A DNA stretch of 64,000 nucleotides from Dyella dinghuensis (GTDB lineage Bacteria; Pseudomonadota; Gammaproteobacteria; Xanthomonadales; Rhodanobacteraceae): positions 558,001-622,000 of the forward strand of contig NZ_RYZR01000005.1 in the NCBI RefSeq assembly GCF_003977615.1, read 5' to 3'. This document shows, one piece after another, positions 1-64,000 of this stretch. Positions within the stretch are counted from its first letter, which is position 1; every line of letters begins with the position of its first letter. The notes beneath the pieces are model-generated. The model worked only from the letters and a program-made list of their open reading frames with translations. It was not told the origin of the DNA and made no database searches. The translations under genes were made by a program, and so were the position numbers.

Positions 1-528
1 GAGAATCAAACCGCCGAGCAGGCCCGGTACCAGCGTAAACGAAAGTCCCCACCACAAGGCGTGCCTGATGATGCCGCTGACGTGCGCCGTCACGCCGGTG
101 GTGTGTGCCAATGCAAGCACGCGGTTGTCGTCCAGACGCGCTGCAATCACCGTCAGGTCCTGCACCGCAGGCAATGCATCGCGCGCAATGATGGTGTCGG
201 CCTCTACGCGCATGGGATCGCCATCGACCTTGAGCGCCGGCGGAAGCTGGACGACATCGCCGGAGACCCAGTTGCCATGCGCATCAAACAGGCCCCATGC
301 GTTGTAGTTGGCATCCTCCAGCAACACATAGTCGTCGAGCATCGTCGGCAAACGCGCAGGATCGATGTGTTTCAGATAGCTGATTTGCTGAATGAGGTCG
401 CGATCCGTGCGCACCTCAAGATAATGAATGGTTTCCCAATAAATCGAACCGAGCAGCACGGTGCCCCAGATCACGAAGAACAGACCGTAGCTCAGAAGCA
501 GGCGCGACGTGGTTGCACGCCAATGCAT
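1..528 (-). CDS. Sensor histidine kinase, N-terminal part (cut by window edge)
   Basis: My translation of the minus strand gives 176 codons that run off the left edge. It begins MHWRATTSRLLLSYGLFFVI, with one transmembrane helix at about residues 9-29. A periplasmic sensor region follows, then a second hydrophobic stretch at about 158-176 just as the window ends. This is the usual layout of a membrane-bound histidine kinase; the HAMP, H-box and ATPase domains lie outside the window. The start is 19 bases past the stop of the response regulator at 548-1222, so the two form one operon and the kinase presumably phosphorylates that regulator. The signal it senses cannot be told from this part. 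No strong Shine-Dalgarno is seen, so translation may depend on coupling to the upstream gene. Confidence 0.82.
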   Translation of the reverse strand, partial: MHWRATTSRLLLSYGLFFVIWGTVLLGSIYWETIHYLEVRTDRDLIQQISYLKHIDPARLPTMLDDYVLLEDANYNAWGLFDAHGNWVSGDVVQLPPALKVDGDPMRVEADTIIARDALPAVQDLTVIAARLDDNRVLALAHTTGVTAHVSGIIRHALWWGLSFTLVPGLLGGLIL

Positions 529-547
529 GGACCAATCTTTGTTTCGA

Positions 548-1222
548 TTAGCCAAGGCGGTATCCCGATCCGCGCATGGTGCGAATCAACGAAGGTTCGC
601 CATCGATATCCACCTTGCGGCGCAGGCGTGCGATATGCACATCGATCAGATTGGTGCCAGGATCAAAACGCAGGCCCCATACGCTTTCGAAAATCATCGC
701 GCGTGTGAGTACCTGTCCCGGATAACGCATCAGGAATTCCAGCAGCCGGTATTCCGTGGGTAGTAGCGTCAATTCGCGATTACCGCGACGCGCGATACGC
801 GTGATCATGTCCAGTTCCAGATCGGCGACACGCAAGCGCGTTTGCGCCGAGGGTTCCTGCCGATGTCGGCGAAGCAGCACTTCGATGCGCGCAGCCATTT
901 CGTCGGGAGCGAAAGGCTTGGTGAGGTAATCGTCGCCGCCTGCACGCAAACCACGCACGCGTTCATTCACATCGCCCAGCGCGCTGATCATCAGCACCGG
1001 CGTTCGGATACCGCGCTCGCGCAATTGCGTGACGAGGGTGAGTCCGTCCATGCCGGGAAGCATGAGATCGAGCGTGATGGCGTCGTAGATGGGTTCCTGC
1101 GCGCGCTGCAATCCTTGCAGACCGTCGTTGACGCGATCCGCGCTGATGCCATGCGCAGCTAGCTCCAGCGCGATTTCGCGCGCGGTGATCTCGTCGTCTT
1201 CAATGACCAGAACGTGTGACAT
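548..1222 (-). CDS. OmpR/PhoP-family response regulator
   Basis: 224 aa, the normal length for an OmpR-family regulator. The receiver domain (about 1-120) has the acidic pair D9-D10, the phospho-acceptor D52 in the TLDLMLPGMDG motif, S80 as the switch residue and K102 in the YLTKPF motif. A winged-helix DNA-binding domain (about 130-224) ends with the typical GSGYRLG. It should bind DNA as a phosphorylated dimer and control target promoters in response to the kinase encoded just downstream at 1-528. The best-known relatives are PhoP and QseB type regulators, but the regulon cannot be assigned. It is convergent with nothing and is followed at 19 bases by the kinase gene. Confidence 0.93.
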   Translation of the reverse strand: MSHVLVIEDDEITAREIALELAAHGISADRVNDGLQGLQRAQEPIYDAITLDLMLPGMDGLTLVTQLRERGIRTPVLMISALGDVNERVRGLRAGGDDYLTKPFAPDEMAARIEVLLRRHRQEPSAQTRLRVADLELDMITRIARRGNRELTLLPTEYRLLEFLMRYPGQVLTRAMIFESVWGLRFDPGTNLIDVHIARLRRKVDIDGEPSLIRTMRGSGYRLG

Positions 1223-1273
1223 GCATCAGCCGGCTCGGAAATCCACACGGACTTAAACACAGCGGACTCAAAC

Positions 1274-1298
1274 AAAAAAGGCCTCCGCAAGGGAGGCC
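1274..1298 (-). terminator. Rho-independent terminator of rpoH
   Basis: On the minus strand GGCCTCC (1298-1292) and GGAGGCC (1286-1280) form a 7-bp stem with a 5-base loop, followed by six T (1279-1274). It lies 26 bases past the rpoH stop and separates rpoH from the two-component operon further along the same strand. Confidence 0.85.
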
Positions 1299-1323
1299 TC
1301 TTTCCATCGCACGTCGGCGATGC

Positions 1324-2181
<858 letters not shown>

Positions 2182-2207
2182 GTTGGAACCTCCTGAATGG
2201 GGTCAGC

Positions 2208-2234
2208 TTAGCACTCTGATACTTGGAGTGCTAA
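2208..2234 (-). promoter_or_regulatory. CIRCE element (HrcA operator) in front of rpoH
   Basis: TTAGCACTC (2208-2216), nine spacer bases, and GAGTGCTAA (2226-2234) match the CIRCE consensus at all 18 arm positions. CIRCE is the binding site of the HrcA repressor, classically found in front of groESL and dnaK operons. Here the near edge is 26 bases upstream of the rpoH start codon, overlapping the probable transcript leader. A second, imperfect stem (2234-2259, AAGGC.CCG arms with one mismatch) abuts it on the upstream side and could be the end of the ung transcript or part of the rpoH leader. Confidence 0.92.
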
Positions 2235-2368
2235 AGGCACCGAGAGTTCCGGCGCCTTTTATGTACCGAATAGTACACGAATGGCCCGGCCTTGTCCATG
2301 TTCAATGGTCCCTTGGAGCAGGCTTTCAAGCATGACTTTAGGGAGATGAACAGGATGTGGGCTGTCGG

Positions 2369-3082
2369 TCACAAAGCCGTTTCCAGCTGGGCCCGGGGCG
2401 GCAGCGACCAGTCGACGGGGGCCTGGCCCTGGGTCTCCAGATACCGGTTGGCCGCCGAGAAATGACCGCAGCCGATAAAGCCCCGATGGGCCGAAAGCGG
2501 GGACGGATGGACAGCCTTGAGCACCGCATGGCGGCGCGTGTCGATCAGCTGGCCTTTCCGCTGGGCATAAGAGCCCCAGAGCATGAAGACGATCCCTTCC
2601 CGCTCGCGGTTCAGGGCATCGATGGCCGCATCGGTAAAACCTTCCCAGCCTTTGCCCTGATGCGAGGCCGCCAGACCTCGCTCCACGGTCAGCACCGCGT
2701 TGAGCAGCAGCACGCCCCGATCGGCCCATGGCGTAAGGCACCCATGATCGGGCGCCGCGATGCCGAGGTCGCGCTGGATCTCTTTAAAGATATTCACCAG
2801 CGACGGCGGCGAAGGCACGCCCGGGCGTACCGAAAAACACAAACCATGCGCCTGCCCCGGACCGTGATACGGATCCTGCCCGAGGATCACCACGCGCACC
2901 GCGTCGAACGGCGTGTGCGTAAACGCATTGAAGATTTCCGGCCCCGGCGGATAGATCACTTTGCCGGCGTGTTTTTCCGCGCGCAGGAATTCGGAAAGCG
3001 CGCGCATCTCGGGGCGCTGCAGATAATCGCCGATGCGACTTTTCCACGACGCTTCGAGTTTGATGCGATCGTCGTCCGTCAT
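2369..3082 (-). CDS. ung: Uracil-DNA glycosylase, family 1
   Basis: 237 aa. The water-activating motif GQDPYHG lies at residues 68-74, with catalytic D70. The DNA-minor-groove loop [17 protein letters not shown] near the C-terminus holds the catalytic His. The enzyme removes uracil from DNA after cytosine deamination or dUMP incorporation and starts base-excision repair; it needs no cofactor. Length and both motifs match the Escherichia coli family closely. The start codon overlaps the stop of the upstream two-receiver gene by four bases (ATGA), so the two are translated together although no functional link is known. Confidence 0.97.
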
Positions 3083-3921
3083 GCACTTTCGCGCGTGCGC
3101 AGATGTTGCGACACGCGCAATTGAAAAAGCAGTTTCGTGACGAGCAAGCGCTCTTCGACCGGTTTCTCGACCAGATCGTTGGCGCCGGCGCGAATCAGTG
3201 CCGCCTGATTCACCGGATTCTCATCGCCCGTCATCACCAGCACCGGCAACTTGCCTTTGCCGTAGCCGAAATCGATGCGGATGAATTTCAACAGATCGCC
3301 GCCGGTGAGTTCGCCTTTGAGGCTGACGTCGGTGAGCACTACATCCGCGCCGATCGCGCCTTGTGCACGTTCGGCCTCGAGCATCGCAATCGCGTCTTCC
3401 ACGCTCACGACGTGACGGACGGTAAGGCCGATCTTTTCCAGCATGCGGCGCGTCGCCAGCGCGACGACGCGGCTGTCTTCGACGTAAAGCACGGTGCCGT
3501 CGGCAATGCTTTCGGGGCGAACGTATCCGCGGATGAATTCCGCCAGCGCCTGAAAGCCGAGCGATTTATCGAAATAATCGGTGACGTGCTCGCCCAGCGA
3601 ACGGCGATGCAGGCGATCGTCCACATCGCCGGATACGACGACGATGGGTACGTAAATCTGCGGCGCGGATTCGCGCACGTAGCGCGCGAGTTCCAATCCA
3701 TCCATATCGGGAAGGCGCAGCGCGATGGTGATGAAATCGAACACGCCGTTCTGCAGCAGCTGATGCGCCTCGGCACCCGTGCCGCAACCAACGACTTCAG
3801 CCTGCGGCAGCTCCGCAGTCAGTACACGCGTGATCAGCTGGCGGACGACCTTGGAGCCATCCACCACCAGCACACGTGGTGCGGTGCTGATGTCGCGGCT
3901 GCTGATACTTCCACTCATCAA
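3079..3921 (-). CDS. Tandem receiver (REC-REC) protein with a degenerate first receiver
   Basis: 280 aa made of two CheY-like receiver domains and no output domain. The first (about 15-130) has VLVVDGSK in place of the usual acidic pair. Its phospho-acceptor position is A67 ([12 protein letters not shown]), so it should not be phosphorylated in the normal way. The second (about 143-270) is canonical: VLYVEDSR, an aspartate in [15 protein letters not shown] and the lysine of EKPV. Such stand-alone proteins usually act as phosphate relays or protein-interaction switches in chemotaxis, cell-cycle or cyclic-di-GMP circuits. No partner kinase is nearby; it sits in front of ung with a four-base overlap. 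A second Met follows the first, so the start could be three bases later. Confidence 0.85.
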
Positions 3922-4052
3922 AAAATCCCATCAGATCAAGCGTAGCTTCCCAGCTCGTGCGTCGGCGGGCACCCCCTGCGCCCGTTGGCTTCATCATCAT
4001 GCACTAGCGCAGGCGAATTGGGTGCGAACGGATTCACCGCCCGCCAGACCCG

Positions 4053-5018
4053 TCACGCTGCCCGGCGCAACTGCCAGGCGCTGACCAGACGTGCCCCCAG
4101 CCACCCCAGGACCGCCGCAGCGACCGGCACCGCGAGCAGCAGCCACGGTGGCAAGCCGCCCACGTGGAGCTTCCCTTCATAAACCTGACTGAGCCGCGCC
4201 ACCGGATCGGCCAGCGCGAATTCGATCGCAATCGCCAGTGCCACCGCCAGGACGCCGCTGAACAGGCCGTACCAGATGCCCGCGTAAAGATAGGGACGAC
4301 GCACGAAGGCGCGGCTCGCACCGATCAGTTTCAGCACCCCGATTTCATCGGCGCGGCTGGTGATGTCGACGCGCACCGTGTTGCCGACCACCAGCAACAC
4401 CGCCAACGCAAACAACCCGGCGAGAATCAGCACCGCGCGATTGCCGACACCAAGCAACGCATCCAGACGCTGCCGCCAGGTGCCGCTGTCTTGCACCACG
4501 TCCACGCCTTGCTCGTTGCGCAGATCGTCCACGAGCTGATTGGCGGTATCGGCGGAAACGCCGTCCTGCGGCTGCACCAGCAACACGTAAGGTAGCGGGT
4601 TGTTGTCGAGCGCATGCAGCGAATCGGAGAACCCCTGCATCTTGCTCAGTTCGTCCAGGCCTTCCTGCGGCGATTTCACCGTGACGTTGGCGACACCATC
4701 GTGCTGCTCGATCTTTTTCGCCAACAACTGGGCGTTGCTCGCCACCTGATCGGTTTTCAGGAATACGTTGATGACCTGGTTGCGGCCCAAGGCATCGCCC
4801 AGCGATTGCACATTGGAGAGCAGCAGATAGAACGCGAGCGGCAACGCCAGCGCCAATCCCATCACGGCGATGGTGAGCAGGCTGCCGACCGGCTTGGAGG
4901 CGAGACGGCGCAAGCTGTTGGCTGCACTCCAGCCGTGATGTTCGCGCCAGCTTGAAACCGGGCGGCGCTGACTGCGTTCGGTGCGTGCAGCGGTTTGCGC
5001 TTCGTTGGGTGTGCTCAT
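4053..5018 (-). CDS. ftsX: Cell-division ABC transporter permease FtsX
   Basis: 321 aa. A charged cytoplasmic N-terminus (about 1-40) is followed by TM1 (about 46-68), a large periplasmic domain (about 70-190) and three further helices near 195-215, 240-265 and 290-312, the FtsX layout. With FtsE it forms an inner-membrane complex at the septum that activates peptidoglycan hydrolases through periplasmic partners such as EnvC. It overlaps the stop of ftsE by four bases. The N-terminal extension rich in Arg, Ser and Gln is a little longer than in E. coli, as is common in xanthomonads. rpoH lies further along the same strand, but ung and the receiver gene come between, so the classical ftsYEX-rpoH order is broken. 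Confidence 0.95.
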   Translation of the reverse strand: MSTPNEAQTAARTERSQRRPVSSWREHHGWSAANSLRRLASKPVGSLLTIAVMGLALALPLAFYLLLSNVQSLGDALGRNQVINVFLKTDQVASNAQLLAKKIEQHDGVANVTVKSPQEGLDELSKMQGFSDSLHALDNNPLPYVLLVQPQDGVSADTANQLVDDLRNEQGVDVVQDSGTWRQRLDALLGVGNRAVLILAGLFALAVLLVVGNTVRVDITSRADEIGVLKLIGASRAFVRRPYLYAGIWYGLFSGVLAVALAIAIEFALADPVARLSQVYEGKLHVGGLPPWLLLAVPVAAAVLGWLGARLVSAWQLRRAA

Positions 5019-5704
5019 AGCACTTCCTCCGCCGAAACGTCCGCGACCAGACGGCCGTGATCGAGCACGATCACCCGTTTCTTGATGCGTTTGATCAAGG
5101 GCAGATCGTGACTGGCAATCAGCACCGTGGTGCCGATCTGCTGAAATTCCGCAAACAGGCCCATGATCTCCACCGCAAGTTGCGGATCGAGATTGCCGGT
5201 GGGTTCGTCCGCAATCAGCACCGTCGGTTTGACGACGATGGCACGTGCGATACCTACGCGCTGCTGTTCGCCCGTCGATAGCGATGCGGGCAACTGGCGT
5301 TCGTAATCGAGCAAGCCGACTTTTTCCAGGGCGGCACGCACACGACGACCACGCTCCAGCGGCGCGATGCCGCCGATGACGAGCGGCAACTCGACGTTCG
5401 CGAAAACCGTGCGATCCATCAGCAGGCGATGATCCTGAAACACCATGCCGAGATTGCGCCGCAATTTCGGAATGCCGCTCTGGCCGATCTTGGCCAGACT
5501 CTGGCCGTCGAGGCTGATGTGCCCGTGCGACGGACGCTCGATCAGCGCCAGCAATTTGAGCAGCGTGCTTTTACCGGCACCGGAATGCCCGGTGACAAAT
5601 GCCATCTCGCCTTTGGCGACTTCGAACGTAAGCTGCGAAAGGGCCTCGTGGCCGCCTTCATAGCGCTTGCTGACTTGATCGAAGCGGATCACCGCGTTCC
5701 CCAT
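5015..5704 (-). CDS. ftsE: Cell-division ATP-binding protein FtsE
   Basis: 229 aa ABC ATPase. Walker A GHSGAGKSTL is at about residues 39-48. The Q-loop is in VFQDHRLL, the signature is LSTGEQQRVGIARA, Walker B is LIADEPTGNLD, and the H-loop is in ASHDLPL. It drives FtsX at the divisome. The start could be ATG at 5704 (MGNAVIRF) or GTG at 5692; GGGGA lies five bases in front of the GTG, whereas AAGG touches the ATG directly, so the GTG deserves attention. A nested inverted repeat (5701-5746) covers the ATG start and could shut or open translation. ftsX follows with a four-base overlap. Confidence 0.95.
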   Translation of the reverse strand: MGNAVIRFDQVSKRYEGGHEALSQLTFEVAKGEMAFVTGHSGAGKSTLLKLLALIERPSHGHISLDGQSLAKIGQSGIPKLRRNLGMVFQDHRLLMDRTVFANVELPLVIGGIAPLERGRRVRAALEKVGLLDYERQLPASLSTGEQQRVGIARAIVVKPTVLIADEPTGNLDPQLAVEIMGLFAEFQQIGTTVLIASHDLPLIKRIKKRVIVLDHGRLVADVSAEEVL

Positions 5705-5746
5705 CCTTAAGTCTTGCCACTGGCGGCAAGGATAAGGGAAGGATGG
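5701..5746 (-). promoter_or_regulatory. Nested inverted repeat over the ftsE translation start
   Basis: Outer arms CCATCCTT (5701-5708) and AAGGATGG (5739-5746) are perfectly complementary. They enclose inner arms CTTGCC (5713-5718) and GGCAAG (5725-5730). In the ftsE transcript the 3' outer arm includes the AAGG and the AUG start, so folding would bury the initiation site. Whether it folds in vivo, or is a DNA operator instead, is unknown. Confidence 0.4.
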
Positions 5747-5903
5747 TGAGAGAGATACGTCTGTGAATGCGCTTGTTTATGTCGCGATGCGGTCGGTGCA
5801 GTCGATACGGATCGCAGACTCGGCGTCTACGTGTATCGCACCGCACCAGCGCACGGAAGCATCAACGCGATCTGCGTAGGCCGGGACGAACCCGGCACAT
5901 GCC

Positions 5904-7556
5904 TCAACGACCGGTAAACAGACGCGTCAGGCGACGGAAAAAACCCTGCTTTTTCGGCGCGACGTGTTCGCTACCGGCAGGCGATTGCGCAACGACCTGT
6001 CGCGACGGACGGCTGTTGCCGTTGTTTCCGTTCACGGCGTGGTTGGCGGCCACCTCGGTACCCGGCGCACCTTCACGGCGACGACCGCGACCGCCACGAC
6101 GACGACGGCGCTTGGCCTCGCCCGTGGTTGCATCGGCTTGCGCAGGCGGCTGCGTTGAAGGCGTATCGCTTTTGGCGACGGCCACATCGTGCGGCTTGCG
6201 CGGGCGATCCTCGCGGCGACGCTCAGGCGCACCGCCCGAACGTTCGCCACGGCGTGCATCAGGACGACGCGGGCCACGCGAGGGCTTTTTCGCATCCTCA
6301 CGCGGCTTCACCTTATCGCCGAAGGCGGCGCTGTCGGCAGCAGACTCCGCGGCAAACTGCGCATCGATCTGTTTGGGTTCCGGCATCACCAGCATGCCCG
6401 GATCGATCGCGGCGACCGGAATCTTCTGACCGATGTATTCCTCAATATCGGGCAGCGACATCGCATACAGGTCGCAGGCGAAGCTGATTGCATCGCCTTC
6501 GGCACCCAGACGCGCGGTACGGCCGATGCGGTGTACGTAATCTTCGGCGTCCTGCGGCAGGTCGTAATTGAAGACGTGACTGACGGCCGGAATGTGCAGG
6601 CCGCGCGCCGCGACGTCGGTACAGACGAGAATATCGAGCTGACCGTCCTGGAAACGTTGCAGCAGTTTCTGGCGTTTCAGCTGCGGCACATCGCCCGACA
6701 GCGCGCCCACGCGATAACCCTGGCGCTTCACCCGATCGGTAATGCGTTCGGCCGCCGCTTTCGTGTTGACGAAGATGATGCTGCGCGATGCCGACGCCTG
6801 ATTCAGCAGGTTCAGCAACAACGGCATCTTTTCTTCTTTCGCCGGGAAGAACACCTGCTGACGCACGCGATCGGCGGTGACGTTGTCGGTTTCGACCACC
6901 ATCTTCTCGGCGTTGTGCATGTGCTCGTACGCCAGCTCCAGCACGCGATGCGACAGCGTGGCGGAGAACAGCAGCACCTGCCGCTGCTCGCGCGCCGGCA
7001 GACGGCGGAAGATAAAGCGCACATCCTTGATGAAGCCCAGATCGAACATGCGATCGGCTTCGTCGATGACCATCACTTCCACACCGTTGAAGCCGAACAC
7101 ATTCTGCTTGTGGTAATCGAGCAGACGGCCGGGCGTGGCGATGATGATGTCGCAGCCGTCTTTCAGCTGCTGGCGCTGCTTGTCATAATCCACACCGCCG
7201 TAAATCAGCGCGGTGCGCAGGCCGGTGTAGCGGCCGATGTTCTTGGCGTCTTTTTCGATCTGGATCGCCAGTTCGCGCGTCGGCGCAATCACCAGTGCGC
7301 GCGGATCGGAATCCTTGCGCTCGGCAACGGCTGGTTGCGTTAGCAGGCGATTCATCAGCGCGACCAGGAAGGCGCAGGTCTTGCCCGTGCCGGTCTGCGC
7401 CTGGCCGGCGACATCGCGGCCCGTCAGTGCCACCGGCAGCGTGAGCGCCTGGATCGGGGTGCAACGTGCAAAGCCGGCTTCGTCCAGACCTTGCTGGAGG
7501 AGCGGATGCAGGTCGAATTGTGTGAAAAAGGTTTCGGTTAGGACAGTTTGGGACAT
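5904..7556 (-). CDS. rhlB: ATP-dependent RNA helicase RhlB (DEAD-box)
   Basis: About 550 aa from the ATG at 7556 ([11 protein letters not shown]). An in-frame extension to 7718 exists but encodes Arg/His-rich sequence unlike the family. Motifs in order: the Q motif around [10 protein letters not shown], motif I AQTGTGKT, Ia [28 protein letters not shown], then [13 protein letters not shown] near the end of the core (about residue 380). After the core a tail of about 150 residues is rich in Arg, Gly, Pro and Ala and ends [12 protein letters not shown]. RhlB unwinds RNA and in gammaproteobacteria works with RNase E in the degradosome. The tail is longer than in E. coli, typical of xanthomonads, and probably binds RNA. 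It is divergent from trxA. Confidence 0.93.
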
Positions 7557-7914
7557 GAAGGGTATCTGGGTGCGAGCAGACGCCGAGACGCCGGCCCGGT
7601 CCCGCGGATGCTCTGTCAACCTTGGGACGGGTGGATGAATGCGGCGCGCTGCGTGGCGGCGCCGAAAGACGGATGCACCCACCCGGCATAGGTGAAAAGG
7701 CTGCTGAAGCCCCCTCACCTATGCCAGCCAGGTACGTCGTTGTTGCCCTTGAATCGCTTGAATCGCGTCCCGACTTAGGCTGGAATGGAACGTAAGCCGC
7801 AACGGCACCGTTGCCATTCCCGGATCGACCCGCGCCTCATGGGCACCTCGTAGTGTAGCTGATGATCGCCATCCGGTCCTTAACCCGTTATCCCGCCTAC
7901 CTAGGAGACCCACG
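7557..7914. other. Divergent rhlB/trxA intergenic region
   Basis: 358 bases with no convincing gene; it must hold the promoters of rhlB (minus) and trxA (plus). The only clear structure is the nested inverted repeat at 7685-7725, described separately. The sequence just before trxA (CTAGGAGACC at about 7901-7910) supplies its Shine-Dalgarno. I could not pick out a confident -35/-10 pair by eye. Confidence 0.6.
7685..7725. promoter_or_regulatory. Nested perfect inverted repeat in the rhlB leader region
   Basis: GGCATAGGTGA (7685-7695) pairs perfectly with TCACCTATGCC (7715-7725). Inside, GGCT (7699-7702) pairs with AGCC (7708-7711) around a five-base loop. No U-tract follows on either strand, so it is not a classic terminator. 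It lies about 130 bases upstream of the rhlB start and 190 bases upstream of trxA. It may be an mRNA leader hairpin (for example an RNase-cleaved autoregulatory site) or a dimeric operator. Confidence 0.45.
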
Positions 7915-8241
7915 GTGAGCGAACTAATCAGCCATGTGAGCGACGACGCCTTCGACCAGGAAGTGCTCAAGTCCGATACCCCTGTCCTGTTGGACTTCTG
8001 GGCCGAATGGTGCGGCCCGTGCAAGGCCATCGCGCCAGCGCTGGAAGACCTCGCCAAGCAATACGAGGGCAAGCTGCGCATCGTGAAGCTGAACATCGAC
8101 CACAATCAGAAGACGCCCCGCACCTACGGCGTGCGCGGTATTCCGACCCTGATGGTCTTCAAGAATGGCAAGGTGGAAGCCACCCAGATCGGCGCCGTCA
8201 GCAAGGGCCAGCTGGCCCAGATGATCGATAAAGCGATCTAA
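7915..8241 (+). CDS. trxA: Thioredoxin
   Basis: 108 aa, standard thioredoxin length. The redox site is WCGPC with C33 and C36, and the cis-proline is in the GIPTLMVF segment. It reduces disulfides in cytoplasmic proteins such as ribonucleotide reductase and methionine sulfoxide reductases, and is itself reduced by thioredoxin reductase. It starts at GTG 7915 with AGGAG nine bases upstream. It is followed by rho after about 160 bases, the same order as in E. coli (rhlB divergent, trxA, rho). Confidence 0.97.
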   Translation: MSELISHVSDDAFDQEVLKSDTPVLLDFWAEWCGPCKAIAPALEDLAKQYEGKLRIVKLNIDHNQKTPRTYGVRGIPTLMVFKNGKVEATQIGAVSKGQLAQMIDKAI

Positions 8242-8261
8242 ATCTCGTTGTTGTAGCGTTG

Positions 8262-8300
8262 ACTCGCTGCGCAGGCCCTTTACGGCGCTGCGCGGCGAGT
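8262..8300 (+). promoter_or_regulatory. Long hairpin in the rho leader
   Basis: ACTCGCTGCGC (8262-8272) can pair with GCGCGGCGAGT (8290-8300), eleven pairs with one G-U, around a 17-base loop. It lies between trxA and rho, about 100 bases before the rho start. Rho is autoregulated by leader attenuation in E. coli; whether this stem takes part in a similar control is only a guess. Confidence 0.35.
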
Positions 8301-8402
8301 GCTAGATTCCTCTTCAGTAGGGGCTGTGTGCCGCCCCCTCGCGCGTTCCGCGCAACGCTCGTCCTCCCTCCTGTCATCAACGGCGCCCCGTGAGGTTTGC
8401 CC

Positions 8403-10190
8403 GTGTCTGATATCGAAAGCAAAGATTCTTCCGACGCTAATAGCGCCGACAACAAACCTGCGAGCGATACGCCGCGCACTCGTGCGCCGCGCCGTTCCGC
8501 TGCCGCGATGGCGGAGGCTCGCGCCGAAAAGGCCGCGCCGCCGGCACCGCCGCCAACACCTCCGCCCGCCGCCGAGACGCATCACTACGACGCGCCGACG
8601 CCAACGGTGTCCAACGATGCTCCGCGTTACAACAACGGCGAAAGCCAGGAAGCGCGCGGCAACGAAGGTGGCCAGAACCAGAACGGTCAAGGCAACCCGA
8701 ACAGTGGCCAGCCGCAGCAACAGGGCGGTCAGAGTCAGGGGCAAGGCCAGGGCCAGGCCTACAACAATGATCGCCGCAATGATCGCAACAACGATCGCAA
8801 TCGCCGCCGTCGCCACGAGCGCGGCAATCGTCCGCAGCAAGGTAACGGCCCGGGCGCCCCGCCGCGCAACAATCCGCACGGTCTGCCGGTGGATGACGAG
8901 AACGCCGACATCGGCAGCAACGATCGGGTCATCAATCTCACCGAGCTGAAGCGCAAGAACGCGATTCAGCTGCTGGAGTTCGCCGAATCGCTCGGCCTTC
9001 AGGAAGGCGTTGCACGTCAGCGTCGCCAAGATGTGATCTTCAACGTCCTCAAGGCCCACGCCCGCTCCGGCGGCGGCATCTGGGCCGAAGGCGTGCTGGA
9101 AATCCTGCAGGACGGCTTCGGCTTCCTGCGTTCGGCCGATGAGTCCTACCTCGCCGGCCCGGATGACATCTACGTCTCGCCCAGCCAGATCCGCCGCTTC
9201 AACCTGCGCACCGGCGACTACATCACCGGACGCGTGCGTCACCCGAAGGAAGGCGAGCGCTACTTCGCGCTGCTGAAGGTCGACGACATCAACGGCGATC
9301 CGCCGGAAGCATCGAAGAACAAGATGCTGTTCGAGAACCTGACGCCGCTGTTCCCGCGTAAGGCGTTCAAGCTGGAACGCGGCAATGGCTCGAGCGAAGA
9401 CATCACCGGACGCATCCTGGATCTCGTCGCGCCGATCGGCCGCGGCCAGCGCGGCCTGATCGTCTCGCAGCCGAAATCCGGTAAGACGATGATGCTGCAG
9501 AACATCGCGCAGGCCATCACGTACAACCATCCCGATGCGCACCTGATCATGCTGTTGATCGACGAGCGCCCGGAAGAAGTGACGGAAATCGCCCGCACCG
9601 TTCGCGCCGAAGTGATCAGCTCCACCTTCGACGAACCCGCCGTGCGTCACGTGCAGGTTGCCGAAATGGTGATCGAGCGTGCGAAGCGCCTGGTCGAACA
9701 CAAGAAAGACGTGGTGATTCTGCTCGACTCCATCACGCGTCTGGCTCGCGCCTACAACACCGTGGTACCGAGCTCCGGCAAGGTGCTCACCGGTGGCGTG
9801 GATGCGAACGCGCTGCAACGCCCGAAGCGCTTCTTCGGCGCAGCACGTAACGTGGAAGAAGGCGGTTCGCTCACCATCATCGCCACCGCGCTGATCGAAA
9901 CCGGCAGCAAGATGGACGAGGTGATCTACGAAGAGTTCAAGGGCACCGGCAACATGGAAGTGCACCTGTCTCGCCGCATCTCCGAAAAGCGCGTGTACCC
10001 GGCGATCGACATCAACCGCTCCGGCACACGCCGCGAAGATCTGCTGATCGATCCGGACCTGCTCGCCAAGATCTGGATTCTGCGCAAGCTGCTGCACCCG
10101 ATGGACGAGCTTGCCGCGATGGAATTCATGCTCGACAAGATGAAGAACACCAAGTCCAACGACGAGTTCTTCAATTCGATGAAACGCTGA
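8403..10190 (+). CDS. rho: Transcription termination factor Rho with long low-complexity N-terminal extension
   Basis: About 595 aa, compared with about 420 in E. coli. GTG at 8403 is preferred over TTG at 8397 because TGAGG sits seven bases before it. Residues 1 to about 175 are low complexity: Ala/Pro-rich, then Gln/Gly/Asn-rich ([20 protein letters not shown]), then Arg/Asn/Asp-rich. The conserved body follows: an N-terminal helix bundle beginning [10 protein letters not shown], the RNA-binding OB fold with GFGFLR, the Walker A loop SQPKSGKT, Walker [17 protein letters not shown], and the R-loop region. Rho is a hexameric ATP-driven RNA translocase that ends transcription of untranslated RNA. 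The extension could bind RNA or drive condensation. A terminator follows at 10216. Confidence 0.97.
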
Positions 10191-10215
10191 TCGAACACTG
10201 CAAAGCACGATCGAA

Positions 10216-10240
10216 AAGGCCACCTCACGGTGGCCTTTTT
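10216..10240 (+). terminator. Rho-independent terminator of rho
   Basis: AAGGCCACC (10216-10224), loop TCAC, and GGTGGCCTT (10229-10237) form a 9-bp stem ending in a run of five T (10236-10240). It lies 26 bases after the rho stop. Confidence 0.88.
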
Positions 10241-10287
10241 GTTGTGCTCTTGCTGCGACGGCAGAAAAAAATACGCAAAAATTACTC

Positions 10288-10307
10288 GAAACTTACGGCA
10301 AAGTTTC
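10288..10307. promoter_or_regulatory. Short inverted repeat upstream of a two-component operon
   Basis: GAAACTT (10288-10294), six bases, AAGTTTC (10301-10307). It lies 83 bases before the response-regulator gene at 10390 in an AT-rich stretch, which fits an operator or promoter-proximal site. The binding protein is unknown; autoregulation by the downstream regulator is one possibility. Confidence 0.3.
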
Positions 10308-10389
10308 ATAACTTCGTCAACTGTCAAAACCCAGCGTACAAAGCGTTATTAGCTGTTACGATCTTGCGACTTCCCAGCCTTCGTGTCGT

Positions 10390-11055
10390 ATGCGCATTCT
10401 GCTAGTTGAAGACGATCCCCTGGTTTCCGACGCCATCGTGCGCGGCCTTGCCACTGCCGGTTATGTAGTCGATGCGGTTGGCGATGCCGAATCCGTGCAA
10501 GGGCGCCTGGACACGACTCACTACGATCTGGCCATCGTCGATCTGGGCCTTCCCGGCGAAGACGGCTTTACGCTTGTGCGCCGTTTGCGCCGCGACGGCA
10601 GTTCGCTGCCGCTGCTGATCGTGACCGCGCGCGACGGGCTGGACGACCGCGTCAACGCGCTGGATCTGGGCGCCGACGACTATCTGGTCAAACCCTTCGC
10701 CCTGCCCGAGCTGGCCGCGCGCTGCCGCGCCCTGATCCGGCGCGCCACCGCCGCCACGGCCAACGAGATGGTGGTCGGCCGCCTGCGCATCGATCTGGCC
10801 GGTCGCCGCGCGATCGACGATACCGGCCGCGTACTCGAGCTCACCCGCCGCGAATGGTCGATCCTGGAGTGCCTGGCGCACCACAGCGGCCGCGTGGTCA
10901 GCAAAGAGCGCCTGATCCAGGCCATCGTCAGTTGGGACGAGGAAATTTCCGGTAACGCCATCGAGGTGCACGTTTCGCGTTTACGCGCGAAACTGGGCGA
11001 CGCAGCCACGGTCCGCGGCATTCGCGGACTGGGTTATCGCCTCGATGACGCCTAA
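10390..11055 (+). CDS. OmpR-family response regulator (TctD/QseB-like)
   Basis: 221 aa. The receiver domain has E7-D8-D9, phospho-acceptor D51 (IVDLGLPGEDG), the TARD switch segment and the lysine of LVKPF. The winged-helix output domain (about 125-221) includes LTRREWSILECL and ends GIRGLGYRL. It should act as a DNA-binding transcription factor switched by the kinase encoded three bases downstream (11059-12564). The layout and the kinase type resemble TctDE and QseBC systems. Regulon unknown; neither neighbour, rho nor gshA, is an obvious target. Confidence 0.93.
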   Translation: MRILLVEDDPLVSDAIVRGLATAGYVVDAVGDAESVQGRLDTTHYDLAIVDLGLPGEDGFTLVRRLRRDGSSLPLLIVTARDGLDDRVNALDLGADDYLVKPFALPELAARCRALIRRATAATANEMVVGRLRIDLAGRRAIDDTGRVLELTRREWSILECLAHHSGRVVSKERLIQAIVSWDEEISGNAIEVHVSRLRAKLGDAATVRGIRGLGYRLDDA

Positions 11056-11058
11056 GTA

Positions 11059-12564
11059 ATGACAGAAAGCCCGAAGCTCAAACGCGCCCCCAGTATTCGC
11101 GGCCGATTGTTCGGCTATCTGCTGCTACCGTTGGCGGCGTTGATGTCGCTCGCCTTTTGGGCCGATCACCGCACCTTCGTCACGCCGATGTACGACACCT
11201 TCGACCGCGCGCTTTCGCGTGCGGCGATCGCCATTGCTGCACAAGTGCATCAAGGCAACGACGGCACGCTGTATGTGGAGGGACCGGACCCGGGCACCCT
11301 TCACATGCATCCGCCTTCCGGAGCGCACCTCGGGCCACCGCCGCCGCCCGACGGAGACATCACCGATCGGCACGATTCATCGCTGCGCTTCGAACCTGAC
11401 AACCGGCCGCTGGCCTGGATGCGACTGTATCCAGGCGCACGAGAAACCCTTCTCTATCGCGTCAGCCTTCCAGACGGCCATACGATTGCCGGTGACGATG
11501 GCTTGCCGATCGCGGACGGTCATGAGTCCGACAACGTCGGCTATGAAAACGCAACCTATAAAGACGTGTACTTGCGTGTCGCCACGTACCACACTTCGGT
11601 AGGCGATACGCCAGTGCTGGTGACGGTTGGCGAAAACGTGCACCACCGCGACATCGTCGTGCGCCGCCTGGACAGCATCATCGGCGTCAGCGATGGCATC
11701 CAGTTGTTGCTCGTGCTGGTGTTGACGCTGTTCGGCATTACCGTTGCCTTGCGCCCCATCAACAAGTTGCGCGAGCAGATCGCCAAACAGGAACCGCAAT
11801 CGCTGCAACCGCTCATGTTGGAACCGGTGCCCGGTGAAGTGCGTCCGCTGGTGGAATCGCTCAATACCATGCTGATGACCGTGCGTGACGCAACGCTCGC
11901 ACAACAGCATTTTTTGACCAACGCAGCGCATCAGTTGCGTACGCCATTGACCGGATTGAAAGCGCAGCTGGAAGTGCTTGCCGATGAAACGCAAGATACC
12001 GCGCAACAAGAGCGCATCACGCGACTGCAAGGCAGCGTGGATCGTCTCGCGCACACCGCCAATCAGCTGCTCGCGCTCGCACGCGCCGAACCGTCCTCGC
12101 ATGGTCCGAGCGATTTCGTTTCGATCCAGATCGACGCACTGGTCGGCGCCGTTATCGGTTCCATGCTCGATCGCGCACTGGCGCGCGGCATCGACCTGGG
12201 CGCCGAATGCGAACCGCTGCAGGTACATGGCGTTTACTGGCTGTTGCATGAGCTTTTGATCAACCTGCTTGACAACGCCATCCGTCATACGCCCGATGGC
12301 GGCAACATCACCATTCGCTGCGGTCGCCAGAACGGCATGCCGTATCTTGAAGTCGAAGACAGCGGCCCGGGTATTGCCCACGCCGAACGCGAACGCGTAC
12401 GCGAACGTTTTTATCGCGCCGCCGGCAGCGACGGCCAAAGCAGCGGCCTGGGCTTGGCCATCGTCGAGGAAATCGCGCGTAGCCATCGCGCGCACTTCAA
12501 AATCCTGGATGCACTGGAAGGGACAGGTGCGCGCATGCGTATCGAATTCCCCAGCCATGGCTAA
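11059..12564 (+). CDS. Sensor histidine kinase with His/Pro-rich periplasmic insert (TctE/QseC-like)
   Basis: 501 aa. TM1 lies at about 17-36, the periplasmic sensor at about 37-210 and TM2 at about 211-232. The H-box is LTNAAHQLRTPLTGL with H291. The N-box is INLLDNAIRHTP, followed by the G-boxes DSGPGI and GLGLAIV. The sensor resembles the TctE N-terminal type. It holds an unusual stretch at about 81-106 with H82, H84, H90 and H105 and five Pro in a row, which could bind a metal ion. It autophosphorylates and hands phosphate to the regulator encoded directly upstream. Substrate or signal is not known; metal sensing is only an inference from the histidines. Confidence 0.92.
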   Translation: MTESPKLKRAPSIRGRLFGYLLLPLAALMSLAFWADHRTFVTPMYDTFDRALSRAAIAIAAQVHQGNDGTLYVEGPDPGTLHMHPPSGAHLGPPPPPDGDITDRHDSSLRFEPDNRPLAWMRLYPGARETLLYRVSLPDGHTIAGDDGLPIADGHESDNVGYENATYKDVYLRVATYHTSVGDTPVLVTVGENVHHRDIVVRRLDSIIGVSDGIQLLLVLVLTLFGITVALRPINKLREQIAKQEPQSLQPLMLEPVPGEVRPLVESLNTMLMTVRDATLAQQHFLTNAAHQLRTPLTGLKAQLEVLADETQDTAQQERITRLQGSVDRLAHTANQLLALARAEPSSHGPSDFVSIQIDALVGAVIGSMLDRALARGIDLGAECEPLQVHGVYWLLHELLINLLDNAIRHTPDGGNITIRCGRQNGMPYLEVEDSGPGIAHAERERVRERFYRAAGSDGQSSGLGLAIVEEIARSHRAHFKILDALEGTGARMRIEFPSHG

Positions 12565-12733
12565 GGTCATCTTCAAATCCGCCTGACGCCGTATCAATCT
12601 TACGGAGTCCCGTCACAAGAGGGTCAGGGCCTGACACGTCCGCCAGTACGGTGGATATCCTTGTAGCTGTACTGTCAGGTACAATTTTTTTCGCTCTCCC
12701 CCTTTTTGCGACGGCGTAGCGCCTCCATAGTCG

Positions 12734-14128
12734 GTGGCTACTCCCTCGAAGGCTCGCCCCGTGTCCATACCCAGTGCCGTCAAAAGCACCCCCATCCACG
12801 GCCGTCAGCAGTTGATCGATTACCTCGCCGCCGGTGAAAAGCCGCGCGAAGCGTGGCGAATCGGCACCGAGCACGAGAAATTCGGCTTCCGCAACGACGA
12901 CCTCCGCCCGCCGACGTTCGAAGGCGATCGCGGCATCAGGGCGCTGCTCGAAGGCATTGCCTCGCGCTACGGCTGGGAGATCGCGCGCGAGGGCGAAACG
13001 CCGGTTGCGCTGATCCGCGACAAAGCCAACATCACGCTAGAGCCGGCCGGCCAGCTGGAGCTTTCCGGCGCACCGCTGGAAACCATCCACCAGACCTGTT
13101 GCGAAGTGAACAGCCATCTGGAAGAAGTGCGTTCCGTGGCAGATGAACTGGGCCTTGGCTTCCTCGGCATGGGTTTCCAGCCGAAGTGGGCGCGCAGTGA
13201 TATGCCGTGGATGCCCAAGGGCCGCTACAAGATCATGCGCGAATACATGCCCAAGGTCGGCTCGCTCGGCCTGGACATGATGACGCGCACCTGCACCGTG
13301 CAGGTGAATCTCGATTTCTCCAGCGAAGCGGACATGGTGCGCAAATTCCGCACCAGCCTCGCGCTGCAACCGATTGCCACGGCGTTGTTCGCCGATTCGC
13401 CGTTCACCGAAGGCAAGCCCAACGGTTATCAGTCGTATCGCTCGCACGTGTGGACGGATACCGATCCGAACCGCACCGGCATGCTCGATTTCGTCTTCGA
13501 CGACGGCTTCAGCTACGAACGCTACGTCGATTACATGCTCGATGTGCCGATGTATTTCAGCTATCAGAACGGCCACTACATCGATCTGGCCGGGCAGGAT
13601 TTCAAACGCTTCATGGGCGGCACGCTCGATGCGGTGCCCGGCACGCGCGCGACGATGAAAGACTGGGCGGACCATCTCACCACCGCTTTCCCGGAAGTTC
13701 GCCTCAAGCAATATCTGGAAATGCGCGGCGCCGATGGCGGCCCGTGGAATCGCCTGTGTGCATTGCCGGCGCTGTGGGTGGGTCTGCTTTACGACGACGA
13801 TGCGCTATATGCCGCGTGGGAATTGGCGAACACACTTACCCGCGAAGAACGTCACGCTCTGCGCGATGGCGTGCCCAAGCATGCGATGAAACTTCCGTTC
13901 CGCAACGGCACCGTGCGTGATCTTGCGCGCGAAGTGCTGGAAATTGCCGGACATGGACTCAAGCGCCGCAATCGCCTCAATCGCAACGGCGCGGATGAAA
14001 GCATCTTCCTTGAGCCGCTGATCGAGATTGTCGAGGCCAACCAGACGCCCGCGGAACGCAAGCTTGAGTTGTTCCATGGCGAATGGAACGGCAGCGTCGA
14101 TCCGGTGTTCAAGGAATTCGCGTATTGA
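12734..14128 (+). CDS. gshA: Glutamate-cysteine ligase, plant/proteobacterial type
   Basis: 464 aa. It makes gamma-glutamylcysteine from Glu, Cys and ATP, the first and limiting step of glutathione synthesis. It has the plant-type family hallmarks, including the [10 protein letters not shown] segment and a C-terminal half with [19 protein letters not shown]. This is the class found in alphaproteobacteria, xanthomonads and plants, not the E. coli GshA type. Start is GTG at 12734; a second GTG at 12761 is possible. Upstream are a TACAAT hexamer (12680-12685) that could be a -10 and a 13-base palindrome GTCAGG-G-CCTGAC (12623-12635), with a further GTCAGG copy abutting the -10. The exporter gene overlaps its stop. 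Confidence 0.95.
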
Positions 14129-14763
14129 TCGCGGCTAGTTCAGCCCATGCGCCGTTTCTGGCAGGGCTGCTGCTTGGTGCGTCGCTGATCGTTGCCATTG
14201 GTGCGCAGAACGCATTCGTTCTGCGCCAGGGCTTGTTGCAAATCCATCGTTTTCCAGTCGCGCTGTTCTGCGCGCTATCGGATGCGGTGCTGATTGCCGC
14301 AGGTGTCGGCGGCCTCGGCATCGCAGTGGGTCAGCATCCGCGTTTGCTCGCGCTGATTGCGTGCATCGGCGCGCTCGTACTGATGTGGTACGGCGCGCAG
14401 GCATTTCGACGCGCCATGCATCCCAAGGTACTCACCGCCGATACGCACAGCGCATCCGCCAGCGTGTGGAAAGTGCTTGCTGCCTGCGCGGGATTCACCT
14501 GGCTCAATCCGCACGTCTATCTCGACACGGTCCTGCTGATTGGCAGTCTTGCCTCGGCGTGGCCATCGCCATGGCCACGCACGTTGTTTGCCGTCGGCGC
14601 CGCAACATCTTCGTTTATCTGGTTCTTCTCGCTCGCTTACGGTGCGCGATTGCTCGCGCCACTGTTTCGCAAACCGATGGCGTGGCGCGTGCTTGATGTG
14701 CTGATTGCACTGGTGATGTGGACCATCGCCATCAAGCTGCTGCTTTCGTTCATCGTGCACTGA
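14125..14763 (+). CDS. LysE/ArgO-family amino-acid exporter
   Basis: About 212 aa from the TTG at 14125, which overlaps the gshA stop and has AAGGA nine bases upstream; an ATG at 14083 would add 14 hydrophilic residues. It has six predicted membrane segments and the family signature [12 protein letters not shown] near the N-terminus. The second half carries [12 protein letters not shown], typical of ArgO and LysE, which export arginine or lysine with proton antiport. Coupling with gshA is positional only. Substrate not proven; basic amino acids are most likely. Confidence 0.9.
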
Positions 14764-15231
14764 TCAATCGAACGTACGGATGCGCAGCCAGCGCGCCAGC
14801 AACGTATCGAGACTTGCCTTGCCCGGTCCTGCCATCAGGAACCAGAAGAAGATCAACGAGTACACCACTTCGTCGGCTTCGACGTAATCGTCCAGCCCCA
14901 TCAGATTGCTCGACACGACAAGTGTCACCGCGACAATCATGTTGATGATCATGGGAACGGTCACCAGCCGTGTGAACAAGCCCAGCATCAGCAAGAGTCC
15001 GCCTACCAATTCCGTCCACGCCGAAAGCGCTGCACTGAATGCCGGGTGCGGAATGCCCCAACCGACAAAGCGCTGCGTGAAACCTTCCAGGTTATGGACC
15101 TTGGCGATGCCGGTTTCCAGCCAGAAGTAACCGAACACCAGTCGCACCACCAGCGGCCCCAGCCAGCGCCATCGATGAAGCAAAGCCAGTGCCCATGAAG
15201 CTTTCGTCGCGATAAACGTCTGCATCGTCAT
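14764..15231 (-). CDS. DoxX-family membrane protein (possible BufD partner of the bufferin locus)
   Basis: 155 aa with four predicted transmembrane helices (about 25-45, 60-85, 90-110 and 120-140). It carries the DoxX/MauE-like signature GYFWLETGIAKVHNLEGF near helix 1, and belongs to the DoxX/SURF4 family of small redox-linked membrane proteins. It is divergently transcribed from the BufA-BufB-BufC operon (15509-17468), separated by 277 bases. In many bufferin loci a DoxX protein (BufD) accompanies bufABC, usually in the same operon, so this is a plausible BufD in an unusual orientation. It is convergent with the exporter gene and abuts its stop codon. Confidence 0.85.
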   Translation of the reverse strand: MTMQTFIATKASWALALLHRWRWLGPLVVRLVFGYFWLETGIAKVHNLEGFTQRFVGWGIPHPAFSAALSAWTELVGGLLLMLGLFTRLVTVPMIINMIVAVTLVVSSNLMGLDDYVEADEVVYSLIFFWFLMAGPGKASLDTLLARWLRIRTFD

Positions 15232-15508
15232 GTTTCCTTAAATGAAGTAAGCGCATGATGCGTCCGCCCGCAGGTGCGTGCCATGTTCCGGCGTCCAGGC
15301 TTTCTAGCCCTGGGTCCAGCGATGGTGGCACTCGATGCAGACTGGACGATCGGGCATAAAAGAGGGATGGACGGAGGCAGTCGTAGGCTGCCCGCTTCAA
15401 GACAATTGACACTGTCGAGACCACTTCGCAGCCTTTACGCGCAGCGGCCGAGACAACTCCCCATTTTTGCCGCACTGCGGCGAACAAAACTTCTCAACGG
15501 AGCCAACT
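15232..15508. promoter_or_regulatory. Divergent control region between doxX and the bufferin operon
   Basis: 277 bases with no gene. It contains TTGACA at 15406-15411, but a convincing -10 at the right spacing is not evident. An imperfect hairpin (CCAGGCT...AGCCCTGG, about 15296-15316) lies nearer the doxX side. CGGAG lies just before the bufA ATG as Shine-Dalgarno. In Caulobacter, bufferin operons are under ECF sigma control; I could not find an unambiguous ECF promoter here. Confidence 0.4.
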
Positions 15509-15778
15509 ATGAAGATCAAGACAGTCAACGCCAGCGCTATGGCCGTGATGGTGGCCGGTCTGTTCGCCGCCGCAGCGGTCAACGCCGCACCGGTCGGTGC
15601 GCCCGCGGGCGATCAGGCCATGGTCAAGTGCGTCAACTCGTCGTCGTGTAAGGGCCAGGGCGCATGCAAGCAGGCGTCGAACTCCTGCAAGGGTCAGAAC
15701 TCGTGCAAGGGCCAGGGCTTCACGATGCAGAAGTCGCAGGCTGATTGCACCGCAGCACAGGCTGCTGTGAAGAAGTGA
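15509..15778 (+). CDS. bufA2: BufA2-like bufferin precursor (Cys-rich secreted RiPP)
   Basis: 89 aa. A Sec signal peptide (about 1-26, ending VNA) is followed by a core with six cysteines in the pattern KCVNSSSCKGQGACKQASN, then two CKGQ repeats (SCKGQNSCKGQGF) and a last Cys near the end. This spacing and the CKGQ repeats match BufA2-family bufferins. Bufferins are periplasmic peptides whose Cys residues are modified by the BufB-BufC enzyme so that they bind copper and protect the cell from it. Start ATG 15509 is chosen because the signal peptide begins there. The operon continues with bufB and bufC. Only one precursor is seen, whereas some loci carry two. Confidence 0.88.
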   Translation: MKIKTVNASAMAVMVAGLFAAAAVNAAPVGAPAGDQAMVKCVNSSSCKGQGACKQASNSCKGQNSCKGQGFTMQKSQADCTAAQAAVKK

Positions 15779-15840
15779 TCGACCCGGCGGGGCTCGTCAG
15801 CCACGCGAGCCCCGCCTACCTCTCCGACAAAACGATTGCC

Positions 15841-16692
15841 ATGACACCCGCCACATCGTCTCAGCCACTGCCCTACCTTGGTTACGGACTGGGCCTGCGC
15901 GTGGATCATTACGAAGCGCTGCTGGCCAATCCGGGGAACGTCGAGTGGCTGGAAGTCGTTTCGGAAAATTACATGGTGGATGGCGGTCTGCCGCTCGTAT
16001 GGCTTGACCGCTTTCGCGAACGTTTTCCGTTGGTCATGCACGGCGTGTCGCTATCCATTGGCAGCACCGATCCCCTGGATGAAGATTACCTAGCGCGGCT
16101 CGCTGCATTGGCAAAGCGCGTCGAGCCCGCATGGGTGTCCGACCATCTTTGCTGGACCGGCGTGCAAGGCATCAATCTGCATGACCTCATGCCGCTGCCA
16201 TACACCGAAGAAGCACTCGATCACGTCGTCAGCCGCGTGTTGCGCGTGCAAGACACGCTCAAGCGCCGCATCCTGCTGGAAAACGTATCCAGTTACGTCA
16301 GCTTCGCCGATTCGCAGCTGACTGAGTGGGAATTTCTCGCCGCAGTTGCAGAACGCGCCGATTGCCTGATTTTGCTGGACGTCAACAACGTGCACGTCAG
16401 TGCGCAGAACCACGGTTTCTCATCGCTGGATTACCTGCGTGGCATTCCCGCCTCGCGCGTCCAGCAATTTCATCTCGCCGGTTTTGAGCAAGGCGAGCAT
16501 CTCATCATCGATACACACGATGCGCCGGTATCGAATGCGGTGTGGGATCTCTACATCGAAGCCGTACGCCGCTTCGGCCGCGTGTCGACCATGATCGAGC
16601 GCGATGACAATTTCCCGCCGCTTTTCGAATTGATGGCCGAACTCGACCACGCGCGCACGCTGGCCGAACCGCTGTTGCAGGATGCCGCATGA
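15841..16692 (+). CDS. bufB: BufB-family multinuclear iron RiPP-modifying oxygenase (DUF692)
   Basis: 283 aa, a TIM-barrel DUF692/MNIO protein. Conserved stretches include LGYGLGLRVDHYEALL (about 9-24), LEVVSENYM, the metal-site His in VMHGVSLSIGS, WVSDHLCW, LLENVSSYV, LLDVNNVHVSAQNHG and the C-terminal MIERDDNFP. MNIO enzymes bind two or three iron ions and convert Cys residues of a precursor peptide, for example to 5-thiooxazoles in bufferins. It follows the precursor gene by 62 bases and overlaps bufC by four bases. The expected substrate is the Cys-rich peptide encoded just upstream, with BufC supplying precursor recognition. Confidence 0.92.
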   Translation: MTPATSSQPLPYLGYGLGLRVDHYEALLANPGNVEWLEVVSENYMVDGGLPLVWLDRFRERFPLVMHGVSLSIGSTDPLDEDYLARLAALAKRVEPAWVSDHLCWTGVQGINLHDLMPLPYTEEALDHVVSRVLRVQDTLKRRILLENVSSYVSFADSQLTEWEFLAAVAERADCLILLDVNNVHVSAQNHGFSSLDYLRGIPASRVQQFHLAGFEQGEHLIIDTHDAPVSNAVWDLYIEAVRRFGRVSTMIERDDNFPPLFELMAELDHARTLAEPLLQDAA

Positions 16693-17468
16693 GCTCGCTG
16701 CAAACCATTCAAGAGCAGATGCTGCAAGCGGTGCTCGCGGAACGCGCGGCGAAACTCCGCAGCATTCGCAGCGACGACATCGCCGGCGCCGAGGATCGGC
16801 TTTCGATTTATCATCACGGCTATCGTGTGCGCCTCCGCGACGCACTGAAGAATGAATTCACCGGCCTGCAATGCATGGCTGGCCGGCGGTTCCATGCGTT
16901 GCTCGACACCTACGTCAAGGCGCACCCGTCGGAGCACTACAACATCCGCTGGTACGGTGCCGACCTGCCATCGTTTCTCGATGAAACCCAACCCTGGTGC
17001 GACGAACCTCAACTCGCCGAGATGGCCTATGTCGACTGGGCGGTTTCTACCGCGTTCGATGCCGAGGACGAACGCAGCATGGGCATGGCCGATCTATCGG
17101 CCGTACCAGCGCATGCGTGGGCCAACCTGCGGCTGAGCATGCAGAAACATCTGCGCGTACTCACCGTCACACACAACGTCGATGCGTTTCGGCGCGCTGC
17201 AGACAGTGGCGCCAAACGCCCTCACCTGCGCCGTTTTGTGCACGCACGCCGGATTCTCGTGTGGCGCAAAGAGACAACCATTCACTACCGCACACTGGAT
17301 CGCGATGAGTGGCCTGTGCTGAACGCGGCACTCGGGGGCGAAACGTTCGCGGCGATGTGCGAACGGCTGGCCGACCATCACGACGAGTCAACCGCCATGT
17401 CACGCATGGTCCAACTGCTGCAAAGGTGGCTGGAGACGGGGCTGATCCAAGGCTGGACAACGGACTGA
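16689..17468 (+). CDS. bufC: BufC-family RiPP recognition protein (DUF2063)
   Basis: 259 aa. The N-terminal DUF2063 region (about 1-95) contains DRLSIYHHGYRVRLRDALKN, the family hallmark; the C-terminal half is a less conserved domain that probably binds precursor or partner. BufC-type proteins form a complex with the DUF692 enzyme and deliver the precursor peptide. The ATGA overlap with bufB implies a fixed ratio of the two proteins. It is the last gene of the buf operon; an AraC-type regulator follows after about 80 bases. Confidence 0.9.
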   Translation: MSSLQTIQEQMLQAVLAERAAKLRSIRSDDIAGAEDRLSIYHHGYRVRLRDALKNEFTGLQCMAGRRFHALLDTYVKAHPSEHYNIRWYGADLPSFLDETQPWCDEPQLAEMAYVDWAVSTAFDAEDERSMGMADLSAVPAHAWANLRLSMQKHLRVLTVTHNVDAFRRAADSGAKRPHLRRFVHARRILVWRKETTIHYRTLDRDEWPVLNAALGGETFAAMCERLADHHDESTAMSRMVQLLQRWLETGLIQGWTTD

Positions 17469-17549
17469 CCCATTCCGGGGCACCCCGTGTAACCGGCCCG
17501 CACTTCCGGCGAAGTAAGTCTTAGAGACCCCGCCACGGAAGCGTTGCCC

Positions 17550-18461
17550 ATGTACATCGAGCACACCCCCGCGCTTGGCAATAGCCCACGCCCATTGCCC
17601 GTCGAACCGGCACTGGAATCGCTGCTTAGTCAATCGATGCTACGCGTGGACATCGTGGCGGAGCTGCACTATTGCGGCTCCTGGTTCATGGACGAACCGC
17701 GTTACGACTGCGGACTCTTCCATCTTGTCGGCACCGGCGAGTGCCAGGTAGAAAGCCCAGCCCTGACGGAAGCGCTACAACTTCAGGCGGGCGATCTGGT
17801 GGTGTTCCCACATGGCGATCCGCACCGCTTGAGCTCCGTATCGGATGACTCGGCATCAGCCACCAGCCTGATCTGTGGCGAATTGCATTTCTCCAGCAAC
17901 ACCATGCATCCACTGAGCCACGCATTGCCCGCTTGTTTCGTAGTGCGTGCCGCACATGCCGACAACGTGTTTCGGAGTCTGTCGACCATGATGGTCGACG
18001 TCGCCAACTCGGGATTGGCGGGCCGCCAGATGCTTTTGAACAAACTTGCCGACACACTCTTTACGTTGGCCATCTGCGATTTTGCCCAGCGTCAGACCGA
18101 TCATCGCGGACTGTTCGCCGCGCTCGCCGACACACGCATCTGCAAAGTGCTGCGCGCTGTGCATGAAAATCCCGGCCACGCGTGGACGATGCAATGCATG
18201 GCATCGCTTGCCTGCATGTCGCGTTCCGCATTCGCCGAGCGCTTTGCGCAATTGATGAAAATTCCGCCGATGCAGTACGTCACGCAATGGCGCGTCAGCA
18301 TGGCTGAGCGCTTACTGCGCGACCGGCAGCTGTCCGTAGCCTCGATCGCCGAACAACTCGGCTACAGCAGCGAAGCCGCCTTCCGGCGCCTGTTCAAACG
18401 CGTCAGCGGTGTTTGCCCCGGACGTATTCGCAGCCAGGATCAGGACTACCTGCTCAACTGA
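17550..18461 (+). CDS. AraC-family transcriptional regulator with cupin sensor
   Basis: 303 aa from ATG 17550 (TTG 17544 possible; GGAAG precedes the ATG by nine bases). An N-terminal cupin-like domain (about 20-190; AraC-binding cupin_6 type) includes FHLVGTGECQV and LQAGDLVVFPHGDPHRL. The C-terminal pair of helix-turn-helix motifs (about 205-300) includes SLACMSRSAFAERFAQLM and IAEQLGYSSEAAFRRLFKR. Members of this class often respond to small aromatic or oxidant signals and control divergent or downstream genes. It lies between the bufferin operon and the ECF lipid island, on the same strand as both, so its target is uncertain. Confidence 0.9.
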   Translation: MYIEHTPALGNSPRPLPVEPALESLLSQSMLRVDIVAELHYCGSWFMDEPRYDCGLFHLVGTGECQVESPALTEALQLQAGDLVVFPHGDPHRLSSVSDDSASATSLICGELHFSSNTMHPLSHALPACFVVRAAHADNVFRSLSTMMVDVANSGLAGRQMLLNKLADTLFTLAICDFAQRQTDHRGLFAALADTRICKVLRAVHENPGHAWTMQCMASLACMSRSAFAERFAQLMKIPPMQYVTQWRVSMAERLLRDRQLSVASIAEQLGYSSEAAFRRLFKRVSGVCPGRIRSQDQDYLLN

Positions 18462-18478
18462 TCCGTTTATCGGGTGGA

Positions 18479-18506
18479 TGCATCCAAGGTCTGTCTTCCG
18501 TCGTAT
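18479..18506 (+). promoter_or_regulatory. Candidate ECF-sigma promoter 1 (TGCATCC-N16-CGTAT)
   Basis: TGCATCC at 18479-18485 and CGTAT at 18502-18506, 16 bases apart, lie 35 bases before the start of the secreted protein at 18542. The same two blocks with identical spacing occur at 19354-19381 in front of the desaturase. The CATCC core resembles the -35 of SigK-type promoters. The best candidate user is the SigK-like factor encoded at 26887-27444. Confidence 0.5.
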
Positions 18507-18541
18507 GGGTTCTTATGTGCCCATCACGGCAGACGGACTTC

Positions 18542-19342
18542 ATGGCAAAAGACCAACACGGATCCATCGTCACCCGCGGATTTCTTTTGCTTGTCACGGC
18601 AGGTATAACGCCGCAAACCGTTGCGTCAGACAGGCATTACGTGGGCACCGCCCATGCGAATGACAGCCATGACGTTCTGTACAAGGAAGAACATTTCGTT
18701 TTTGACGACCACGGCGAACGCACTCGTCTGGTCCTCTATCGCTGCCCTTCCGGTGAACCGTTCGCGCGTAAATGGGTGCACGACGTTGCCGGTGCCGAAG
18801 CACCGAATTTCGATCTGATCGATGCACGCAGCGGCTACCGCGAAGGTGTTTTGGGCAAACCAGGCGCTCGCATGGTCTATACCCAGGCAGACGCCCACGC
18901 GTCCGTTCACGTCGAACCTTTGCCGGATCGTCCGAACGAAGTCATCGATGCGGGTTTTGACACGTATGTGCGTCAGCATTGGGATGTATTGCGGGCCAAT
19001 CAGCAGGCACCTGTCGCTTTTGTCGTGCCGAGCCGGCTCGGCTATGTCGATCTGCGACTCACCGACGCGGACGCCGGCACAGCCAATGGTGAACCCGTCC
19101 GCCATTTTCGGCTGAGCATGAATGCCTGGTACGGCTTTGCCGCGCCCTCGATCGATCTGACCTACGGCACAACCGACCAGCGACTGCTGCGCTTCGACGG
19201 AATCAGCAACATTCGCAATGCAGCGGGCAAAAACCAGCGCGTAATCATCGACTTCCCACGCGCAGCCGAGATGGCGGCCCCGAGTGCGACAGACATCCAG
19301 AAGGCCGCGAGCCTCCCGCTCGTCACGCACTGCGCTGCGTAA
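18542..19342 (+). CDS. Secreted protein of unknown function, first gene of the ECF lipid island
   Basis: 266 aa from ATG 18542; an upstream in-frame extension to 18413 overlaps the AraC gene and is unlikely. A hydrophobic segment (about 12-30, ending TVASD) looks like a signal peptide. The mature part has no motif I recognise: it is mixed alpha/beta in character, with LVLYRCPSGEPFARKWV near the N-terminus and a conserved-looking HFRLSMNAWYGFAAPSIDLTY near residue 195. It has a single Cys in that first motif and another near the C-terminus. It is preceded by a candidate ECF promoter and followed after 68 bases by the desaturase with its own copy, so it probably belongs to the same stress regulon. 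A periplasmic role in lipid handling would be a guess. Confidence 0.75.
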   Translation: MAKDQHGSIVTRGFLLLVTAGITPQTVASDRHYVGTAHANDSHDVLYKEEHFVFDDHGERTRLVLYRCPSGEPFARKWVHDVAGAEAPNFDLIDARSGYREGVLGKPGARMVYTQADAHASVHVEPLPDRPNEVIDAGFDTYVRQHWDVLRANQQAPVAFVVPSRLGYVDLRLTDADAGTANGEPVRHFRLSMNAWYGFAAPSIDLTYGTTDQRLLRFDGISNIRNAAGKNQRVIIDFPRAAEMAAPSATDIQKAASLPLVTHCAA

Positions 19343-19353
19343 AGCGCCCCCGC

Positions 19354-19381
19354 TGCATCCGTAGGCCGGGTTCCTCCGTAT
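19354..19381 (+). promoter_or_regulatory. Candidate ECF-sigma promoter 2 (TGCATCC-N16-CGTAT)
   Basis: TGCATCC at 19354-19360 and CGTAT at 19377-19381 are 16 bases apart and lie 29 bases before the desaturase start at 19411. Block sequence and spacing are identical to the site at 18479-18506, while the spacer bases differ. It would drive the long operon from the desaturase through the lipocalin and perhaps the sigma factor. Confidence 0.5.
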
Positions 19382-19410
19382 ATCTCAATAACCCCTTTGC
19401 AGGCACGCTC

Positions 19411-20391
19411 ATGCCCACGCGCGAGACCGACGTCAGGAACGACAAAAGCTTGGCAATCGAACAACGGACACTCGGCGCCGTGGCAGCGTTGCGCGGATGG
19501 TTTGATACGCAAATTCAAATCGACGCTGCCGACGAGCGCGCCAACCGGCTCGACTGGTTACGCGCCGTGCCATTCATTGCACTGCATGTGGCCTGCGTCG
19601 CCGTGTTCTGGGTCGGGGTGTCTCCGGTTGCATTGATCATTGCCACGGCCTTGTATGCGATCCGCATGTTTGCGTTGACGGGCTTTTATCACCGTTATTT
19701 TTCTCACCGGACCTTTCGTACGTCGCGTCCCGTGCAGTTTTTCTTCGCGCTGATTGGTGCCGCGTGCGTACAACGCGGCCCGCTGTGGTGGGCGGCGCAT
19801 CACCGCCATCACCATCGCCATGCCGATACCGAACTTGATCCGCACTCGCCGTCTGTCACCGGCTTTTTGTGGAGCCACATGGGTTGGTTTCTCACGCCGA
19901 ATGCCTTTCGCACGGACATGTCGCGCATTCCCGATCTTCGTGATTACCCGGAACTGCGCTGGCTGGACCGATACGACACCGCCATACCCGTCGCACTCGC
20001 CGTAGTGCTTTACGCGCTTGGCGCCCTACTGCATCACGTTGCCCCGTCACTGGGAACGACCGGCGGACAGATGCTCGTTTGGGGATTCTTCGTTTCGACC
20101 GTGGTGCTATTCCATGCAACGGTCACGATCAACTCCCTCGCCCATCGCTTTGGCCACCGTCGTTACCCGACCGGCGACGATAGCCGCAACAACGTTTGGC
20201 TCGCATTGATCACGTTCGGCGAAGGCTGGCACAACAACCATCATTTCTATCCCGGTTCCGCGCGCCAGGGGTTTCGCTGGTGGGAAATCGATATCACCTG
20301 GTATGGGCTGAAACTGCTCCAGGCATGCGGTCTCGTGTGGGATTTGAAACCGGTCCCCGCCTGGGTCGTCGACAAGGCGAGGCATTCGTGA
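19411..20391 (+). CDS. Fatty-acid desaturase (acyl-CoA/phospholipid delta-9 type)
   Basis: 326 aa integral-membrane di-iron desaturase. The three histidine boxes are present: HRYFSH (94-99), HHRHH (130-134) and HNNHH (273-277). Four hydrophobic helices lie at about 52-90, 105-120, 190-210 and 218-240. It introduces a double bond into saturated acyl chains using oxygen and reduced electron carriers, and so would supply the unsaturated chains that the downstream cyclopropane-synthase-like methyltransferases use. It is the first gene of a tightly coupled run: its stop TGA overlaps the next ATG by one base. A candidate ECF promoter lies 29 bases upstream. Confidence 0.92.
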   Translation: MPTRETDVRNDKSLAIEQRTLGAVAALRGWFDTQIQIDAADERANRLDWLRAVPFIALHVACVAVFWVGVSPVALIIATALYAIRMFALTGFYHRYFSHRTFRTSRPVQFFFALIGAACVQRGPLWWAAHHRHHHRHADTELDPHSPSVTGFLWSHMGWFLTPNAFRTDMSRIPDLRDYPELRWLDRYDTAIPVALAVVLYALGALLHHVAPSLGTTGGQMLVWGFFVSTVVLFHATVTINSLAHRFGHRRYPTGDDSRNNVWLALITFGEGWHNNHHFYPGSARQGFRWWEIDITWYGLKLLQACGLVWDLKPVPAWVVDKARHS

Positions 20392-21668
20392 TGCGTATCG
20401 CTATCGTCGGCTCAGGTATTTCAGGTCTCGCCTCGGCTTACCTGCTGTCGCGCAATCACGATGTCACGCTCTATGAAGCCAATGACTATCTGGGCGGCCA
20501 CACGCACACGCATGCCGTGCAGCAGAACGGCCAGTCGTATGACATCGACACCGGCTTCATCGTCTACAACCCAGCTCACTATCCGCTGTTGACGAAGCTT
20601 TTCGAAGAGCTTCACGTCACCGGCAAGCCGACGACGATGAGCTTCTCGGTGCAAAACGCAGCAAGCGGACTGGAATACAACGCCAGCGATCTCGATGCGC
20701 TGTTCTGTCAACGGCGCAATCTGTTGTCTCCGCGGTTTATCGGCATGGTGCGTGACTTGATGCGCTTCTACCGCGAAGCACCCGCCCTGCTCTCAGAAAG
20801 CCATTCAAACCCGACACTCGGCGAGTATCTCGACGAGCATCGCTATGGCGACGCATTCAAGCACGATCATCTTGTTCCGATGGCTTCGGCATTGTGGTCG
20901 TCACCCGCGCACCAGATTCTTTCGTTTCCTGCGCGCTATCTCGTGCAGTTCATGGCCAATCACCAGATGCTGCAGGTGTCGGGCCGCCCGGAATGGCGCG
21001 TGGTGCAAGGCGGTTCATCGACCTATATCGGCGCGATGATGAAGCAGTGGTGCGTCAGGGTCCGATTGAAGCAGCCGGTGCTTTCCGTGAAACGCCTTCG
21101 CCACGGCGTGGAGGTGACGACGCTGCATGGAACCGAGGACTTCGATCATGTCGTGATGGCATGCCACAGCGATCAGGCACTGGCACTTCTGCACGACGCC
21201 AGCGAGTCCGAGCACGAAGTACTCAGCGCTATCCGCTATCAGGCAAACGACACGGTATTGCACACCGACGCGTCCTTGCTCCCGCGAAATCGCAAAGCGT
21301 GGGCAGCGTGGAATGCCTATATCCCTAAAGATCCAGGGGACGATTGCACGGTCAGCTATTGCATGAACAAGCTGCAAGGTGTCGTGTCGCCCGAGCCGTT
21401 TATCGTGACACTCAATCGCACCGATGCCATTGATCCCGCCCGCGTTCTGCGGCGCATGTCTTACCACCACCCGGTTTACGACAGTGCGTCAGTGGCTGCG
21501 CAAAAGCGCAAGAGTGAAATCCAGGGTCATCGACGCACCTGGTACGCCGGCGCTTATTGGGGGTGGGGCTTTCATGAAGACGGCATGCGTAGTGCCGTCG
21601 AGGTCGCCGATGCGTTGGAACAAATCGGCACGGAATTTACATCCTTCTCGACGAGGATGATTGCGTGA
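20391..21668 (+). CDS. FAD-dependent amine-oxidase-like oxidoreductase
   Basis: 425 aa. The dinucleotide-binding motif IVGSGISGLASAYLLS is at residues 4-19, followed by YEANDYLGGHTHTH and IDTGFIVYN. The C-terminal FAD-binding part has WYAGAYWGWGFHEDG. It belongs to the NAD(P)/FAD amine-oxidase-like family that is found next to DUF1365 and Cfa-like genes in many proteobacteria. The reaction is unproven; oxidation or isomerisation of an acyl chain is the likely role. Start is ATG 20391, overlapping the desaturase stop; the stop overlaps the DUF1365 start by one base. Confidence 0.9.
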   Translation: MRIAIVGSGISGLASAYLLSRNHDVTLYEANDYLGGHTHTHAVQQNGQSYDIDTGFIVYNPAHYPLLTKLFEELHVTGKPTTMSFSVQNAASGLEYNASDLDALFCQRRNLLSPRFIGMVRDLMRFYREAPALLSESHSNPTLGEYLDEHRYGDAFKHDHLVPMASALWSSPAHQILSFPARYLVQFMANHQMLQVSGRPEWRVVQGGSSTYIGAMMKQWCVRVRLKQPVLSVKRLRHGVEVTTLHGTEDFDHVVMACHSDQALALLHDASESEHEVLSAIRYQANDTVLHTDASLLPRNRKAWAAWNAYIPKDPGDDCTVSYCMNKLQGVVSPEPFIVTLNRTDAIDPARVLRRMSYHHPVYDSASVAAQKRKSEIQGHRRTWYAGAYWGWGFHEDGMRSAVEVADALEQIGTEFTSFSTRMIA

Positions 21669-22474
21669 TGGGCGACTCATCCTGGTCCAGCGCCATCTAC
21701 GAAGGAACCGTGACGCATCGCCGCTACGCGCCGCGTGCACATGCGTTTTCCTATCGCATGGCGCAGCTGTATCTGGATCTGGATGAAGTGGACCGCGTGT
21801 TCGATCGACGGTTGTTCTGGTCGGTAAACCGCAGGAACTTCGTCGAATGGCGCCGCGCGGACTATCTCGGCCCATCCGACATACCGCTGGCGGAAGCAGT
21901 GCGTCAACGAGTTCGCGAACAGACCGGGCGAACCATCGCTGGCCCGATCCGCATGCTTACGCACCTTCGCTATGCGGGACATATCTTTAATCCCGTTACG
22001 TTTTATTACTGCTTTGAACCCGACGGAAGCACGCTTGATTGCGTCGTTGCCGAGATCACCAATACACCGTGGCGCGAACGTCATGCGTATGCGCTCTCGG
22101 TCAATGACGCCCAAACGCATGGCCGCGCATTTCACTGGGACATCGCGAAGTCGTTCCACGTCTCGCCCTTCATGCCGATGGATCGAAGGTACCACTGGCG
22201 GTTCACGGCGCCCGCCCACGATCTGCTCGTCCACATGAAGGTATTGGAAGCCGAACGACTGGATTTCGATGCCACGCTGTCACTGGCACGCCAGCCCATC
22301 AATGGGCGGTCACTTGCGCGCGTGCTGTGGCGCTACCCGCTGATGACGGTGCAAGTGGTTACCGCCATCCATTGGCAGGCCCTGCGTCTGTGGCTCAAGC
22401 GCAATCCGGTTCACGATCATCCTGCTCGATCCGCTCATGCCACTGCCGCCCCTCGGCTACGGGATACCTTATGA
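21668..22474 (+). CDS. DUF1365 family protein
   Basis: 268 aa. Conserved family segments include YEGTVTHRRYAPRAHAFSYR near the start, LTHLRYAGHIFNPVTFYYCF (about 99-118) and KSFHVSPFMPMDRRY (about 158-172). The function of DUF1365 is unknown; it almost always lies between an FAD oxidoreductase and a Cfa-like methyltransferase, as here, and is thought to take part in acyl-chain modification. Start is ATG 21668, or GTG 21665 one codon earlier. It overlaps the methyltransferase start by four bases. Confidence 0.88.
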   Translation: MGDSSWSSAIYEGTVTHRRYAPRAHAFSYRMAQLYLDLDEVDRVFDRRLFWSVNRRNFVEWRRADYLGPSDIPLAEAVRQRVREQTGRTIAGPIRMLTHLRYAGHIFNPVTFYYCFEPDGSTLDCVVAEITNTPWRERHAYALSVNDAQTHGRAFHWDIAKSFHVSPFMPMDRRYHWRFTAPAHDLLVHMKVLEAERLDFDATLSLARQPINGRSLARVLWRYPLMTVQVVTAIHWQALRLWLKRNPVHDHPARSAHATAAPRLRDTL

Positions 22475-23769
22475 ACGAGCTCGTCTCTCAGGCGACCCCT
22501 CGCACGACAAGGCGTGATGCATCGGCCTTCGATCGCTTTCTTCGCAACCGTTTGATCGAACGCTTGCGTGGCCTACGTCACGGACAGCTTATCGTCCACG
22601 ATAGATGGGGGAGCGTTGAGCTTGGCGATGCGTCATCAGATGACGCGTCGTTGATCGTCAACGTTACCGTGCGCGACCCTGCGTTTTATCGCGCGGTCGC
22701 CATGCAAGGAAGCGTCGGCGCAGGTGACGCCTATGGCGACGGCGACTGGCATTGCGACAATCTCGTCGGACTTGTGCAATTGCTCGTTCGCAACCGGGAC
22801 TTGCTCGATGGCATGGAGAGTGGTGCCGCACGCATCGGCGGAGCCATATTGAAGTTGTGGCATGCATTGCGTCGAAATACGCGCGAAGGAAGCCGTCGTA
22901 ACATTGCCGAACACTACGATCTCGGCAACGATTTTTTCAGCACCTTCTTGTCGTCCGACATGATGTATTCGTCGGCATTGTGGTCCGACGACAGTGACAC
23001 GCTTGAACGAGCGTCAACACGAAAACTGGATGTCATCTGCCAGAAGCTCGACCTGCGTCCCGGCCTTCGCGTCGTGGAGATTGGCACGGGCTGGGGTGGA
23101 TTTGCGATCCATGCCGCCAAGTACTACGGCTGCCACGTTACAACGACAACGATATCGCGCGAACAATATACGCTCGCCAAGCGGCGTGTGGACGAACAGG
23201 GCTTGGGCGATTCGATAACCTTGCTCGTGCAGGACTATCGCGATCTGGAAGGTCAATACGATCGTCTTGTGTCCATCGAGATGGTCGAAGCCATTGGCGC
23301 CGAATATCTTCCTGCGTATTTTTCAAAACTGACGCAGTTATTGAAGCCCGATGGCACCGCGCTCGTTCAAGCCATCACCATCGAAGATCACCGCTATACG
23401 CAAGCACTTCGTTCGGTCGACTTCATCAAGCGACATGTTTTTCCCGGCAGCTTTATTCCTTCCATCAACGCCATGCTTTCCGCCAAGTCCGAAGTCAGCG
23501 ACATGGCACTCGTGCATCTTGAGGATTTTGGCCAGTCCTACGCTCGCACCTTGCATGCGTGGCGTCAGCGCTTCATGGGCGCGTTGCCGCAAGTCAGAGC
23601 GCAGCATTTCGACGAGCGCTTTATCCGTCTCTGGGAATTTTATCTGGCCTATTGCGAGGGCGGATTTCTGGAGCGATCGATTGGCGTATCGCATTTGTTA
23701 TTCGCGCGCCCCAAGGCTCAACCCCGTGCCACACGCTGGACGGATGCGACGGAGGCCACGCATCTATGA
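22471..23769 (+). CDS. Cyclopropane-fatty-acyl-phospholipid synthase-like methyltransferase, copy 1
   Basis: 432 aa. An N-terminal domain (about 1-130) of Cfa type is followed by the SAM-dependent methyltransferase domain. It contains NIAEHYDLGNDFF, MYSSALW, the SAM-binding motif VVEIGTGWGGFAIHAAKYYG and the C-terminal RLWEFYLAYCEGGF, all standard in Cfa enzymes. Cfa adds a methylene bridge from SAM across a double bond of membrane phospholipids; relatives instead make methyl-branched or furan chain precursors. The neighbours (desaturase, FAD enzyme, DUF1365, a second Cfa-like protein) suggest a multi-step modification. It overlaps the genes on each side by four bases. Confidence 0.9.
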   Translation: MNELVSQATPRTTRRDASAFDRFLRNRLIERLRGLRHGQLIVHDRWGSVELGDASSDDASLIVNVTVRDPAFYRAVAMQGSVGAGDAYGDGDWHCDNLVGLVQLLVRNRDLLDGMESGAARIGGAILKLWHALRRNTREGSRRNIAEHYDLGNDFFSTFLSSDMMYSSALWSDDSDTLERASTRKLDVICQKLDLRPGLRVVEIGTGWGGFAIHAAKYYGCHVTTTTISREQYTLAKRRVDEQGLGDSITLLVQDYRDLEGQYDRLVSIEMVEAIGAEYLPAYFSKLTQLLKPDGTALVQAITIEDHRYTQALRSVDFIKRHVFPGSFIPSINAMLSAKSEVSDMALVHLEDFGQSYARTLHAWRQRFMGALPQVRAQHFDERFIRLWEFYLAYCEGGFLERSIGVSHLLFARPKAQPRATRWTDATEATHL

Positions 23770-24326
23770 ATTTCTGGGGCAATCTCATCGGCTATCAAGT
23801 CGTCTGGTTCACGGCAGTGATCGGCGCAGCGCATGGGAAGACGTGGCCCGGCGTCACCGTCGGAGCGCTTTTCGTTCTATGGCAAATTCTTAGGGCCGAT
23901 TATCCCTACGCAGAATGGCGGTTGCTTATTTGCGCCGTCACGCTCGGTATCGTCATTGAAGGCGTTCTCGCTCGAACGAGTTGGGCAACCTATGCAGCAT
24001 CCGCCCCAGCTATTCCACCGGGTGGTGCACCGCTCTGGATCCTGGCTATTTGGGCGTCTTTCTCCACGACGCTTAATCGCAGTCTCGCGTATTTGCGCGA
24101 ACGTCTCTGGCTTGCATGGCTGCTCGGCGCCATCGGTGCACCGCTTGCTTACCTGGGCGCGCAGCGAGGTTGGGGGTCGGTGGTCTTTCAGCAGCCCTCC
24201 TGGCGCGGGCTGACGTGGATCGCGTGCAGCTGGGCCGTGGCGATGCCTTTGCTGGCGTTTCTCGCCCGTCGCTGGACATCGCTCTATCGATTGAAACCTG
24301 CACTGATACGGACCACGAAATCATGA
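23766..24326 (+). CDS. DUF2878 membrane protein
   Basis: 186 aa with about five predicted membrane helices, beginning MNFWGNLIGYQVVWFTAVIG, which is typical of DUF2878. The family has no known activity and is found almost only in operons with Cfa-like, DUF1365 and DUF1295 genes. The small size and helical packing would fit a membrane anchor or acyl-chain-handling subunit. Its start and stop overlap the neighbouring genes by four bases each, so it is made together with them. Confidence 0.85.
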   Translation: MNFWGNLIGYQVVWFTAVIGAAHGKTWPGVTVGALFVLWQILRADYPYAEWRLLICAVTLGIVIEGVLARTSWATYAASAPAIPPGGAPLWILAIWASFSTTLNRSLAYLRERLWLAWLLGAIGAPLAYLGAQRGWGSVVFQQPSWRGLTWIACSWAVAMPLLAFLARRWTSLYRLKPALIRTTKS

Positions 24327-25123
24327 GCATAGGGATGCAATGCCTACTGCTCCTGATCGTCATGGTCATCATCATGACGCTTGGTTGGCGTTGGCAGAAA
24401 AGACGTTCGAACGCAGGCATCGTCGACGTACTTTGGTCGATTGGCGTTGGGCTCGGTGCCGTGCTGATGGCACTGATGAGCGATGGTGCAGCGTTGCCGC
24501 GATCACTGGGCGCCGTGTTCGGCGCGGCATGGGCGGCGCGTCTGGCGTTGCACTTGTGGCGACGTGTCAGCCACGAGCATGAAGACGGACGTTACCGGCA
24601 ACTGCGCAGGCACTGGCGCGGCAATCAGACAAAGTTCTTTCTGTTCTTCCAGTTTCAAGCCGCGCTTGTTGTGCTCTTTTCGTTGCCGTTCGCAGCGGTC
24701 GCGCGCAACCCGACTTCTCAAATTACCCCCGCTCTATTCGTAGGAGCAGTTATCTGGGCAATCGCCATCCTGGGCGAAACGGTGGCTGATCGGCAGCTCA
24801 CACGCTTCCGACAAAACCCGGCTCACAGCGGCAAAACGTGCCGTGAGGGGTTGTGGCGTTACTCACGCCATCCCAATTACTTCTTTGAGTGGCTGCACTG
24901 GTTTGCCTATGTCGCACTAGCGTGGGGATCGTCACTGGCGTGGCTGGCCTGGTCGGGCCCGATCGTGATGTACATCTTCTTGCGCTGGATTAGCGGCATC
25001 ACGTTTACCGAAGCGCAAGCCGTCCGCCATCGCGGCGACGACTATCGCGAGTATCAGCGCACAACGTCCATGCTGATCCCGTGGTTTCCGAAGTCCACAA
25101 CATCAGACAAGGGGCTCACATGA
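24323..25123 (+). CDS. DUF1295 membrane enzyme (steroid 5-alpha-reductase-like)
   Basis: 266 aa with about six membrane helices. The C-terminal half carries CREGLWRYSRHPNYFFEWLHW, the hallmark of the DUF1295 / isoprenylcysteine-methyltransferase / steroid-reductase fold, where a cofactor (NADPH or SAM) binds. The N-terminus includes SNAGIVDVLWSIGVGLGAV. In this context it is likely to reduce or modify acyl chains, but the reaction is not known. It is coupled by four-base overlaps to DUF2878 upstream and the second Cfa-like gene downstream. Confidence 0.87.
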   Translation: MSIGMQCLLLLIVMVIIMTLGWRWQKRRSNAGIVDVLWSIGVGLGAVLMALMSDGAALPRSLGAVFGAAWAARLALHLWRRVSHEHEDGRYRQLRRHWRGNQTKFFLFFQFQAALVVLFSLPFAAVARNPTSQITPALFVGAVIWAIAILGETVADRQLTRFRQNPAHSGKTCREGLWRYSRHPNYFFEWLHWFAYVALAWGSSLAWLAWSGPIVMYIFLRWISGITFTEAQAVRHRGDDYREYQRTTSMLIPWFPKSTTSDKGLT

Positions 25124-26205
25124 GTACCGCCGCCGTGGCAACGAATGCATTGGCTTCCGATCGAGCAGCAGCTGGCCTGCTCGGACTGGCCGAACGCCGG
25201 CTGGTTCCGGATGTATTGATACGCATGGGCATTCGGCAACTCTGCGCACAGCGGCTTCGCGAGGAGCGTCAAGGCGGCGCGAACAAGGAGGCGGCGCTTT
25301 ATCAGCAGCGAATCGAAGCGTTGCGCTGCAGCCCAGTCGCGATTCACACCGATGCCGCCAATGCGCAGCATTACGAACTTCCCGCAGCGTTCTTCCAGCA
25401 ATGCCTCGGACCGCGAATGAAGTATTCGTCGTGTTACTACCCTACCGGCGAGGAAACATTGGCGCAGGCAGAAGAAGCCATGCTTGCGCTGTACGGTGAA
25501 CGCGCGCAGCTTGCAGATGGGCAGGATATTCTTGAGCTCGGCTGCGGATGGGGTTCATTGACGTTATGGATGGCCGAACGTTTTCCGAATTCGCGCATTA
25601 CTGCCGTATCCAACTCGAACTCGCAACGCATCCACATCCAGAAGGCGTGCGGCGAGCGTGGCATTTACAACGTTCGCATCATCACCAGCGATGTCAATGC
25701 ACTGGCACTGGATGCGGAGGCTTTCGATCGCTGTGTCTCGATCGAGATGTTCGAACACATGCGCAATTACGAGACACTGCTCGCTCGCATCGCAGGCTGG
25801 CTTCGTCCGTCAGGGAAGTTGTTCCTGCACATATTTGCGCATCAAACGCTGATGTACCCGTTTGAGACCGAAGGCGGCGACAACTGGATGGGACGTCACT
25901 TCTTCACGGGTGGTCTTATGCCATCCGTCGACACGCTGCTTTGGTTTCAGCGCGATCTCTTTCTCGAGGAACGCTGGAAGGTCGATGGCACACACTATCA
26001 ACGAACTGCGAACGACTGGCTCGCGAATCAGGACAGGCATGAGGCGGAAGTGATGCGCGCGCTGACGCGTGCTTACGGCACCCAGCAGGCGTCGCTTTGG
26101 TTCCAGCGTTGGCGCATGTTCTGGATGGCATGTGCGGAGTTGTTTGGCTATGACCATGGCCAACAATGGCTCGTCGCCCATTACCGTTTTGCGCGCCCGG
26201 ACTGA
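25120..26205 (+). CDS. Cyclopropane-synthase-like methyltransferase, copy 2
   Basis: 361 aa. Methyltransferase domain with HYELPAAFFQQCLGPRMKYSS, SAM motif ILELGCGWGSLTLWMAERFP, EMFEHMRNYE and LFLHIFAHQTL. It is shorter than copy 1 and its N-terminal Cfa domain is reduced, like the group of SAM methyltransferases that sit beside DUF1295 in proteobacterial ECF regulons. Because copy 1 has the full Cfa layout, this one may act on a different intermediate or on a double-bond product of the FAD enzyme. Four-base overlap with DUF1295; the lipocalin gene follows after four bases. Confidence 0.88.
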   Translation: MSTAAVATNALASDRAAAGLLGLAERRLVPDVLIRMGIRQLCAQRLREERQGGANKEAALYQQRIEALRCSPVAIHTDAANAQHYELPAAFFQQCLGPRMKYSSCYYPTGEETLAQAEEAMLALYGERAQLADGQDILELGCGWGSLTLWMAERFPNSRITAVSNSNSQRIHIQKACGERGIYNVRIITSDVNALALDAEAFDRCVSIEMFEHMRNYETLLARIAGWLRPSGKLFLHIFAHQTLMYPFETEGGDNWMGRHFFTGGLMPSVDTLLWFQRDLFLEERWKVDGTHYQRTANDWLANQDRHEAEVMRALTRAYGTQQASLWFQRWRMFWMACAELFGYDHGQQWLVAHYRFARPD

Positions 26206-26209
26206 CATC

Positions 26210-26755
26210 ATGCGCACCTCACGAATCACGCTGATCACTCTAGCGCTTGTGACAATGCCACTACTGGGCTGCAGTACGAATGCGCCGATGCCGCACGTCG
26301 CCCAGGTCGATCTGCCGCGCTATATGGGCGCTTGGTATGTGATCGCGACGATCCCAAGCTTTCCGGAACGTCATGCTTATAACGCCGTGGAATCGTATGC
26401 CATGCGTCCGGACGGAAAGATCCAGACGACCTTTCGTTATCGCAACGGCAGTTTCGGGGCTCCGGTAAAAACCATGCATCCCGTCGGCACGGTGCAGCCC
26501 GGCACCGGTCAGGCTGTCTGGGGCGAGCAATTCGTCTGGCCGATCCAGGCGGAATATGTCATCGCCTACCTGGACAGCAGCTATCGGACGGTGATTGTCG
26601 GGCGCAGCAAGCGCGATTACGTGTGGATCATGGCGCGCTCGCCCACACTTGCGCCGCAAGAGTACGCGCAACTGGTCCAGAAAGTAGCCTCGCTTGGCTA
26701 CGACACGAGCAAACTGCGGGAGGTGCCACAGCAATGGCCCGAGCCGACGCCTTAG
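26210..26755 (+). CDS. Bacterial lipocalin, outer-membrane lipoprotein Blc type
   Basis: 181 aa. A lipoprotein signal peptide ends in the lipobox LLGC (Cys at about 21). The lipocalin signature YMGAWYVIATIPSFPERH follows at about 38-55, and WIMARSPTLAPQEYAQLV near the C-terminus matches Blc. Blc-type lipocalins bind fatty acids or lysophospholipids at the outer membrane and are induced by envelope stress. Its place at the end of the lipid-modification operon fits transport or repair of damaged acyl chains. A gap of 131 bases separates it from the sigma-factor gene. Confidence 0.93.
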   Translation: MRTSRITLITLALVTMPLLGCSTNAPMPHVAQVDLPRYMGAWYVIATIPSFPERHAYNAVESYAMRPDGKIQTTFRYRNGSFGAPVKTMHPVGTVQPGTGQAVWGEQFVWPIQAEYVIAYLDSSYRTVIVGRSKRDYVWIMARSPTLAPQEYAQLVQKVASLGYDTSKLREVPQQWPEPTP

Positions 26756-26886
26756 CTTTGACATTCCGTCAACGATCTCAGCACGTACAGTGGCTCCGCC
26801 TGGGTGTCACTTCGTGTTATAGATCGCTCGCCTCCGCTGCACGCCCTGCTTTCGCAAGCCTTCCCACTCTTCAGGACCGCCTGCCT

Positions 26887-27444
26887 ATGAGCGTTACCCG
26901 TGCCGATCAGGAAAATCTCGAGCGCCTGCTGCAACGCACAGGCCAGAGTGATCGTGATGCGTTCGCCGAACTTTATCGTCGGACTTCCCCGCGCCTCTTC
27001 GGTGTCTGTGCACGCATGCTTTCCGACCGGCGGGAGGCTGAAGAGGTTTTGCAGGAAGCGTATGTGACCGTCTGGCAGCGCGGCAGCAGTTTCGATCCCG
27101 CACGCGCGGGCGCCATGACGTGGCTGATTGCACTGGTGCGTAACAAGGCCATCGACCGTCTTCGTCAGCATCAGAACGCGACGCTCGATCATGACTTTGC
27201 GATCGACAGTGTCGCCGATGACGATCCGACGCCTGCATCGAAAGCGGAAAGCACGCAGGAGTATCGCCGGCTGGAGGAGTGCCTGAAGCAGCTGGACGCG
27301 CAGCAGCGCCGCTCCATACGCGAGGCCTTTTTCAGCGGCAACACGTATAACGAATTGGCGGAACGCGCCAAGGTTCCACTCGGCACCATGAAGAGCTGGA
27401 TTCGTCGTGGATTGCTGCAACTTCGCGCGTGTCTTGAAACATGA
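26887..27444 (+). CDS. ECF RNA polymerase sigma factor, SigK-like
   Basis: 185 aa from ATG 26887; the reading frame is open further upstream but that part is unlike the family. Region 2 (about 25-90) includes RREAEEVLQEAYVTVWQRG and MTWLIALVRNKAIDRLR. Region 4 (about 125-180) includes QQRRSIREAFFSG and the helix PLGTMKSWIRRGLLQLR. The factor recruits RNA polymerase to stress promoters; the shared motif TGCATCC-N16-CGTAT at 18479 and 19354 is a good candidate target. Its stop overlaps the start of the membrane anti-sigma gene by four bases, the usual pairing for this class (SigK-RskA). Confidence 0.93.
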   Translation: MSVTRADQENLERLLQRTGQSDRDAFAELYRRTSPRLFGVCARMLSDRREAEEVLQEAYVTVWQRGSSFDPARAGAMTWLIALVRNKAIDRLRQHQNATLDHDFAIDSVADDDPTPASKAESTQEYRRLEECLKQLDAQQRRSIREAFFSGNTYNELAERAKVPLGTMKSWIRRGLLQLRACLET

Positions 27445-28277
27445 ATACGCCCTTTGAAGACGATCGCAACAATCTCCGGTACGCCGAATATGTGCTCGGC
27501 GTTCTCGATGCAGATACTCGCGCCGCGGTTGCGCGCGAGGTCATCGAAAACGACGAGGCCGCGACTGCGGTGGCTCGCTGGCAACGACATTTGATGCCGC
27601 TGGCTCAGACACTTCCCGAAGTGACACCACCGGCATATGTGTGGGCTCGTATCCTTCAAGCTTTGCATTTGGACAACCCACGCGAAGCGACACCTGCACC
27701 ACGCCGCTCCTTGCTCGAAAACCTTCGCTTGTGGCAGTGGATCGGCATGGGTGCGTCCGTCGTTGCCGTCGCATGCATCGTCGTCATGCTGAGAACCGTG
27801 ACGCCCACCGTGCATGAAGCACCCGCCGTGACGTTGATGGTGTCGAGCATCAAGCAAACCAATGGCGTCGCGGGATGGACCGCCACGATGGATCTATCGC
27901 GCAAGGAAATGATCGTTGTGCCGGCGACACCCGTCGCCTATGCGAAAGATCGCAGCACGCAATTGTGGCTGATTCCCGCCGGTGGAAAGCCTATTTCCGT
28001 GGGCGTTTTCACTCCGGATGCGACGAATGTCTTGCCATTGAATTCAACGCTGCTGGCACAACTGGGGCCCACCGCATCGTTGGCCGTGTCGGTTGAACCG
28101 TTGGGTGGTTCGCCAACCGGACAACCGACAGGTCCTGTCGTCGCACAGGGTTCTATTGGTGCAGCGCCGACTCCTCAATCAGGCGGGAAAATAGCAATGA
28201 TTGAGTGGAGATCGGCCAGACAACGCGCTGAAGCGAGCCATATCTCCTCACATGCGGAAGGGACGCTCCTGAGCTGA
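27441..28277 (+). CDS. RskA-like membrane anti-sigma factor
   Basis: 278 aa. A cytoplasmic N-terminal sigma-binding part (about 1-90) includes YAEYVLGVLDADTR, a single transmembrane helix lies at about 98-117, and the periplasmic RskA domain (about 120-235) includes TQLWLIPAGGKPISVGVF and the closing LAVSVEPLGGSP. Family members hold the sigma factor at the membrane until a signal triggers proteolysis or release. Beyond the usual RskA end there are about 45 extra residues, Gly/Pro-rich then basic (GKIAMIEWRSARQRAEASH), which looks like a C-terminal extension. It is coupled to the sigma gene upstream. Confidence 0.9.
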   Translation: MNTPFEDDRNNLRYAEYVLGVLDADTRAAVAREVIENDEAATAVARWQRHLMPLAQTLPEVTPPAYVWARILQALHLDNPREATPAPRRSLLENLRLWQWIGMGASVVAVACIVVMLRTVTPTVHEAPAVTLMVSSIKQTNGVAGWTATMDLSRKEMIVVPATPVAYAKDRSTQLWLIPAGGKPISVGVFTPDATNVLPLNSTLLAQLGPTASLAVSVEPLGGSPTGQPTGPVVAQGSIGAAPTPQSGGKIAMIEWRSARQRAEASHISSHAEGTLLS

Positions 28278-28477
28278 ACTCGGTAAGTTAAGCGCGAGTG
28301 ATCGTTATCGCAGAGTCTCGATTGTTGCGTAGCGCCATTCGCGATGTTTACTTGATTGAAGCGCACACATTTCGACTTGCACGGCGCGTGGTGTAGAGTG
28401 CGAACTGCCCCGTTCAGCAGGTCCGCTCCCGGTCATTCCGGTGTCTTCGTTCCAGTGCTAATTCAATGGAGGGCAGC

Positions 28478-28795
28478 ATGCGTCGCTTCGCAACCGTTAT
28501 CCTCACTGCGTTTTGTATCAGTGCATTACCCATGCCATCGATCGCCCAGACTGGCGTCACGCAAATAGCCAGGAACGTACGGGAGATCGACAAGAATTTT
28601 GACGTTGCTGACAAGAATCACGACGGCAAGCTCACTCGGGAAGAAGCGCAATCGGGATCTACCCCGATGATCGCCAACCATTTCGATGCCATCGACGCGG
28701 ACCATAAGGGTTATGTGACCAAGTCCGACGTTCACGCATTCATTCAACGCAACCTGACGCGTGGTCACGCAGCTGCCGCCAGCTCATCACCTTGA
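28478..28795 (+). CDS. Small secreted EF-hand protein
   Basis: 105 aa from ATG 28478, after GGAGGG. The signal peptide (about 1-24) ends PSIAQ. Two EF-hand-like loops follow: DKNHDGKLTREE (about 45-56, a good calcium loop) and DADHKGYVTKSD (about 74-85, with Lys at a position usually Asp or Asn, so weaker). It probably binds calcium in the periplasm or outside the cell. Small EF-hand proteins of this type are common in xanthomonads and have no assigned role. It stands alone, 200 bases after the anti-sigma gene and before a bidirectional terminator. Confidence 0.85.
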   Translation: MRRFATVILTAFCISALPMPSIAQTGVTQIARNVREIDKNFDVADKNHDGKLTREEAQSGSTPMIANHFDAIDADHKGYVTKSDVHAFIQRNLTRGHAAAASSSP

Positions 28796-28843
28796 GCTTT
28801 CGTCAACGGCGGAGATTTCCAATGCGTGCTCGTTGAGCATAAA

Positions 28844-28870
28844 AAAGGACCGGCAAAATGCCGGCCCTTT
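28844..28870. terminator. Bidirectional terminator between the EF-hand gene and dcp
   Basis: AAAGGACCGGCA (28844-28855) and TGCCGGCCCTTT (28859-28870) form a 12-bp stem with one mismatch on the plus strand (a G-U pair on the minus strand). It is flanked by A6 on the left and T6 on the right, so it can end transcripts coming from both convergent genes. Confidence 0.85.
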
Positions 28871-28895
28871 TTTCGTTACTTAGCGCTGGAAAAAC

Positions 28896-31103
28896 TTACT
28901 TCGTCTGATCCTGCTTCAAACCGCGATCGATCAACATCGGCTCGATGCTTGGATCCTGGCCGCGCCAGTCCTTGTAGAGCTTGGACAGTTCGACGGTGTT
29001 GCCGCGTGAAAGAATCTGGGCGCGGAAGCGATCGCCGTTGTCGCGCGTCAGGCCGCCGTGTTGCTTGAAGCCTTCGAAGGCATCGTCAGCCAGCATCTGC
29101 GTCCACAGGTAGGCGTAGTAACCGGCCGAGTAGCCATTGCTCCAGATGTGCAGAAAGTAACTGGAGCGGTAGCGCGGCGGCACGTAGGAAAGATCGACGC
29201 CGTCTTTCTTCAGTGCAGCGGTTTCGAACGCGTCGGCATCCTGCTTGGGCTGATCGGCGGTGATCATGTGCCAGTTCATGTCGAGCAACGCAGCAGCGAC
29301 AAGCTCGGTCATGTCGTAGCCCTTGTTGAACAGGCCGGCCTTCTTCATCTTATCGACGAGCGGCTGCGGCATCGGCGAGTTGTCTTTGTAGTTCTTCGCG
29401 TAGTTGGCGAACACCTTCGGGTCGGTCGCCCAGTGTTCGTTGAACTGCGACGGGAACTCGACGAAGTCGCGTGCGGTTTGCGTGCCGGAGAGCGTCGGGT
29501 ACTGCTCATCGGCAAACAGGCCGTGCAGGCCGTGGCCGAATTCGTGGAACATGGTGATCACGTCATCCATCGACAACAGCGCGGGCTGACCGTCGGCGGG
29601 CTTGGTGAAATTGGCCACGTTGTAGATGACCGGCTTGGTGCCGAGCAGCTTGGACTGGCCAACGAAGTTGTCCATCCACGCGCCACCGTTCTTGGTGTCG
29701 CGCTTGAAGTAGTCGCAGTAGAACAGGGCCAGCGACTTGCCGTCCTTGTCGAACACTTCGAACACGCGCACATCGGGGTTGTAGACCGGGATGTCCTTGC
29801 GTTCCTTGAAGGTCAGGCCGTAGAGCTGGTTGGCGGCGTAGAACACGCCGTTCTGCAGCACGTTGTTGAGTTCGAAGTACGGCTTGATCTGCGAATCGTC
29901 GAGATCGTATTTCGCCTTGCGAACTTCTTCGGCGTAGTGCTCCCAATCCCACGGTTCAAGCTTGAAGGTGGGCTGGTGCAGCGCAGCCTGATCCTTGTCG
30001 ATCTGCTTCTGGATATCGGCAGCTTCGACCTTGGCCCGTGCGACCGCTGCGGGTGCCAGCTTGGCCATGAAGTTCATGACGTTGTCGGGCGTTTCCGCCA
30101 TCTGATCTTCCAGCGTCCACGCGGCGTAATTCGGGAAGCCGAGGAGCTGGGCTTTCTGCGCGCGCAGCTGGGCGAGACGCTCGATGATGTCGCGCGTGTC
30201 GTTGGCATTGCCTTTTTCGGCGCGATTCCACGACGCTTCAAACAGCGCCTGACGCGTCGGGCGGTCGGTCAGATCCTGCAGCAGCGGCTGCTGCGTGGTG
30301 TTCTGCAGCGTCAGCACCCACTTGCCATCGAGCTTGCGATCTTTCGCGGCTTGCGCGGCTGCATTGATGTCTTCGTCGGAAAGACCGGCGAGTTTGCTCT
30401 TGTCGTCGACAACCAGCGCACCATCTTTTGCAGCGGCGAGCAGCTTGTTGTTGTACTGCGCTTGAAGCGTGGACTCTTCCTTGTTCAAGTCTTTCAGCTT
30501 GGCCTTGTCGGCGTCGGAAAGCTTGGCACCGCCCATGACGAAGTTGCGATGCACGACTTCGATCAGGCGCATCGATTCCGGATCGAGCTTGAGCGAATCG
30601 CGCTGGTCGTACACAGCCTGGATGCGCTGGAACAGTTTGTCGTTCAGCGTGATGGCGTCTTGATGCGCGGCGAGTTTCGGCGCTTCGTCTTCCTGCACTT
30701 TCTGCAGGGCGTCGTCGGTGTTGGCAGCGGTGACGCCGTTGAACACCATCATCACGCGGTTGAGCAGTTCGCCGGACTTCTCGAGTGCGACATAGGTGTT
30801 GTCGAATGTCGGCGCATCGGGGTTGTTGGCGATCTTGTCCACTTCCGCCATCTGCTGCTTCATGCCTTCTTCGATGGCAGGCTGATAGTCGGTGTCTTTG
30901 ATCTTGTCGAACGGCGGCGCCTGATACGGCAGCGTGCTGGCCGTGAAGAACGGATTGCTCGCCTGGGCCTGGGCCGAAGCTGTCGTGGAGCTGGCGGCCG
31001 GTGTGCTGGCGGACGATGCGGGCGCGGCGCCGTTGTTGGGGGCCTGTGAGCAGGCGGCAAGACTGATCGACATGGCGATTACGATAGAACGAAGACGAGG
31101 CAT
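28896..31103 (-). CDS. dcp: M3-family peptidyl-dipeptidase, lipoprotein (Dcp-like)
   Basis: 735 aa. A lipoprotein signal with SLAAC lipobox (Cys at about 18) is followed by an Ala/Ser/Thr-rich linker (about 20-50) and the M3 metallopeptidase body. The zinc site is HEFGHGLHG with HEFGH at 520-524 and the third ligand in the downstream helix containing ARDFVEFPSQFNEHW. Dcp cuts dipeptides from the C-terminus of short peptides. Being a lipoprotein it should act in the periplasm or at the outer membrane, unlike cytoplasmic oligopeptidase A. It is convergent with the EF-hand gene and shares a terminator with it; hpnB lies upstream on the same strand 118 bases away. Confidence 0.93.
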   Translation of the reverse strand: MPRLRSIVIAMSISLAACSQAPNNGAAPASSASTPAASSTTASAQAQASNPFFTASTLPYQAPPFDKIKDTDYQPAIEEGMKQQMAEVDKIANNPDAPTFDNTYVALEKSGELLNRVMMVFNGVTAANTDDALQKVQEDEAPKLAAHQDAITLNDKLFQRIQAVYDQRDSLKLDPESMRLIEVVHRNFVMGGAKLSDADKAKLKDLNKEESTLQAQYNNKLLAAAKDGALVVDDKSKLAGLSDEDINAAAQAAKDRKLDGKWVLTLQNTTQQPLLQDLTDRPTRQALFEASWNRAEKGNANDTRDIIERLAQLRAQKAQLLGFPNYAAWTLEDQMAETPDNVMNFMAKLAPAAVARAKVEAADIQKQIDKDQAALHQPTFKLEPWDWEHYAEEVRKAKYDLDDSQIKPYFELNNVLQNGVFYAANQLYGLTFKERKDIPVYNPDVRVFEVFDKDGKSLALFYCDYFKRDTKNGGAWMDNFVGQSKLLGTKPVIYNVANFTKPADGQPALLSMDDVITMFHEFGHGLHGLFADEQYPTLSGTQTARDFVEFPSQFNEHWATDPKVFANYAKNYKDNSPMPQPLVDKMKKAGLFNKGYDMTELVAAALLDMNWHMITADQPKQDADAFETAALKKDGVDLSYVPPRYRSSYFLHIWSNGYSAGYYAYLWTQMLADDAFEGFKQHGGLTRDNGDRFRAQILSRGNTVELSKLYKDWRGQDPSIEPMLIDRGLKQDQTK

Positions 31104-31221
31104 GAAGGCTCCCCAGGGTGTCGGGCCCGCCAGGCGGGGCGTTAACAGTTAAGTCCCCGACTGTAACCAGAGCGCCCCGATCTTCCAAGCCTGCCTGTAG
31201 GCAGGGGCAGATTCGCCCCCG

Positions 31222-32331
31222 TTAGGTGCTGTAGGTGCGGTCCTTCCAGCGGGAGCGGACGCCCCGCCAGTAGCGGATGGCCGAGCTCCAGGTCATTCCG
31301 ATGTACAGGAGCGCACTCAGCGGCAGCAGGAGTGCCCAGGTCAGCCGCATCTGGTAATAGCGGAGCATGGGCAGATAGCTGAGCATCATCGCGATGAGGG
31401 CCACGAGGCCTAGACGCCAGCTTTGTGCCGATCCAAGCAGGATGAAGGGCACGCCGTAGGCGAAGATGAAAAGGATAGTCACGATCAGCAGCATGGCCGT
31501 GGAATAGCCAAGCTGCGTGAAGGCCGAACGCGCCACCATGTCGTGGATGGAGCGCAGGTCGCCATAGGGGCGCAGACTCACCACGCTACGGCTCAAACCC
31601 AGCCATGTGCGATAGCCAGCGTTTTTGACTTGCCGTGCCAGTGTGCAATCGTCGATCAATGCATTGCGCAAACTCGCAAAGGCACCAGCACGTTGAAGTG
31701 CTTCGGTGTCGACAAGAATGCAACCGCCCGCCGCGGCTGCCACGTGGCGAAAGCTGGAGTTGGAAAGCGCGAACGGATAGATCAGCTTGAAGTAGTAGAC
31801 GAACGCGGGCAGCAACAAGCGATCCCAGAAGCTGGTGCGGCGAAGATCTGCCATCAGCGATACGAACTGGCGATTGTCCTTGCGCTTGTGCGCGAGGAGT
31901 GCCGCAAGCAAACCCGGCTGCAGTTGGATATCGGCATCCAGCAGCAAGGTCATCGGCGTGCGCACGTGCGACTTGCCCTGCTCGAGCGCCCACAACTTGC
32001 CTGCCCAACCTTCCGGCAACGGTTGGCCGCTGACAACACGCGTATTCGGAAAGGATGCAGCGATCTGGGCTGTGGCATCGCTGGATTGATCGTCCACGAC
32101 GATCACCTGCAAGCCATGACCTTGCGATTGCAAACCCGTAAGCGTGAGGCCGATGACATCGGCCTCATTCCGTGCAGGGATTAGTACGGTGATCTCGCTG
32201 AGATCCACCGACCCGGCTTGCGGGTCGGCTTCAATATGCTCGCGGGTGCTCCAGGGTCGCCACGGTGTCAGCAGCAACCCCACCCACATCACTGCCGGTA
32301 TCGACGCGGCAACCCATTCCAGTGTGCCCAT
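31222..32331 (-). CDS. hpnB: Hopene-associated glycosyltransferase HpnB
   Basis: 369 aa. An N-terminal membrane helix is followed by a GT2 domain (about 45-260) with VLIPARNEADVIG, VVDDQSSDATAQIA, the metal-binding DAD in LLLDADIQL, and IDDCTLARQVK for the acceptor site. Three or four C-terminal helices (about 275-350) complete it, which is the HpnB layout. HpnB is thought to work on hopanoid side-chain sugars, but its exact donor and acceptor are not settled. It lies 18 bases after hpnH, in one transcription unit with the mevalonate genes further upstream. Confidence 0.9.
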   Translation of the reverse strand: MGTLEWVAASIPAVMWVGLLLTPWRPWSTREHIEADPQAGSVDLSEITVLIPARNEADVIGLTLTGLQSQGHGLQVIVVDDQSSDATAQIAASFPNTRVVSGQPLPEGWAGKLWALEQGKSHVRTPMTLLLDADIQLQPGLLAALLAHKRKDNRQFVSLMADLRRTSFWDRLLLPAFVYYFKLIYPFALSNSSFRHVAAAAGGCILVDTEALQRAGAFASLRNALIDDCTLARQVKNAGYRTWLGLSRSVVSLRPYGDLRSIHDMVARSAFTQLGYSTAMLLIVTILFIFAYGVPFILLGSAQSWRLGLVALIAMMLSYLPMLRYYQMRLTWALLLPLSALLYIGMTWSSAIRYWRGVRSRWKDRTYST

Positions 32332-32349
32332 CGGTAGCGGCGTTTAACG

Positions 32350-33486
32350 TCAGTGATTGGCTTCGGTCTGCGACGTGCGGCGCTGGATCGAGCTGAGCGG
32401 AATCTTGATCGCGGTGGCGTCGGCACGATCGCCGTACATTACCGGCAGATCAGGCGCCATCGGGCCATCGGTACGCGGACCCAGCATCGACACCTTCAGT
32501 GCCTTCAGCGGGTGAGCGAACATGTCATCCACGGCCGTGCCTTCGAAGCCGCAATGCGCCATGCAGTTATCGCACTTCGGATTGATGCCCACACCGTATT
32601 TTTCCCACTCGGTGTCTTCCATCAATTCTTTGTACGTCTTGGCGTAGCCCTCATCGACCAGCAAGTAGCACGGCTTCTGCCAACCGAAGATGTTGTACGT
32701 CGGGTTGGACCACGGCGTGCACTGGTACGCCTGGTTGCCTGCGATGAAGTCCATGAACATCGCCGACTGGTTGAACGCCCACTTGCGCTTGCGCTCTTTG
32801 CCAATCTTGAAGATGTTGCGGAACAGCTGCTTGCTTTCGCTGCGGCCGAGGAACACGTCCTGACGCGGTGCATGCTGGTAGCTGTAGCCCGGCGACACAG
32901 TGATGCCTTCGACGCCCAGTTCCATCGCGTAGTCGAAGAAGTCGGCGACTTCTTCCGGCGGCTCGCTGTTGAACAGCGTGCAGTTCACGGTGACACGGAA
33001 GCCCTTGGACAGCGCCAGCTTGATCGCGGTGACAGCTTTTTCGAAAACGCCGTCCATGCACACGGACTTGTCGTGCTGCTTTTCCAGGCCATCGAGATGC
33101 ACGGACCAGGTGAAGTACGGCGACGGCTTGTATTCGTCGATGTGCTTGGGCAGCAGGATCGCGTTCGTGCACAGATAGATGAATTTCTTGCGCTCGATGA
33201 GGCCTTCGACGATTTTCGGCAGTTCCTTGTGGATAAGCGGCTCACCACCCGGAATGGAAACGACAGGTGCGTCGCATTCGTCCACCGCTGCCAGCGCCTG
33301 CTCCACGCTCATGCGTTTCTGCAGAATTTCCTTGGGCTGATCGATCTTGCCGCAACCGGCGCACGCCAGATTGCATTGGAACAATGGCTCCAACATCATC
33401 GCCAGCGGATAACGCTTTTGACCGCTCAGCTTCTTGCTGATGATGTAGCGAGCGATCGTCGTTTGTTGAATAAGCGGAATACCCAA
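32350..33486 (-). CDS. hpnH: Adenosyl-hopene transferase HpnH (radical SAM)
   Basis: 378 aa. The radical-SAM cluster motif is CNLACAGC with C38, C42 and C45, and the SAM-binding SIPGGEP follows at about 97-103. The C-terminal region has a Cys set CDNCMAHCGFEGTAVDD, typical of HpnH, which may hold a further cluster. HpnH joins a 5'-deoxyadenosyl radical to diploptene (hopene), giving adenosylhopane, the first step of extended hopanoid side chains. The product is the substrate of HpnG, encoded at 49562. It lies between idi and hpnB on the minus strand. Confidence 0.96.
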   Translation of the reverse strand: MGIPLIQQTTIARYIISKKLSGQKRYPLAMMLEPLFQCNLACAGCGKIDQPKEILQKRMSVEQALAAVDECDAPVVSIPGGEPLIHKELPKIVEGLIERKKFIYLCTNAILLPKHIDEYKPSPYFTWSVHLDGLEKQHDKSVCMDGVFEKAVTAIKLALSKGFRVTVNCTLFNSEPPEEVADFFDYAMELGVEGITVSPGYSYQHAPRQDVFLGRSESKQLFRNIFKIGKERKRKWAFNQSAMFMDFIAGNQAYQCTPWSNPTYNIFGWQKPCYLLVDEGYAKTYKELMEDTEWEKYGVGINPKCDNCMAHCGFEGTAVDDMFAHPLKALKVSMLGPRTDGPMAPDLPVMYGDRADATAIKIPLSSIQRRTSQTEANH

Positions 33487-33620
33487 AGGATTCTCCAGTA
33501 CGTCAGTGCCATCGATGCCAGCAAACCTAGGGTTTGGGGACGCTTGCGCATCAAACGGCGGTAAGTCTTACATAACCACAGTATAAAGCAGCTTCGAAAG
33601 GGCCGTTATTCCCCGCCAGC

Positions 33621-34223
33621 CTAACCTGCGGACCTGGGGGCAAACACGTGCGCATGGTCACGGCGGATGCGCTCCCATTCCATCTTGAACCAGGGCGTGA
33701 ACGTGCCAGGATTGGCCGCCATCTCCGCGTCGAGCGCATCGGGGGCGATATACCGCAGGCCTGAGATTTCGTTCACGTTCACGGTCGGCGCATCGTCGCT
33801 GCGACCGGCGTAGACCCAGCACAATTCGTGTTCGGCACCATCGGCGTCGAACTGCGCCTGGTATTCGAACTTGAACAGATAGTCGAGTCCGCACTGCAGC
33901 CCAAGTTCTTCGCTCAGACGGCGATGAATGGCGTTGTCGATCGTCTCGCCGCGACGCGGATGACTGCAGCAGGTGTTGGACCAGAAGCCCGGCCACAGAC
34001 GCTTGCCGGGCGCACGCTGCTGCATCAGCAGCTCGCCTTTCGCATTGAATACGAAGATCGAGAAGGCGCGATGCAACGTGCCCTTCCCGACATGCGCGGA
34101 CGCCTTGTCGAGAAAGCCGACTTCACGGTCTTCGTGGTCGACCAGGACTAGCGGTTCGTCGTCGAAGGAAACCACTTCGCGCGAATCGCGCCATTCCTGG
34201 TGCTCGCGTTCTTGATTATCCAA
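33621..34223 (-). CDS. idi: Isopentenyl-diphosphate delta-isomerase, type 1
   Basis: 200 aa. The start is TTG at 34223, overlapping the last codons of the HMGR-mevalonate kinase fusion (stop 34216-34218); the upstream in-frame reading is only a shadow of that gene. It has the type 1 Nudix-related fold: the active-site Cys is in FWSNTCCSHPRRGE, the metal-binding His is in TLHRAFSIF, and the catalytic Glu region is AEHELCW. It interconverts IPP and DMAPP, which is essential in organisms using the mevalonate pathway because that pathway delivers only IPP. Its coupling to the mevalonate genes therefore makes biochemical sense. Confidence 0.94.
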   Translation of the reverse strand: MDNQEREHQEWRDSREVVSFDDEPLVLVDHEDREVGFLDKASAHVGKGTLHRAFSIFVFNAKGELLMQQRAPGKRLWPGFWSNTCCSHPRRGETIDNAIHRRLSEELGLQCGLDYLFKFEYQAQFDADGAEHELCWVYAGRSDDAPTVNVNEISGLRYIAPDALDAEMAANPGTFTPWFKMEWERIRRDHAHVFAPRSAG

Positions 34224-36495
34224 TCTCGACCTCCATCGCCTGATAGCCGGCATCGCGCATCGCCGCGGCGACTTTTTCCTTGTTCTGCGGGCACAGCGCG
34301 ACGATCGAACCGCCACCACCGCCACCCGTCAACTTGGCACCGAGTGCACCGTGTTCGCGTGCGATCTGTACCAGTTCTTCCACTTCCCAGCTCGACACGC
34401 GCAACGCGTTGAGCAGGCCGTGACAGATGTTCATCAGATCGCCAAGGCGTTCCAGATCGTATTGCTGCATGGCTTCGACGCCTTGCAACGTGAGTCCATC
34501 GATCTGCTGGAAGATGCCGTCGTACAGCGCCGGATTGCGCTGCCACGCGTTGCGCACCTTGCCGACCGTCACGGCGGTAAGGCTTTCCTTGCCGCTGATG
34601 CCGATCACCAGCGGAATGCGCTTGGCGAGTTTCAGCTCGCGCATCATCGGGGCATCGCCCTTCTGTGCGGCGCGCTTGTACAGCAACAGCTTGCCGTAGG
34701 TAGCAACGGTGTTGTCGATACCCGAAGCCGAACCGTGCGCGACTTCTTCGCAGCGGAAGGCGAGCGCGTTGATTTCGTCATCGCGCAGGCCCAGCTGATA
34801 GTGCTGATCGAGCGCGCGAATCACGGCGACGGCCATGGCAGCGGAGCCGCCCAGGCCCATCGCACGCGGCACGTTCGGGAACACTTCGATGCGCACCGAT
34901 CGTTCGGTCAGCTCCAGCTGATCGAAGATGATGCCGAGCGAGCGCTGGAACGAATCGCGGTGCGCCGGATCACGATGCAGGCGATATTCCACGCCCCAGC
35001 GCGGGATCAGCATGTCCACGCCGCCAGAGTTCGTATCCTGTGCCGTCGCGCGCACCGCGAGCGGCACCGGCGCAGCAATCGCATGACTGCCGTACACCAC
35101 GGCGTGCTCGCCGAGCAGAATGATCTTGCCGTGACCGCAGGCGCGATGATCGACCGCCGGTTGTTCCGTGATTTCCGGAACGCCGCGCGATTCTTTGCGC
35201 ACCTGGTCGACAATCTCCTGCGCCTTCCAGATCTTGATCTCGCCGCTTTCCACAAGTCGCTCGACCACGGTGTCAAAGATCTCCGCTGTTGCACCGGCTG
35301 CCACCGCCACGCTGCGTGCGTGCAGTGTCATGTGGCCCTGCTGGATACCTTCGGTAACCAGCGCACGCAGCGCCGAGAAGTTTTGTGCAAGACCCACCGC
35401 ACCCATCACTTCGGCCAGCTCGCGCGCGGTCTTCACGCCGAGCAAGCGCAGGTCGAGTGCGACGGTGGCGTTGGACTGCAGCGGACCGCCGACGATGCCG
35501 ACCTTCATCGGAATGTCGAGCTCGCCCACCAGCTCACCCTTCTCGCCTTTATACCAGCGCGTGAGCGAGGTGTAGCGGCCGCCGCGTGCAGCGTAGGCAT
35601 GTGCAGCTGCTTCAATAGCGCGCCAATCGTTGCCGGTCGCCAGCGCCACCGCATCCACGCCGTTCATCACGCCCTTGTTATGCGTGGCGGCACGATACGG
35701 ATCGATGCTGGCGAATTCGTTGGCGAGGATGATGCCGTCGCGTACTTCTTCGCCGGCGTAGCCCTTGCCGGTGAGGTTTTCAGCCGGAATCACGCAACGC
35801 GCGCGAACCATCGCACGGTCGGTGAGGTTGGAAAGAATGCGCAGGAAGACGCGGCCGCCGGTCATCGTTTCCACCAGCGAGGCAATGCCTTCGCACATGG
35901 TGTTGACGAGGTTCGCACCCATCGCATCGCGCGTGTCGACGAGCAGATGCACGACGAGCATGTCGCCGCCTTCTGCGCGTGCATGCGTGTGCACTTCCAG
36001 ATCTTGTGCGCCGCCGCCGCGCGCCACCATCTGCGGATGCAGACTGTTGGCGAGATTCAGGATCTCGGCCTTGCGTTGCATCAGCGCCGACTTTGCGTGC
36101 GCGAGATGCGGCACGTCGACCACCTGTACCTGACCGATCAAGATCGGCTCGGTGCTCTCGACTTTGAAGCCGCCGACACCACGCACCACTTTCGCAGCAG
36201 ACGAAAGCGCAGCAACGATGGACGGCTCCTCTACCACCAACGGCACGATGTAGTCGCGGCCATTGACGAGAAAGTTAAGTCCCAGGCCGACCGGCAGACC
36301 CATCACGCCGACGACGTTCTCGATCATCTTGTCGGCTTTGTGGATTTTCAGCGTGTGCTCGCCGGAGACGAGCGACTGATAATCCTCTGCCGACACCCAG
36401 CCGCGCTCATGAATGATGCGGACGCGATCGGAGACGGAAAGTTTGTAAAACGCAGGGAATCGGGAACGTTCGCTGCTCGATGTTTCGGCGCTCAT
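34216..36495 (-). CDS. HMG-CoA reductase (class II) fused to mevalonate kinase
   Basis: 759 aa from ATG 36495. Residues about 10-440 are a class II HMG-CoA reductase: ENVVGVMGLPVG (59-70), DAMGANLVNTMCEG with the catalytic Asp (190), THNKGVMNG with the catalytic Lys (274), and LHARSVA with the catalytic His (392). Residues about 450-759 are a GHMP mevalonate kinase: GHGKIILLGEHAVVYGS (454-470), MGLGGSAAMAVAVIRA as the ATP loop (546-561), the catalytic Asp in SGIDNTVA (594), and KLTGGGGGGS (721-730). All key residues of both enzymes are present with no internal stop, so a true bifunctional protein converting HMG-CoA to mevalonate 5-phosphate is expected. The two parts are joined by a short linker. 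idi overlaps its 3' end. Confidence 0.95.
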   Translation of the reverse strand: MSAETSSSERSRFPAFYKLSVSDRVRIIHERGWVSAEDYQSLVSGEHTLKIHKADKMIENVVGVMGLPVGLGLNFLVNGRDYIVPLVVEEPSIVAALSSAAKVVRGVGGFKVESTEPILIGQVQVVDVPHLAHAKSALMQRKAEILNLANSLHPQMVARGGGAQDLEVHTHARAEGGDMLVVHLLVDTRDAMGANLVNTMCEGIASLVETMTGGRVFLRILSNLTDRAMVRARCVIPAENLTGKGYAGEEVRDGIILANEFASIDPYRAATHNKGVMNGVDAVALATGNDWRAIEAAAHAYAARGGRYTSLTRWYKGEKGELVGELDIPMKVGIVGGPLQSNATVALDLRLLGVKTARELAEVMGAVGLAQNFSALRALVTEGIQQGHMTLHARSVAVAAGATAEIFDTVVERLVESGEIKIWKAQEIVDQVRKESRGVPEITEQPAVDHRACGHGKIILLGEHAVVYGSHAIAAPVPLAVRATAQDTNSGGVDMLIPRWGVEYRLHRDPAHRDSFQRSLGIIFDQLELTERSVRIEVFPNVPRAMGLGGSAAMAVAVIRALDQHYQLGLRDDEINALAFRCEEVAHGSASGIDNTVATYGKLLLYKRAAQKGDAPMMRELKLAKRIPLVIGISGKESLTAVTVGKVRNAWQRNPALYDGIFQQIDGLTLQGVEAMQQYDLERLGDLMNICHGLLNALRVSSWEVEELVQIAREHGALGAKLTGGGGGGSIVALCPQNKEKVAAAMRDAGYQAMEVEIG

Positions 36496-36616
36496 GCTTG
36501 AGGCACTCCGCGTAGGTCGATAATGTCGTAGCCCATCGCCTGGACGTTGCATGCAGCACGCCGACAATGTCCTTCAAAAACGTTGGCCATCACGCTAGAA
36601 ATCCTTGAAGGGCGAT

Positions 36617-37693
36617 TCACGTCTGGCGCATATGGCAGCTGACCCCATGCAATTCAAGTGGCAAGGGGATGACCTGCATACCGGCCGCAACAATGGCGCG
36701 CTCAAATGTCGCCAACCTTTCCGGATCATCGGCAAAAACCACGCCGAAGTCCCCACCAGCACCGCACGGCTTGAAACTGACGTTCGCCCGAACCGCCATT
36801 TCTAGCAAGCTTTTTTGCGCCGGTGAATAAATCTCCAAGCCACATGCCTCGCCAAAACTCTGCAACGCTGCGGCGTAGTCATTTGTCAGCCCAATGAAAG
36901 ATTGCGCCTTTTTTGCACGCAATGCATCCACGGCAGCCGCAGAAATCGTGCCGAGTTGCTGCATATGGAATGCGTACTTTGTTTCATTTGCGGTACGCCA
37001 CTGCGACAAATGCCGCAGCGAATGGGATGTCGAAACCGCTTGTCCTGACCAGACAAACAGCGAATGCACACCCGGCAGCGGCCATGTTTCATGTTTGAAA
37101 CTCGGCACATGGTCATGACCGGCGAGCTGATAGCTGATCAATCCGCCAGCGACACCCGCAGCGACATCGACGCCGCTACCGCGACCGCTCTGCCAACCAC
37201 CATGCATGCGATACAGACGGCGTGTCCATTGCACAGGATCGCCCATCGCTTCGCTATGGCCCGCATACGTCGCAAGCGCCGATGCAAGCGCAACCGTCAG
37301 CGCCGCGCTGGAGCCAAGGCCCAGCTTCACGCGTGACGCGCCATCGCCATAGAAAAAGCCGGATGTATCGAGATGGATGCTGAAGCCACCCGCCAATGGC
37401 GGTGCAAGCCCCTCGCTTCGCAGATCGTTCCACACATGCTCGATCAACGTGAGTTTGGCGGCGGTGGCTTTATCGCACTGCCATTGCAACGTGCCATCGC
37501 CATCGATTGAGATGCGTGCAGCAGCGACATCGAGATCCGGTGCATACACATCACATACACCGTCGTCCCGCGACACGATGCGCGCCTCGGCACGGCGATT
37601 GACCGCCAGCACCAGTGCAGGCGCGCCTTCGAGTACAGCGTAATCACCCAGCAATACCTGCTTGCCGGGTGCGCTCGCGGTGATTTCCATCAT
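36617..37693 (-). CDS. Phosphomevalonate kinase (GHMP family)
   Basis: 358 aa from ATG 37693 (a second ATG follows directly). It begins ITASAPGKQVLLGDYAVLEG, the GHMP N-terminal motif; the ATP loop is VKLGLGSSAALTVALASAL (about 131-149), and CGAGGDFGVVF near the C-terminus is the third GHMP motif. This should phosphorylate mevalonate 5-phosphate to the diphosphate, between the mevalonate kinase encoded at 34216 and the decarboxylase encoded at 37690. Its start overlaps the stop of the decarboxylase gene by four bases. A gap of 121 bases separates it from the fusion gene. A mevalonate-kinase role is less likely because that activity is already in the fusion. Confidence 0.87.
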   Translation of the reverse strand: MMEITASAPGKQVLLGDYAVLEGAPALVLAVNRRAEARIVSRDDGVCDVYAPDLDVAAARISIDGDGTLQWQCDKATAAKLTLIEHVWNDLRSEGLAPPLAGGFSIHLDTSGFFYGDGASRVKLGLGSSAALTVALASALATYAGHSEAMGDPVQWTRRLYRMHGGWQSGRGSGVDVAAGVAGGLISYQLAGHDHVPSFKHETWPLPGVHSLFVWSGQAVSTSHSLRHLSQWRTANETKYAFHMQQLGTISAAAVDALRAKKAQSFIGLTNDYAAALQSFGEACGLEIYSPAQKSLLEMAVRANVSFKPCGAGGDFGVVFADDPERLATFERAIVAAGMQVIPLPLELHGVSCHMRQT

Positions 37694-38718
37694 GCTTCCA
37701 CGGCATCCTTTGCGATGGCGCGCACACCCGCACCAAGGCCCGTGTCGTGGACATCCAGCACGCCCGGCACATCGCGCAATGCCGCTTTGACTTGTTCGAT
37801 CGCCGACGGCGCGCAAACCGCTTTCACCTGTGGACCGGCATCGACGGTGAAGAACACCGGCACGCCTTGCTGACGCAGGGCACGCACGCGATGCATGCAT
37901 TCCATCGTCGCACCGTTCCAATAAAGCAAACCAGGTTGCGATGCCATGGCCAACGCATGCATCTTCAGGCAGCTGTGTTCGGAAATCAGCGCCAGCGCAT
38001 CGAAATCACGCGCATGGATCGCATCGCGCGCGGTGGCGAGATCGGCTTCCTGCGTATCGATCCATGCCGATTGATAGGGCGATGTCCGCGCCGTGCGGTT
38101 CATGCCTTCGCTGGAACCAATCTGCTTGGCCGCCGTGGAAGTAATGGCTACGGCAACGCGCAACGGCCATGCATCGGCATCGAGCAGCGGTGTGGCAACC
38201 GAATCGGTGCCATCGGCACGCTGACCATGCGCCCACTCGACGTATCCGCCAAAAATCGAACGTGCAGCCGAACCGGAACAACGGCGCGCAAGCACCGACA
38301 GCTCTGCATCGCTGAGTTGAAGATTCAGCGCATTCGCGCCTGCATGCACCAATGCGGCAAAGCCCGATGCGGAAGAGGCCAAGCCCGCCGCGGTCGGAAA
38401 ATTATTCTGACTGGCGACGTCTGCGCCCCATGCCACACCTGCGCGCTCGCGCAGCAGGTTGAGGCACGCGGTTACACGCTTGGCTTCGGCTTCATCGCTG
38501 CGGCCATTGAGGCTGACGCGATCGTACGTTTGTTCCGGTGTGAAGCGCACCTGGGTGCGGGTCCACAAACTGTCCAGCGTGATCGATATGGAACCGACCA
38601 CCGGCAAGTTGAGCGCAGCATCGCGCTTACCCCAGTACTTGATCAGCGCGATATTTGGCTGAGCTTGCGAGGCAGCATGGAATGGGCCGTGTGCATCGGC
38701 GCGGGGTTCACGTGTCAT
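37690..38718 (-). CDS. mvaD: Diphosphomevalonate decarboxylase
   Basis: 342 aa from ATG 38718. Family hallmarks: SQAQPNIALIKYWGKRD near the N-terminus, VGSISITLDSL, NFPTAAGLASSASGFAALV as the ATP loop, and GSAARSIFGGYVEW. The catalytic Asp is in FTVDAGPQVKAVC. It converts mevalonate diphosphate to IPP with ATP and release of CO2. It is the first of the clustered mevalonate genes on the minus strand, in the order decarboxylase, phosphomevalonate kinase, reductase-kinase fusion, isomerase. A small secreted protein gene lies 54 bases upstream and may share the promoter. Confidence 0.95.
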   Translation of the reverse strand: MTREPRADAHGPFHAASQAQPNIALIKYWGKRDAALNLPVVGSISITLDSLWTRTQVRFTPEQTYDRVSLNGRSDEAEAKRVTACLNLLRERAGVAWGADVASQNNFPTAAGLASSASGFAALVHAGANALNLQLSDAELSVLARRCSGSAARSIFGGYVEWAHGQRADGTDSVATPLLDADAWPLRVAVAITSTAAKQIGSSEGMNRTARTSPYQSAWIDTQEADLATARDAIHARDFDALALISEHSCLKMHALAMASQPGLLYWNGATMECMHRVRALRQQGVPVFFTVDAGPQVKAVCAPSAIEQVKAALRDVPGVLDVHDTGLGAGVRAIAKDAVEA

Positions 38719-38772
38719 ACGTTTTGCTGGATGTGTCGCTGGGGGATGGAGTAGCAAAAAACCAAACAATCG

Positions 38773-39345
38773 TTATTTGTCAGACGCTTGCATCACATAA
38801 GGCAAACCGTTCCGGCCCGGGGTCGTCATCGTGACCCGGCTCCATACGGTATTTCCGCCAAACAAGCTGATGCCGATATAGCCGCGCAACTGCAGCCGAT
38901 CAGGGCTCAGAAGCCTTACCAGGCAATTGTAGGTCTTGCCATTATCGGAATTATAAACCCTGCCGCCGGTCCACTTGTTGTTACGGGCGTCATATCGCAG
39001 GCCGGTCAGCAGTCTGAGCCCGGTCAGAGGCTGCCCGCGCAGCGCCGGATTGGGATTATTCCGGTCGGTGACGATCTTTCCGTCGAGCGCCGGGCCGTCC
39101 TCCGGACCGTACCTGTCGTGCAATTGCCAGCGGATATAGCCCTGATATTCGTCGCCGACGCGCTCGATGTGGATCACGGCATCGCGGCTGTCGACCAGCC
39201 AATCTCCGACGATGCCCGCCGCTGCCGGCGAATCGGCCACGCCATCATCGGCAACGACGGGGATCCACGGCGCTGACAAAAGCACGAAGGCGAGCGCAGA
39301 CAACCACAGAAGACGCGGAAGGCGTCCGAGACGTGCACCAGTCAT
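38773..39345 (-). CDS. DUF2147 secreted protein
   Basis: 190 aa from ATG 39345, supported by AAGGAGGG eight bases upstream. A signal peptide (about 9-33) ends PVVADD. The DUF2147 domain covers most of the mature part: GIVGDWLVDSRDAVIHIERV, PALRGQPLTGLRLLTGL and KWTGGRVYNSDNGKTYNC followed by LRGYIGISLFGG. The family is an outer-membrane-associated beta-rich fold of unknown role. It lies upstream of mvaD and is divergent from hpnI, with only 77 bases between, which must hold both promoters. No link to hopanoids is known. Confidence 0.88.
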   Translation of the reverse strand: MTGARLGRLPRLLWLSALAFVLLSAPWIPVVADDGVADSPAAAGIVGDWLVDSRDAVIHIERVGDEYQGYIRWQLHDRYGPEDGPALDGKIVTDRNNPNPALRGQPLTGLRLLTGLRYDARNNKWTGGRVYNSDNGKTYNCLVRLLSPDRLQLRGYIGISLFGGNTVWSRVTMTTPGRNGLPYVMQASDK

Positions 39346-39422
39346 CGTGCCCTCCTTGCATGGTGGATAAATGGACCCAATGTCCGGCGCTTCGGCAAAG
39401 CGTGCCTGTAGCATAAACGTCC

Positions 39423-40577
39423 ATGTCATCAAGCTGGATCGTCACCACCATTATCCATGGACTAGGCATCGCGCTGGCCTTTGCGGCGACAGGCTATACC
39501 TTCGTAGCGCTGTGGGCTGTGCTCAAAGCACGGCGCGTGTCCGATTTGAACGACATCGGCAAACAGCATCAGCGACCGGTAACCGTGCTCAAACCGCTGC
39601 ATGGCGCGGAACCCCGGCTCTACGAGAATCTGCGCAGCTTCTGCCTGCAGCAGCACCCGGACTTTCAGCTCATCTTCGGCGTGCGCGATCCGGACGACGA
39701 CGCGATCGCCGTCGTGCGACGACTCCAGTCGGAGTTTCCGCAGCTGGGCATCACGATGGTGATCGACCCGCGCGTGCATGGCGCGAACTTCAAGGTGAGC
39801 AATCTCTTGAACATGATGGCGCACGCCAACTACGACTGGCTCGTGCTGGCCGATGCCGACATCCACGTGCCCACCGATTACTTGACGCGCGTCACAGCTC
39901 CGCTTGCCGATCCGGGCGTGGGCATCGTGACGTGTCTCTACTACGGCATTCCCGGCCCCTCGTTCTGGTCGCGGCTTGGACGTCTGTTCATCGACGACTG
40001 GTTTGCGCCATCCGTCCGGCTCTCGCACGCGTTCGGATCGACGCGTTTTGCATTCGGCTCCACCATTTGCCTGCGCCGCGATGCGCTGCAAACCATCGGC
40101 GGCTTCGAAGCGCTGAACGACACCCTGGCCGATGATTTCTGGCTCGGCGAACTGACGCGCCGCGCGGGACTGCGCACGGTGCTTTCGGATGTCGTGGTGG
40201 GCACGGATGTAAACGAAAGCCAATTGAAAGATTTGTGGACCCACGAGCTGCGCTGGCTGCGAACCATTCGCTCGCTCGCCCCCTGGGGCTTTGCCATGAC
40301 GTTCGTGTGCTTCACCACGCCCCTGCTGTTGCTGGGCCTGTGTCTCGCGCCCGGTGCGATAACCGTGACGCTTGCCCTACTCGGTGCTGCGGCGCGGGTT
40401 TTGATACACTTTTTGCAGCGGCACACCGATGATCAAGCCTTCCCCTGGCATGAAGTCCTGTTGGTTCCTCTCCGCGACGTCTTGATGCTGATGGAATGGG
40501 CAGCCGCCCTCGCCGGATGGCAAGTAAGATGGCGCGGTCAGGTTCTGCATGCACGAGGCGGCGGTTCAGCGCCGTAG
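39423..40577 (+). CDS. hpnI: Hopanoid glucosaminyltransferase HpnI
   Basis: 384 aa. An N-terminal membrane helix (about 8-34) is followed by a GT2-type catalytic domain with VTVLKPLHGAEPRLYENL, ADADIHVPTDYL (the DxD motif), and LADDFWLGELTRR (the acceptor site). Two C-terminal helices lie at about 285-325. HpnI adds N-acetylglucosamine to bacteriohopanetetrol; the deacetylase HpnK and the radical-SAM enzyme HpnJ then give the cyclitol ether. It starts the hpnI-hpnJ-hpnK-hpnL operon, with hpnJ 78 bases downstream. Confidence 0.94.
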   Translation: MSSSWIVTTIIHGLGIALAFAATGYTFVALWAVLKARRVSDLNDIGKQHQRPVTVLKPLHGAEPRLYENLRSFCLQQHPDFQLIFGVRDPDDDAIAVVRRLQSEFPQLGITMVIDPRVHGANFKVSNLLNMMAHANYDWLVLADADIHVPTDYLTRVTAPLADPGVGIVTCLYYGIPGPSFWSRLGRLFIDDWFAPSVRLSHAFGSTRFAFGSTICLRRDALQTIGGFEALNDTLADDFWLGELTRRAGLRTVLSDVVVGTDVNESQLKDLWTHELRWLRTIRSLAPWGFAMTFVCFTTPLLLLGLCLAPGAITVTLALLGAAARVLIHFLQRHTDDQAFPWHEVLLVPLRDVLMLMEWAAALAGWQVRWRGQVLHARGGGSAP

Positions 40578-40655
40578 ACCTAACATTTTTGCTGGATTTC
40601 TGAACTATCTGCTGTCCCTGGGCACGGTTACTGCCCCCGCAGGAGTCACATCGTA

Positions 40656-42083
40656 ATGAAAACGCTTTTTCTGCAAGCTCCTTCCTTTGACGGCTTCGAT
40701 GGTGGCGCCGGTTCGCGTTATCAGGCCAAGCGCGAGATCAAGAGCTTCTGGTATCCGACCTGGTTGGCGCAGCCGGCCGCGATGGTTCCCGATTCGCGCG
40801 TGCTCGATGCACCGGCCGACGAAGTGTCGGTGGAAGAAAGCCTGCGCATCGCCGAAGGCTACGACCTGGTGATCATCCACACCAGCACGCCCTCGTTCCC
40901 GACCGACGCGAAATTCGCGGAGCTGCTGAAAGAGCGCAAGCCGAACGTAATGGTCGGTCTCGTCGGTGCGAAGGTTGCGGTGGATCCGTCCGGCTCGCTT
41001 ACCGCATCGTCCGCGATCGATTTCGTCGCACGCGAAGAATTCGACTACACCTGCAAGGAAGTGGCCGAAGGTCGTCCGTTCGAAAGCATCACCGGCATCA
41101 GCTATCGCCTCGCCGACGGTACCGTGCAGCACAACCCGCCGCGCGCGATGATCGAGAACATGGATGACCTGCCGTTCGTCGCGCCGATCTACAAGCGCGA
41201 CCTGAAGATCAGCAACTACTTCATCGGCTATCTCAACTATCCATACGTGTCGATCTACACGGGCCGCGGCTGCCGCTCCAAGTGCACCTTCTGCCTGTGG
41301 CCGCAGACCGTTGGCGGTCACCGCTACCGCACGCGCTCGGCCGCGAACGTGCTGGCCGAAGCGAAGTGGATCAAAGAGAACATGCCCGAAGTGAAGGAGC
41401 TGATGTTCGACGACGACACCTTCACCGACAGCTCCAACATGGAGCGCGTGCATGAGATCGCACGCGGTCTTGGTGCGATGGGCTGGACGTGGTCGTGCAA
41501 CGCGAAGGCGAACGTGCCGTACGAATCGCTGAAGATCATGAAGGAAAACGGTCTGCGTCTGCTGCTCGTGGGTTATGAGTCGGGCGACGATCAGATCCTG
41601 CACAACATCAAGAAAGGCCTGCGCACCGATATCGCGCGCCGCTTCACCGAAGACTGCCGCAAGCTGGGCATCACCATCCACGGCACCTTCATCCTCGGCC
41701 TGCCGGGCGAAACCAAGGAAACGATCGATAAAACGATCGCGTTCGCCAAGGAGATCAACCCGCACACCATCCAGGTGTCGCTGGCTGCGCCGTATCCGGG
41801 CACCTCGCTGTACAAGCAGGCGGTGGAGAACGGTTGGCTGAAGGAAAATGAAGCGGTCAACCTGGTCAACGACAAGGGCGTGCAGCTCGCGCTGATCGAG
41901 TACCCGCATCTGTCCAAGCAAGACATCTTCCACGGCGTCGAGAAGTTCTACCGGGCGTTCTATTTCCGCCCGTCGAAGATCTGGGAAATCGTCAAGGAAA
42001 TGCTCACCAGCTGGGACATGATGAAGCGCCGTCTGCGTGAAGGCGTGGAGTTCTTCCGCTTCCTGCGCGCGCACGAAGCCTGA
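40656..42083 (+). CDS. hpnJ: HpnJ, hopanoid cyclitol-ether radical SAM enzyme
   Basis: 475 aa. An N-terminal B12-binding-like domain (about 1-135) precedes the radical-SAM core with cluster motif CRSKCTFC (C206, C210, C213). Other conserved parts are YTGRGC just before it, MFDDDTFTDS, LLLVGYESGDDQILHNIKKG and GTFILGLPGETKETI. HpnJ converts the glucosamine head of bacteriohopanetetrol to the cyclopentane of the cyclitol ether. AGGAG at about 40641-40645 serves as the ribosome site. A REPIN-like repeat lies between hpnJ and hpnK. Confidence 0.95.
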   Translation: MKTLFLQAPSFDGFDGGAGSRYQAKREIKSFWYPTWLAQPAAMVPDSRVLDAPADEVSVEESLRIAEGYDLVIIHTSTPSFPTDAKFAELLKERKPNVMVGLVGAKVAVDPSGSLTASSAIDFVAREEFDYTCKEVAEGRPFESITGISYRLADGTVQHNPPRAMIENMDDLPFVAPIYKRDLKISNYFIGYLNYPYVSIYTGRGCRSKCTFCLWPQTVGGHRYRTRSAANVLAEAKWIKENMPEVKELMFDDDTFTDSSNMERVHEIARGLGAMGWTWSCNAKANVPYESLKIMKENGLRLLLVGYESGDDQILHNIKKGLRTDIARRFTEDCRKLGITIHGTFILGLPGETKETIDKTIAFAKEINPHTIQVSLAAPYPGTSLYKQAVENGWLKENEAVNLVNDKGVQLALIEYPHLSKQDIFHGVEKFYRAFYFRPSKIWEIVKEMLTSWDMMKRRLREGVEFFRFLRAHEA

Positions 42084-42141
42084 TCTTTTGAAGCGGAACT
42101 TTTGATGATTACCTCGCGAGCGCAGCGAGCCGCTTTTGCCT

Positions 42142-42272
42142 CCTCTCCCCTCCGGGGAGAGGATTGAGGTGAGGGGCCACGGCTCGCCTCATCCTGCAAT
42201 GAAATCGCGCTCCGAATCATCTCATCGGCAAGATCAGCCCCTCACCCCAACCCTCTCCCCGGAGGGGAGAGG
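42142..42272. repeat. REPIN-like element: two inverted REP hairpins at the hpnJ-hpnK junction
   Basis: The left arm has CCTCTCCCC (42142-42150), TCC, GGGGAGAGG (42154-42162), then ATTGAGGTGAGGGGC. The right arm is its inverse: CCCCTCACCCCAA, then CCTCTCCCC (42252-42260), GGA, GGGGAGAGG (42264-42272). The two are opposite copies with about 75 bases between, the layout of a REPIN. The right copy is read as coding sequence PLTPTLSPEGRG in hpnK. Confidence 0.8.
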
Positions 42273-43098
42273 GAGTAAGAGCAATCGCCCTCGACTGATC
42301 ATCACTGCGGACGACTTCGGTTTGCACCAGGCCGTCAACGAAGCCGTCGAACACGGTTACCGCGATGGCGTATTGCGCGCAGCGAGCTTGATGGTTGCCG
42401 CGCCCGCTGTCGCCGATGCCGTGGCACGCGCCAAGCAGAATCCCGGGCTGGCAGTCGGATTGCATCTTGTGCTCGCCGACGGCCGCGCGATATTGCCGCC
42501 GCAGCGCATTCCCGACCTGGTCGATGCGCATGGTATGTTCAACTCCGACATGGTGCGCAACGGCTTTCGTTTCTTCTTCCTGCCGCACGTACGCAAGCAA
42601 CTCGCCGACGAAATTCGCGCGCAATTCGAAGCCTTCGCGGCGACGGGATTGCAGCTGGATCACGTCAACGCGCACAAGCATTTCCATCTGCATCCCACGA
42701 TCCTGTCGATGATGCTGTCGATTGGCCGCGATTACGGCATGCACGCTATTCGCCTGCCCTCGGAACCCGGCATGGGTCCGTGGCTGCGGCCGTGGCTCGC
42801 ACTCATGCGCTGGCGCATGAAAGAAGCCGGCATCCGGTACAACGACCATGTGTTCGGCTTGCGCCATAGCGGCAGCATGGATGAAGCCGTGATGCTGGAT
42901 ATTCTCAAGCAACTGCCGCCGGGACTTTCCGAGGTGTATCTGCACCCCGCTTCGCATGGTCATATCACTGAGAGCATGGCGGACTATCGCCACGCCGACG
43001 AACTCGCTGCGTTGTTGTCGCCGCGCGTGCGCGAAACCATCGCCGAACGCTATGTGCTGTGCGACGGCTTCTCCGATCCCGCGGTGTCGGCGGCATGA
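42199..43098 (+). CDS. hpnK: Hopanoid deacetylase HpnK (YdjC family)
   Basis: 299 aa from ATG 42199. The deacetylase body starts with LIITADDFGLHQAVNEAVEH, whose ADDFG aspartate binds the metal. NAHKHFHLHPTIL and YLHPASHGH supply the further metal ligands typical of YdjC/HpnK. It removes the acetyl group from the GlcNAc added by HpnI. The N-terminal 30 residues are unusual: they come from the REPIN-like repeat and read PLTPTLSPEGRG. No good Shine-Dalgarno precedes ATG 42199 or the alternative TTG 42136, and no start codon after the repeat would keep the catalytic aspartate, apart from a CTG at 42295. The stop overlaps hpnL. Confidence 0.9.
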   Translation: MKSRSESSHRQDQPLTPTLSPEGRGSKSNRPRLIITADDFGLHQAVNEAVEHGYRDGVLRAASLMVAAPAVADAVARAKQNPGLAVGLHLVLADGRAILPPQRIPDLVDAHGMFNSDMVRNGFRFFFLPHVRKQLADEIRAQFEAFAATGLQLDHVNAHKHFHLHPTILSMMLSIGRDYGMHAIRLPSEPGMGPWLRPWLALMRWRMKEAGIRYNDHVFGLRHSGSMDEAVMLDILKQLPPGLSEVYLHPASHGHITESMADYRHADELAALLSPRVRETIAERYVLCDGFSDPAVSAA

Positions 43099-44135
43099 AC
43101 ATGCAGCGCCTGACTTATCTCGCCGGATTTCTCGGCCTGGCCGGCGCGATTGCGCTGATCGTGCATCAGGGCTGGGGCGAAGTGGTCGCTGCGATCGATC
43201 GCGCCGGCTGGCCGCTGTTGTGGTTGCTGCCGTTCCACATTGTGCCGCTCACGCTCGACGTGATCGCATGGCGCATCTTGCTGGCACCCCGCGACCAGCA
43301 CAAACGCGCGACGCTCCCCTTTCTGTTTTGGGTCGCATCCATTCGCGAAGCGAGCAACCGCCTGCTGCCCGTCGCCAACATCGGCGGCGAAATCATCGGC
43401 ATTCGCCTGGTGAAATGGCGCGGCATCGGTGGTGCCGCGGCGGCGGCAAGCATCATCATGGAAGTGCTGTTGACGCTGGTGAACCAGTACCTGTTCACCG
43501 CGCTGGGCATCATCCTGCTGGTCGAGCTGACGCGAAATATCAGCGCTTTCAGCACCGTGATTTCCGCGCTCGCGGCAAGCCTCCCGCTGCCGATTTTCCT
43601 GATCATCGTGCTTCGCCACGGCAAGGTATTTTCGCGCCTGGAAGGGTTCGCCGAAAAAATGCTGGGCGGCCGCACCAAGCTCACCGAGCTGATCGACGGC
43701 GCGGGTCTCGATCTGGAAATCCGTTCGCAGTATTCGCGTCCGCTGCGCCTGGTCGTCGCCTGCTTCTGGCAGTTCATGGGTTATGTGGTCGGCAGCTTTG
43801 AAACGTGGCTGGCGCTGCGTTTGCTCGGTTATCCGATCAGCGTGTGGGATGCGATTGCCATCGAAGCGGTCACGCAAGCGTTGCGCCACATCATTTTCGT
43901 GGTGCCTGCCGGCCTTGGCGTGCAGGAAGGCGGTCTGGTGCTGTTCGGCGATATCATCGGTTTGCCGCCTGAGGCGAGCGTGGCGCTGTCGCTGGTCAAA
44001 CGCATGCGCGAGATTGGTTTTGGCGTACCCGCCCTGATTTCCTGGCAGTGGGCCGAAGCGCGCCGGATGTATGCCGGTGCATCTACCAAAGAAACTTCGG
44101 TCAACCGCCCCTCTGATGAGAATGCAAGTTCATGA
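43095..44135 (+). CDS. hpnL: HpnL, hopanoid-cluster membrane protein (LPG-synthase-like flippase fold)
   Basis: 346 aa from ATG 43095, overlapping the hpnK stop. About eight predicted membrane helices, with family segments EASNRLLPVANIGGEIIGIR, IAIEAVTQALRHIIFVVPAG and LGVQEGG. This is the HpnL branch of the lysylphosphatidylglycerol-synthase transmembrane family, thought to move hopanoids between membrane leaflets or to the outer membrane; direct proof is lacking. It is coupled to the ferritin-like gene downstream by a four-base overlap. Confidence 0.9.
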   Translation: MNMQRLTYLAGFLGLAGAIALIVHQGWGEVVAAIDRAGWPLLWLLPFHIVPLTLDVIAWRILLAPRDQHKRATLPFLFWVASIREASNRLLPVANIGGEIIGIRLVKWRGIGGAAAAASIIMEVLLTLVNQYLFTALGIILLVELTRNISAFSTVISALAASLPLPIFLIIVLRHGKVFSRLEGFAEKMLGGRTKLTELIDGAGLDLEIRSQYSRPLRLVVACFWQFMGYVVGSFETWLALRLLGYPISVWDAIAIEAVTQALRHIIFVVPAGLGVQEGGLVLFGDIIGLPPEASVALSLVKRMREIGFGVPALISWQWAEARRMYAGASTKETSVNRPSDENASS

Positions 44136-45136
44136 CGCTCCAACACGAGGCCTTCGACACACAAACGCTGGTGCCCGGTTTTCACGAACCGGTGCTGCCG
44201 ACGGGTGAGCCGGACGAAGCCACCATTGCCGCCTCCGAGGAACGCTCACGCCATTGGTTGAGTGCTGGCGGCGAACGCATCAAATACGGTTCGGACGCGC
44301 ACAAAGAAATGATGTGTCGGATGTTCGCCGAGACGTTCAATCCCTATCGCCCGTCCGTACTCAAGTGGCCGACGCTGGACGACGCGGCGCTTCATCGCAT
44401 TACGTCGCTGCCGATCTGGGACATCGCCGTGCAGACCGAAGGCAAGGCGCGTCTGCGCATGGCCGCCTATGCACGCACGATCACCGATACGCCGATGCGC
44501 AATGCGCTCGCGCAAAACGCGTGGGAGGAAAACCGCCACAAGGAAGTGCTGTCCAAGATGGTGCTGCACTATGGCATTCCGCTCGTACCGGAGCCGCCGT
44601 ACGAGTACCCGCAGGATCCGGAATGGGCGTATCTGGTCACCGGTTATAGCGAATGCATCGATAGCTTCTTCGCGTTCGGCCTGTTCAAGGTCGCACACGA
44701 ATCGGGACTGTTCCCGCCCGAGCTGATCGACACCTTTGAACCCGTGATGCAGGAGGAATGCCGGCACATCCTGCTCTTCGCCAACTGGGTCGCCTGGCAT
44801 CGCGCCAACCTCAACCTGTTCCAGCGCATTGCCTTCGAATGGAAAGTGTTCCGCGTCTGGTGGTTCCTAGGGATGGAACGCATGGACCTGGCCAAGAGCC
44901 TGGACGGCGACGGCAACGAACACGCGCAGGACAACAACTTCACCGTAAACGGCGCGCAGTCGGTGACGGAGAAAGAGCTAAGCGTGGCCGAACTGATGGC
45001 CTGCTGCCTGAGCGAAAACGATCGCCGCTTCGCCGGTTACGATAAACGCCTGCTGCGACCGACCACCATGCCGTTCATGGTGAAATGCGCGTTGCCGATA
45101 CTGCGGTTTTTCGAGCGCCGCAAGAAAGCCAAGTGA
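44132..45136 (+). CDS. Ferritin-like di-iron protein of the hopanoid operon
   Basis: 334 aa, soluble, no signal peptide. A helical bundle carries the four-helix di-iron pattern: a Glu in AVQTEGKARLRM, ExxH in AWEENRHKEVL, a Glu in YSECIDSFFAFGL, and ExxH in VMQEECRHILLF. This is the E, ExxH, E, ExxH ligand set of ferritin-like oxygenases and oxidases. I do not recognise it as a named hopanoid gene. Its start overlaps the stop of hpnL by four bases and it is the last gene of the hpnIJKL operon, so an oxidation step on a hopanoid or its sugar head is a fair inference. Iron storage or a structural role cannot be excluded. A hairpin shared with hpnA follows. Confidence 0.87.
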   Translation: MTLQHEAFDTQTLVPGFHEPVLPTGEPDEATIAASEERSRHWLSAGGERIKYGSDAHKEMMCRMFAETFNPYRPSVLKWPTLDDAALHRITSLPIWDIAVQTEGKARLRMAAYARTITDTPMRNALAQNAWEENRHKEVLSKMVLHYGIPLVPEPPYEYPQDPEWAYLVTGYSECIDSFFAFGLFKVAHESGLFPPELIDTFEPVMQEECRHILLFANWVAWHRANLNLFQRIAFEWKVFRVWWFLGMERMDLAKSLDGDGNEHAQDNNFTVNGAQSVTEKELSVAELMACCLSENDRRFAGYDKRLLRPTTMPFMVKCALPILRFFERRKKAK

Positions 45137-45150
45137 TCCGTCGATGATTG

Positions 45151-45178
45151 CAAAGCTGACGCGTGCGCGTCAGCTTTG
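45151..45178. terminator. Bidirectional hairpin between the ferritin-like gene and hpnA
   Basis: CAAAGCTGACGC (45151-45162), loop GTGC, GCGTCAGCTTTG (45167-45178): a perfect 12-bp stem. T-tracts are short on both sides, so it is a moderate terminator. The hpnA stop codon (45170-45172) lies inside the stem. Confidence 0.65.
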
Positions 45179-46147
45179 TTGACGAAACCACCGCACGGCA
45201 TCTTCCAAAGCAAGCCGCGCAGGACGCGCTGTGTAGCCAAGTTCCCGTTCGGCCTTGGCGCTGGTGAAGAACATGCGCTTCTTCGACATACGAACTTCTT
45301 CCACCGTCGCAATCGGATTCATGCCAGTCAGACGGGCCCACGCTTCGGAAATGTGCGCGATCGGCATCACCACACCATGCGGCAGGCGAACTTTCGGCGG
45401 CTTGCGTCCGGCGATATCGGCAATCTCGGTGAGCACGTCGCGCAGGCTCATGTTGTAGCCGCCGAGGATGTAGCGCTCGCCGACAACACCGCGTTCGAAT
45501 GCAAGCCAGTGACCCTCAGCGACATCCTCGACATGCACGATGTTCAATCCCGTATCCACGTACGCAGGGAGGCGCCCCAACATCGCGTCGCGCACCACGC
45601 GACCGGTCGGCGTGGGCTTGATGTCGTTCGGACCAATCGGCGTCGATGGATTGACGATCACTACCGGCGTGCCTTCGGCGGCGAACTGCCTCGCCACTTC
45701 TTCGGCGAGAAACTTGGAGCGTTTGTAGTGGCCGATCATGTCGTCCACCGTCACGGGCGTGGTTTCGCTGCCGGGTGTTCCGTCTTTCGGAATACCCAGC
45801 GTGGCCACGCTGCTGGTGTAAACAATGCGCGGCACCCCAACCTGTCGCGCAGCTTCCAGAATCGAACGCGTGCCCTCGACGTTGGCTCGATACAACTCGT
45901 TGGGATCGGGCGCCCACAGACGGTAATCGGCTGCGACATGGAACAGCGCATCGCAACCATCGCAGGCCGGCAGCAGGGAAGCGGCTTGCGTGAGGTCCCC
46001 TTCGGCCACCTCGACGTCCAAACCCTGCAGATTACGCCGGTCCGAGTTGGGGCGCGCCAGCACACGCACGCTGTGCCCATCGCGCAACAAGCGCCGTGCA
46101 ACGGCCGAACCCACGAAACCGGTGGCACCGGTGACCAGCGCCCTCAC
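45170..46147 (-). CDS. hpnA: HpnA, hopanoid-associated sugar/dihydroflavonol-type reductase
   Basis: 325 aa extended SDR. The NAD(P) motif GATGFVGSAVARRLL is at residues 7-21; the active site includes VYTSSVATLG and YKRSK (Tyr-x-x-x-Lys). HpnA resembles dihydroflavonol-4-reductases and occurs widely in hopanoid clusters, but the exact reaction is not settled; it may act on the ribosyl or tetrol side chain. It is convergent with the ferritin-like gene and divergent from the squalene-synthase operon, with about 280 bases upstream that must hold both promoters. Confidence 0.92.
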   Translation of the reverse strand: MRALVTGATGFVGSAVARRLLRDGHSVRVLARPNSDRRNLQGLDVEVAEGDLTQAASLLPACDGCDALFHVAADYRLWAPDPNELYRANVEGTRSILEAARQVGVPRIVYTSSVATLGIPKDGTPGSETTPVTVDDMIGHYKRSKFLAEEVARQFAAEGTPVVIVNPSTPIGPNDIKPTPTGRVVRDAMLGRLPAYVDTGLNIVHVEDVAEGHWLAFERGVVGERYILGGYNMSLRDVLTEIADIAGRKPPKVRLPHGVVMPIAHISEAWARLTGMNPIATVEEVRMSKKRMFFTSAKAERELGYTARPARLALEDAVRWFRQQS

Positions 46148-46428
46148 TGCGTTATCGCCGCGGATAGGTCGGAAGGCACAGCAAAACGAGCGGCTTGCTC
46201 ACTCGAAAGAGTTAGACATGTCATGCGACAATTATGGACGAAAAGCGCTTGCTGCTTCAGCATATTGGGCATGCTAGCCCCTCCCCGCCAGCCCGCTGTC
46301 CGTCCCCTTATGACCCTACGTGCCCCACTGCACCGTTTGTCAATGGAAACGGGTACCGCCGAACGCCGTGGCGTTCCGGATTCGTACGGCCATGGGTGTG
46401 GCATAATCCCGGCGGCCGAGGCATGCCC

Positions 46429-47598
46429 ATGATCGAACTGAATAGTGCCACCGCCATTGCTGGACGCGACGAGGCCAACACCTACCAGGATGAGATCCTG
46501 CCCAAGGTGTCCCGGACCTTCGCGCTGACCATCCCGCAGCTTCCTCCGGAACTGCGTCGTGCGGTTGCCAATGCATATTTGCTGTGTCGCATCGCCGACA
46601 CGATTGAAGACGAGCCGGCATTGTCGGCCGAGCAAAAGCGCGTCTTCGAAAATGCGTTCGTCAATGCCGTCACCGGCAATGCCGATGCACAGCGTGTCGC
46701 ACATACCGTTGCACCGCTATTGTCGAATGCGACGCTGGAAGCCGAGCGCGACCTGATGCGCCAACTGCCGTTGGTGCTGCAGGTCACGCGCAGTCTGAAT
46801 CCGGAGCAGCAGGCATCGATCGTGAAGTGCCTGAAGATCATGTCGCACGGCATGCACGAGTTTCAGCGCAAGGCCGGCATACAAGGTCTGGCTACGCTGC
46901 ACGACATGGATCGCTATTGCTACTGCGTGGCGGGTGTCGTCGGCGAAATGCTGACAGAGATGTTCGTCGATTTCGAACCGGCGCTGGCACCTCATCGCAA
47001 CACGATGCTGCGTCTGGCCGTGTCCTTCGGACAGGGCCTGCAGATGACCAACATCCTCAAGGATCAGTGGGAAGATCGCGCACGCGGCGCCTGCTGGTTG
47101 CCGCAGGATATGTTCGCGCATCACGGTGTGAATCTTTCCACGTTGAAGTCGGGCACGCAGAACGCCGGTTATGCCGCCACGATGTCCGAACTCGTCGGCA
47201 TTGCGCACGCGCATCTTCGCTATGCGTTGGACTACACCTTGCTGCTTCCTGCAAAACACGCAGGTGTTCGCCGCTTCTGTTTGTGGGCGATCGGCATGGC
47301 GCTGCTGACGCTGCGCAATCTGCACAACAACCTCGATTTCTCGGCGGGTACGCAGATCAAGATCTCGCGTAATGCCGTCGCTCGCACGATTCTGTTTACA
47401 CGCATCTTCGGCAAATCCAACACTGCGCTGCGCTGGTTGTTCTCGACCACCGCGCGGGGCTTGCCGCTGACGCCGCTGGCTACTGAATGGAACGAACCGT
47501 CGGCGCCCGGACGTACGTGGCCCAAGCGTTCCATTCCGCACATCGCTGAAGTTGCGTTGTTCGAACCGGCGGACGTCCACGAAGCGCAGCATCGATGA
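46429..47598 (+). CDS. Squalene synthase of the eukaryotic (single-enzyme) type
   Basis: 389 aa from ATG 46429 (GAGG seven bases upstream; ATG 46423 is too close to it). Two Asp-rich prenyl-diphosphate motifs are seen: DTIED (57-61) and DQWED (212-216). Other conserved parts are SRTFALTIPQLP, MDRYCYCVAGVVGEMLTEMF and GLQMTNILKDQWEDRARGAC. The first motif and the YCYCVAGVVG segment match squalene synthases (Sqs/FDFT1 type), not HpnD, and no hpnC or hpnE is nearby. It should condense two farnesyl diphosphates to squalene with NADPH in one enzyme. A CATAAT hexamer at 46402 may be part of its promoter. Its stop overlaps the shc start by four bases. Confidence 0.88.
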   Translation: MIELNSATAIAGRDEANTYQDEILPKVSRTFALTIPQLPPELRRAVANAYLLCRIADTIEDEPALSAEQKRVFENAFVNAVTGNADAQRVAHTVAPLLSNATLEAERDLMRQLPLVLQVTRSLNPEQQASIVKCLKIMSHGMHEFQRKAGIQGLATLHDMDRYCYCVAGVVGEMLTEMFVDFEPALAPHRNTMLRLAVSFGQGLQMTNILKDQWEDRARGACWLPQDMFAHHGVNLSTLKSGTQNAGYAATMSELVGIAHAHLRYALDYTLLLPAKHAGVRRFCLWAIGMALLTLRNLHNNLDFSAGTQIKISRNAVARTILFTRIFGKSNTALRWLFSTTARGLPLTPLATEWNEPSAPGRTWPKRSIPHIAEVALFEPADVHEAQHR

Positions 47599-49565
47599 AT
47601 TCGACGACACCACTTACCGCTCCCACCACTGACGACCTTTTCCAGCCTTCACAGACGAGCGGTCTGGATCAGGCCATCGAGCGTGGCCGTGTGACGCTGC
47701 TGGAGCATCAGCACAAGGACGGCCACTGGTGCTTTGAGCTGGAGTCCGACTGCACGATCACCGCCGAATACATCCTGATGATGCATTTCATGGATGAAAT
47801 CGACGATGTCTTGCAGGAGAAGATGGCGCGCTATCTGCGCGCCACGCAGGCAACGCAGACGCACGGCGGCTGGTCGCAGTATTACGGCGGCGCCATCGAT
47901 CTTTCGTGCACGATCAAGGCGTATTTCGCGCTGAAGGCGGCCGGTGAAGATCCGGATGCCGAACACATGCGCATTGCGCGCGAGGCCGTGCTTTCGCATG
48001 GTGGTGCGGCAAAAGCGAATGTGTTTACGCGCATTCTGCTCGCCCTGTTCCAGCAGGTGCCGTGGCGCGCGACGCCATACGTGCCGGTCGAGATCATGCT
48101 GTTCCCGCGCTGGGCGCCGTTCCACATCGAGAAGATCTCGTATTGGGCGCGCACCACGCTGGTGCCGCTGACGATTCTCTGCTCGTTGAAGGCCAAGGCG
48201 GCCAATCCACGCAACATCAACATTCGCGAATTGTTTGTCACGCCGCCGGAAGAGGAACGTCATTACTTTGTCCGCGGCGGTTTGCTCAATCGCTCGTTCC
48301 TTGCGCTGGATAAAGTCGGCCGCTTCATCGATCGCTTCATGCCGAAGTCGATCCGCAAGCGCGCCGTCAGCAAAGCGGAATCGTGGTTCCGCGAGCGTTT
48401 GAATGGCGAAGACGGCATCGGTGCGATTTTCCCGCCGATGGTCAACAGCTATGAAGCGATGGCGCTGCTGGGTTATCCCAAAGATCACCCCGCTCGCCAG
48501 ACCTGCCTGCGTTCGATCCAGAACCTGGTGGTGCATCGCGACGATGGTTCGGCGTACTGCCAGCCATGCGTATCGCCGGTGTGGGACACCGTGTGGAGCG
48601 CGCTGACGCTGATGCACACCAGCGACGACGCGACGACGCAATCGGCCATCGCCAAGTCCGTCGACTGGTTGCGCTCCAAGCAGGAAATGGAACTGAAAGG
48701 CGACTGGGCAGCGCGCGCACCCGACGCGCCACCAGGCGGTTGGGCGTTCCAGTACAACAACGCGTATTACCCGGATATCGACGACACGGCGGTAGCCGCC
48801 GCGTTGCTGCACATCCAGGATCGCCGTAACGGCGAATCCGGCCGTCATCGCTTCAACACCGATCGCGCGGCGGACTGGATGATTGCGCTGCAATCGAAGA
48901 ACGGCGGTTTCGCCGCCTTCGATGCGGACAACACGCACTACTACCTCAACGCGATTCCGTTTGCCGATCACGGCGCGCTGCTCGATCCACCGACCGAAGA
49001 TGTGTCCGGCCGCGTCGCCGCGTGCCTGGGCGTGCTTGCACGCCCGCAGGATCGCGAAAGCCTGCGCCGTTGCGTCGACTATCTACGCAGCACGCAGTTG
49101 GAAGATGGCAGCTGGTGGGGCCGCTGGGGCAGCAATTACATCTACGGCACCTGGAGCGTGCTCGGCGGTCTTGCCCTGGCGGGCGAAGATCCGCAGCAGC
49201 CATATATCCGTAAGTCCATCGAATGGCTGTGTTCGCGCCAGCACGCTGATGGCGGCTGGGGCGAGACCAACGACAGCTACATCGAGCCGGCACTGCGTGG
49301 CACCAACCACAACGTCAGCACGCCGCAATCCACGGCATGGGCGCTGCTTGCGCAGATGGCGATGGGTGAAGTGCATTCCGATTCCGTCAAGCGCGGCATC
49401 GCCTTTCTGCTCGCCGATCAGCAGGCAACGGGGCTGTGGTATCACCCATCGCACAATGCGCCCGGTTTCCCGCGCGTGTATTACCTGAAGTATCACGGCT
49501 ACACCGCGTACTTCCCGCTGTGGGCACTATCGCGTTACCGGCAACTGAAGAAGTCCTCTGCTTGA
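47595..49565 (+). CDS. shc: Squalene-hopene cyclase
   Basis: 656 aa, normal for the family. The catalytic DxDD motif is DIDDTA with D394, D396 and D397. QW-type repeats recur through the chain, for example DGHWCFELE near the N-terminus, NGGFAAFD, DGSWWGRWG and DGGWGETNDSY. It is a monotopic membrane enzyme that cyclises squalene to hopene (diploptene) and hopanol. The upstream gene supplies squalene; HpnG follows with its TTG start inside the last codons. Confidence 0.97.
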   Translation: MNSTTPLTAPTTDDLFQPSQTSGLDQAIERGRVTLLEHQHKDGHWCFELESDCTITAEYILMMHFMDEIDDVLQEKMARYLRATQATQTHGGWSQYYGGAIDLSCTIKAYFALKAAGEDPDAEHMRIAREAVLSHGGAAKANVFTRILLALFQQVPWRATPYVPVEIMLFPRWAPFHIEKISYWARTTLVPLTILCSLKAKAANPRNINIRELFVTPPEEERHYFVRGGLLNRSFLALDKVGRFIDRFMPKSIRKRAVSKAESWFRERLNGEDGIGAIFPPMVNSYEAMALLGYPKDHPARQTCLRSIQNLVVHRDDGSAYCQPCVSPVWDTVWSALTLMHTSDDATTQSAIAKSVDWLRSKQEMELKGDWAARAPDAPPGGWAFQYNNAYYPDIDDTAVAAALLHIQDRRNGESGRHRFNTDRAADWMIALQSKNGGFAAFDADNTHYYLNAIPFADHGALLDPPTEDVSGRVAACLGVLARPQDRESLRRCVDYLRSTQLEDGSWWGRWGSNYIYGTWSVLGGLALAGEDPQQPYIRKSIEWLCSRQHADGGWGETNDSYIEPALRGTNHNVSTPQSTAWALLAQMAMGEVHSDSVKRGIAFLLADQQATGLWYHPSHNAPGFPRVYYLKYHGYTAYFPLWALSRYRQLKKSSA

Positions 49566-50287
49566 GCGACGCGCATGCCATCCGCACGACGGGCATTGTC
49601 GTCGCGCTGGCATCCGAAGCCAGAACGCTGATTCCTCACGTCGCACTTGATCGCGTCACGCCGCTGGCAGATGGCGCAGTGCTGCGGCTCAGTGGCATGG
49701 GATTGCCGGCTGCCCAGCGTGCCGCGCAGGAGTTGGTCGACGCGGGCGCAAAAGCGCTAGCCGTTTTCGGTGTGGCGGGTGCGCTGGATTCGTCGCTATC
49801 GAGCGGCACGCTCATTTGTCCGGAATATGTTCTCGATGAGAATGGCGGACGTTACGCAACGGATGCATCCTGGCGCTCCAGTTTGCAGCAATCATTGCCG
49901 ACGACATTGCGAGCATCGGGATCGTTACTCAGCGTCCGCGATCCGTTGCTTACGGTGACCGAAAAAGCCGACGCCCGTCGGCGCTTCGGCGCGCTCGCCG
50001 TCGATATGGAAAGCGCCGCCGTCGCCGCTATCGCGCAACGACACTCACTACCTTTCATAAGCTTACGAGCGATTGTCGACGAAGCTAGCGATACGGTTCC
50101 GACGGCGCTCAATAATGCCGTCGATGCATGGGGCCGCCCCCGTACATTCGGCCTGATAACCGCGTTATGCCGACATCCTTCGGTTCTCGGGGACTTGCCC
50201 CGACTATACTCACGCATGCAACGCGCCACCCATGCGCTCCGCGCCGCCGCCCAGGCAACCGGACCGACGCTGGGCTGGCACCCGTAA
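49562..50287 (+). CDS. hpnG: HpnG, adenosylhopane nucleosidase/phosphorylase
   Basis: 241 aa. TTG at 49562 overlaps the shc stop; the longer in-frame extension to 49436 is shadow sequence. It belongs to the purine-nucleoside phosphorylase / MTA nucleosidase family: GIVVALASEARTL near the start, VFGVAGALDSSLSSGTLI and LAVDMESAAVAAIAQRH (the nucleoside-binding DMESA motif). HpnG removes adenine from adenosylhopane, made by HpnH, giving ribosylhopane, which leads on to bacteriohopanetetrol. It ends the sqs-shc-hpnG operon. Confidence 0.92.
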   Translation: MSDAHAIRTTGIVVALASEARTLIPHVALDRVTPLADGAVLRLSGMGLPAAQRAAQELVDAGAKALAVFGVAGALDSSLSSGTLICPEYVLDENGGRYATDASWRSSLQQSLPTTLRASGSLLSVRDPLLTVTEKADARRRFGALAVDMESAAVAAIAQRHSLPFISLRAIVDEASDTVPTALNNAVDAWGRPRTFGLITALCRHPSVLGDLPRLYSRMQRATHALRAAAQATGPTLGWHP

Positions 50288-50342
50288 GCTGCATCTTTTG
50301 TTTCGCCGTCGCTACGGCCATGTCATAACGGAGAAAATCCTG

Positions 50343-50714
50343 ATGTCCCTGCGCCATCGTCTCGGTACTTTCCTGGTTGCTGCAAGCTGCGCGCTCGTCA
50401 GCGTCGGCGCTTCCGCACACGCCATCCTTGTCGACAGCTCGCCCAAGGCCAATGGCACGGTCGCAGCCGGTCACGTCGATATCGTCTTCAAATACAACAG
50501 CAAGATCGATCAGCACCGCTCGCGTATGACGCTGGTGAAGTCCGATCAGAGTGAAACGACGTTGACGATTGCAGCGAATGGCAAACAACCCAACGAGCTG
50601 GATTCAGGCGTCGATCTGACACCCGGCACATACACCATTCGCTGGCAGGCGCTGGCGCTCGATGGTCATATCACGCGTGGTGATGTGCCTTTCACTGTCG
50701 CTGCCAAACCGTAA
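50343..50714 (+). CDS. copC: CopC-domain periplasmic copper-binding protein
   Basis: 123 aa. The signal peptide (1-25) ends ASA, so the mature protein begins with H26 (HAILVDSSPKANG), the N-terminal His that binds Cu(II) in CopC. The second His is in ALDGHITRGDVPFTV. The domain is a seven-stranded beta barrel that carries copper in the periplasm. The neighbouring copD (50906) encodes the membrane partner, and the two act in copper uptake or resistance. Start ATG 50343 follows GGAGAA. A palindromic repeat lies between the two genes. Confidence 0.93.
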   Translation: MSLRHRLGTFLVAASCALVSVGASAHAILVDSSPKANGTVAAGHVDIVFKYNSKIDQHRSRMTLVKSDQSETTLTIAANGKQPNELDSGVDLTPGTYTIRWQALALDGHITRGDVPFTVAAKP

Positions 50715-50723
50715 CCTCCACGT

Positions 50724-50817
50724 CGTCATTCCGGCGCAGGCCGGAATCCAGTGGCGATAACGCATGAATGTTCGATCACGAATGAAGCGTGCTTACACTG
50801 GATTCCGGCCTGCGCCG
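50724..50817. repeat. Long palindromic intergenic repeat, copy 1 (CGTCATTCCGGC family)
   Basis: Left arm CATTCCGGCGCAGGCCGGAATCCAGTG (50727-50753; the first part is itself an inverted repeat) pairs with the right arm CACTGGATTCCGGCCTGCGCCG (50796-50817). The far right end differs from copy 2: an extra hairpin-like stretch (AGCTTCATAACAGCGAAGCT, about 50821-50840) lies before CAATGACG. It sits between copC and copD. Confidence 0.85.
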
Positions 50818-50905
50818 AAAAGCTTCATAACAGCGAAGCTGGTCAATGACGAGCAAAAAAACGACCCCGTAGTTCGACATTCACCTCAAGCCTGAGCGAT
50901 TCCCC

Positions 50906-52561
50906 GTGGAACTTCTCGTCGACATCTTCGGCTACCTCAGCATCATCCTGCACGGTCTGGTCATCGTCGCGCAGTCGATGACGCTCGGCGGTGTGCTGTT
51001 CCTGGTTTTCCTGTTGCGCCCCTTCATGCATCTGCTGCCGCAAGGCGCCGATCTCGAACGACGCATCGCACGACTCACCATCTACAGCGCGATCGGGCTC
51101 GCCCTTTCGGAAATCGCCGGCACCGCCTTGCAGGTTGCCGTGCTGATGTCGACAGTCGGACTGTCGTTCTCCGACGTGATGCAGGCACCGTTCGCCGTAT
51201 GCGGCACGGTGAAAGTCATTTGCGCGCTGCTGCTGATTCCCTGCCTGGGCAATCGCATCTCCCGCAGCCCGCTTGGCGCCGTTTTGCCGCTGCTGCTTGG
51301 CGCCGCGGAGTTGACCGCCGCAACATTCACCACTCACGCATTCGCACGCCTGAGCGACAACACGCTGCTGCTTTTCGTCGAAGGTTTGCATCAGTTCGGC
51401 GCGGCGATCTGGATCGGCGCCATTCCCTGCTTCGTGCTGGCGTTGGCCAAGCTCAAGGATGCCGACGGCTGGCGCATCGTCGGTGCGCGCTTCTCGCGGA
51501 TGTCGATGATCGGCGTGGCCAGCATCATCATTTCCGGCTCGATCATGAGCGTGTACTACATCGGCAGCATTCAGGGGTTTTACGGCACCGCATACGGTGT
51601 GATGGTGGGCGCCAAGATCGCGATGTTCATCGCGCTGTTGCTGCTTGGTCTTGGCAACCTGATGGTGACCGAGCGGCTGCGCAAGAACCAGGAAACATCG
51701 GTAATTCGCCTGCGCCGCTTCGCCGAAGTGGAAATTGGCATTGGCTTCACGATTTTCTTTGCGGCCGCATCGCTGACATCCGTGCCGCCGGCGGTGGACC
51801 TGACGAACGATCGCGTCACGCTGCACGAAATCGCCGTGCGTAATGCACCGGCGTGGCCGCGATTCACGTCGCCGGATCACGACACGCTCGCGATCTCGCA
51901 AATGCAGTCGCAGCTGGACAAAGATGCCGAACAGCGTCATGCCGCCGCCGCGCAAGCGAATGTGCCGGGCTCGGGCATTCTGCCGCCGCGTAACGCCGAA
52001 GACATCGCCTGGTCGGAATACAACCATCATTGGGCCGGCATCTTCGTGCTCGTGATTGGTTTGCTTGCGCTGATCAATCGAGCAGGGGTGGGGTGGTTGA
52101 AGCACTGGCCACTGCTATTTCTGCTGATGGCCGGCTTCCTACTCATACGTTCGGACCCGGAAGTGTGGCCGCTCGGCCATGAAGGATGGTGGGTCGCGTG
52201 GCGCGATGTGGAAGTGGCGCAACATCGCTTCTTTGTGGCGCTGATCCTCCTGTTCGGTCTGTTCGAGTGGGCCGTGCGCACCGGACGCCTGCATAACCCG
52301 AAGGCGGCCCTCGTGTTTCCGCTGCTGGTATCGGTGGGCGGCGCGATGCTGTTGACGCACAACCACCAAATCTCGAACGTGAAGGATCAGCTGCTGATCG
52401 AGCTGACCCATACGCCGCTCGCGCTGGCAGGTGTGTCGGCAGGCTGGGCGCGCTGGCTGGAGCTGCGCCTGCCCGGCCGTGGCGGCCGCATTGCCGGCTG
52501 GGTGTGGCCGATCTGCTTCATGCTGGTCGGCGTGATTCTGCTTTGGTACCGCGAGGCCTGA
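50906..52561 (+). CDS. copD: CopD-family copper-resistance membrane protein
   Basis: 551 aa from GTG 50906. About twelve to fourteen hydrophobic helices in two halves, with the CopD-type segments LFVEGLHQFGAAIWIGAIP (about 151-169) and HEIAVRNAPAW. A loop with EYNHHWAGIF may bind metal. CopD moves copper across the inner membrane with CopC. It is followed by ispA after 94 bases. Confidence 0.88.
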   Translation: MELLVDIFGYLSIILHGLVIVAQSMTLGGVLFLVFLLRPFMHLLPQGADLERRIARLTIYSAIGLALSEIAGTALQVAVLMSTVGLSFSDVMQAPFAVCGTVKVICALLLIPCLGNRISRSPLGAVLPLLLGAAELTAATFTTHAFARLSDNTLLLFVEGLHQFGAAIWIGAIPCFVLALAKLKDADGWRIVGARFSRMSMIGVASIIISGSIMSVYYIGSIQGFYGTAYGVMVGAKIAMFIALLLLGLGNLMVTERLRKNQETSVIRLRRFAEVEIGIGFTIFFAAASLTSVPPAVDLTNDRVTLHEIAVRNAPAWPRFTSPDHDTLAISQMQSQLDKDAEQRHAAAAQANVPGSGILPPRNAEDIAWSEYNHHWAGIFVLVIGLLALINRAGVGWLKHWPLLFLLMAGFLLIRSDPEVWPLGHEGWWVAWRDVEVAQHRFFVALILLFGLFEWAVRTGRLHNPKAALVFPLLVSVGGAMLLTHNHQISNVKDQLLIELTHTPLALAGVSAGWARWLELRLPGRGGRIAGWVWPICFMLVGVILLWYREA

Positions 52562-52589
52562 TCCTCGCCCTGTAAAATGGTTCGGCTGT

Positions 52590-52611
52590 CCCCGGCGCGT
52601 CTGCGCCGGGG
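52590..52611 (+). other. GC-rich hairpin before ispA
   Basis: CCCCGGCGC (52590-52598), loop GTCT, GCGCCGGGG (52603-52611): a perfect 9-bp stem 45 bases before the ispA start. No T-tract follows, so it may be a weak terminator of copD or an mRNA leader hairpin. Confidence 0.4.
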
Positions 52612-52655
52612 GCAGTCATAATACGCATCGTCCCGATTTGTCATTCCGGAACCGC

Positions 52656-53555
52656 ATGAGCCTGACGTCCCCCGAGGTTTCCTTCGACACCCGCGTGCCC
52701 GCGTATCTGCGCCGGCTCGACCATGCCATGGATGCGTTGCTGCCACCGGGCAACACCGATCCGGACCGGCTGCACGAAGCCATGCGCTACGCCTGCGAAG
52801 GCGGCAAGCATCTGCGTGCGCTGATGGTGTACGCCGCAGGCGAAACGCTCGGCGTCGCACCGGAGAAACTCGATGCCGCCGCATGCGCCGTCGAACTGAT
52901 TCACGCCTACTCGCTGGTGCACGATGACTTGCCGGGCATGGACAACGACGATCTGCGTCGCGGTCGCCCCACGGTGCACAAGGCGTACGACGTAGCAACG
53001 GGAATTCTCGTTGGCGATGCACTGCAAACGCTCGCCTTCGAAGCACTGGCAAATGCGAATGGCCTGGATGCAGAACAACGAATTCGCATGATAAAGGCGC
53101 TGACGCATGCGTCCGGTTCGCTCGGCATGGTCGGTGGCCAGGCGGTCGACATGGCCTCGGAAAATCTCACACTAAGCCTGGAACGGCTTGAGTCGCTGCA
53201 TGCGCGCAAGACAGGCGCGTTGATTCTTGTAACGTGTCAGCTCGCTGGCATTGCCGCAAACGTGCCGGATCGCGTTCGCGATGTGCTTGAACACTTTGGC
53301 AAATGCATCGGTCTTGCATTCCAGATTCAGGACGACGTATTGGATCTGGTTGCCGATACGGCAACGCTCGGCAAAACAGCCGGAAAAGATCTGGCTCAGA
53401 ACAAGTCTACGTTTCCGTCTTTGCTCGGTCTGGAGCCAGCGCGTCAACGCGCCGACGCCTTGTTTGACGAAGCACGCGACGCCGCTCGCAGCATATCGAG
53501 CGATGCCGGCCCGCTGCTATGGCTGGCCGATCACATCCAGCAGCGCAATCACTGA
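52656..53555 (+). CDS. ispA: Farnesyl diphosphate synthase
   Basis: 299 aa. The first Asp-rich motif is DDLPGMDNDD (about 90-99) and the second is DDVLD in AFQIQDDVLDLV; GGKHLRALMVYA binds the diphosphate. The enzyme joins DMAPP with two IPP to farnesyl diphosphate, the substrate of the squalene synthase at 46429. In most gammaproteobacteria ispA lies between xseB and dxs; neither is here, which fits a cell that uses the mevalonate route. The gene begins alone after copD. Confidence 0.93.
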   Translation: MSLTSPEVSFDTRVPAYLRRLDHAMDALLPPGNTDPDRLHEAMRYACEGGKHLRALMVYAAGETLGVAPEKLDAAACAVELIHAYSLVHDDLPGMDNDDLRRGRPTVHKAYDVATGILVGDALQTLAFEALANANGLDAEQRIRMIKALTHASGSLGMVGGQAVDMASENLTLSLERLESLHARKTGALILVTCQLAGIAANVPDRVRDVLEHFGKCIGLAFQIQDDVLDLVADTATLGKTAGKDLAQNKSTFPSLLGLEPARQRADALFDEARDAARSISSDAGPLLWLADHIQQRNH

Positions 53556-53579
53556 AAGCCGTTCGGCCTGAGCTGCAAC

Positions 53580-53930
53580 TCAGGCCGGTCGCACGTCGTG
53601 CAATTGCCAGCTCATGCCAATCAGCCAATTCAGGCGCTGGCGCACGATGCTCATCGGAAGATCGGTAATGACATTCACCTCGGTATGCAGATCGACCAGC
53701 TTCGCGCTGACCTTGGCCGATGGATCAGTGACACCAAGGCGCTCATCGACCTGATCCGGATCGGGCTGCATCGCGCGCCAGCGTTGAAACAACGACGGAG
53801 TGCTCAGCGCGTCCTGCAACGCCGCGGCGAAATCGCCGGGACCTGCACCGTCATAGCTCAGCTCGGGCTGCGAACCTCGCGCATGCGCGAGATCCTGGAT
53901 CTGCAAAAAATAGTGGCTGCGCTGGGTCAT
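53580..53930 (-). CDS. Conserved hypothetical protein, 116 aa
   Basis: Begins MTQRSHYFLQIQDLAHARG; soluble and mainly helical by composition, no signal peptide and no motif I recognise. The centre has ELSYDGAGPGDFAAALQDAL and the end MSWQLHDVRPA. Codon use and the start match its neighbours, so it is probably a real gene of the kind restricted to xanthomonads. It is convergent with ispA and downstream of bioD on the same strand, 57 bases apart. A cytoplasmic role is assumed; the function is unknown. Confidence 0.7.
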   Translation of the reverse strand: MTQRSHYFLQIQDLAHARGSQPELSYDGAGPGDFAAALQDALSTPSLFQRWRAMQPDPDQVDERLGVTDPSAKVSAKLVDLHTEVNVITDLPMSIVRQRLNWLIGMSWQLHDVRPA

Positions 53931-53987
53931 GGACTCTCCTTTTATCCCATTGCTTGTGAAGCACCGGCATTCAGTCCCGTCTTCCCT

Positions 53988-54665
53988 TTATATCCCTAGC
54001 GCCGCGCTATCCAGCAGACCGAACGCCTGCTCGGGTGACAACCCATGCGGCAGGATGCCCAGGCAAGGCGCGGGCAACAGCGCGCGCAAGGTGTCGATAT
54101 TTTCCTCGATCGCGAGCATTTGCGGATCGATCCGGTTGCCGATCCAACCCACCAGCTTGCAACCGTCTGCCTTGATCGCCTCCGCCGTCAGCAATGCGTG
54201 ACTAAGACAGCCCAAACGCAATCCCACCACCAACACGACCGGCAGTGCCAGCGTTTTGGCGATATCGGCCGCAAATAAGTCCGGCGCGAGCGGGACACGC
54301 CAACCGCCCACACCTTCGACGACGACCACGTCGTAACGCTTCCGCAAGTCATCGAATGCCGCGTGCACGGGCGACAAGGTAATCGTCACACCTTCGTGCG
54401 ATGCGGCTAGATGCGGTGAAAGCGGTTCGCGCAAGGCGACGGGATTGATGTCGTCGTATGACGCGTGTGGCGTGCTGCTCGCCGCCTGCAACGCGAGCGC
54501 ATCTTCGTTGCGCAAGCCTTCCGGTGTTTCGTCGCAACCGCTGGCGATCGGCTTCATGCCGCAAGCGCTTCGTCCGGTCGATCTGATCGCATGCAGCAAC
54601 GCGCAGGCCGAATGGGTCTTGCCGATACCGGTATCGGTCCCGGCGATGAATACAGCACGTGTCAT
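53988..54665 (-). CDS. bioD: Dethiobiotin synthetase
   Basis: 225 aa. The P-loop is GTDTGIGKT at residues 9-17, with the catalytic Lys in MKPIASG (37-43) and the Mg-binding acid in VVVEGVGGWRVPL. It closes the ureido ring of biotin from diaminopelargonic acid, CO2 and ATP. No other bio gene is in the window. Its start overlaps the TMEM175-like gene stop by four bases. Confidence 0.95.
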   Translation of the reverse strand: MTRAVFIAGTDTGIGKTHSACALLHAIRSTGRSACGMKPIASGCDETPEGLRNEDALALQAASSTPHASYDDINPVALREPLSPHLAASHEGVTITLSPVHAAFDDLRKRYDVVVVEGVGGWRVPLAPDLFAADIAKTLALPVVLVVGLRLGCLSHALLTAEAIKADGCKLVGWIGNRIDPQMLAIEENIDTLRALLPAPCLGILPHGLSPEQAFGLLDSAALGI

Positions 54666-55366
54666 GCGGGTTTTGCCTTGGCTTTGCGCGACCAGCGACC
54701 GGTGATCCAGTACACCGCGGTCAACAGAACATAGATATAACCCGGCAAACCGGCGCCCGTACCGGATTCGGGGATCAGCAATGCCGTGACGAGGGAAAGC
54801 GCTGCGACCAACAAAGAGCCAACCAACGCGTACATCGTTTCGTGCGCCTCGATATTGTCGACGCGATCAAGCTGCGTGCGACGCAAACTGTGGTGATAGA
54901 GCAGCGCAAGACATGCAGCCATGCAGATATAGGCCGACGCGTAACAGATATACAGCGCTTTCAATTCGTGCACGCTGTCGATCGCCGGCTCGTTCGGCAA
55001 CAACGTGTGCCCGAATGAGTAATAGATCGACGTGAACAACGACTGGAACAGCATGTTGAGCGGATAGACAAAGATCAGCGCGAAGAACACCAGCATCAGG
55101 CTGAGCGTGATGCTGACGCCATCGTGCGTGCGGAAGCGATCGCGCCAGCGCACGTGGCGATGCCAGAAAATAAGCAGCGTTGCGAAGCTGCACGCAAAAC
55201 CGGGAATGCGATACAGGTCCAGCAACAAATCGTGCAGACTGTGCGGCGTCTCGGCCCCGGCAATCGCCAGCACGCTCACCGCAAAGGCAAATGCGGCGTC
55301 GAAAAAGCCGTCCAGCCGGTGCGCCTCGACGCGACCCGCGTGTCCTGCATCGTGCCGATCATTCAT
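54662..55366 (-). CDS. TMEM175-family potassium channel-like protein (DUF1211)
   Basis: 234 aa from ATG 55366. About six membrane helices; the first carries HRLDGFFDAAFAFAVSVLAI, the RxxxFxD-type motif of TMEM175 proteins, here with FFD. Bacterial relatives form leak potassium channels with no P-loop. It overlaps bioD by four bases, with which no functional link is known. Upstream is a divergent gap of 80 bases shared with msrC. Confidence 0.85.
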   Translation of the reverse strand: MNDRHDAGHAGRVEAHRLDGFFDAAFAFAVSVLAIAGAETPHSLHDLLLDLYRIPGFACSFATLLIFWHRHVRWRDRFRTHDGVSITLSLMLVFFALIFVYPLNMLFQSLFTSIYYSFGHTLLPNEPAIDSVHELKALYICYASAYICMAACLALLYHHSLRRTQLDRVDNIEAHETMYALVGSLLVAALSLVTALLIPESGTGAGLPGYIYVLLTAVYWITGRWSRKAKAKPA

Positions 55367-55446
55367 GATATGCGTGCTCCCCTTGTACCCGGACCCAAGA
55401 CGTCCCATCTTGTTGTATCAGTCTGCAGCAATCGAGTCATTCCGTC

Positions 55447-55944
55447 ATGTTTGAGATCAAGCACAACACCGCGGCGAACAAGTCCGAGCAGTATGCCGAT
55501 CTGGCTGAACAGGCCCGGGGCATGCTGGCTGGCGAGCCCAGTCTGGTGGCGAACGCGGCCAATTTCTCGGCGCTGGTTTTCAACAGCCTGTCCGATCTTA
55601 ATTGGGCGGGGTTTTATCTCTATGACGGCACCGAATTGGTGGTGGGACCGTTCCAGGGCAAACCTGCCTGCATTCGCATCGCGATCGGGCGAGGCGTGTG
55701 CGGTACTGCTGCGGAAACGCGCCAGACGCAGGTGATACGCGACGTGCACAGCTTCGACGGTCACATCGCGTGTGATGCGGCGTCGCAATCGGAAATCGTT
55801 GTGCCTTTGATCAAGGCCGACGGTACGTTGCTGGGTGTATGGGATGTCGACAGCCCTTCTGTTGCACGCTTCGACGAAGAGGATCGCGTTGGCATGGAAG
55901 CGCTTTGCAAGGTGTTCATGGAAGCCGTGGCCAACGTGGCTTAA
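55447..55944 (+). CDS. msrC: Free methionine-(R)-sulfoxide reductase
   Basis: 165 aa GAF-domain enzyme. The three cysteines of fRMsr are present with the known spacing: C75, C85 and C109 (E. coli C84, C94 and C118). NWAGFYLY and IVVPLIKADGTLLGVWDVDS are family signatures. It reduces free Met-R-sulfoxide with thioredoxin and helps against oxidative stress. It stands alone and is followed by a palindromic repeat. Confidence 0.94.
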   Translation: MFEIKHNTAANKSEQYADLAEQARGMLAGEPSLVANAANFSALVFNSLSDLNWAGFYLYDGTELVVGPFQGKPACIRIAIGRGVCGTAAETRQTQVIRDVHSFDGHIACDAASQSEIVVPLIKADGTLLGVWDVDSPSVARFDEEDRVGMEALCKVFMEAVANVA

Positions 55945-55983
55945 AACCGCGAACAGAACCTCACGCGACAGGCCAATTTATAC

Positions 55984-56086
55984 CGTCATTCCGGCGAAGG
56001 CCGGAATCCAGTGGCGACAACGTTTGGTGTGTATGAGCACGTCTGCGGCTTATGGACACTGGATTCCGGCCTTCGCCGGAATGACG
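55984..56086. repeat. Long palindromic intergenic repeat, copy 2 (CGTCATTCCGGC family)
   Basis: The left arm (55984-56013: CGTCATTCCGGCGAAGGCCG then GAATCCAGTG) is the exact inverse of the right arm (56057-56086), with about 43 bases between. Its left half matches copy 1 at 50724 nearly base for base, including GGCGA/TAACG beyond the arm. It lies between msrC and engB, past both stop codons. Confidence 0.88.
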
Positions 56087-56129
56087 AGCCAAGGCAACGT
56101 CATGGCATTCGGCTGCTTTTTGGCGGACC

Positions 56130-56774
56130 TTAATCACTGGGCCGCCCTTCGCCATGCAACATACGCATCACCGCCTCCCGCGCCGCTTCCACCCCGGTGC
56201 CCTCCGATGACGAAAAAATCTGCGCCGTGACAGGCGTGCTCGCATCCAGCTGCTTGCGCAGCGCCGCCAGCGCTTGCGCCGCCTGATTGCGCGAAAGCTT
56301 GTCGGCCTTGGTCAGCAATACGTGACAGGGCAATAGCGTCCCAAAGCAGAACTCCAGCATCGTCCGGTCGAATTCCTTGAGCGGATGACGGATGTCCACG
56401 ATCAGCACCACGCCGCGCAGACTCTTTCGATCGTGCAGATAACGATCGATCTCCTGGCGCCAGTGCTCGCGCAGCTCTTCGGGCACCTTCGCGTAGCCAT
56501 AGCCGGGAAGATCGATCAGACGTGTCGGCGCGGCCTGCGACATTTCGTCCTGCACGACACCTGGCAGCGAAAACGCGACCATCTGCTGGGTGCGACCGGG
56601 CGTTTTCGAGGTGCGCGCCAACGACTTGTGGCCCGTCAACGCATTCAATGCACTGGACTTTCCTGCATTGGAGCGGCCGGCGAACGCAACCTCGGCCCCC
56701 ACATCGGCAGGCAACTGGTTGACGCGATGGGCGGCGAGCACGAATTGTGCGCCCTGCAGCGGATTGATCGACAT
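56130..56774 (-). CDS. engB: Ribosome-assembly GTPase EngB (YihA/YsxC)
   Basis: 214 aa. G1 is GRSNAGKS (33-40), G3 DLPGYGYA, G4 TKAD, and G5 around FSSSEG; the order is that of the TrmE-Era-EngA-EngB GTPases. It binds the large subunit during assembly and is essential in many bacteria. It is divergent from the cytochrome c4 gene, with 115 bases between. Confidence 0.95.
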   Translation of the reverse strand: MSINPLQGAQFVLAAHRVNQLPADVGAEVAFAGRSNAGKSSALNALTGHKSLARTSKTPGRTQQMVAFSLPGVVQDEMSQAAPTRLIDLPGYGYAKVPEELREHWRQEIDRYLHDRKSLRGVVLIVDIRHPLKEFDRTMLEFCFGTLLPCHVLLTKADKLSRNQAAQALAALRKQLDASTPVTAQIFSSSEGTGVEAAREAVMRMLHGEGRPSD

Positions 56775-56889
56775 AAGGTGTGGTTTGACCGGCTAAGATG
56801 ACGTGGGGATAATTTCGAGGTTCTGCCAGTCACGGCACGCAGAGGGTGCGCGCTGTACATCCGTAGCAGTATTTCCTGGAGGCAAGTGT

Positions 56890-57699
56890 ATGAGTTTTCG
56901 GCCCGCCGGTTTTCGGCCCGCTGTTGTGAATGCAGTAGCCCTGGTCTTCGCGCTCTCTGCCGGCGTGGTATTTGCGCAGAATGCCAAGGGTCAGGCGGCC
57001 CAGAAAACACCGGCTCCGGCCACCGCCTCCACCGCCGCCAAGCCAGCCGCTGCCAGCAGCGCCCCGGCCGCGGCCGCCCCTGCCGCTTCAGATCAAGACG
57101 TCATGGCGGCCAAACCCGGCGACGCCACGGCGGGTCAGGCCAAGGCTGCCGCCTGCGGCGCCTGCCACGGTCCGGACGGCAACTCGACCGACGGGCAGTA
57201 TCCGAAGCTGGCGGGCCAGCACGAGATGTACATCGCCCATCAGTTGAACAACTTCAAATCCGGTGCGCGCCAGAACGCCATCATGCAGGGTATGGCCACA
57301 CCGCTCTCGGTGCAGGACATGCATGACATCGGCGCTTACTTCGCCAGCAAGCAGTCGCTTCCCGGCGTGGCCGACGAATCGCTGGTCGCGCAGGGCCAGA
57401 AGCTCTACCGCGAAGGCGATACCGCACGCGGCATTCCCGCCTGCATGGCCTGTCATAGCATCGACGGCCGCGGCAACCCGGGTGCGATGTATCCGCAGCT
57501 CACCAGCCAGCACGCGCAGTACATCGAAGCCAAGCTGAAAGATTTCCACGACGGCGTGACGTGGGGCACCGAAGCGCATGCGCAGATCATGCCGCTGATC
57601 GCCAAGAAGCTCGATCCGCAGGACATCTCCGCCGTGGCCACGTACATCGAAGGCTTGCACGTGGCGGACAAGTCCGCGCCGGTATCCGCCTCGCCGTAA
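56890..57699 (+). CDS. Cytochrome c4, di-heme periplasmic cytochrome
   Basis: 269 aa from ATG 56890. The signal peptide (about 1-30) ends VFAQ, followed by an Ala/Pro-rich linker. Two heme motifs, CGACH and CMACH, lie about 100 residues apart, each with the following Met ligand in QGMATPLS and IMPLIAKK. It carries electrons from the bc1 complex to cytochrome oxidases. In xanthomonads it is commonly followed by dsbA genes, as here. Confidence 0.93.
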   Translation: MSFRPAGFRPAVVNAVALVFALSAGVVFAQNAKGQAAQKTPAPATASTAAKPAAASSAPAAAAPAASDQDVMAAKPGDATAGQAKAAACGACHGPDGNSTDGQYPKLAGQHEMYIAHQLNNFKSGARQNAIMQGMATPLSVQDMHDIGAYFASKQSLPGVADESLVAQGQKLYREGDTARGIPACMACHSIDGRGNPGAMYPQLTSQHAQYIEAKLKDFHDGVTWGTEAHAQIMPLIAKKLDPQDISAVATYIEGLHVADKSAPVSASP

Positions 57700-57756
57700 C
57701 TTTTCGTTTGCGTTGTTGTCCCAGATTTTCTTGCATCACCCCCTTTGAGGCCCGCC

Positions 57757-58650
57757 ATGTTGAAGCGTTTGTCTTTCCTTTGTGTCGCGCTGCTTGCGCT
57801 GACTGCCTGCGGTCATAACGGCAGCTCCGATAACAGCGCAGCTCCGACACCCGCGCCCGCTCAGACAGCGCCAGCCGCTCCGGCCTCGGCAGCGAAGCCT
57901 GTCGCGTCCGCCAGCACACCGGCACCTGCTTCCACCGCTGCAGCCGCCAGTACCGCTGCGGCGCCGGCAACCGCCAGCACGGCCGCGCAAAAACCGGCTG
58001 CGCCGTCGGCACCGGCCGAACCGTTCGTCGATAACGGCAAGTGGGTGGAAGGCAAGAACTACTTCACCATCGAACCGGCACAGCCCACCGGCATTCCCGA
58101 CAAGATCGTCGTGACCGAAGCGTTCTCCTACGCCTGCCCGGCCTGCAACGCGTTCCACACCACGGCCGATCAGCTGGCGCAGAACCTGCCGTCGAATGCG
58201 GTGATGACCTATCTGCCGGTGTCGTTCCGTCCGGACGAAAACTTCCCGCTATTCCAGCGCGCCTACTTCGCTGCCAAGGCACTGGGCGTGGCGGACAAAA
58301 CCTACGATGCGATGTTTGATGCCGTGTGGAAAACCGGCGAGCTCGCCTCCGACGACCTGACCACCGGCCGTCCGAAGCCGCAATCGGCATGGCCCACCAT
58401 TGACGACATCGGCAAGTTCTACGCCAAGTACGGCGTGGACCCGAAGCAATTCGTCGCGGTCGCCAACTCCTTCAGCATCAACACGCAAATGAAGCGTGCA
58501 GACGACATGGTCAAGGCGTATGGCGTGGATGGCACGCCGACGATCATCGTCAACGGCAAATATCGCTTCACACCGGGTGACGCAGGTGGTTATCCGCAAT
58601 CGATCGAGCTGACCAAATGGCTCATCGCCAAAGAAGCCGCCGGCAAGTAA
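57757..58650 (+). CDS. dsbA: DsbA-family thiol:disulfide interchange lipoprotein (CPAC active site)
   Basis: 297 aa from ATG 57757. A lipoprotein signal with LTAC lipobox (Cys at about 18) is followed by a long Ala/Pro/Ser/Thr linker (about 25-90). The thioredoxin-like domain then has active site SYACPACNAF (CPAC in place of the usual CPHC) and cis-Pro in GVDGTPTIIV. It introduces or shuffles disulfides in exported proteins, held to a membrane by its lipid anchor. It ends with a strong terminator. Confidence 0.92.
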   Translation: MLKRLSFLCVALLALTACGHNGSSDNSAAPTPAPAQTAPAAPASAAKPVASASTPAPASTAAAASTAAAPATASTAAQKPAAPSAPAEPFVDNGKWVEGKNYFTIEPAQPTGIPDKIVVTEAFSYACPACNAFHTTADQLAQNLPSNAVMTYLPVSFRPDENFPLFQRAYFAAKALGVADKTYDAMFDAVWKTGELASDDLTTGRPKPQSAWPTIDDIGKFYAKYGVDPKQFVAVANSFSINTQMKRADDMVKAYGVDGTPTIIVNGKYRFTPGDAGGYPQSIELTKWLIAKEAAGK

Positions 58651-58664
58651 GTTGAAAGATCCAG

Positions 58665-58689
58665 GCGCCCGGTTTACCGGGCGCTTTTT
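58665..58689 (+). terminator. Rho-independent terminator of the first dsbA
   Basis: GCGCCCGG (58665-58672), loop TTTA, CCGGGCGC (58677-58684), then five T (58685-58689). Located 15 bases after the stop codon. Confidence 0.9.
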
Positions 58690-58761
58690 GTTTGACGTCG
58701 CCCGTGTTTGGCGACATGACATTCGCGGCAACCCATTTGTCGCTATTGCGCAGGAAGAACC

Positions 58762-59427
58762 ATGTACACGACCGCCCGATTCCGTTGGACCACTTTGTTT
58801 TTCGGCTTGCTGCTGACCAGCGCCTGCAACGCTGCGAGCCCTGATGCATCAACCTCTGCGCCGACCTACACGGATGGCAACGAATATGTGACCTTGGCGC
58901 CACCTTACCAACGTATGAGCAACGCCGGCAAAGTCGAGGTGGTAGAGGTGTTCTCCTACGCGTGCATCCATTGCGCCGAGTTCTCGCCCTACGCCGACGC
59001 GTTGCGCAAGTCGCTGCCCCCGGGCGTGGTTTTCAAGCTTGTACCCGCTCCGTTTAATGACACATGGGTACCGTTCGCACGCGCGTACTACGCCGCGAAA
59101 AAACTCGGCGTTGTGGAAAAGACGCACGACGCACTCTTCAAGGCCAAGTTCACCGATCAATATCCGATCAATTCTCCCGGTGAGATCGCCAACTTCTACG
59201 CCAGCCAGGGCGTAGACAAAGCAAAGTTCGTGAGCATTGAAAACTCACCGGAAGTGGACGCGCAGATCAAGAGCGATCTCGCACTGATCCAGGCATGGGG
59301 CGTCGACGGAACACCGACCATCGTTGTGGATGGCAAGTACCGTACCGCCAACGTCGGGACCTTCCCCAACCTCGTCGCTCTGACGAAGTGGCTGGTGCAG
59401 AAAGAATTGAACGAAAAGGGCAAATAA
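58762..59427 (+). CDS. dsbA: DsbA-family thiol:disulfide interchange protein (CIHC active site)
   Basis: 221 aa. The signal peptide holds a Cys at about 22 (LLTSACNAAS), so it may also be a lipoprotein. The active site is SYACIHCAEF (CIHC), with cis-Pro in GVDGTPTIVV. It is shorter than the upstream paralogue because it lacks the Ala/Pro linker. The two differ in the residues between the cysteines, which sets redox potential, so they may have separate tasks (oxidase and helper). It has its own start region after the terminator. Confidence 0.92.
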   Translation: MYTTARFRWTTLFFGLLLTSACNAASPDASTSAPTYTDGNEYVTLAPPYQRMSNAGKVEVVEVFSYACIHCAEFSPYADALRKSLPPGVVFKLVPAPFNDTWVPFARAYYAAKKLGVVEKTHDALFKAKFTDQYPINSPGEIANFYASQGVDKAKFVSIENSPEVDAQIKSDLALIQAWGVDGTPTIVVDGKYRTANVGTFPNLVALTKWLVQKELNEKGK

Positions 59428-59483
59428 ATTAGAGAGTGCGACCATTCACACCCGCCGCACCCTAAGCATGTAACGTTGTACCA

Positions 59484-60272
59484 ATGACCCGCGCTGCATC
59501 CCCCGCCAAGCAAAGGCTGCGCCTGCTGAGCTGTAACATTCTCGCAGGCGCCAGCGTGCAACGTTATCGGCAGTACGTCACGCGCAGCATCAACGCGGTG
59601 CTGCCCGGCCGCAGCAAGCTCGACAACCTTGATCGCCTGGCCGAGCTGTTACCGCAATTCGATGTCATTGGTCTGCAGGAAGCCGACGCAGGCAGTCTGC
59701 GTTCGGGCTTTCTCAACCAGACGCGCTATCTCGCCGAAACGTCGGGCATGCCGTTCTGGAGTCATCAACCGAACCGTCCGGTGGCGCAGCTTTCGCACAC
59801 GGCAAACGGACTGATCTGCCGGCTCGAACCGCATGCTGTGATCGATTACCCGCTACCGAGCCGCATTCCAGGACGCGGCGCGCTGCTCGCACGATTCGGT
59901 GATGACACGCATGGGCTCGCGGTAATGATTGCGCACCTCTCACTCAGCGCCCAAGCGCGTGCGAAGCAACTCGGATTTATCGCCGAAGTGCTGCAGGATC
60001 ATCCGCACGCCGTGCTGATGGGCGATCTCAACACCGATGCGCATAGCCCCGAAATGCGGCACTTGTTTGCACACTCGACACTGCAACCACCAGAGAATCC
60101 TGTGCCCACGTTTCCCAGCTGGAAACCGCGGCGGGCGCTGGATCACATCCTGGTCTCTCCGGACATCCAGGTCGAAAAAGTCTGGACGCTGCCGCAAGCT
60201 TTCTCCGATCATCTGGCGCTTGCTGCAGAAATCCAGCTACCCGCCTCCTTTGCCCAGCGACAACTTCGATGA
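59484..60272 (+). CDS. Endonuclease/exonuclease/phosphatase-family hydrolase
   Basis: 262 aa. EEP-fold motifs in order: RLLSCNILAG near the N-terminus, IGLQEADAG with the metal-binding Glu, MIAHLSLSAQAR, VLMGDLNTDAHS with the catalytic Asp and Asn, and RALDHILVSPDI then SDHLALAAEI with the catalytic His. Family members cut nucleic acids, phosphoesters or sphingolipid-type substrates; the exact one is unknown. No signal peptide, so cytoplasmic. It overlaps the start of the small membrane protein by four bases. Confidence 0.87.
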   Translation: MTRAASPAKQRLRLLSCNILAGASVQRYRQYVTRSINAVLPGRSKLDNLDRLAELLPQFDVIGLQEADAGSLRSGFLNQTRYLAETSGMPFWSHQPNRPVAQLSHTANGLICRLEPHAVIDYPLPSRIPGRGALLARFGDDTHGLAVMIAHLSLSAQARAKQLGFIAEVLQDHPHAVLMGDLNTDAHSPEMRHLFAHSTLQPPENPVPTFPSWKPRRALDHILVSPDIQVEKVWTLPQAFSDHLALAAEIQLPASFAQRQLR

Positions 60273-60697
60273 CAGCCAAACGAACCATCCACGCACTTCT
60301 GCCATGGCTCATGCTGGTGGTGATCGGACTTGCTTCGGCATGGCTGCGCTATCGGTTTATCGAGCCGGCTGCACTGGCGCATATGTGTGACGAGGGCAAT
60401 GCGCACATCCCTGCCTCATGCGGTTTTCGTCATGCCGTAGTGATTGGATTCAATACGTACAGCTTTGGCATCGCCGCGCTTGTCGTGATGGCAGTTGCGC
60501 TGGTGTCGAAGAATCGCTTTGTCGCGTGGCTTGCTGCAGCGCTCGGCCTGTTCGCCATAATCATCTACTGCTATTACGCTGGCGCCATCGCGTTGCTCGT
60601 GGGTTGTCTACGCTTCCTGCGGCTGCAGGCGAATCGCATGGCGACATCCGTTGACCCATACCGGCACGGCGATCGCAACGTTCAAACCCAGCCATAA
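60269..60697 (+). CDS. Small membrane protein of unknown function
   Basis: 142 aa with three or four hydrophobic segments (about 10-28, 55-78, 85-100 and 100-117), first helix LLPWLMLVVIGLASAWLRYR. It has two Cys in the loop MCDEGNAHIPASCGFRH, which could form a disulfide in the periplasm. I do not recognise the family. It is coupled to the EEP gene by a four-base overlap, and its last 90 bases overlap the 3' end of the convergent GH17-like gene, so the true end could be debated, though the frame is open throughout. Confidence 0.72.
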   Translation: MTAKRTIHALLPWLMLVVIGLASAWLRYRFIEPAALAHMCDEGNAHIPASCGFRHAVVIGFNTYSFGIAALVVMAVALVSKNRFVAWLAAALGLFAIIIYCYYAGAIALLVGCLRFLRLQANRMATSVDPYRHGDRNVQTQP

Positions 60698-62206
60698 CCA
60701 AGACACGTAGTTCATTCCCACTTCCACGACGACGGGCACGATCGCCAACGCGGGACCGGCGCAGGCAAGAAAGCGTTGCTCGATAGATGGCATTTTTTCT
60801 TCGAGCGTCAGCAATCCGAACAGGGCGTAGCCGATGCACGGCAACGCGAACAAACCGATCGGAAAATCCATGTAGCGGCCGTCGAACGCCATCAGGATGT
60901 CGTAGAGCACCAGGCCGAACAGCGCGACGAAGCGCCACCACGACGCGGGTTCGGAATGATCGTAGCGATCCGCCAGATGCGCCGCGATACGACGCCCCAG
61001 CGCAAGCGCCACCATCAACGCCAACGCCAGGCTCACCGAAGACAGCACCCATTCCCATAGCGGACCGCAGGCGTACATCATCTTTCGCACTTGCCACGCA
61101 ATGGCTGCGCCTGCTGCCACGCCCGACAGGAACGATGCAAACCAGCCACGCCAGCTGTGCCACGTGCGGCCGACGCCACCGACGACCATAAACAGTACCG
61201 CGCCAATGCCGGACGCCACCCAGCCCCACCACCAATGCGGCTCTTCCGTCACCGGTCCGAGCATCGCAAATTTCGGATTTGCATCGGAATCGAAAATGCC
61301 CCAATAACCGCCGACGGTGCCTTCCAGCGCACGCTTCCACGGTTGATCGAATGTCTCGATCACGTTGTAGGGCATGTGCACGGTCGCCGCGTAGTTGACG
61401 AACTCACGCAGATAGCGCGCCTCGTTGACGAGGCTTGGTTCGGCGGTGCGGCGCAGGCGGCCGGCACTCGGCCAACCCGTCTCGCCGATCATCAGCTGCT
61501 TGCCGGGAAACGCGTGCTGCAAGCGTGTGTAGATGCTCTCGACGTACGGCACGGCATCCTTCGCAGCAACCGGTTTGTCTTCCCAATACGGCAGGATGTG
61601 GATGGTGATGAAGTCCACCGAGTTCGCCATTTGCGGATACTGCAGCCAGCGTTCCCACACATCGGCGTAGGTAATCGGAATGTCGGACGGCGTCGCCGCA
61701 CGAACGGTCTGGATGTAGGTCGCCAGATTCTTCGGCGACACCTCGCCACGCAGCAGCACTTCATTGCCGACGACGATGCCGCGTATCGTCTTCGGATTCG
61801 CATTGGCCGTCGCGATACCCGTCGCTATTTCCCGCTCGTTCTGCTTGCTGACGCTGCTGATCCAGATGCCCATCAACACTTGCATGTGATAGCGCGCAGC
61901 AATCGCCGGCACCGCACTCAATCCATTGCTTTGCGAATAGGTCCGCACGCAATCGAAGCGTTGCGAGAGCGCACGCAGATCTTCATCGATGCGTTCCGGC
62001 GTGATGACGAACCTGGTATTCAGCGGCGACTCGCCCACCTTGCGGAACGGCGCGTACGACACGCAGGCAATGCGCGCCGACGGCGCATCCTGCAGGCTCA
62101 CCGGCTGCCCGACGCTCCACCACCAGATCACGCCGGTCAACGCGGCAGCCACCAGCAGCAACCAGGCGAAGCCGAAAGCAACAGCGTTATTGGAAGGTTG
62201 CGGCAT
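60608..62206 (-). CDS. GH17-like glucan-modifying membrane protein
   Basis: 532 aa. A short N-terminal helix (about 10-28) is followed by a GH17-type barrel (about 45-310): CVSYAPFRKVGESPLN, RTYSQSNGLSAVPAIA, the acid/base site in IVVGNEVLLRGEVS, and the nucleophile in MIGETGWPSAGR. Six to eight membrane helices fill the C-terminal half (about 325-525). Proteins of this layout in proteobacteria are linked to synthesis or remodelling of beta-glucans, such as cyclic or beta-1,6 forms. The catalytic domain should face the periplasm. It is divergent from the transglycosylase gene. Confidence 0.85.
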   Translation of the reverse strand: MPQPSNNAVAFGFAWLLLVAAALTGVIWWWSVGQPVSLQDAPSARIACVSYAPFRKVGESPLNTRFVITPERIDEDLRALSQRFDCVRTYSQSNGLSAVPAIAARYHMQVLMGIWISSVSKQNEREIATGIATANANPKTIRGIVVGNEVLLRGEVSPKNLATYIQTVRAATPSDIPITYADVWERWLQYPQMANSVDFITIHILPYWEDKPVAAKDAVPYVESIYTRLQHAFPGKQLMIGETGWPSAGRLRRTAEPSLVNEARYLREFVNYAATVHMPYNVIETFDQPWKRALEGTVGGYWGIFDSDANPKFAMLGPVTEEPHWWWGWVASGIGAVLFMVVGGVGRTWHSWRGWFASFLSGVAAGAAIAWQVRKMMYACGPLWEWVLSSVSLALALMVALALGRRIAAHLADRYDHSEPASWWRFVALFGLVLYDILMAFDGRYMDFPIGLFALPCIGYALFGLLTLEEKMPSIEQRFLACAGPALAIVPVVVEVGMNYVSWLWLGLNVAIAVPVWVNGCRHAIRLQPQEA

Positions 62207-62371
62207 GGGTTATCCGTCGGTGCGTTGTGCTCCAAACGCGGAAGCTTAGCAGCCTGATCGCCATCGGCACGCTCACTGGTTCTCGACGAAATGCATGGAA
62301 AGCTTACGACTCGTTCAGGGCGCCGCCAAACCATCCATTACACTTTGCCGGGATTGCCCGCAGGAGTTTCC

Positions 62372-64000
62372 ATGGCCCCGCAAGCCGTAACGCGTCTTGG
62401 CCGCCGTCTGTTGATCGTGATCGCCAGCTGCATGCTGGCCGCTCCGATCGCCGCGCAGACGGACACCGCAACCCTCGAATCGCAACGTGCGGCGTTCAAA
62501 CAAGCTTATGCCGCGGCAAGTCAGGGCGGTGACAGCTGGCGCTCGCTGGCGAGCGGATTGCAGGATTATCCGCTGTATCCCTACCTCGAAGCCGCGTCGC
62601 TGGAGCACGACATCCAGCAAGCCGACCGGCCCACGGTCGAGGCGTACCTCAAGCAGAATCCGGATCTGATCCCAGCCGATGACCTGCGTCGTAACTTTTT
62701 GGCGGAACTGGCGCGGCGTCAGGACTGGACCGACTTTCAGGCGATGTATCAACCCGGCCTTGGCGATGCGCTGACCTGCGACGCGTTGCAGGCGAAGCTG
62801 GCCGGGAGTGTCGCGCTCGATTTCAACAAAGATCTTGCAGGACTTTGGTCGGAGGCGTCGCTGCCGTCCGCCTGCGATCCCGTCTTGCAAGCCGCCCATG
62901 ACCAAGGGCTGCTGACACCGGCGCGGCTATGGGCGCGTATCGATCTGGCTGCCGATGCGGGTAAAGGCAACACCATTTCGGCCCTGGCGCCATGGCTGCC
63001 CGATGGCGATGCCAATGAAGCGCAGCGTCTGGCGCAGGCACTGAACGATCCCGCCAGCGCTGTTCGTGCCGCGGGAACATGGCCCGATACACCGCGCTCA
63101 CGACAGGCCGCCACGCTTGCACTGGTACGTCTGGCACGCCGCCAATCGGATACGGCCGACGACGCATGGCAGAGCCTGCAAGGTCATTTCCAGTTCACCC
63201 CCACGCAACGCAACAACATTCTCAATGCACTGGCCGTGTTTCACGCCACCGATTACGACGCCAATGCATTACAGCGCCTGATCGACCTGCCCGCTTCGGC
63301 GCAAACCGATACCAGCCGCGAATGGCGCGTGCGCGTTGCGCTGGCAGCACAGAACTGGAGCGCGGTGCTGGCAGCCATCGAGGCGATGCCTCCGTCACAG
63401 CGACAGGATGACGAGTGGCAGTATTTCCGCGCGCGTGCACTGAGCCAGCTCGGCCGATCGGACGAAGCGCAACGCGCTTACAACAGCGTGGCTATGCAAT
63501 CGAGCTACTTCGGCTATCTCGCCGCAGATCATCAGAACACGTCTTATTCCATCTGCTCCGTGCAACCGGCGGGCAGTCAACAAGGCGAGCAGGACGTGCT
63601 GGCGATCCCTGGTATCCGCCGCGCGTTCGAACTGTTTGCCGTGGACATGCTCAATCCCGCGCGGCGCGAGTGGAACAGAGCGCTTGCCAACGCCGATGCG
63701 CAGACCATTCGACAGGCCGTCGTCCTCGCCGACCAGCGCGGCTGGTACGACCGCGCCGTGTTCGCGTTCAACAACGGACAAGGCCTGCACTACTACACGC
63801 TGCGCTTTCCGTTGGGACGCCAGTACAACCTCGTGCAGCGGGCCGATCAGGCCGGCATCGATCCCTATTGGGCCTACGGCATTCTTCGCGTGGAAAGCGC
63901 CTGGATGTTCGACGCCCACAGCGGTGCCGATGCGCGCGGTCTGATGCAGCTCGTCCCCGGCAGCGCTGCAGAGGTGGCCCGCCGCAACGGGCTGCCGTGG
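62372..64000 (+). CDS. slt: Soluble lytic murein transglycosylase (cut by window edge)
   Basis: 543 codons seen from ATG 62372; the C-terminus is missing. The signal peptide (about 1-28) ends IAAQ. A long alpha-superhelical U domain (about 30-440) is followed by the SLT domain with the catalytic Glu E508 in GILRVESAWMFDAHSG and the following GLMQLVPGSA. It cuts the glycan strands of peptidoglycan to 1,6-anhydromuropeptides. Start is supported by AGGAG nine bases upstream. Confidence 0.93.
   Translation, partial: MAPQAVTRLGRRLLIVIASCMLAAPIAAQTDTATLESQRAAFKQAYAAASQGGDSWRSLASGLQDYPLYPYLEAASLEHDIQQADRPTVEAYLKQNPDLIPADDLRRNFLAELARRQDWTDFQAMYQPGLGDALTCDALQAKLAGSVALDFNKDLAGLWSEASLPSACDPVLQAAHDQGLLTPARLWARIDLAADAGKGNTISALAPWLPDGDANEAQRLAQALNDPASAVRAAGTWPDTPRSRQAATLALVRLARRQSDTADDAWQSLQGHFQFTPTQRNNILNALAVFHATDYDANALQRLIDLPASAQTDTSREWRVRVALAAQNWSAVLAAIEAMPPSQRQDDEWQYFRARALSQLGRSDEAQRAYNSVAMQSSYFGYLAADHQNTSYSICSVQPAGSQQGEQDVLAIPGIRRAFELFAVDMLNPARREWNRALANADAQTIRQAVVLADQRGWYDRAVFAFNNGQGLHYYTLRFPLGRQYNLVQRADQAGIDPYWAYGILRVESAWMFDAHSGADARGLMQLVPGSAAEVARRNGLPW

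Follow-up and report, generated by a model that had tools for sequence, protein, structure and literature searches.

A conserved fusion of HMG-CoA reductase and mevalonate kinase encoded in a mevalonate operon of Dyella dinghuensis

In the window, a stretch of 64,000 nucleotides of a Dyella dinghuensis contig, a class II HMG-CoA reductase (HMGR) and a mevalonate kinase are encoded by one gene. The fusion is real and conserved, and its gene, for a predicted bifunctional enzyme, lies in a mevalonate operon (Table 1). The best-fitting function, which we consider very likely, is a biosynthetic one: the protein would convert HMG-CoA to mevalonate and mevalonate to mevalonate 5-phosphate, and the operon would complete the route. 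In this scheme the class II reductase at the N-terminus would reduce HMG-CoA to mevalonate, with NADPH as the probable cofactor, and the GHMP kinase at the C-terminus would use ATP to phosphorylate mevalonate to mevalonate 5-phosphate. The neighbouring phosphomevalonate kinase (PMK), diphosphomevalonate decarboxylase (MVD) and isomerase would then carry the pathway through to IPP and DMAPP as precursors of hopanoids and other cell isoprenoids. In Dyella, the mevalonate route with the fusion would have taken over from the MEP pathway.

Table 1. Features of the window around the fusion gene, with coordinates and supporting profile scores
Feature	Coordinates	Strand	Evidence
HMG-CoA reductase / mevalonate kinase fusion gene	34216..36495	-	759 aa; Pfam, NCBIfam, alignment
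Class II HMG-CoA reductase half, residues 1-437, with C-terminal flap domain	35185..36495	-	
Linker, residues 438-450	35146..35184	-	pLDDT <50
Mevalonate kinase half, residues 452-759	34216..35142	-	
Type 1 isopentenyl-diphosphate isomerase	33621..34325	-	NF002995 169.8 bits, TIGR02150 147.3 bits, both above cut-off
GHMP kinase, probable phosphomevalonate kinase	36617..37690	-	TIGR01220 74.9 bits, below cut-off 165.7
Diphosphomevalonate decarboxylase	37690..38769	-	TIGR01240 299.8 bits, above cut-off
Hopanoid gene hpnH, downstream of isomerase	32350..33486	-	TIGR03470, above cut-off
Hopanoid block: hpnI, hpnJ, hpnK, hpnL (+), hpnA (-)	39423..50287	mixed	Profile matches
Rest of the hopanoid block: squalene/phytoene-synthase-family protein, squalene-hopene cyclase, hpnG-like gene (+)	within 39423..50287		hpnG-like gene just below cut-off
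Farnesyl diphosphate synthase	52638..53555	+	NF045485 327.3 bits, above cut-off

The gene is present once in its genome and reads from an ATG at 36495 to a stop at 34216 as 759 codons plus the stop, free of internal stops. The open reading frame as listed is longer, its frame reaching an upstream TTG at 36567. The reductase domain spans residues about 10-437 and the kinase domain about 451-759. Pfam matches were HMG-CoA_red at residues 21-393 (E 9.9e-107), GHMP_kinases_N at 528-600 and GHMP_kinases_C at 674-751; a thiolase domain had no Pfam match in the protein. Both halves also exceeded the curated cut-offs of NCBIfam equivalog models over almost the whole profiles: TIGR00532 (HMG-CoA reductase; cut-off 259.95) aligned over positions 15-395 of its 395 with 407.6 bits, and TIGR00549 (mevalonate kinase; cut-off 163.05) over 2-276 of 276 with 234 bits. 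The flap domain of the reductase is present, with the alignment running to residue 426 of 428 of the Pseudomonas mevalonii enzyme (PmHMGR) and helices at 383-437 in the structural model. The linker varies among relatives in sequence as well as in length, and the interval 413-454, which holds it, measures from 34 to 52 residues. Five pairs were compared for dN/dS; one was saturated, and in the other four (dS 0.7-1.0) the ratio was 0.04-0.24 for both halves. An earlier note on this DNA had proposed that complete reductase and kinase halves form a single protein at the coordinates listed for the gene; these coordinates are right, the strand is minus, and the open frame, the Pfam and NCBIfam matches, the invariant residues and the model agree on the proposal. 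A stop or frameshift at residues 440-455, which that note had named as a refutation, was looked for and is absent from the window sequence.

The catalytic set of PmHMGR, which we take to be E83/K267/D283/H381, aligns with E90, K274, D290 and H388 of the fusion. These residues are invariant in all 98 rows of the fusion alignment, in which the window's own copy occurs twice and a gene may appear in more than one row with its start trimmed differently; filtering to <90% pairwise identity leaves 59 rows, among them the window's. K457, S551, E583, D594 and K721 of the kinase half are likewise invariant (98/98), K457 and D594 presumably being the catalytic Lys and Asp of mevalonate kinase. The GHMP motifs GLGxSA (547-552) and KLTGGGGGG (721-729) are invariant or nearly so, and the claim that the kinase motifs are complete is borne out by K457, S551, E583 and D594. 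For the reductase, D190, K274 and H392 had been named as catalytic residues. K274 is one; D190 (within DAMGAN) and H392 are conserved in 98/98 rows, but lie outside the aligned catalytic set.

The AlphaFold model, built from a 67-row alignment, consists of two folded domains (mean pLDDT 88.2) joined by a linker that is probably disordered. Its pTM of 0.60 leaves the mutual placement of the domains, and hence the geometry needed for channelling, unfixed. In the fold search, the reductase half matched PmHMGR structures (PDB 1qax, 8gdn, 9dcp; TMt 0.93-0.96), with which it shares 51% identity, the full-length fold including the C-terminal part, and the catalytic residues. PmHMGR, which works in mevalonate degradation, is in contrast a stand-alone enzyme, and its cofactor site carries Asp in place of the fusion's His. 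The HMGR of Streptococcus pneumoniae (5wpj, titled NADPH-bound) has the same fold at 45% identity; it too stands alone and is overall less similar to the fusion than PmHMGR. The kinase half matched the mevalonate kinases of Leishmania major (2hfs, 2hfu) and Methanosarcina mazei (4hac, 6mde) with TMt 0.79-0.86. Both share its fold and GHMP motifs at 32-33% identity, but are stand-alone proteins.

The cofactor site sets the fusions apart from their nearest unfused relatives. D146 of PmHMGR is, on our assumption, the cofactor-site Asp of NADH-specific class II HMGRs; at this position the fusions carry His153 in 98/98 rows rather than the Asp of the NADH-specific subgroup. Arg159 occurs in 90% or more of the fusion alignment. 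Six of 20 HMGR-only rows, those nearest to the query (46-49% identity), have Asp153 with Leu or His at 159. Thirteen others (33-42% identity), including those beside GHMP kinases, combine Ala, Ile or Leu153 with Arg159, and one (26% identity) has Ser at 153 and Gln at 159. The pneumococcal enzyme has Tyr and Arg at the aligned sites, and PSIVKRGGGARDL, the stretch that follows its cofactor site, is similar to PQMVARGGGAQDL of the fusion. These two aligned sites suggest that the fusion reductase probably uses NADPH.

Channelling of mevalonate between the halves is plausible. The earlier note expected such a direct transfer, to a kinase that may be subject to feedback by isoprenoid diphosphates. 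More speculatively, the tether could boost flux if it retains mevalonate locally or drives the reversible reductase step forward. We give slightly less than an even chance to the alternative that the fusion merely fixes equal amounts and co-inheritance of the two enzymes, with zero channelling or kinetic benefit. The variable linker, predicted to be disordered, and the unfixed domain placement agree with equal amounts, as does one carrier (G119) with an additional free-standing kinase that is 78% identical to its own fused half; against it, a high-identity split of both halves was found in none of the carriers among the matches listed. A bolder hypothesis came from the position of the kinase half, which is joined immediately behind the C-terminal flap of the reductase. 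In known structures of PmHMGR, this flap moves in catalysis. A reversible reductase akin to mevalonate-degrading enzymes might have become one-way and biosynthetic through the changed cofactor site and the ATP-driven kinase; the kinase, sitting on the mobile flap that bears the catalytic His388, might couple flap opening, mevalonate release and phosphorylation, and the module might have let whole lineages drop the MEP pathway. We consider this chain of events rather unlikely. Since Arg159 is common to unfused, probably biosynthetic HMGRs, a biosynthetic ancestor is also possible.

The biosynthetic function is consistent with the gene neighbourhood. MVD, the probable PMK, the fusion, IPP isomerase, hpnH and hpnB follow each other in this order on one strand. 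TIGR01220 was the best NCBIfam model for the PMK candidate, and hpnB scored just below its cut-off (375.8 versus 379.25 bits). The isomerase ORF as listed begins within the fusion gene, and its family match starts at ORF residue 56. The hopanoid block near the operon likely consumes isoprenoids of the mevalonate route. Scanning a single genome for each species yielded 220 coding stretches, from which 80 loci were kept, all with matches covering both halves. IPP isomerase lay directly downstream on the same strand at every scan locus with flank (75/75), and PMK and MVD lay upstream at 61 of 69 and 55 of 65 such loci, respectively. Downstream hpnH was present in 39/65 loci, whereas all seven hopanoid genes looked for were absent from 36 of the 80 scan loci, many of them short. 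These counts tie the fusion to the mevalonate pathway generally and to hopanoids in some lineages only. In excerpts of one study (PMC7691419), Wenzhouxiangella is noted to have, and Marinicella to lack, the mevalonate pathway and squalene synthase; a fusion is not mentioned there.

Carriers of the fusion have mostly lost dxr. In a cross-table of the order sample (299 genomes) that treats related genomes as independent, dxr was present in 4 of 53 carriers versus 238 of 243 non-carriers, i.e. absent from 49 and 5 genomes, respectively; three genomes with a truncated fusion, none of them with dxr, were set aside. The four exceptions are the window's own genome (G000), G174, G115 and G227. In the own genome, the dxr open frame sits at the usual place of the gene (presumably after frr, uppS and cdsA and before rseP and bamA), yet reaches only 239.1 bits versus the family cut-off of 315.7. 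Compared with three intact copies, its motifs are altered from NKES to NNEP, DSEHN to STAAH and NKGLE to NTGLE, and judged by these changes the gene is degenerate. The seven genomes sampled from the window's genus differ in dxr: one has an intact copy, one (the own genome) a degenerate copy, and five gave no match. Neither ispG nor ispH had a match in any of these seven genomes, or in three of three genomes from another family of the same order. In contrast, dxs is kept in all seven, which fits its role in thiamin and pyridoxal synthesis.

HMG-CoA synthase (PF01154) was matched in 32 of the 53 carriers and unmatched in 21. The own genome contains, away from the fusion, an HMG-CoA-synthase-like gene that scores above both Pfam cut-offs and below the NCBIfam cut-offs. 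Given the carriers that lack dxr, and the own genome with a degenerate dxr and unmatched ispG and ispH, the fusion enzyme most likely makes the isoprenoids of the cell. The window's genus would then show the replacement of an essential pathway caught at an intermediate stage. G115 and G227 keep dxr, ispG and ispH and had no PF01154 match, so the fusion may be a secondary route in these two genomes.

It is very improbable that the reductase half degrades mevalonate as in P. mevalonii while the kinase salvages imported mevalonate. PmHMGR is the nearest solved HMGR, the name of an NCBIfam model contains the word 'degradative', and the two carriers just mentioned retain MEP genes without an HMG-CoA synthase match, all of which would suit a degradative role. 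However, the operon partners PMK, MVD and isomerase are biosynthetic, most carriers lack dxr, every fusion has His, accompanied by Arg159, where the nearest unfused relatives have Asp, and a mevalonate kinase would compete with mevalonate breakdown.

A single uninterrupted frame encodes the fusion at 121 of 161 loci, some of them in single-contig genomes; the 161 include loci retrieved on account of other genes, and some genes appear among them twice. The organisms include Dyella, Nevskia and Wenzhouxiangella. The nearest relatives of the window's protein in the scan were from Dyella. Contig ends interrupt the fusion at three loci (L027, L129, L153), and in one metagenome bin (L015) the frame is broken near residue 142, away from the junction. 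Full-length fusions occurred in 53 of the 299 genomes of the order sample and, own genome included, in 9 of 369 in the class sample, where one further fusion was ended by a contig edge. In the phylum sample (299 genomes), the own genome was the single carrier and none was found outside Gammaproteobacteria. Among plasmids, 0 of 58 matching records covered 80% of the query. Fusions were also seen in metagenome bins titled Acidobacteriota, Calditrichia, Verrucomicrobia, Rhodospirillales and Eremiobacteraeota; these out-of-class titles may reflect mis-binning.

Unfused HMGRs occur elsewhere: HMGR-only proteins at 46-52% identity were present in other groups of the class, phylum and plasmid samples. 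In at least nine class-sample genomes, one contig carries both a more distant HMGR, at 40-43% identity, and, apart from it, a GHMP-kinase match at 23-29%; this kinase match may be another GHMP kinase. Adjacent unfused close kin of both halves were absent among the matches listed for the order, class and phylum samples. The earlier note had held that two separate genes in all relatives would speak against a fusion; close relatives have the fusion rather than two genes, both in the scan and in the order sample. The idea that two neighbouring genes were read as one through a sequencing or gene-calling artefact, for which the separate genes in those nine or more genomes and the broken frame of L015 could be cited, has practically no probability, because chance and assembly error are refuted by one-frame fusions in independent genomes and the L015 break lies off the junction.

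Another natural fusion involves a class II HMGR that serves the mevalonate pathway: MvaE of Enterococcus faecalis joins an N-terminal acetoacetyl-CoA thiolase to HMGR and has no kinase. Its HMGR part, covered by PDB 7m1z (named acetyl-CoA C-acetyltransferase), is 40% identical to that of the fusion. An HMGR/mevalonate kinase fusion was unreported in the titles and abstract starts of the literature matches listed, from a search that mostly lay outside subscription journals, and this combination of partners appears undescribed in the literature searched. Control of the mevalonate pathway is often placed mainly at the HMGR step. Here a natural, widely conserved protein couples this step with the enzyme that consumes its product, and with consecutive enzymes in one conserved protein, channelling by fusions becomes testable with one expression plasmid. 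Engineers who express both enzymes separately might also benefit from such a ready-made reductase-kinase. Another natural bifunctional enzyme of isoprenoid precursor synthesis in bacteria is IspDF, which, in the portions of two papers considered (PMC13001223, PMC10663253), belongs to the MEP pathway and joins unrelated enzymes of non-consecutive steps, unlike the consecutive steps of the fusion.

In the HMGR tree, 59 fused halves were split by one branch from all 20 HMGR-only rows (SH-aLRT 97). Support was 100 without the three longest rows (L128, L147, L148) and 95 in an earlier tree with only six of the 20 HMGR-only rows; all were quick trees with long-branch warnings. Since the fused reductases separate from all unfused ones compared, one fusion event is likeliest, and the fusion probably arose once, within the mevalonate operon, and then spread vertically and horizontally. 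Pairwise distances computed for the reductase half correlate with those for the kinase half (r = 0.883), as expected for halves travelling together. The window's protein clusters with Dyella, Dokdonella and Nevskia sequences. Four Rhodanobacteraceae rows were non-monophyletic (p-AU 3e-72, for a group picked after viewing the HMGR tree), and in the order sample the window's family, with at least 76 genomes, has the fusion in 9 of them, which together points to horizontal transfer, perhaps more than once. The free-standing kinase of G119 (L150) was considered as a pre-fusion intermediate and rejected, since it is a tandem copy of the kinase half of its own genome's fusion.

Within the genus of the window, genes of the MEP pathway, the alternative to the mevalonate route, were partly retained. 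The dxr of the Dyella dinghuensis genome itself had an open frame, with several motif residues replaced and a score below the family cut-off; this copy is degenerate. An intact dxr was kept in one genome of the same genus (G174), and the remaining five genomes sampled from it yielded no dxr match. The dxs gene was retained in the D. dinghuensis genome and in six same-genus genomes, and none of these seven genomes had a match to ispG or ispH. In all seven same-genus genomes, the dxs match was broken between model positions of about 189 and 217–230.

Two genomes of the same family (G115 and G227) carried the HMG-CoA reductase/mevalonate kinase fusion together with dxr, ispG and ispH, and neither had a match to the HMG-CoA synthase model PF01154. 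A dual-pathway or salvage use of the fusion is possible in these genomes.

Features discussed in the text and their positions
Feature	Position	Remark
Probable phosphomevalonate kinase	window 36617-37690	over Pfam GHMP cut-off
334-residue protein	window 44132-45136	adjoins hpnL
dxs	G000:C10:458215-459939	own genome
dxr, degenerate	L157:8720-9883 (G000:C7)	own genome, usual MEP locus
Fusion	L056:6439-8679	bin titled Eremiobacteraeota
Free-standing mevalonate kinase	L150:3967-4926	directly downstream of fusion gene

The probable phosphomevalonate kinase scored below every NCBIfam cut-off listed. Of the four proteins encoded by the operon, it varied most among relatives (identity down to about 30%). 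Its usual order with the fusion was interrupted at five loci (L034, L047, L057, L061 and L081), where a squalene/phytoene-synthase-family gene was located between the two. The 334-residue protein had no match in Pfam or NCBIfam at an E-value of 0.001; counterparts occurred in several Dyella and Nevskia loci.

The fusion from the Eremiobacteraeota-titled bin shared 95% identity with that of the window and had Dyella-like neighbours; the bin is probably mis-binned. The free-standing mevalonate kinase was 78% identical to the kinase half of the adjoining fusion, and is a tandem partial duplicate of that gene.
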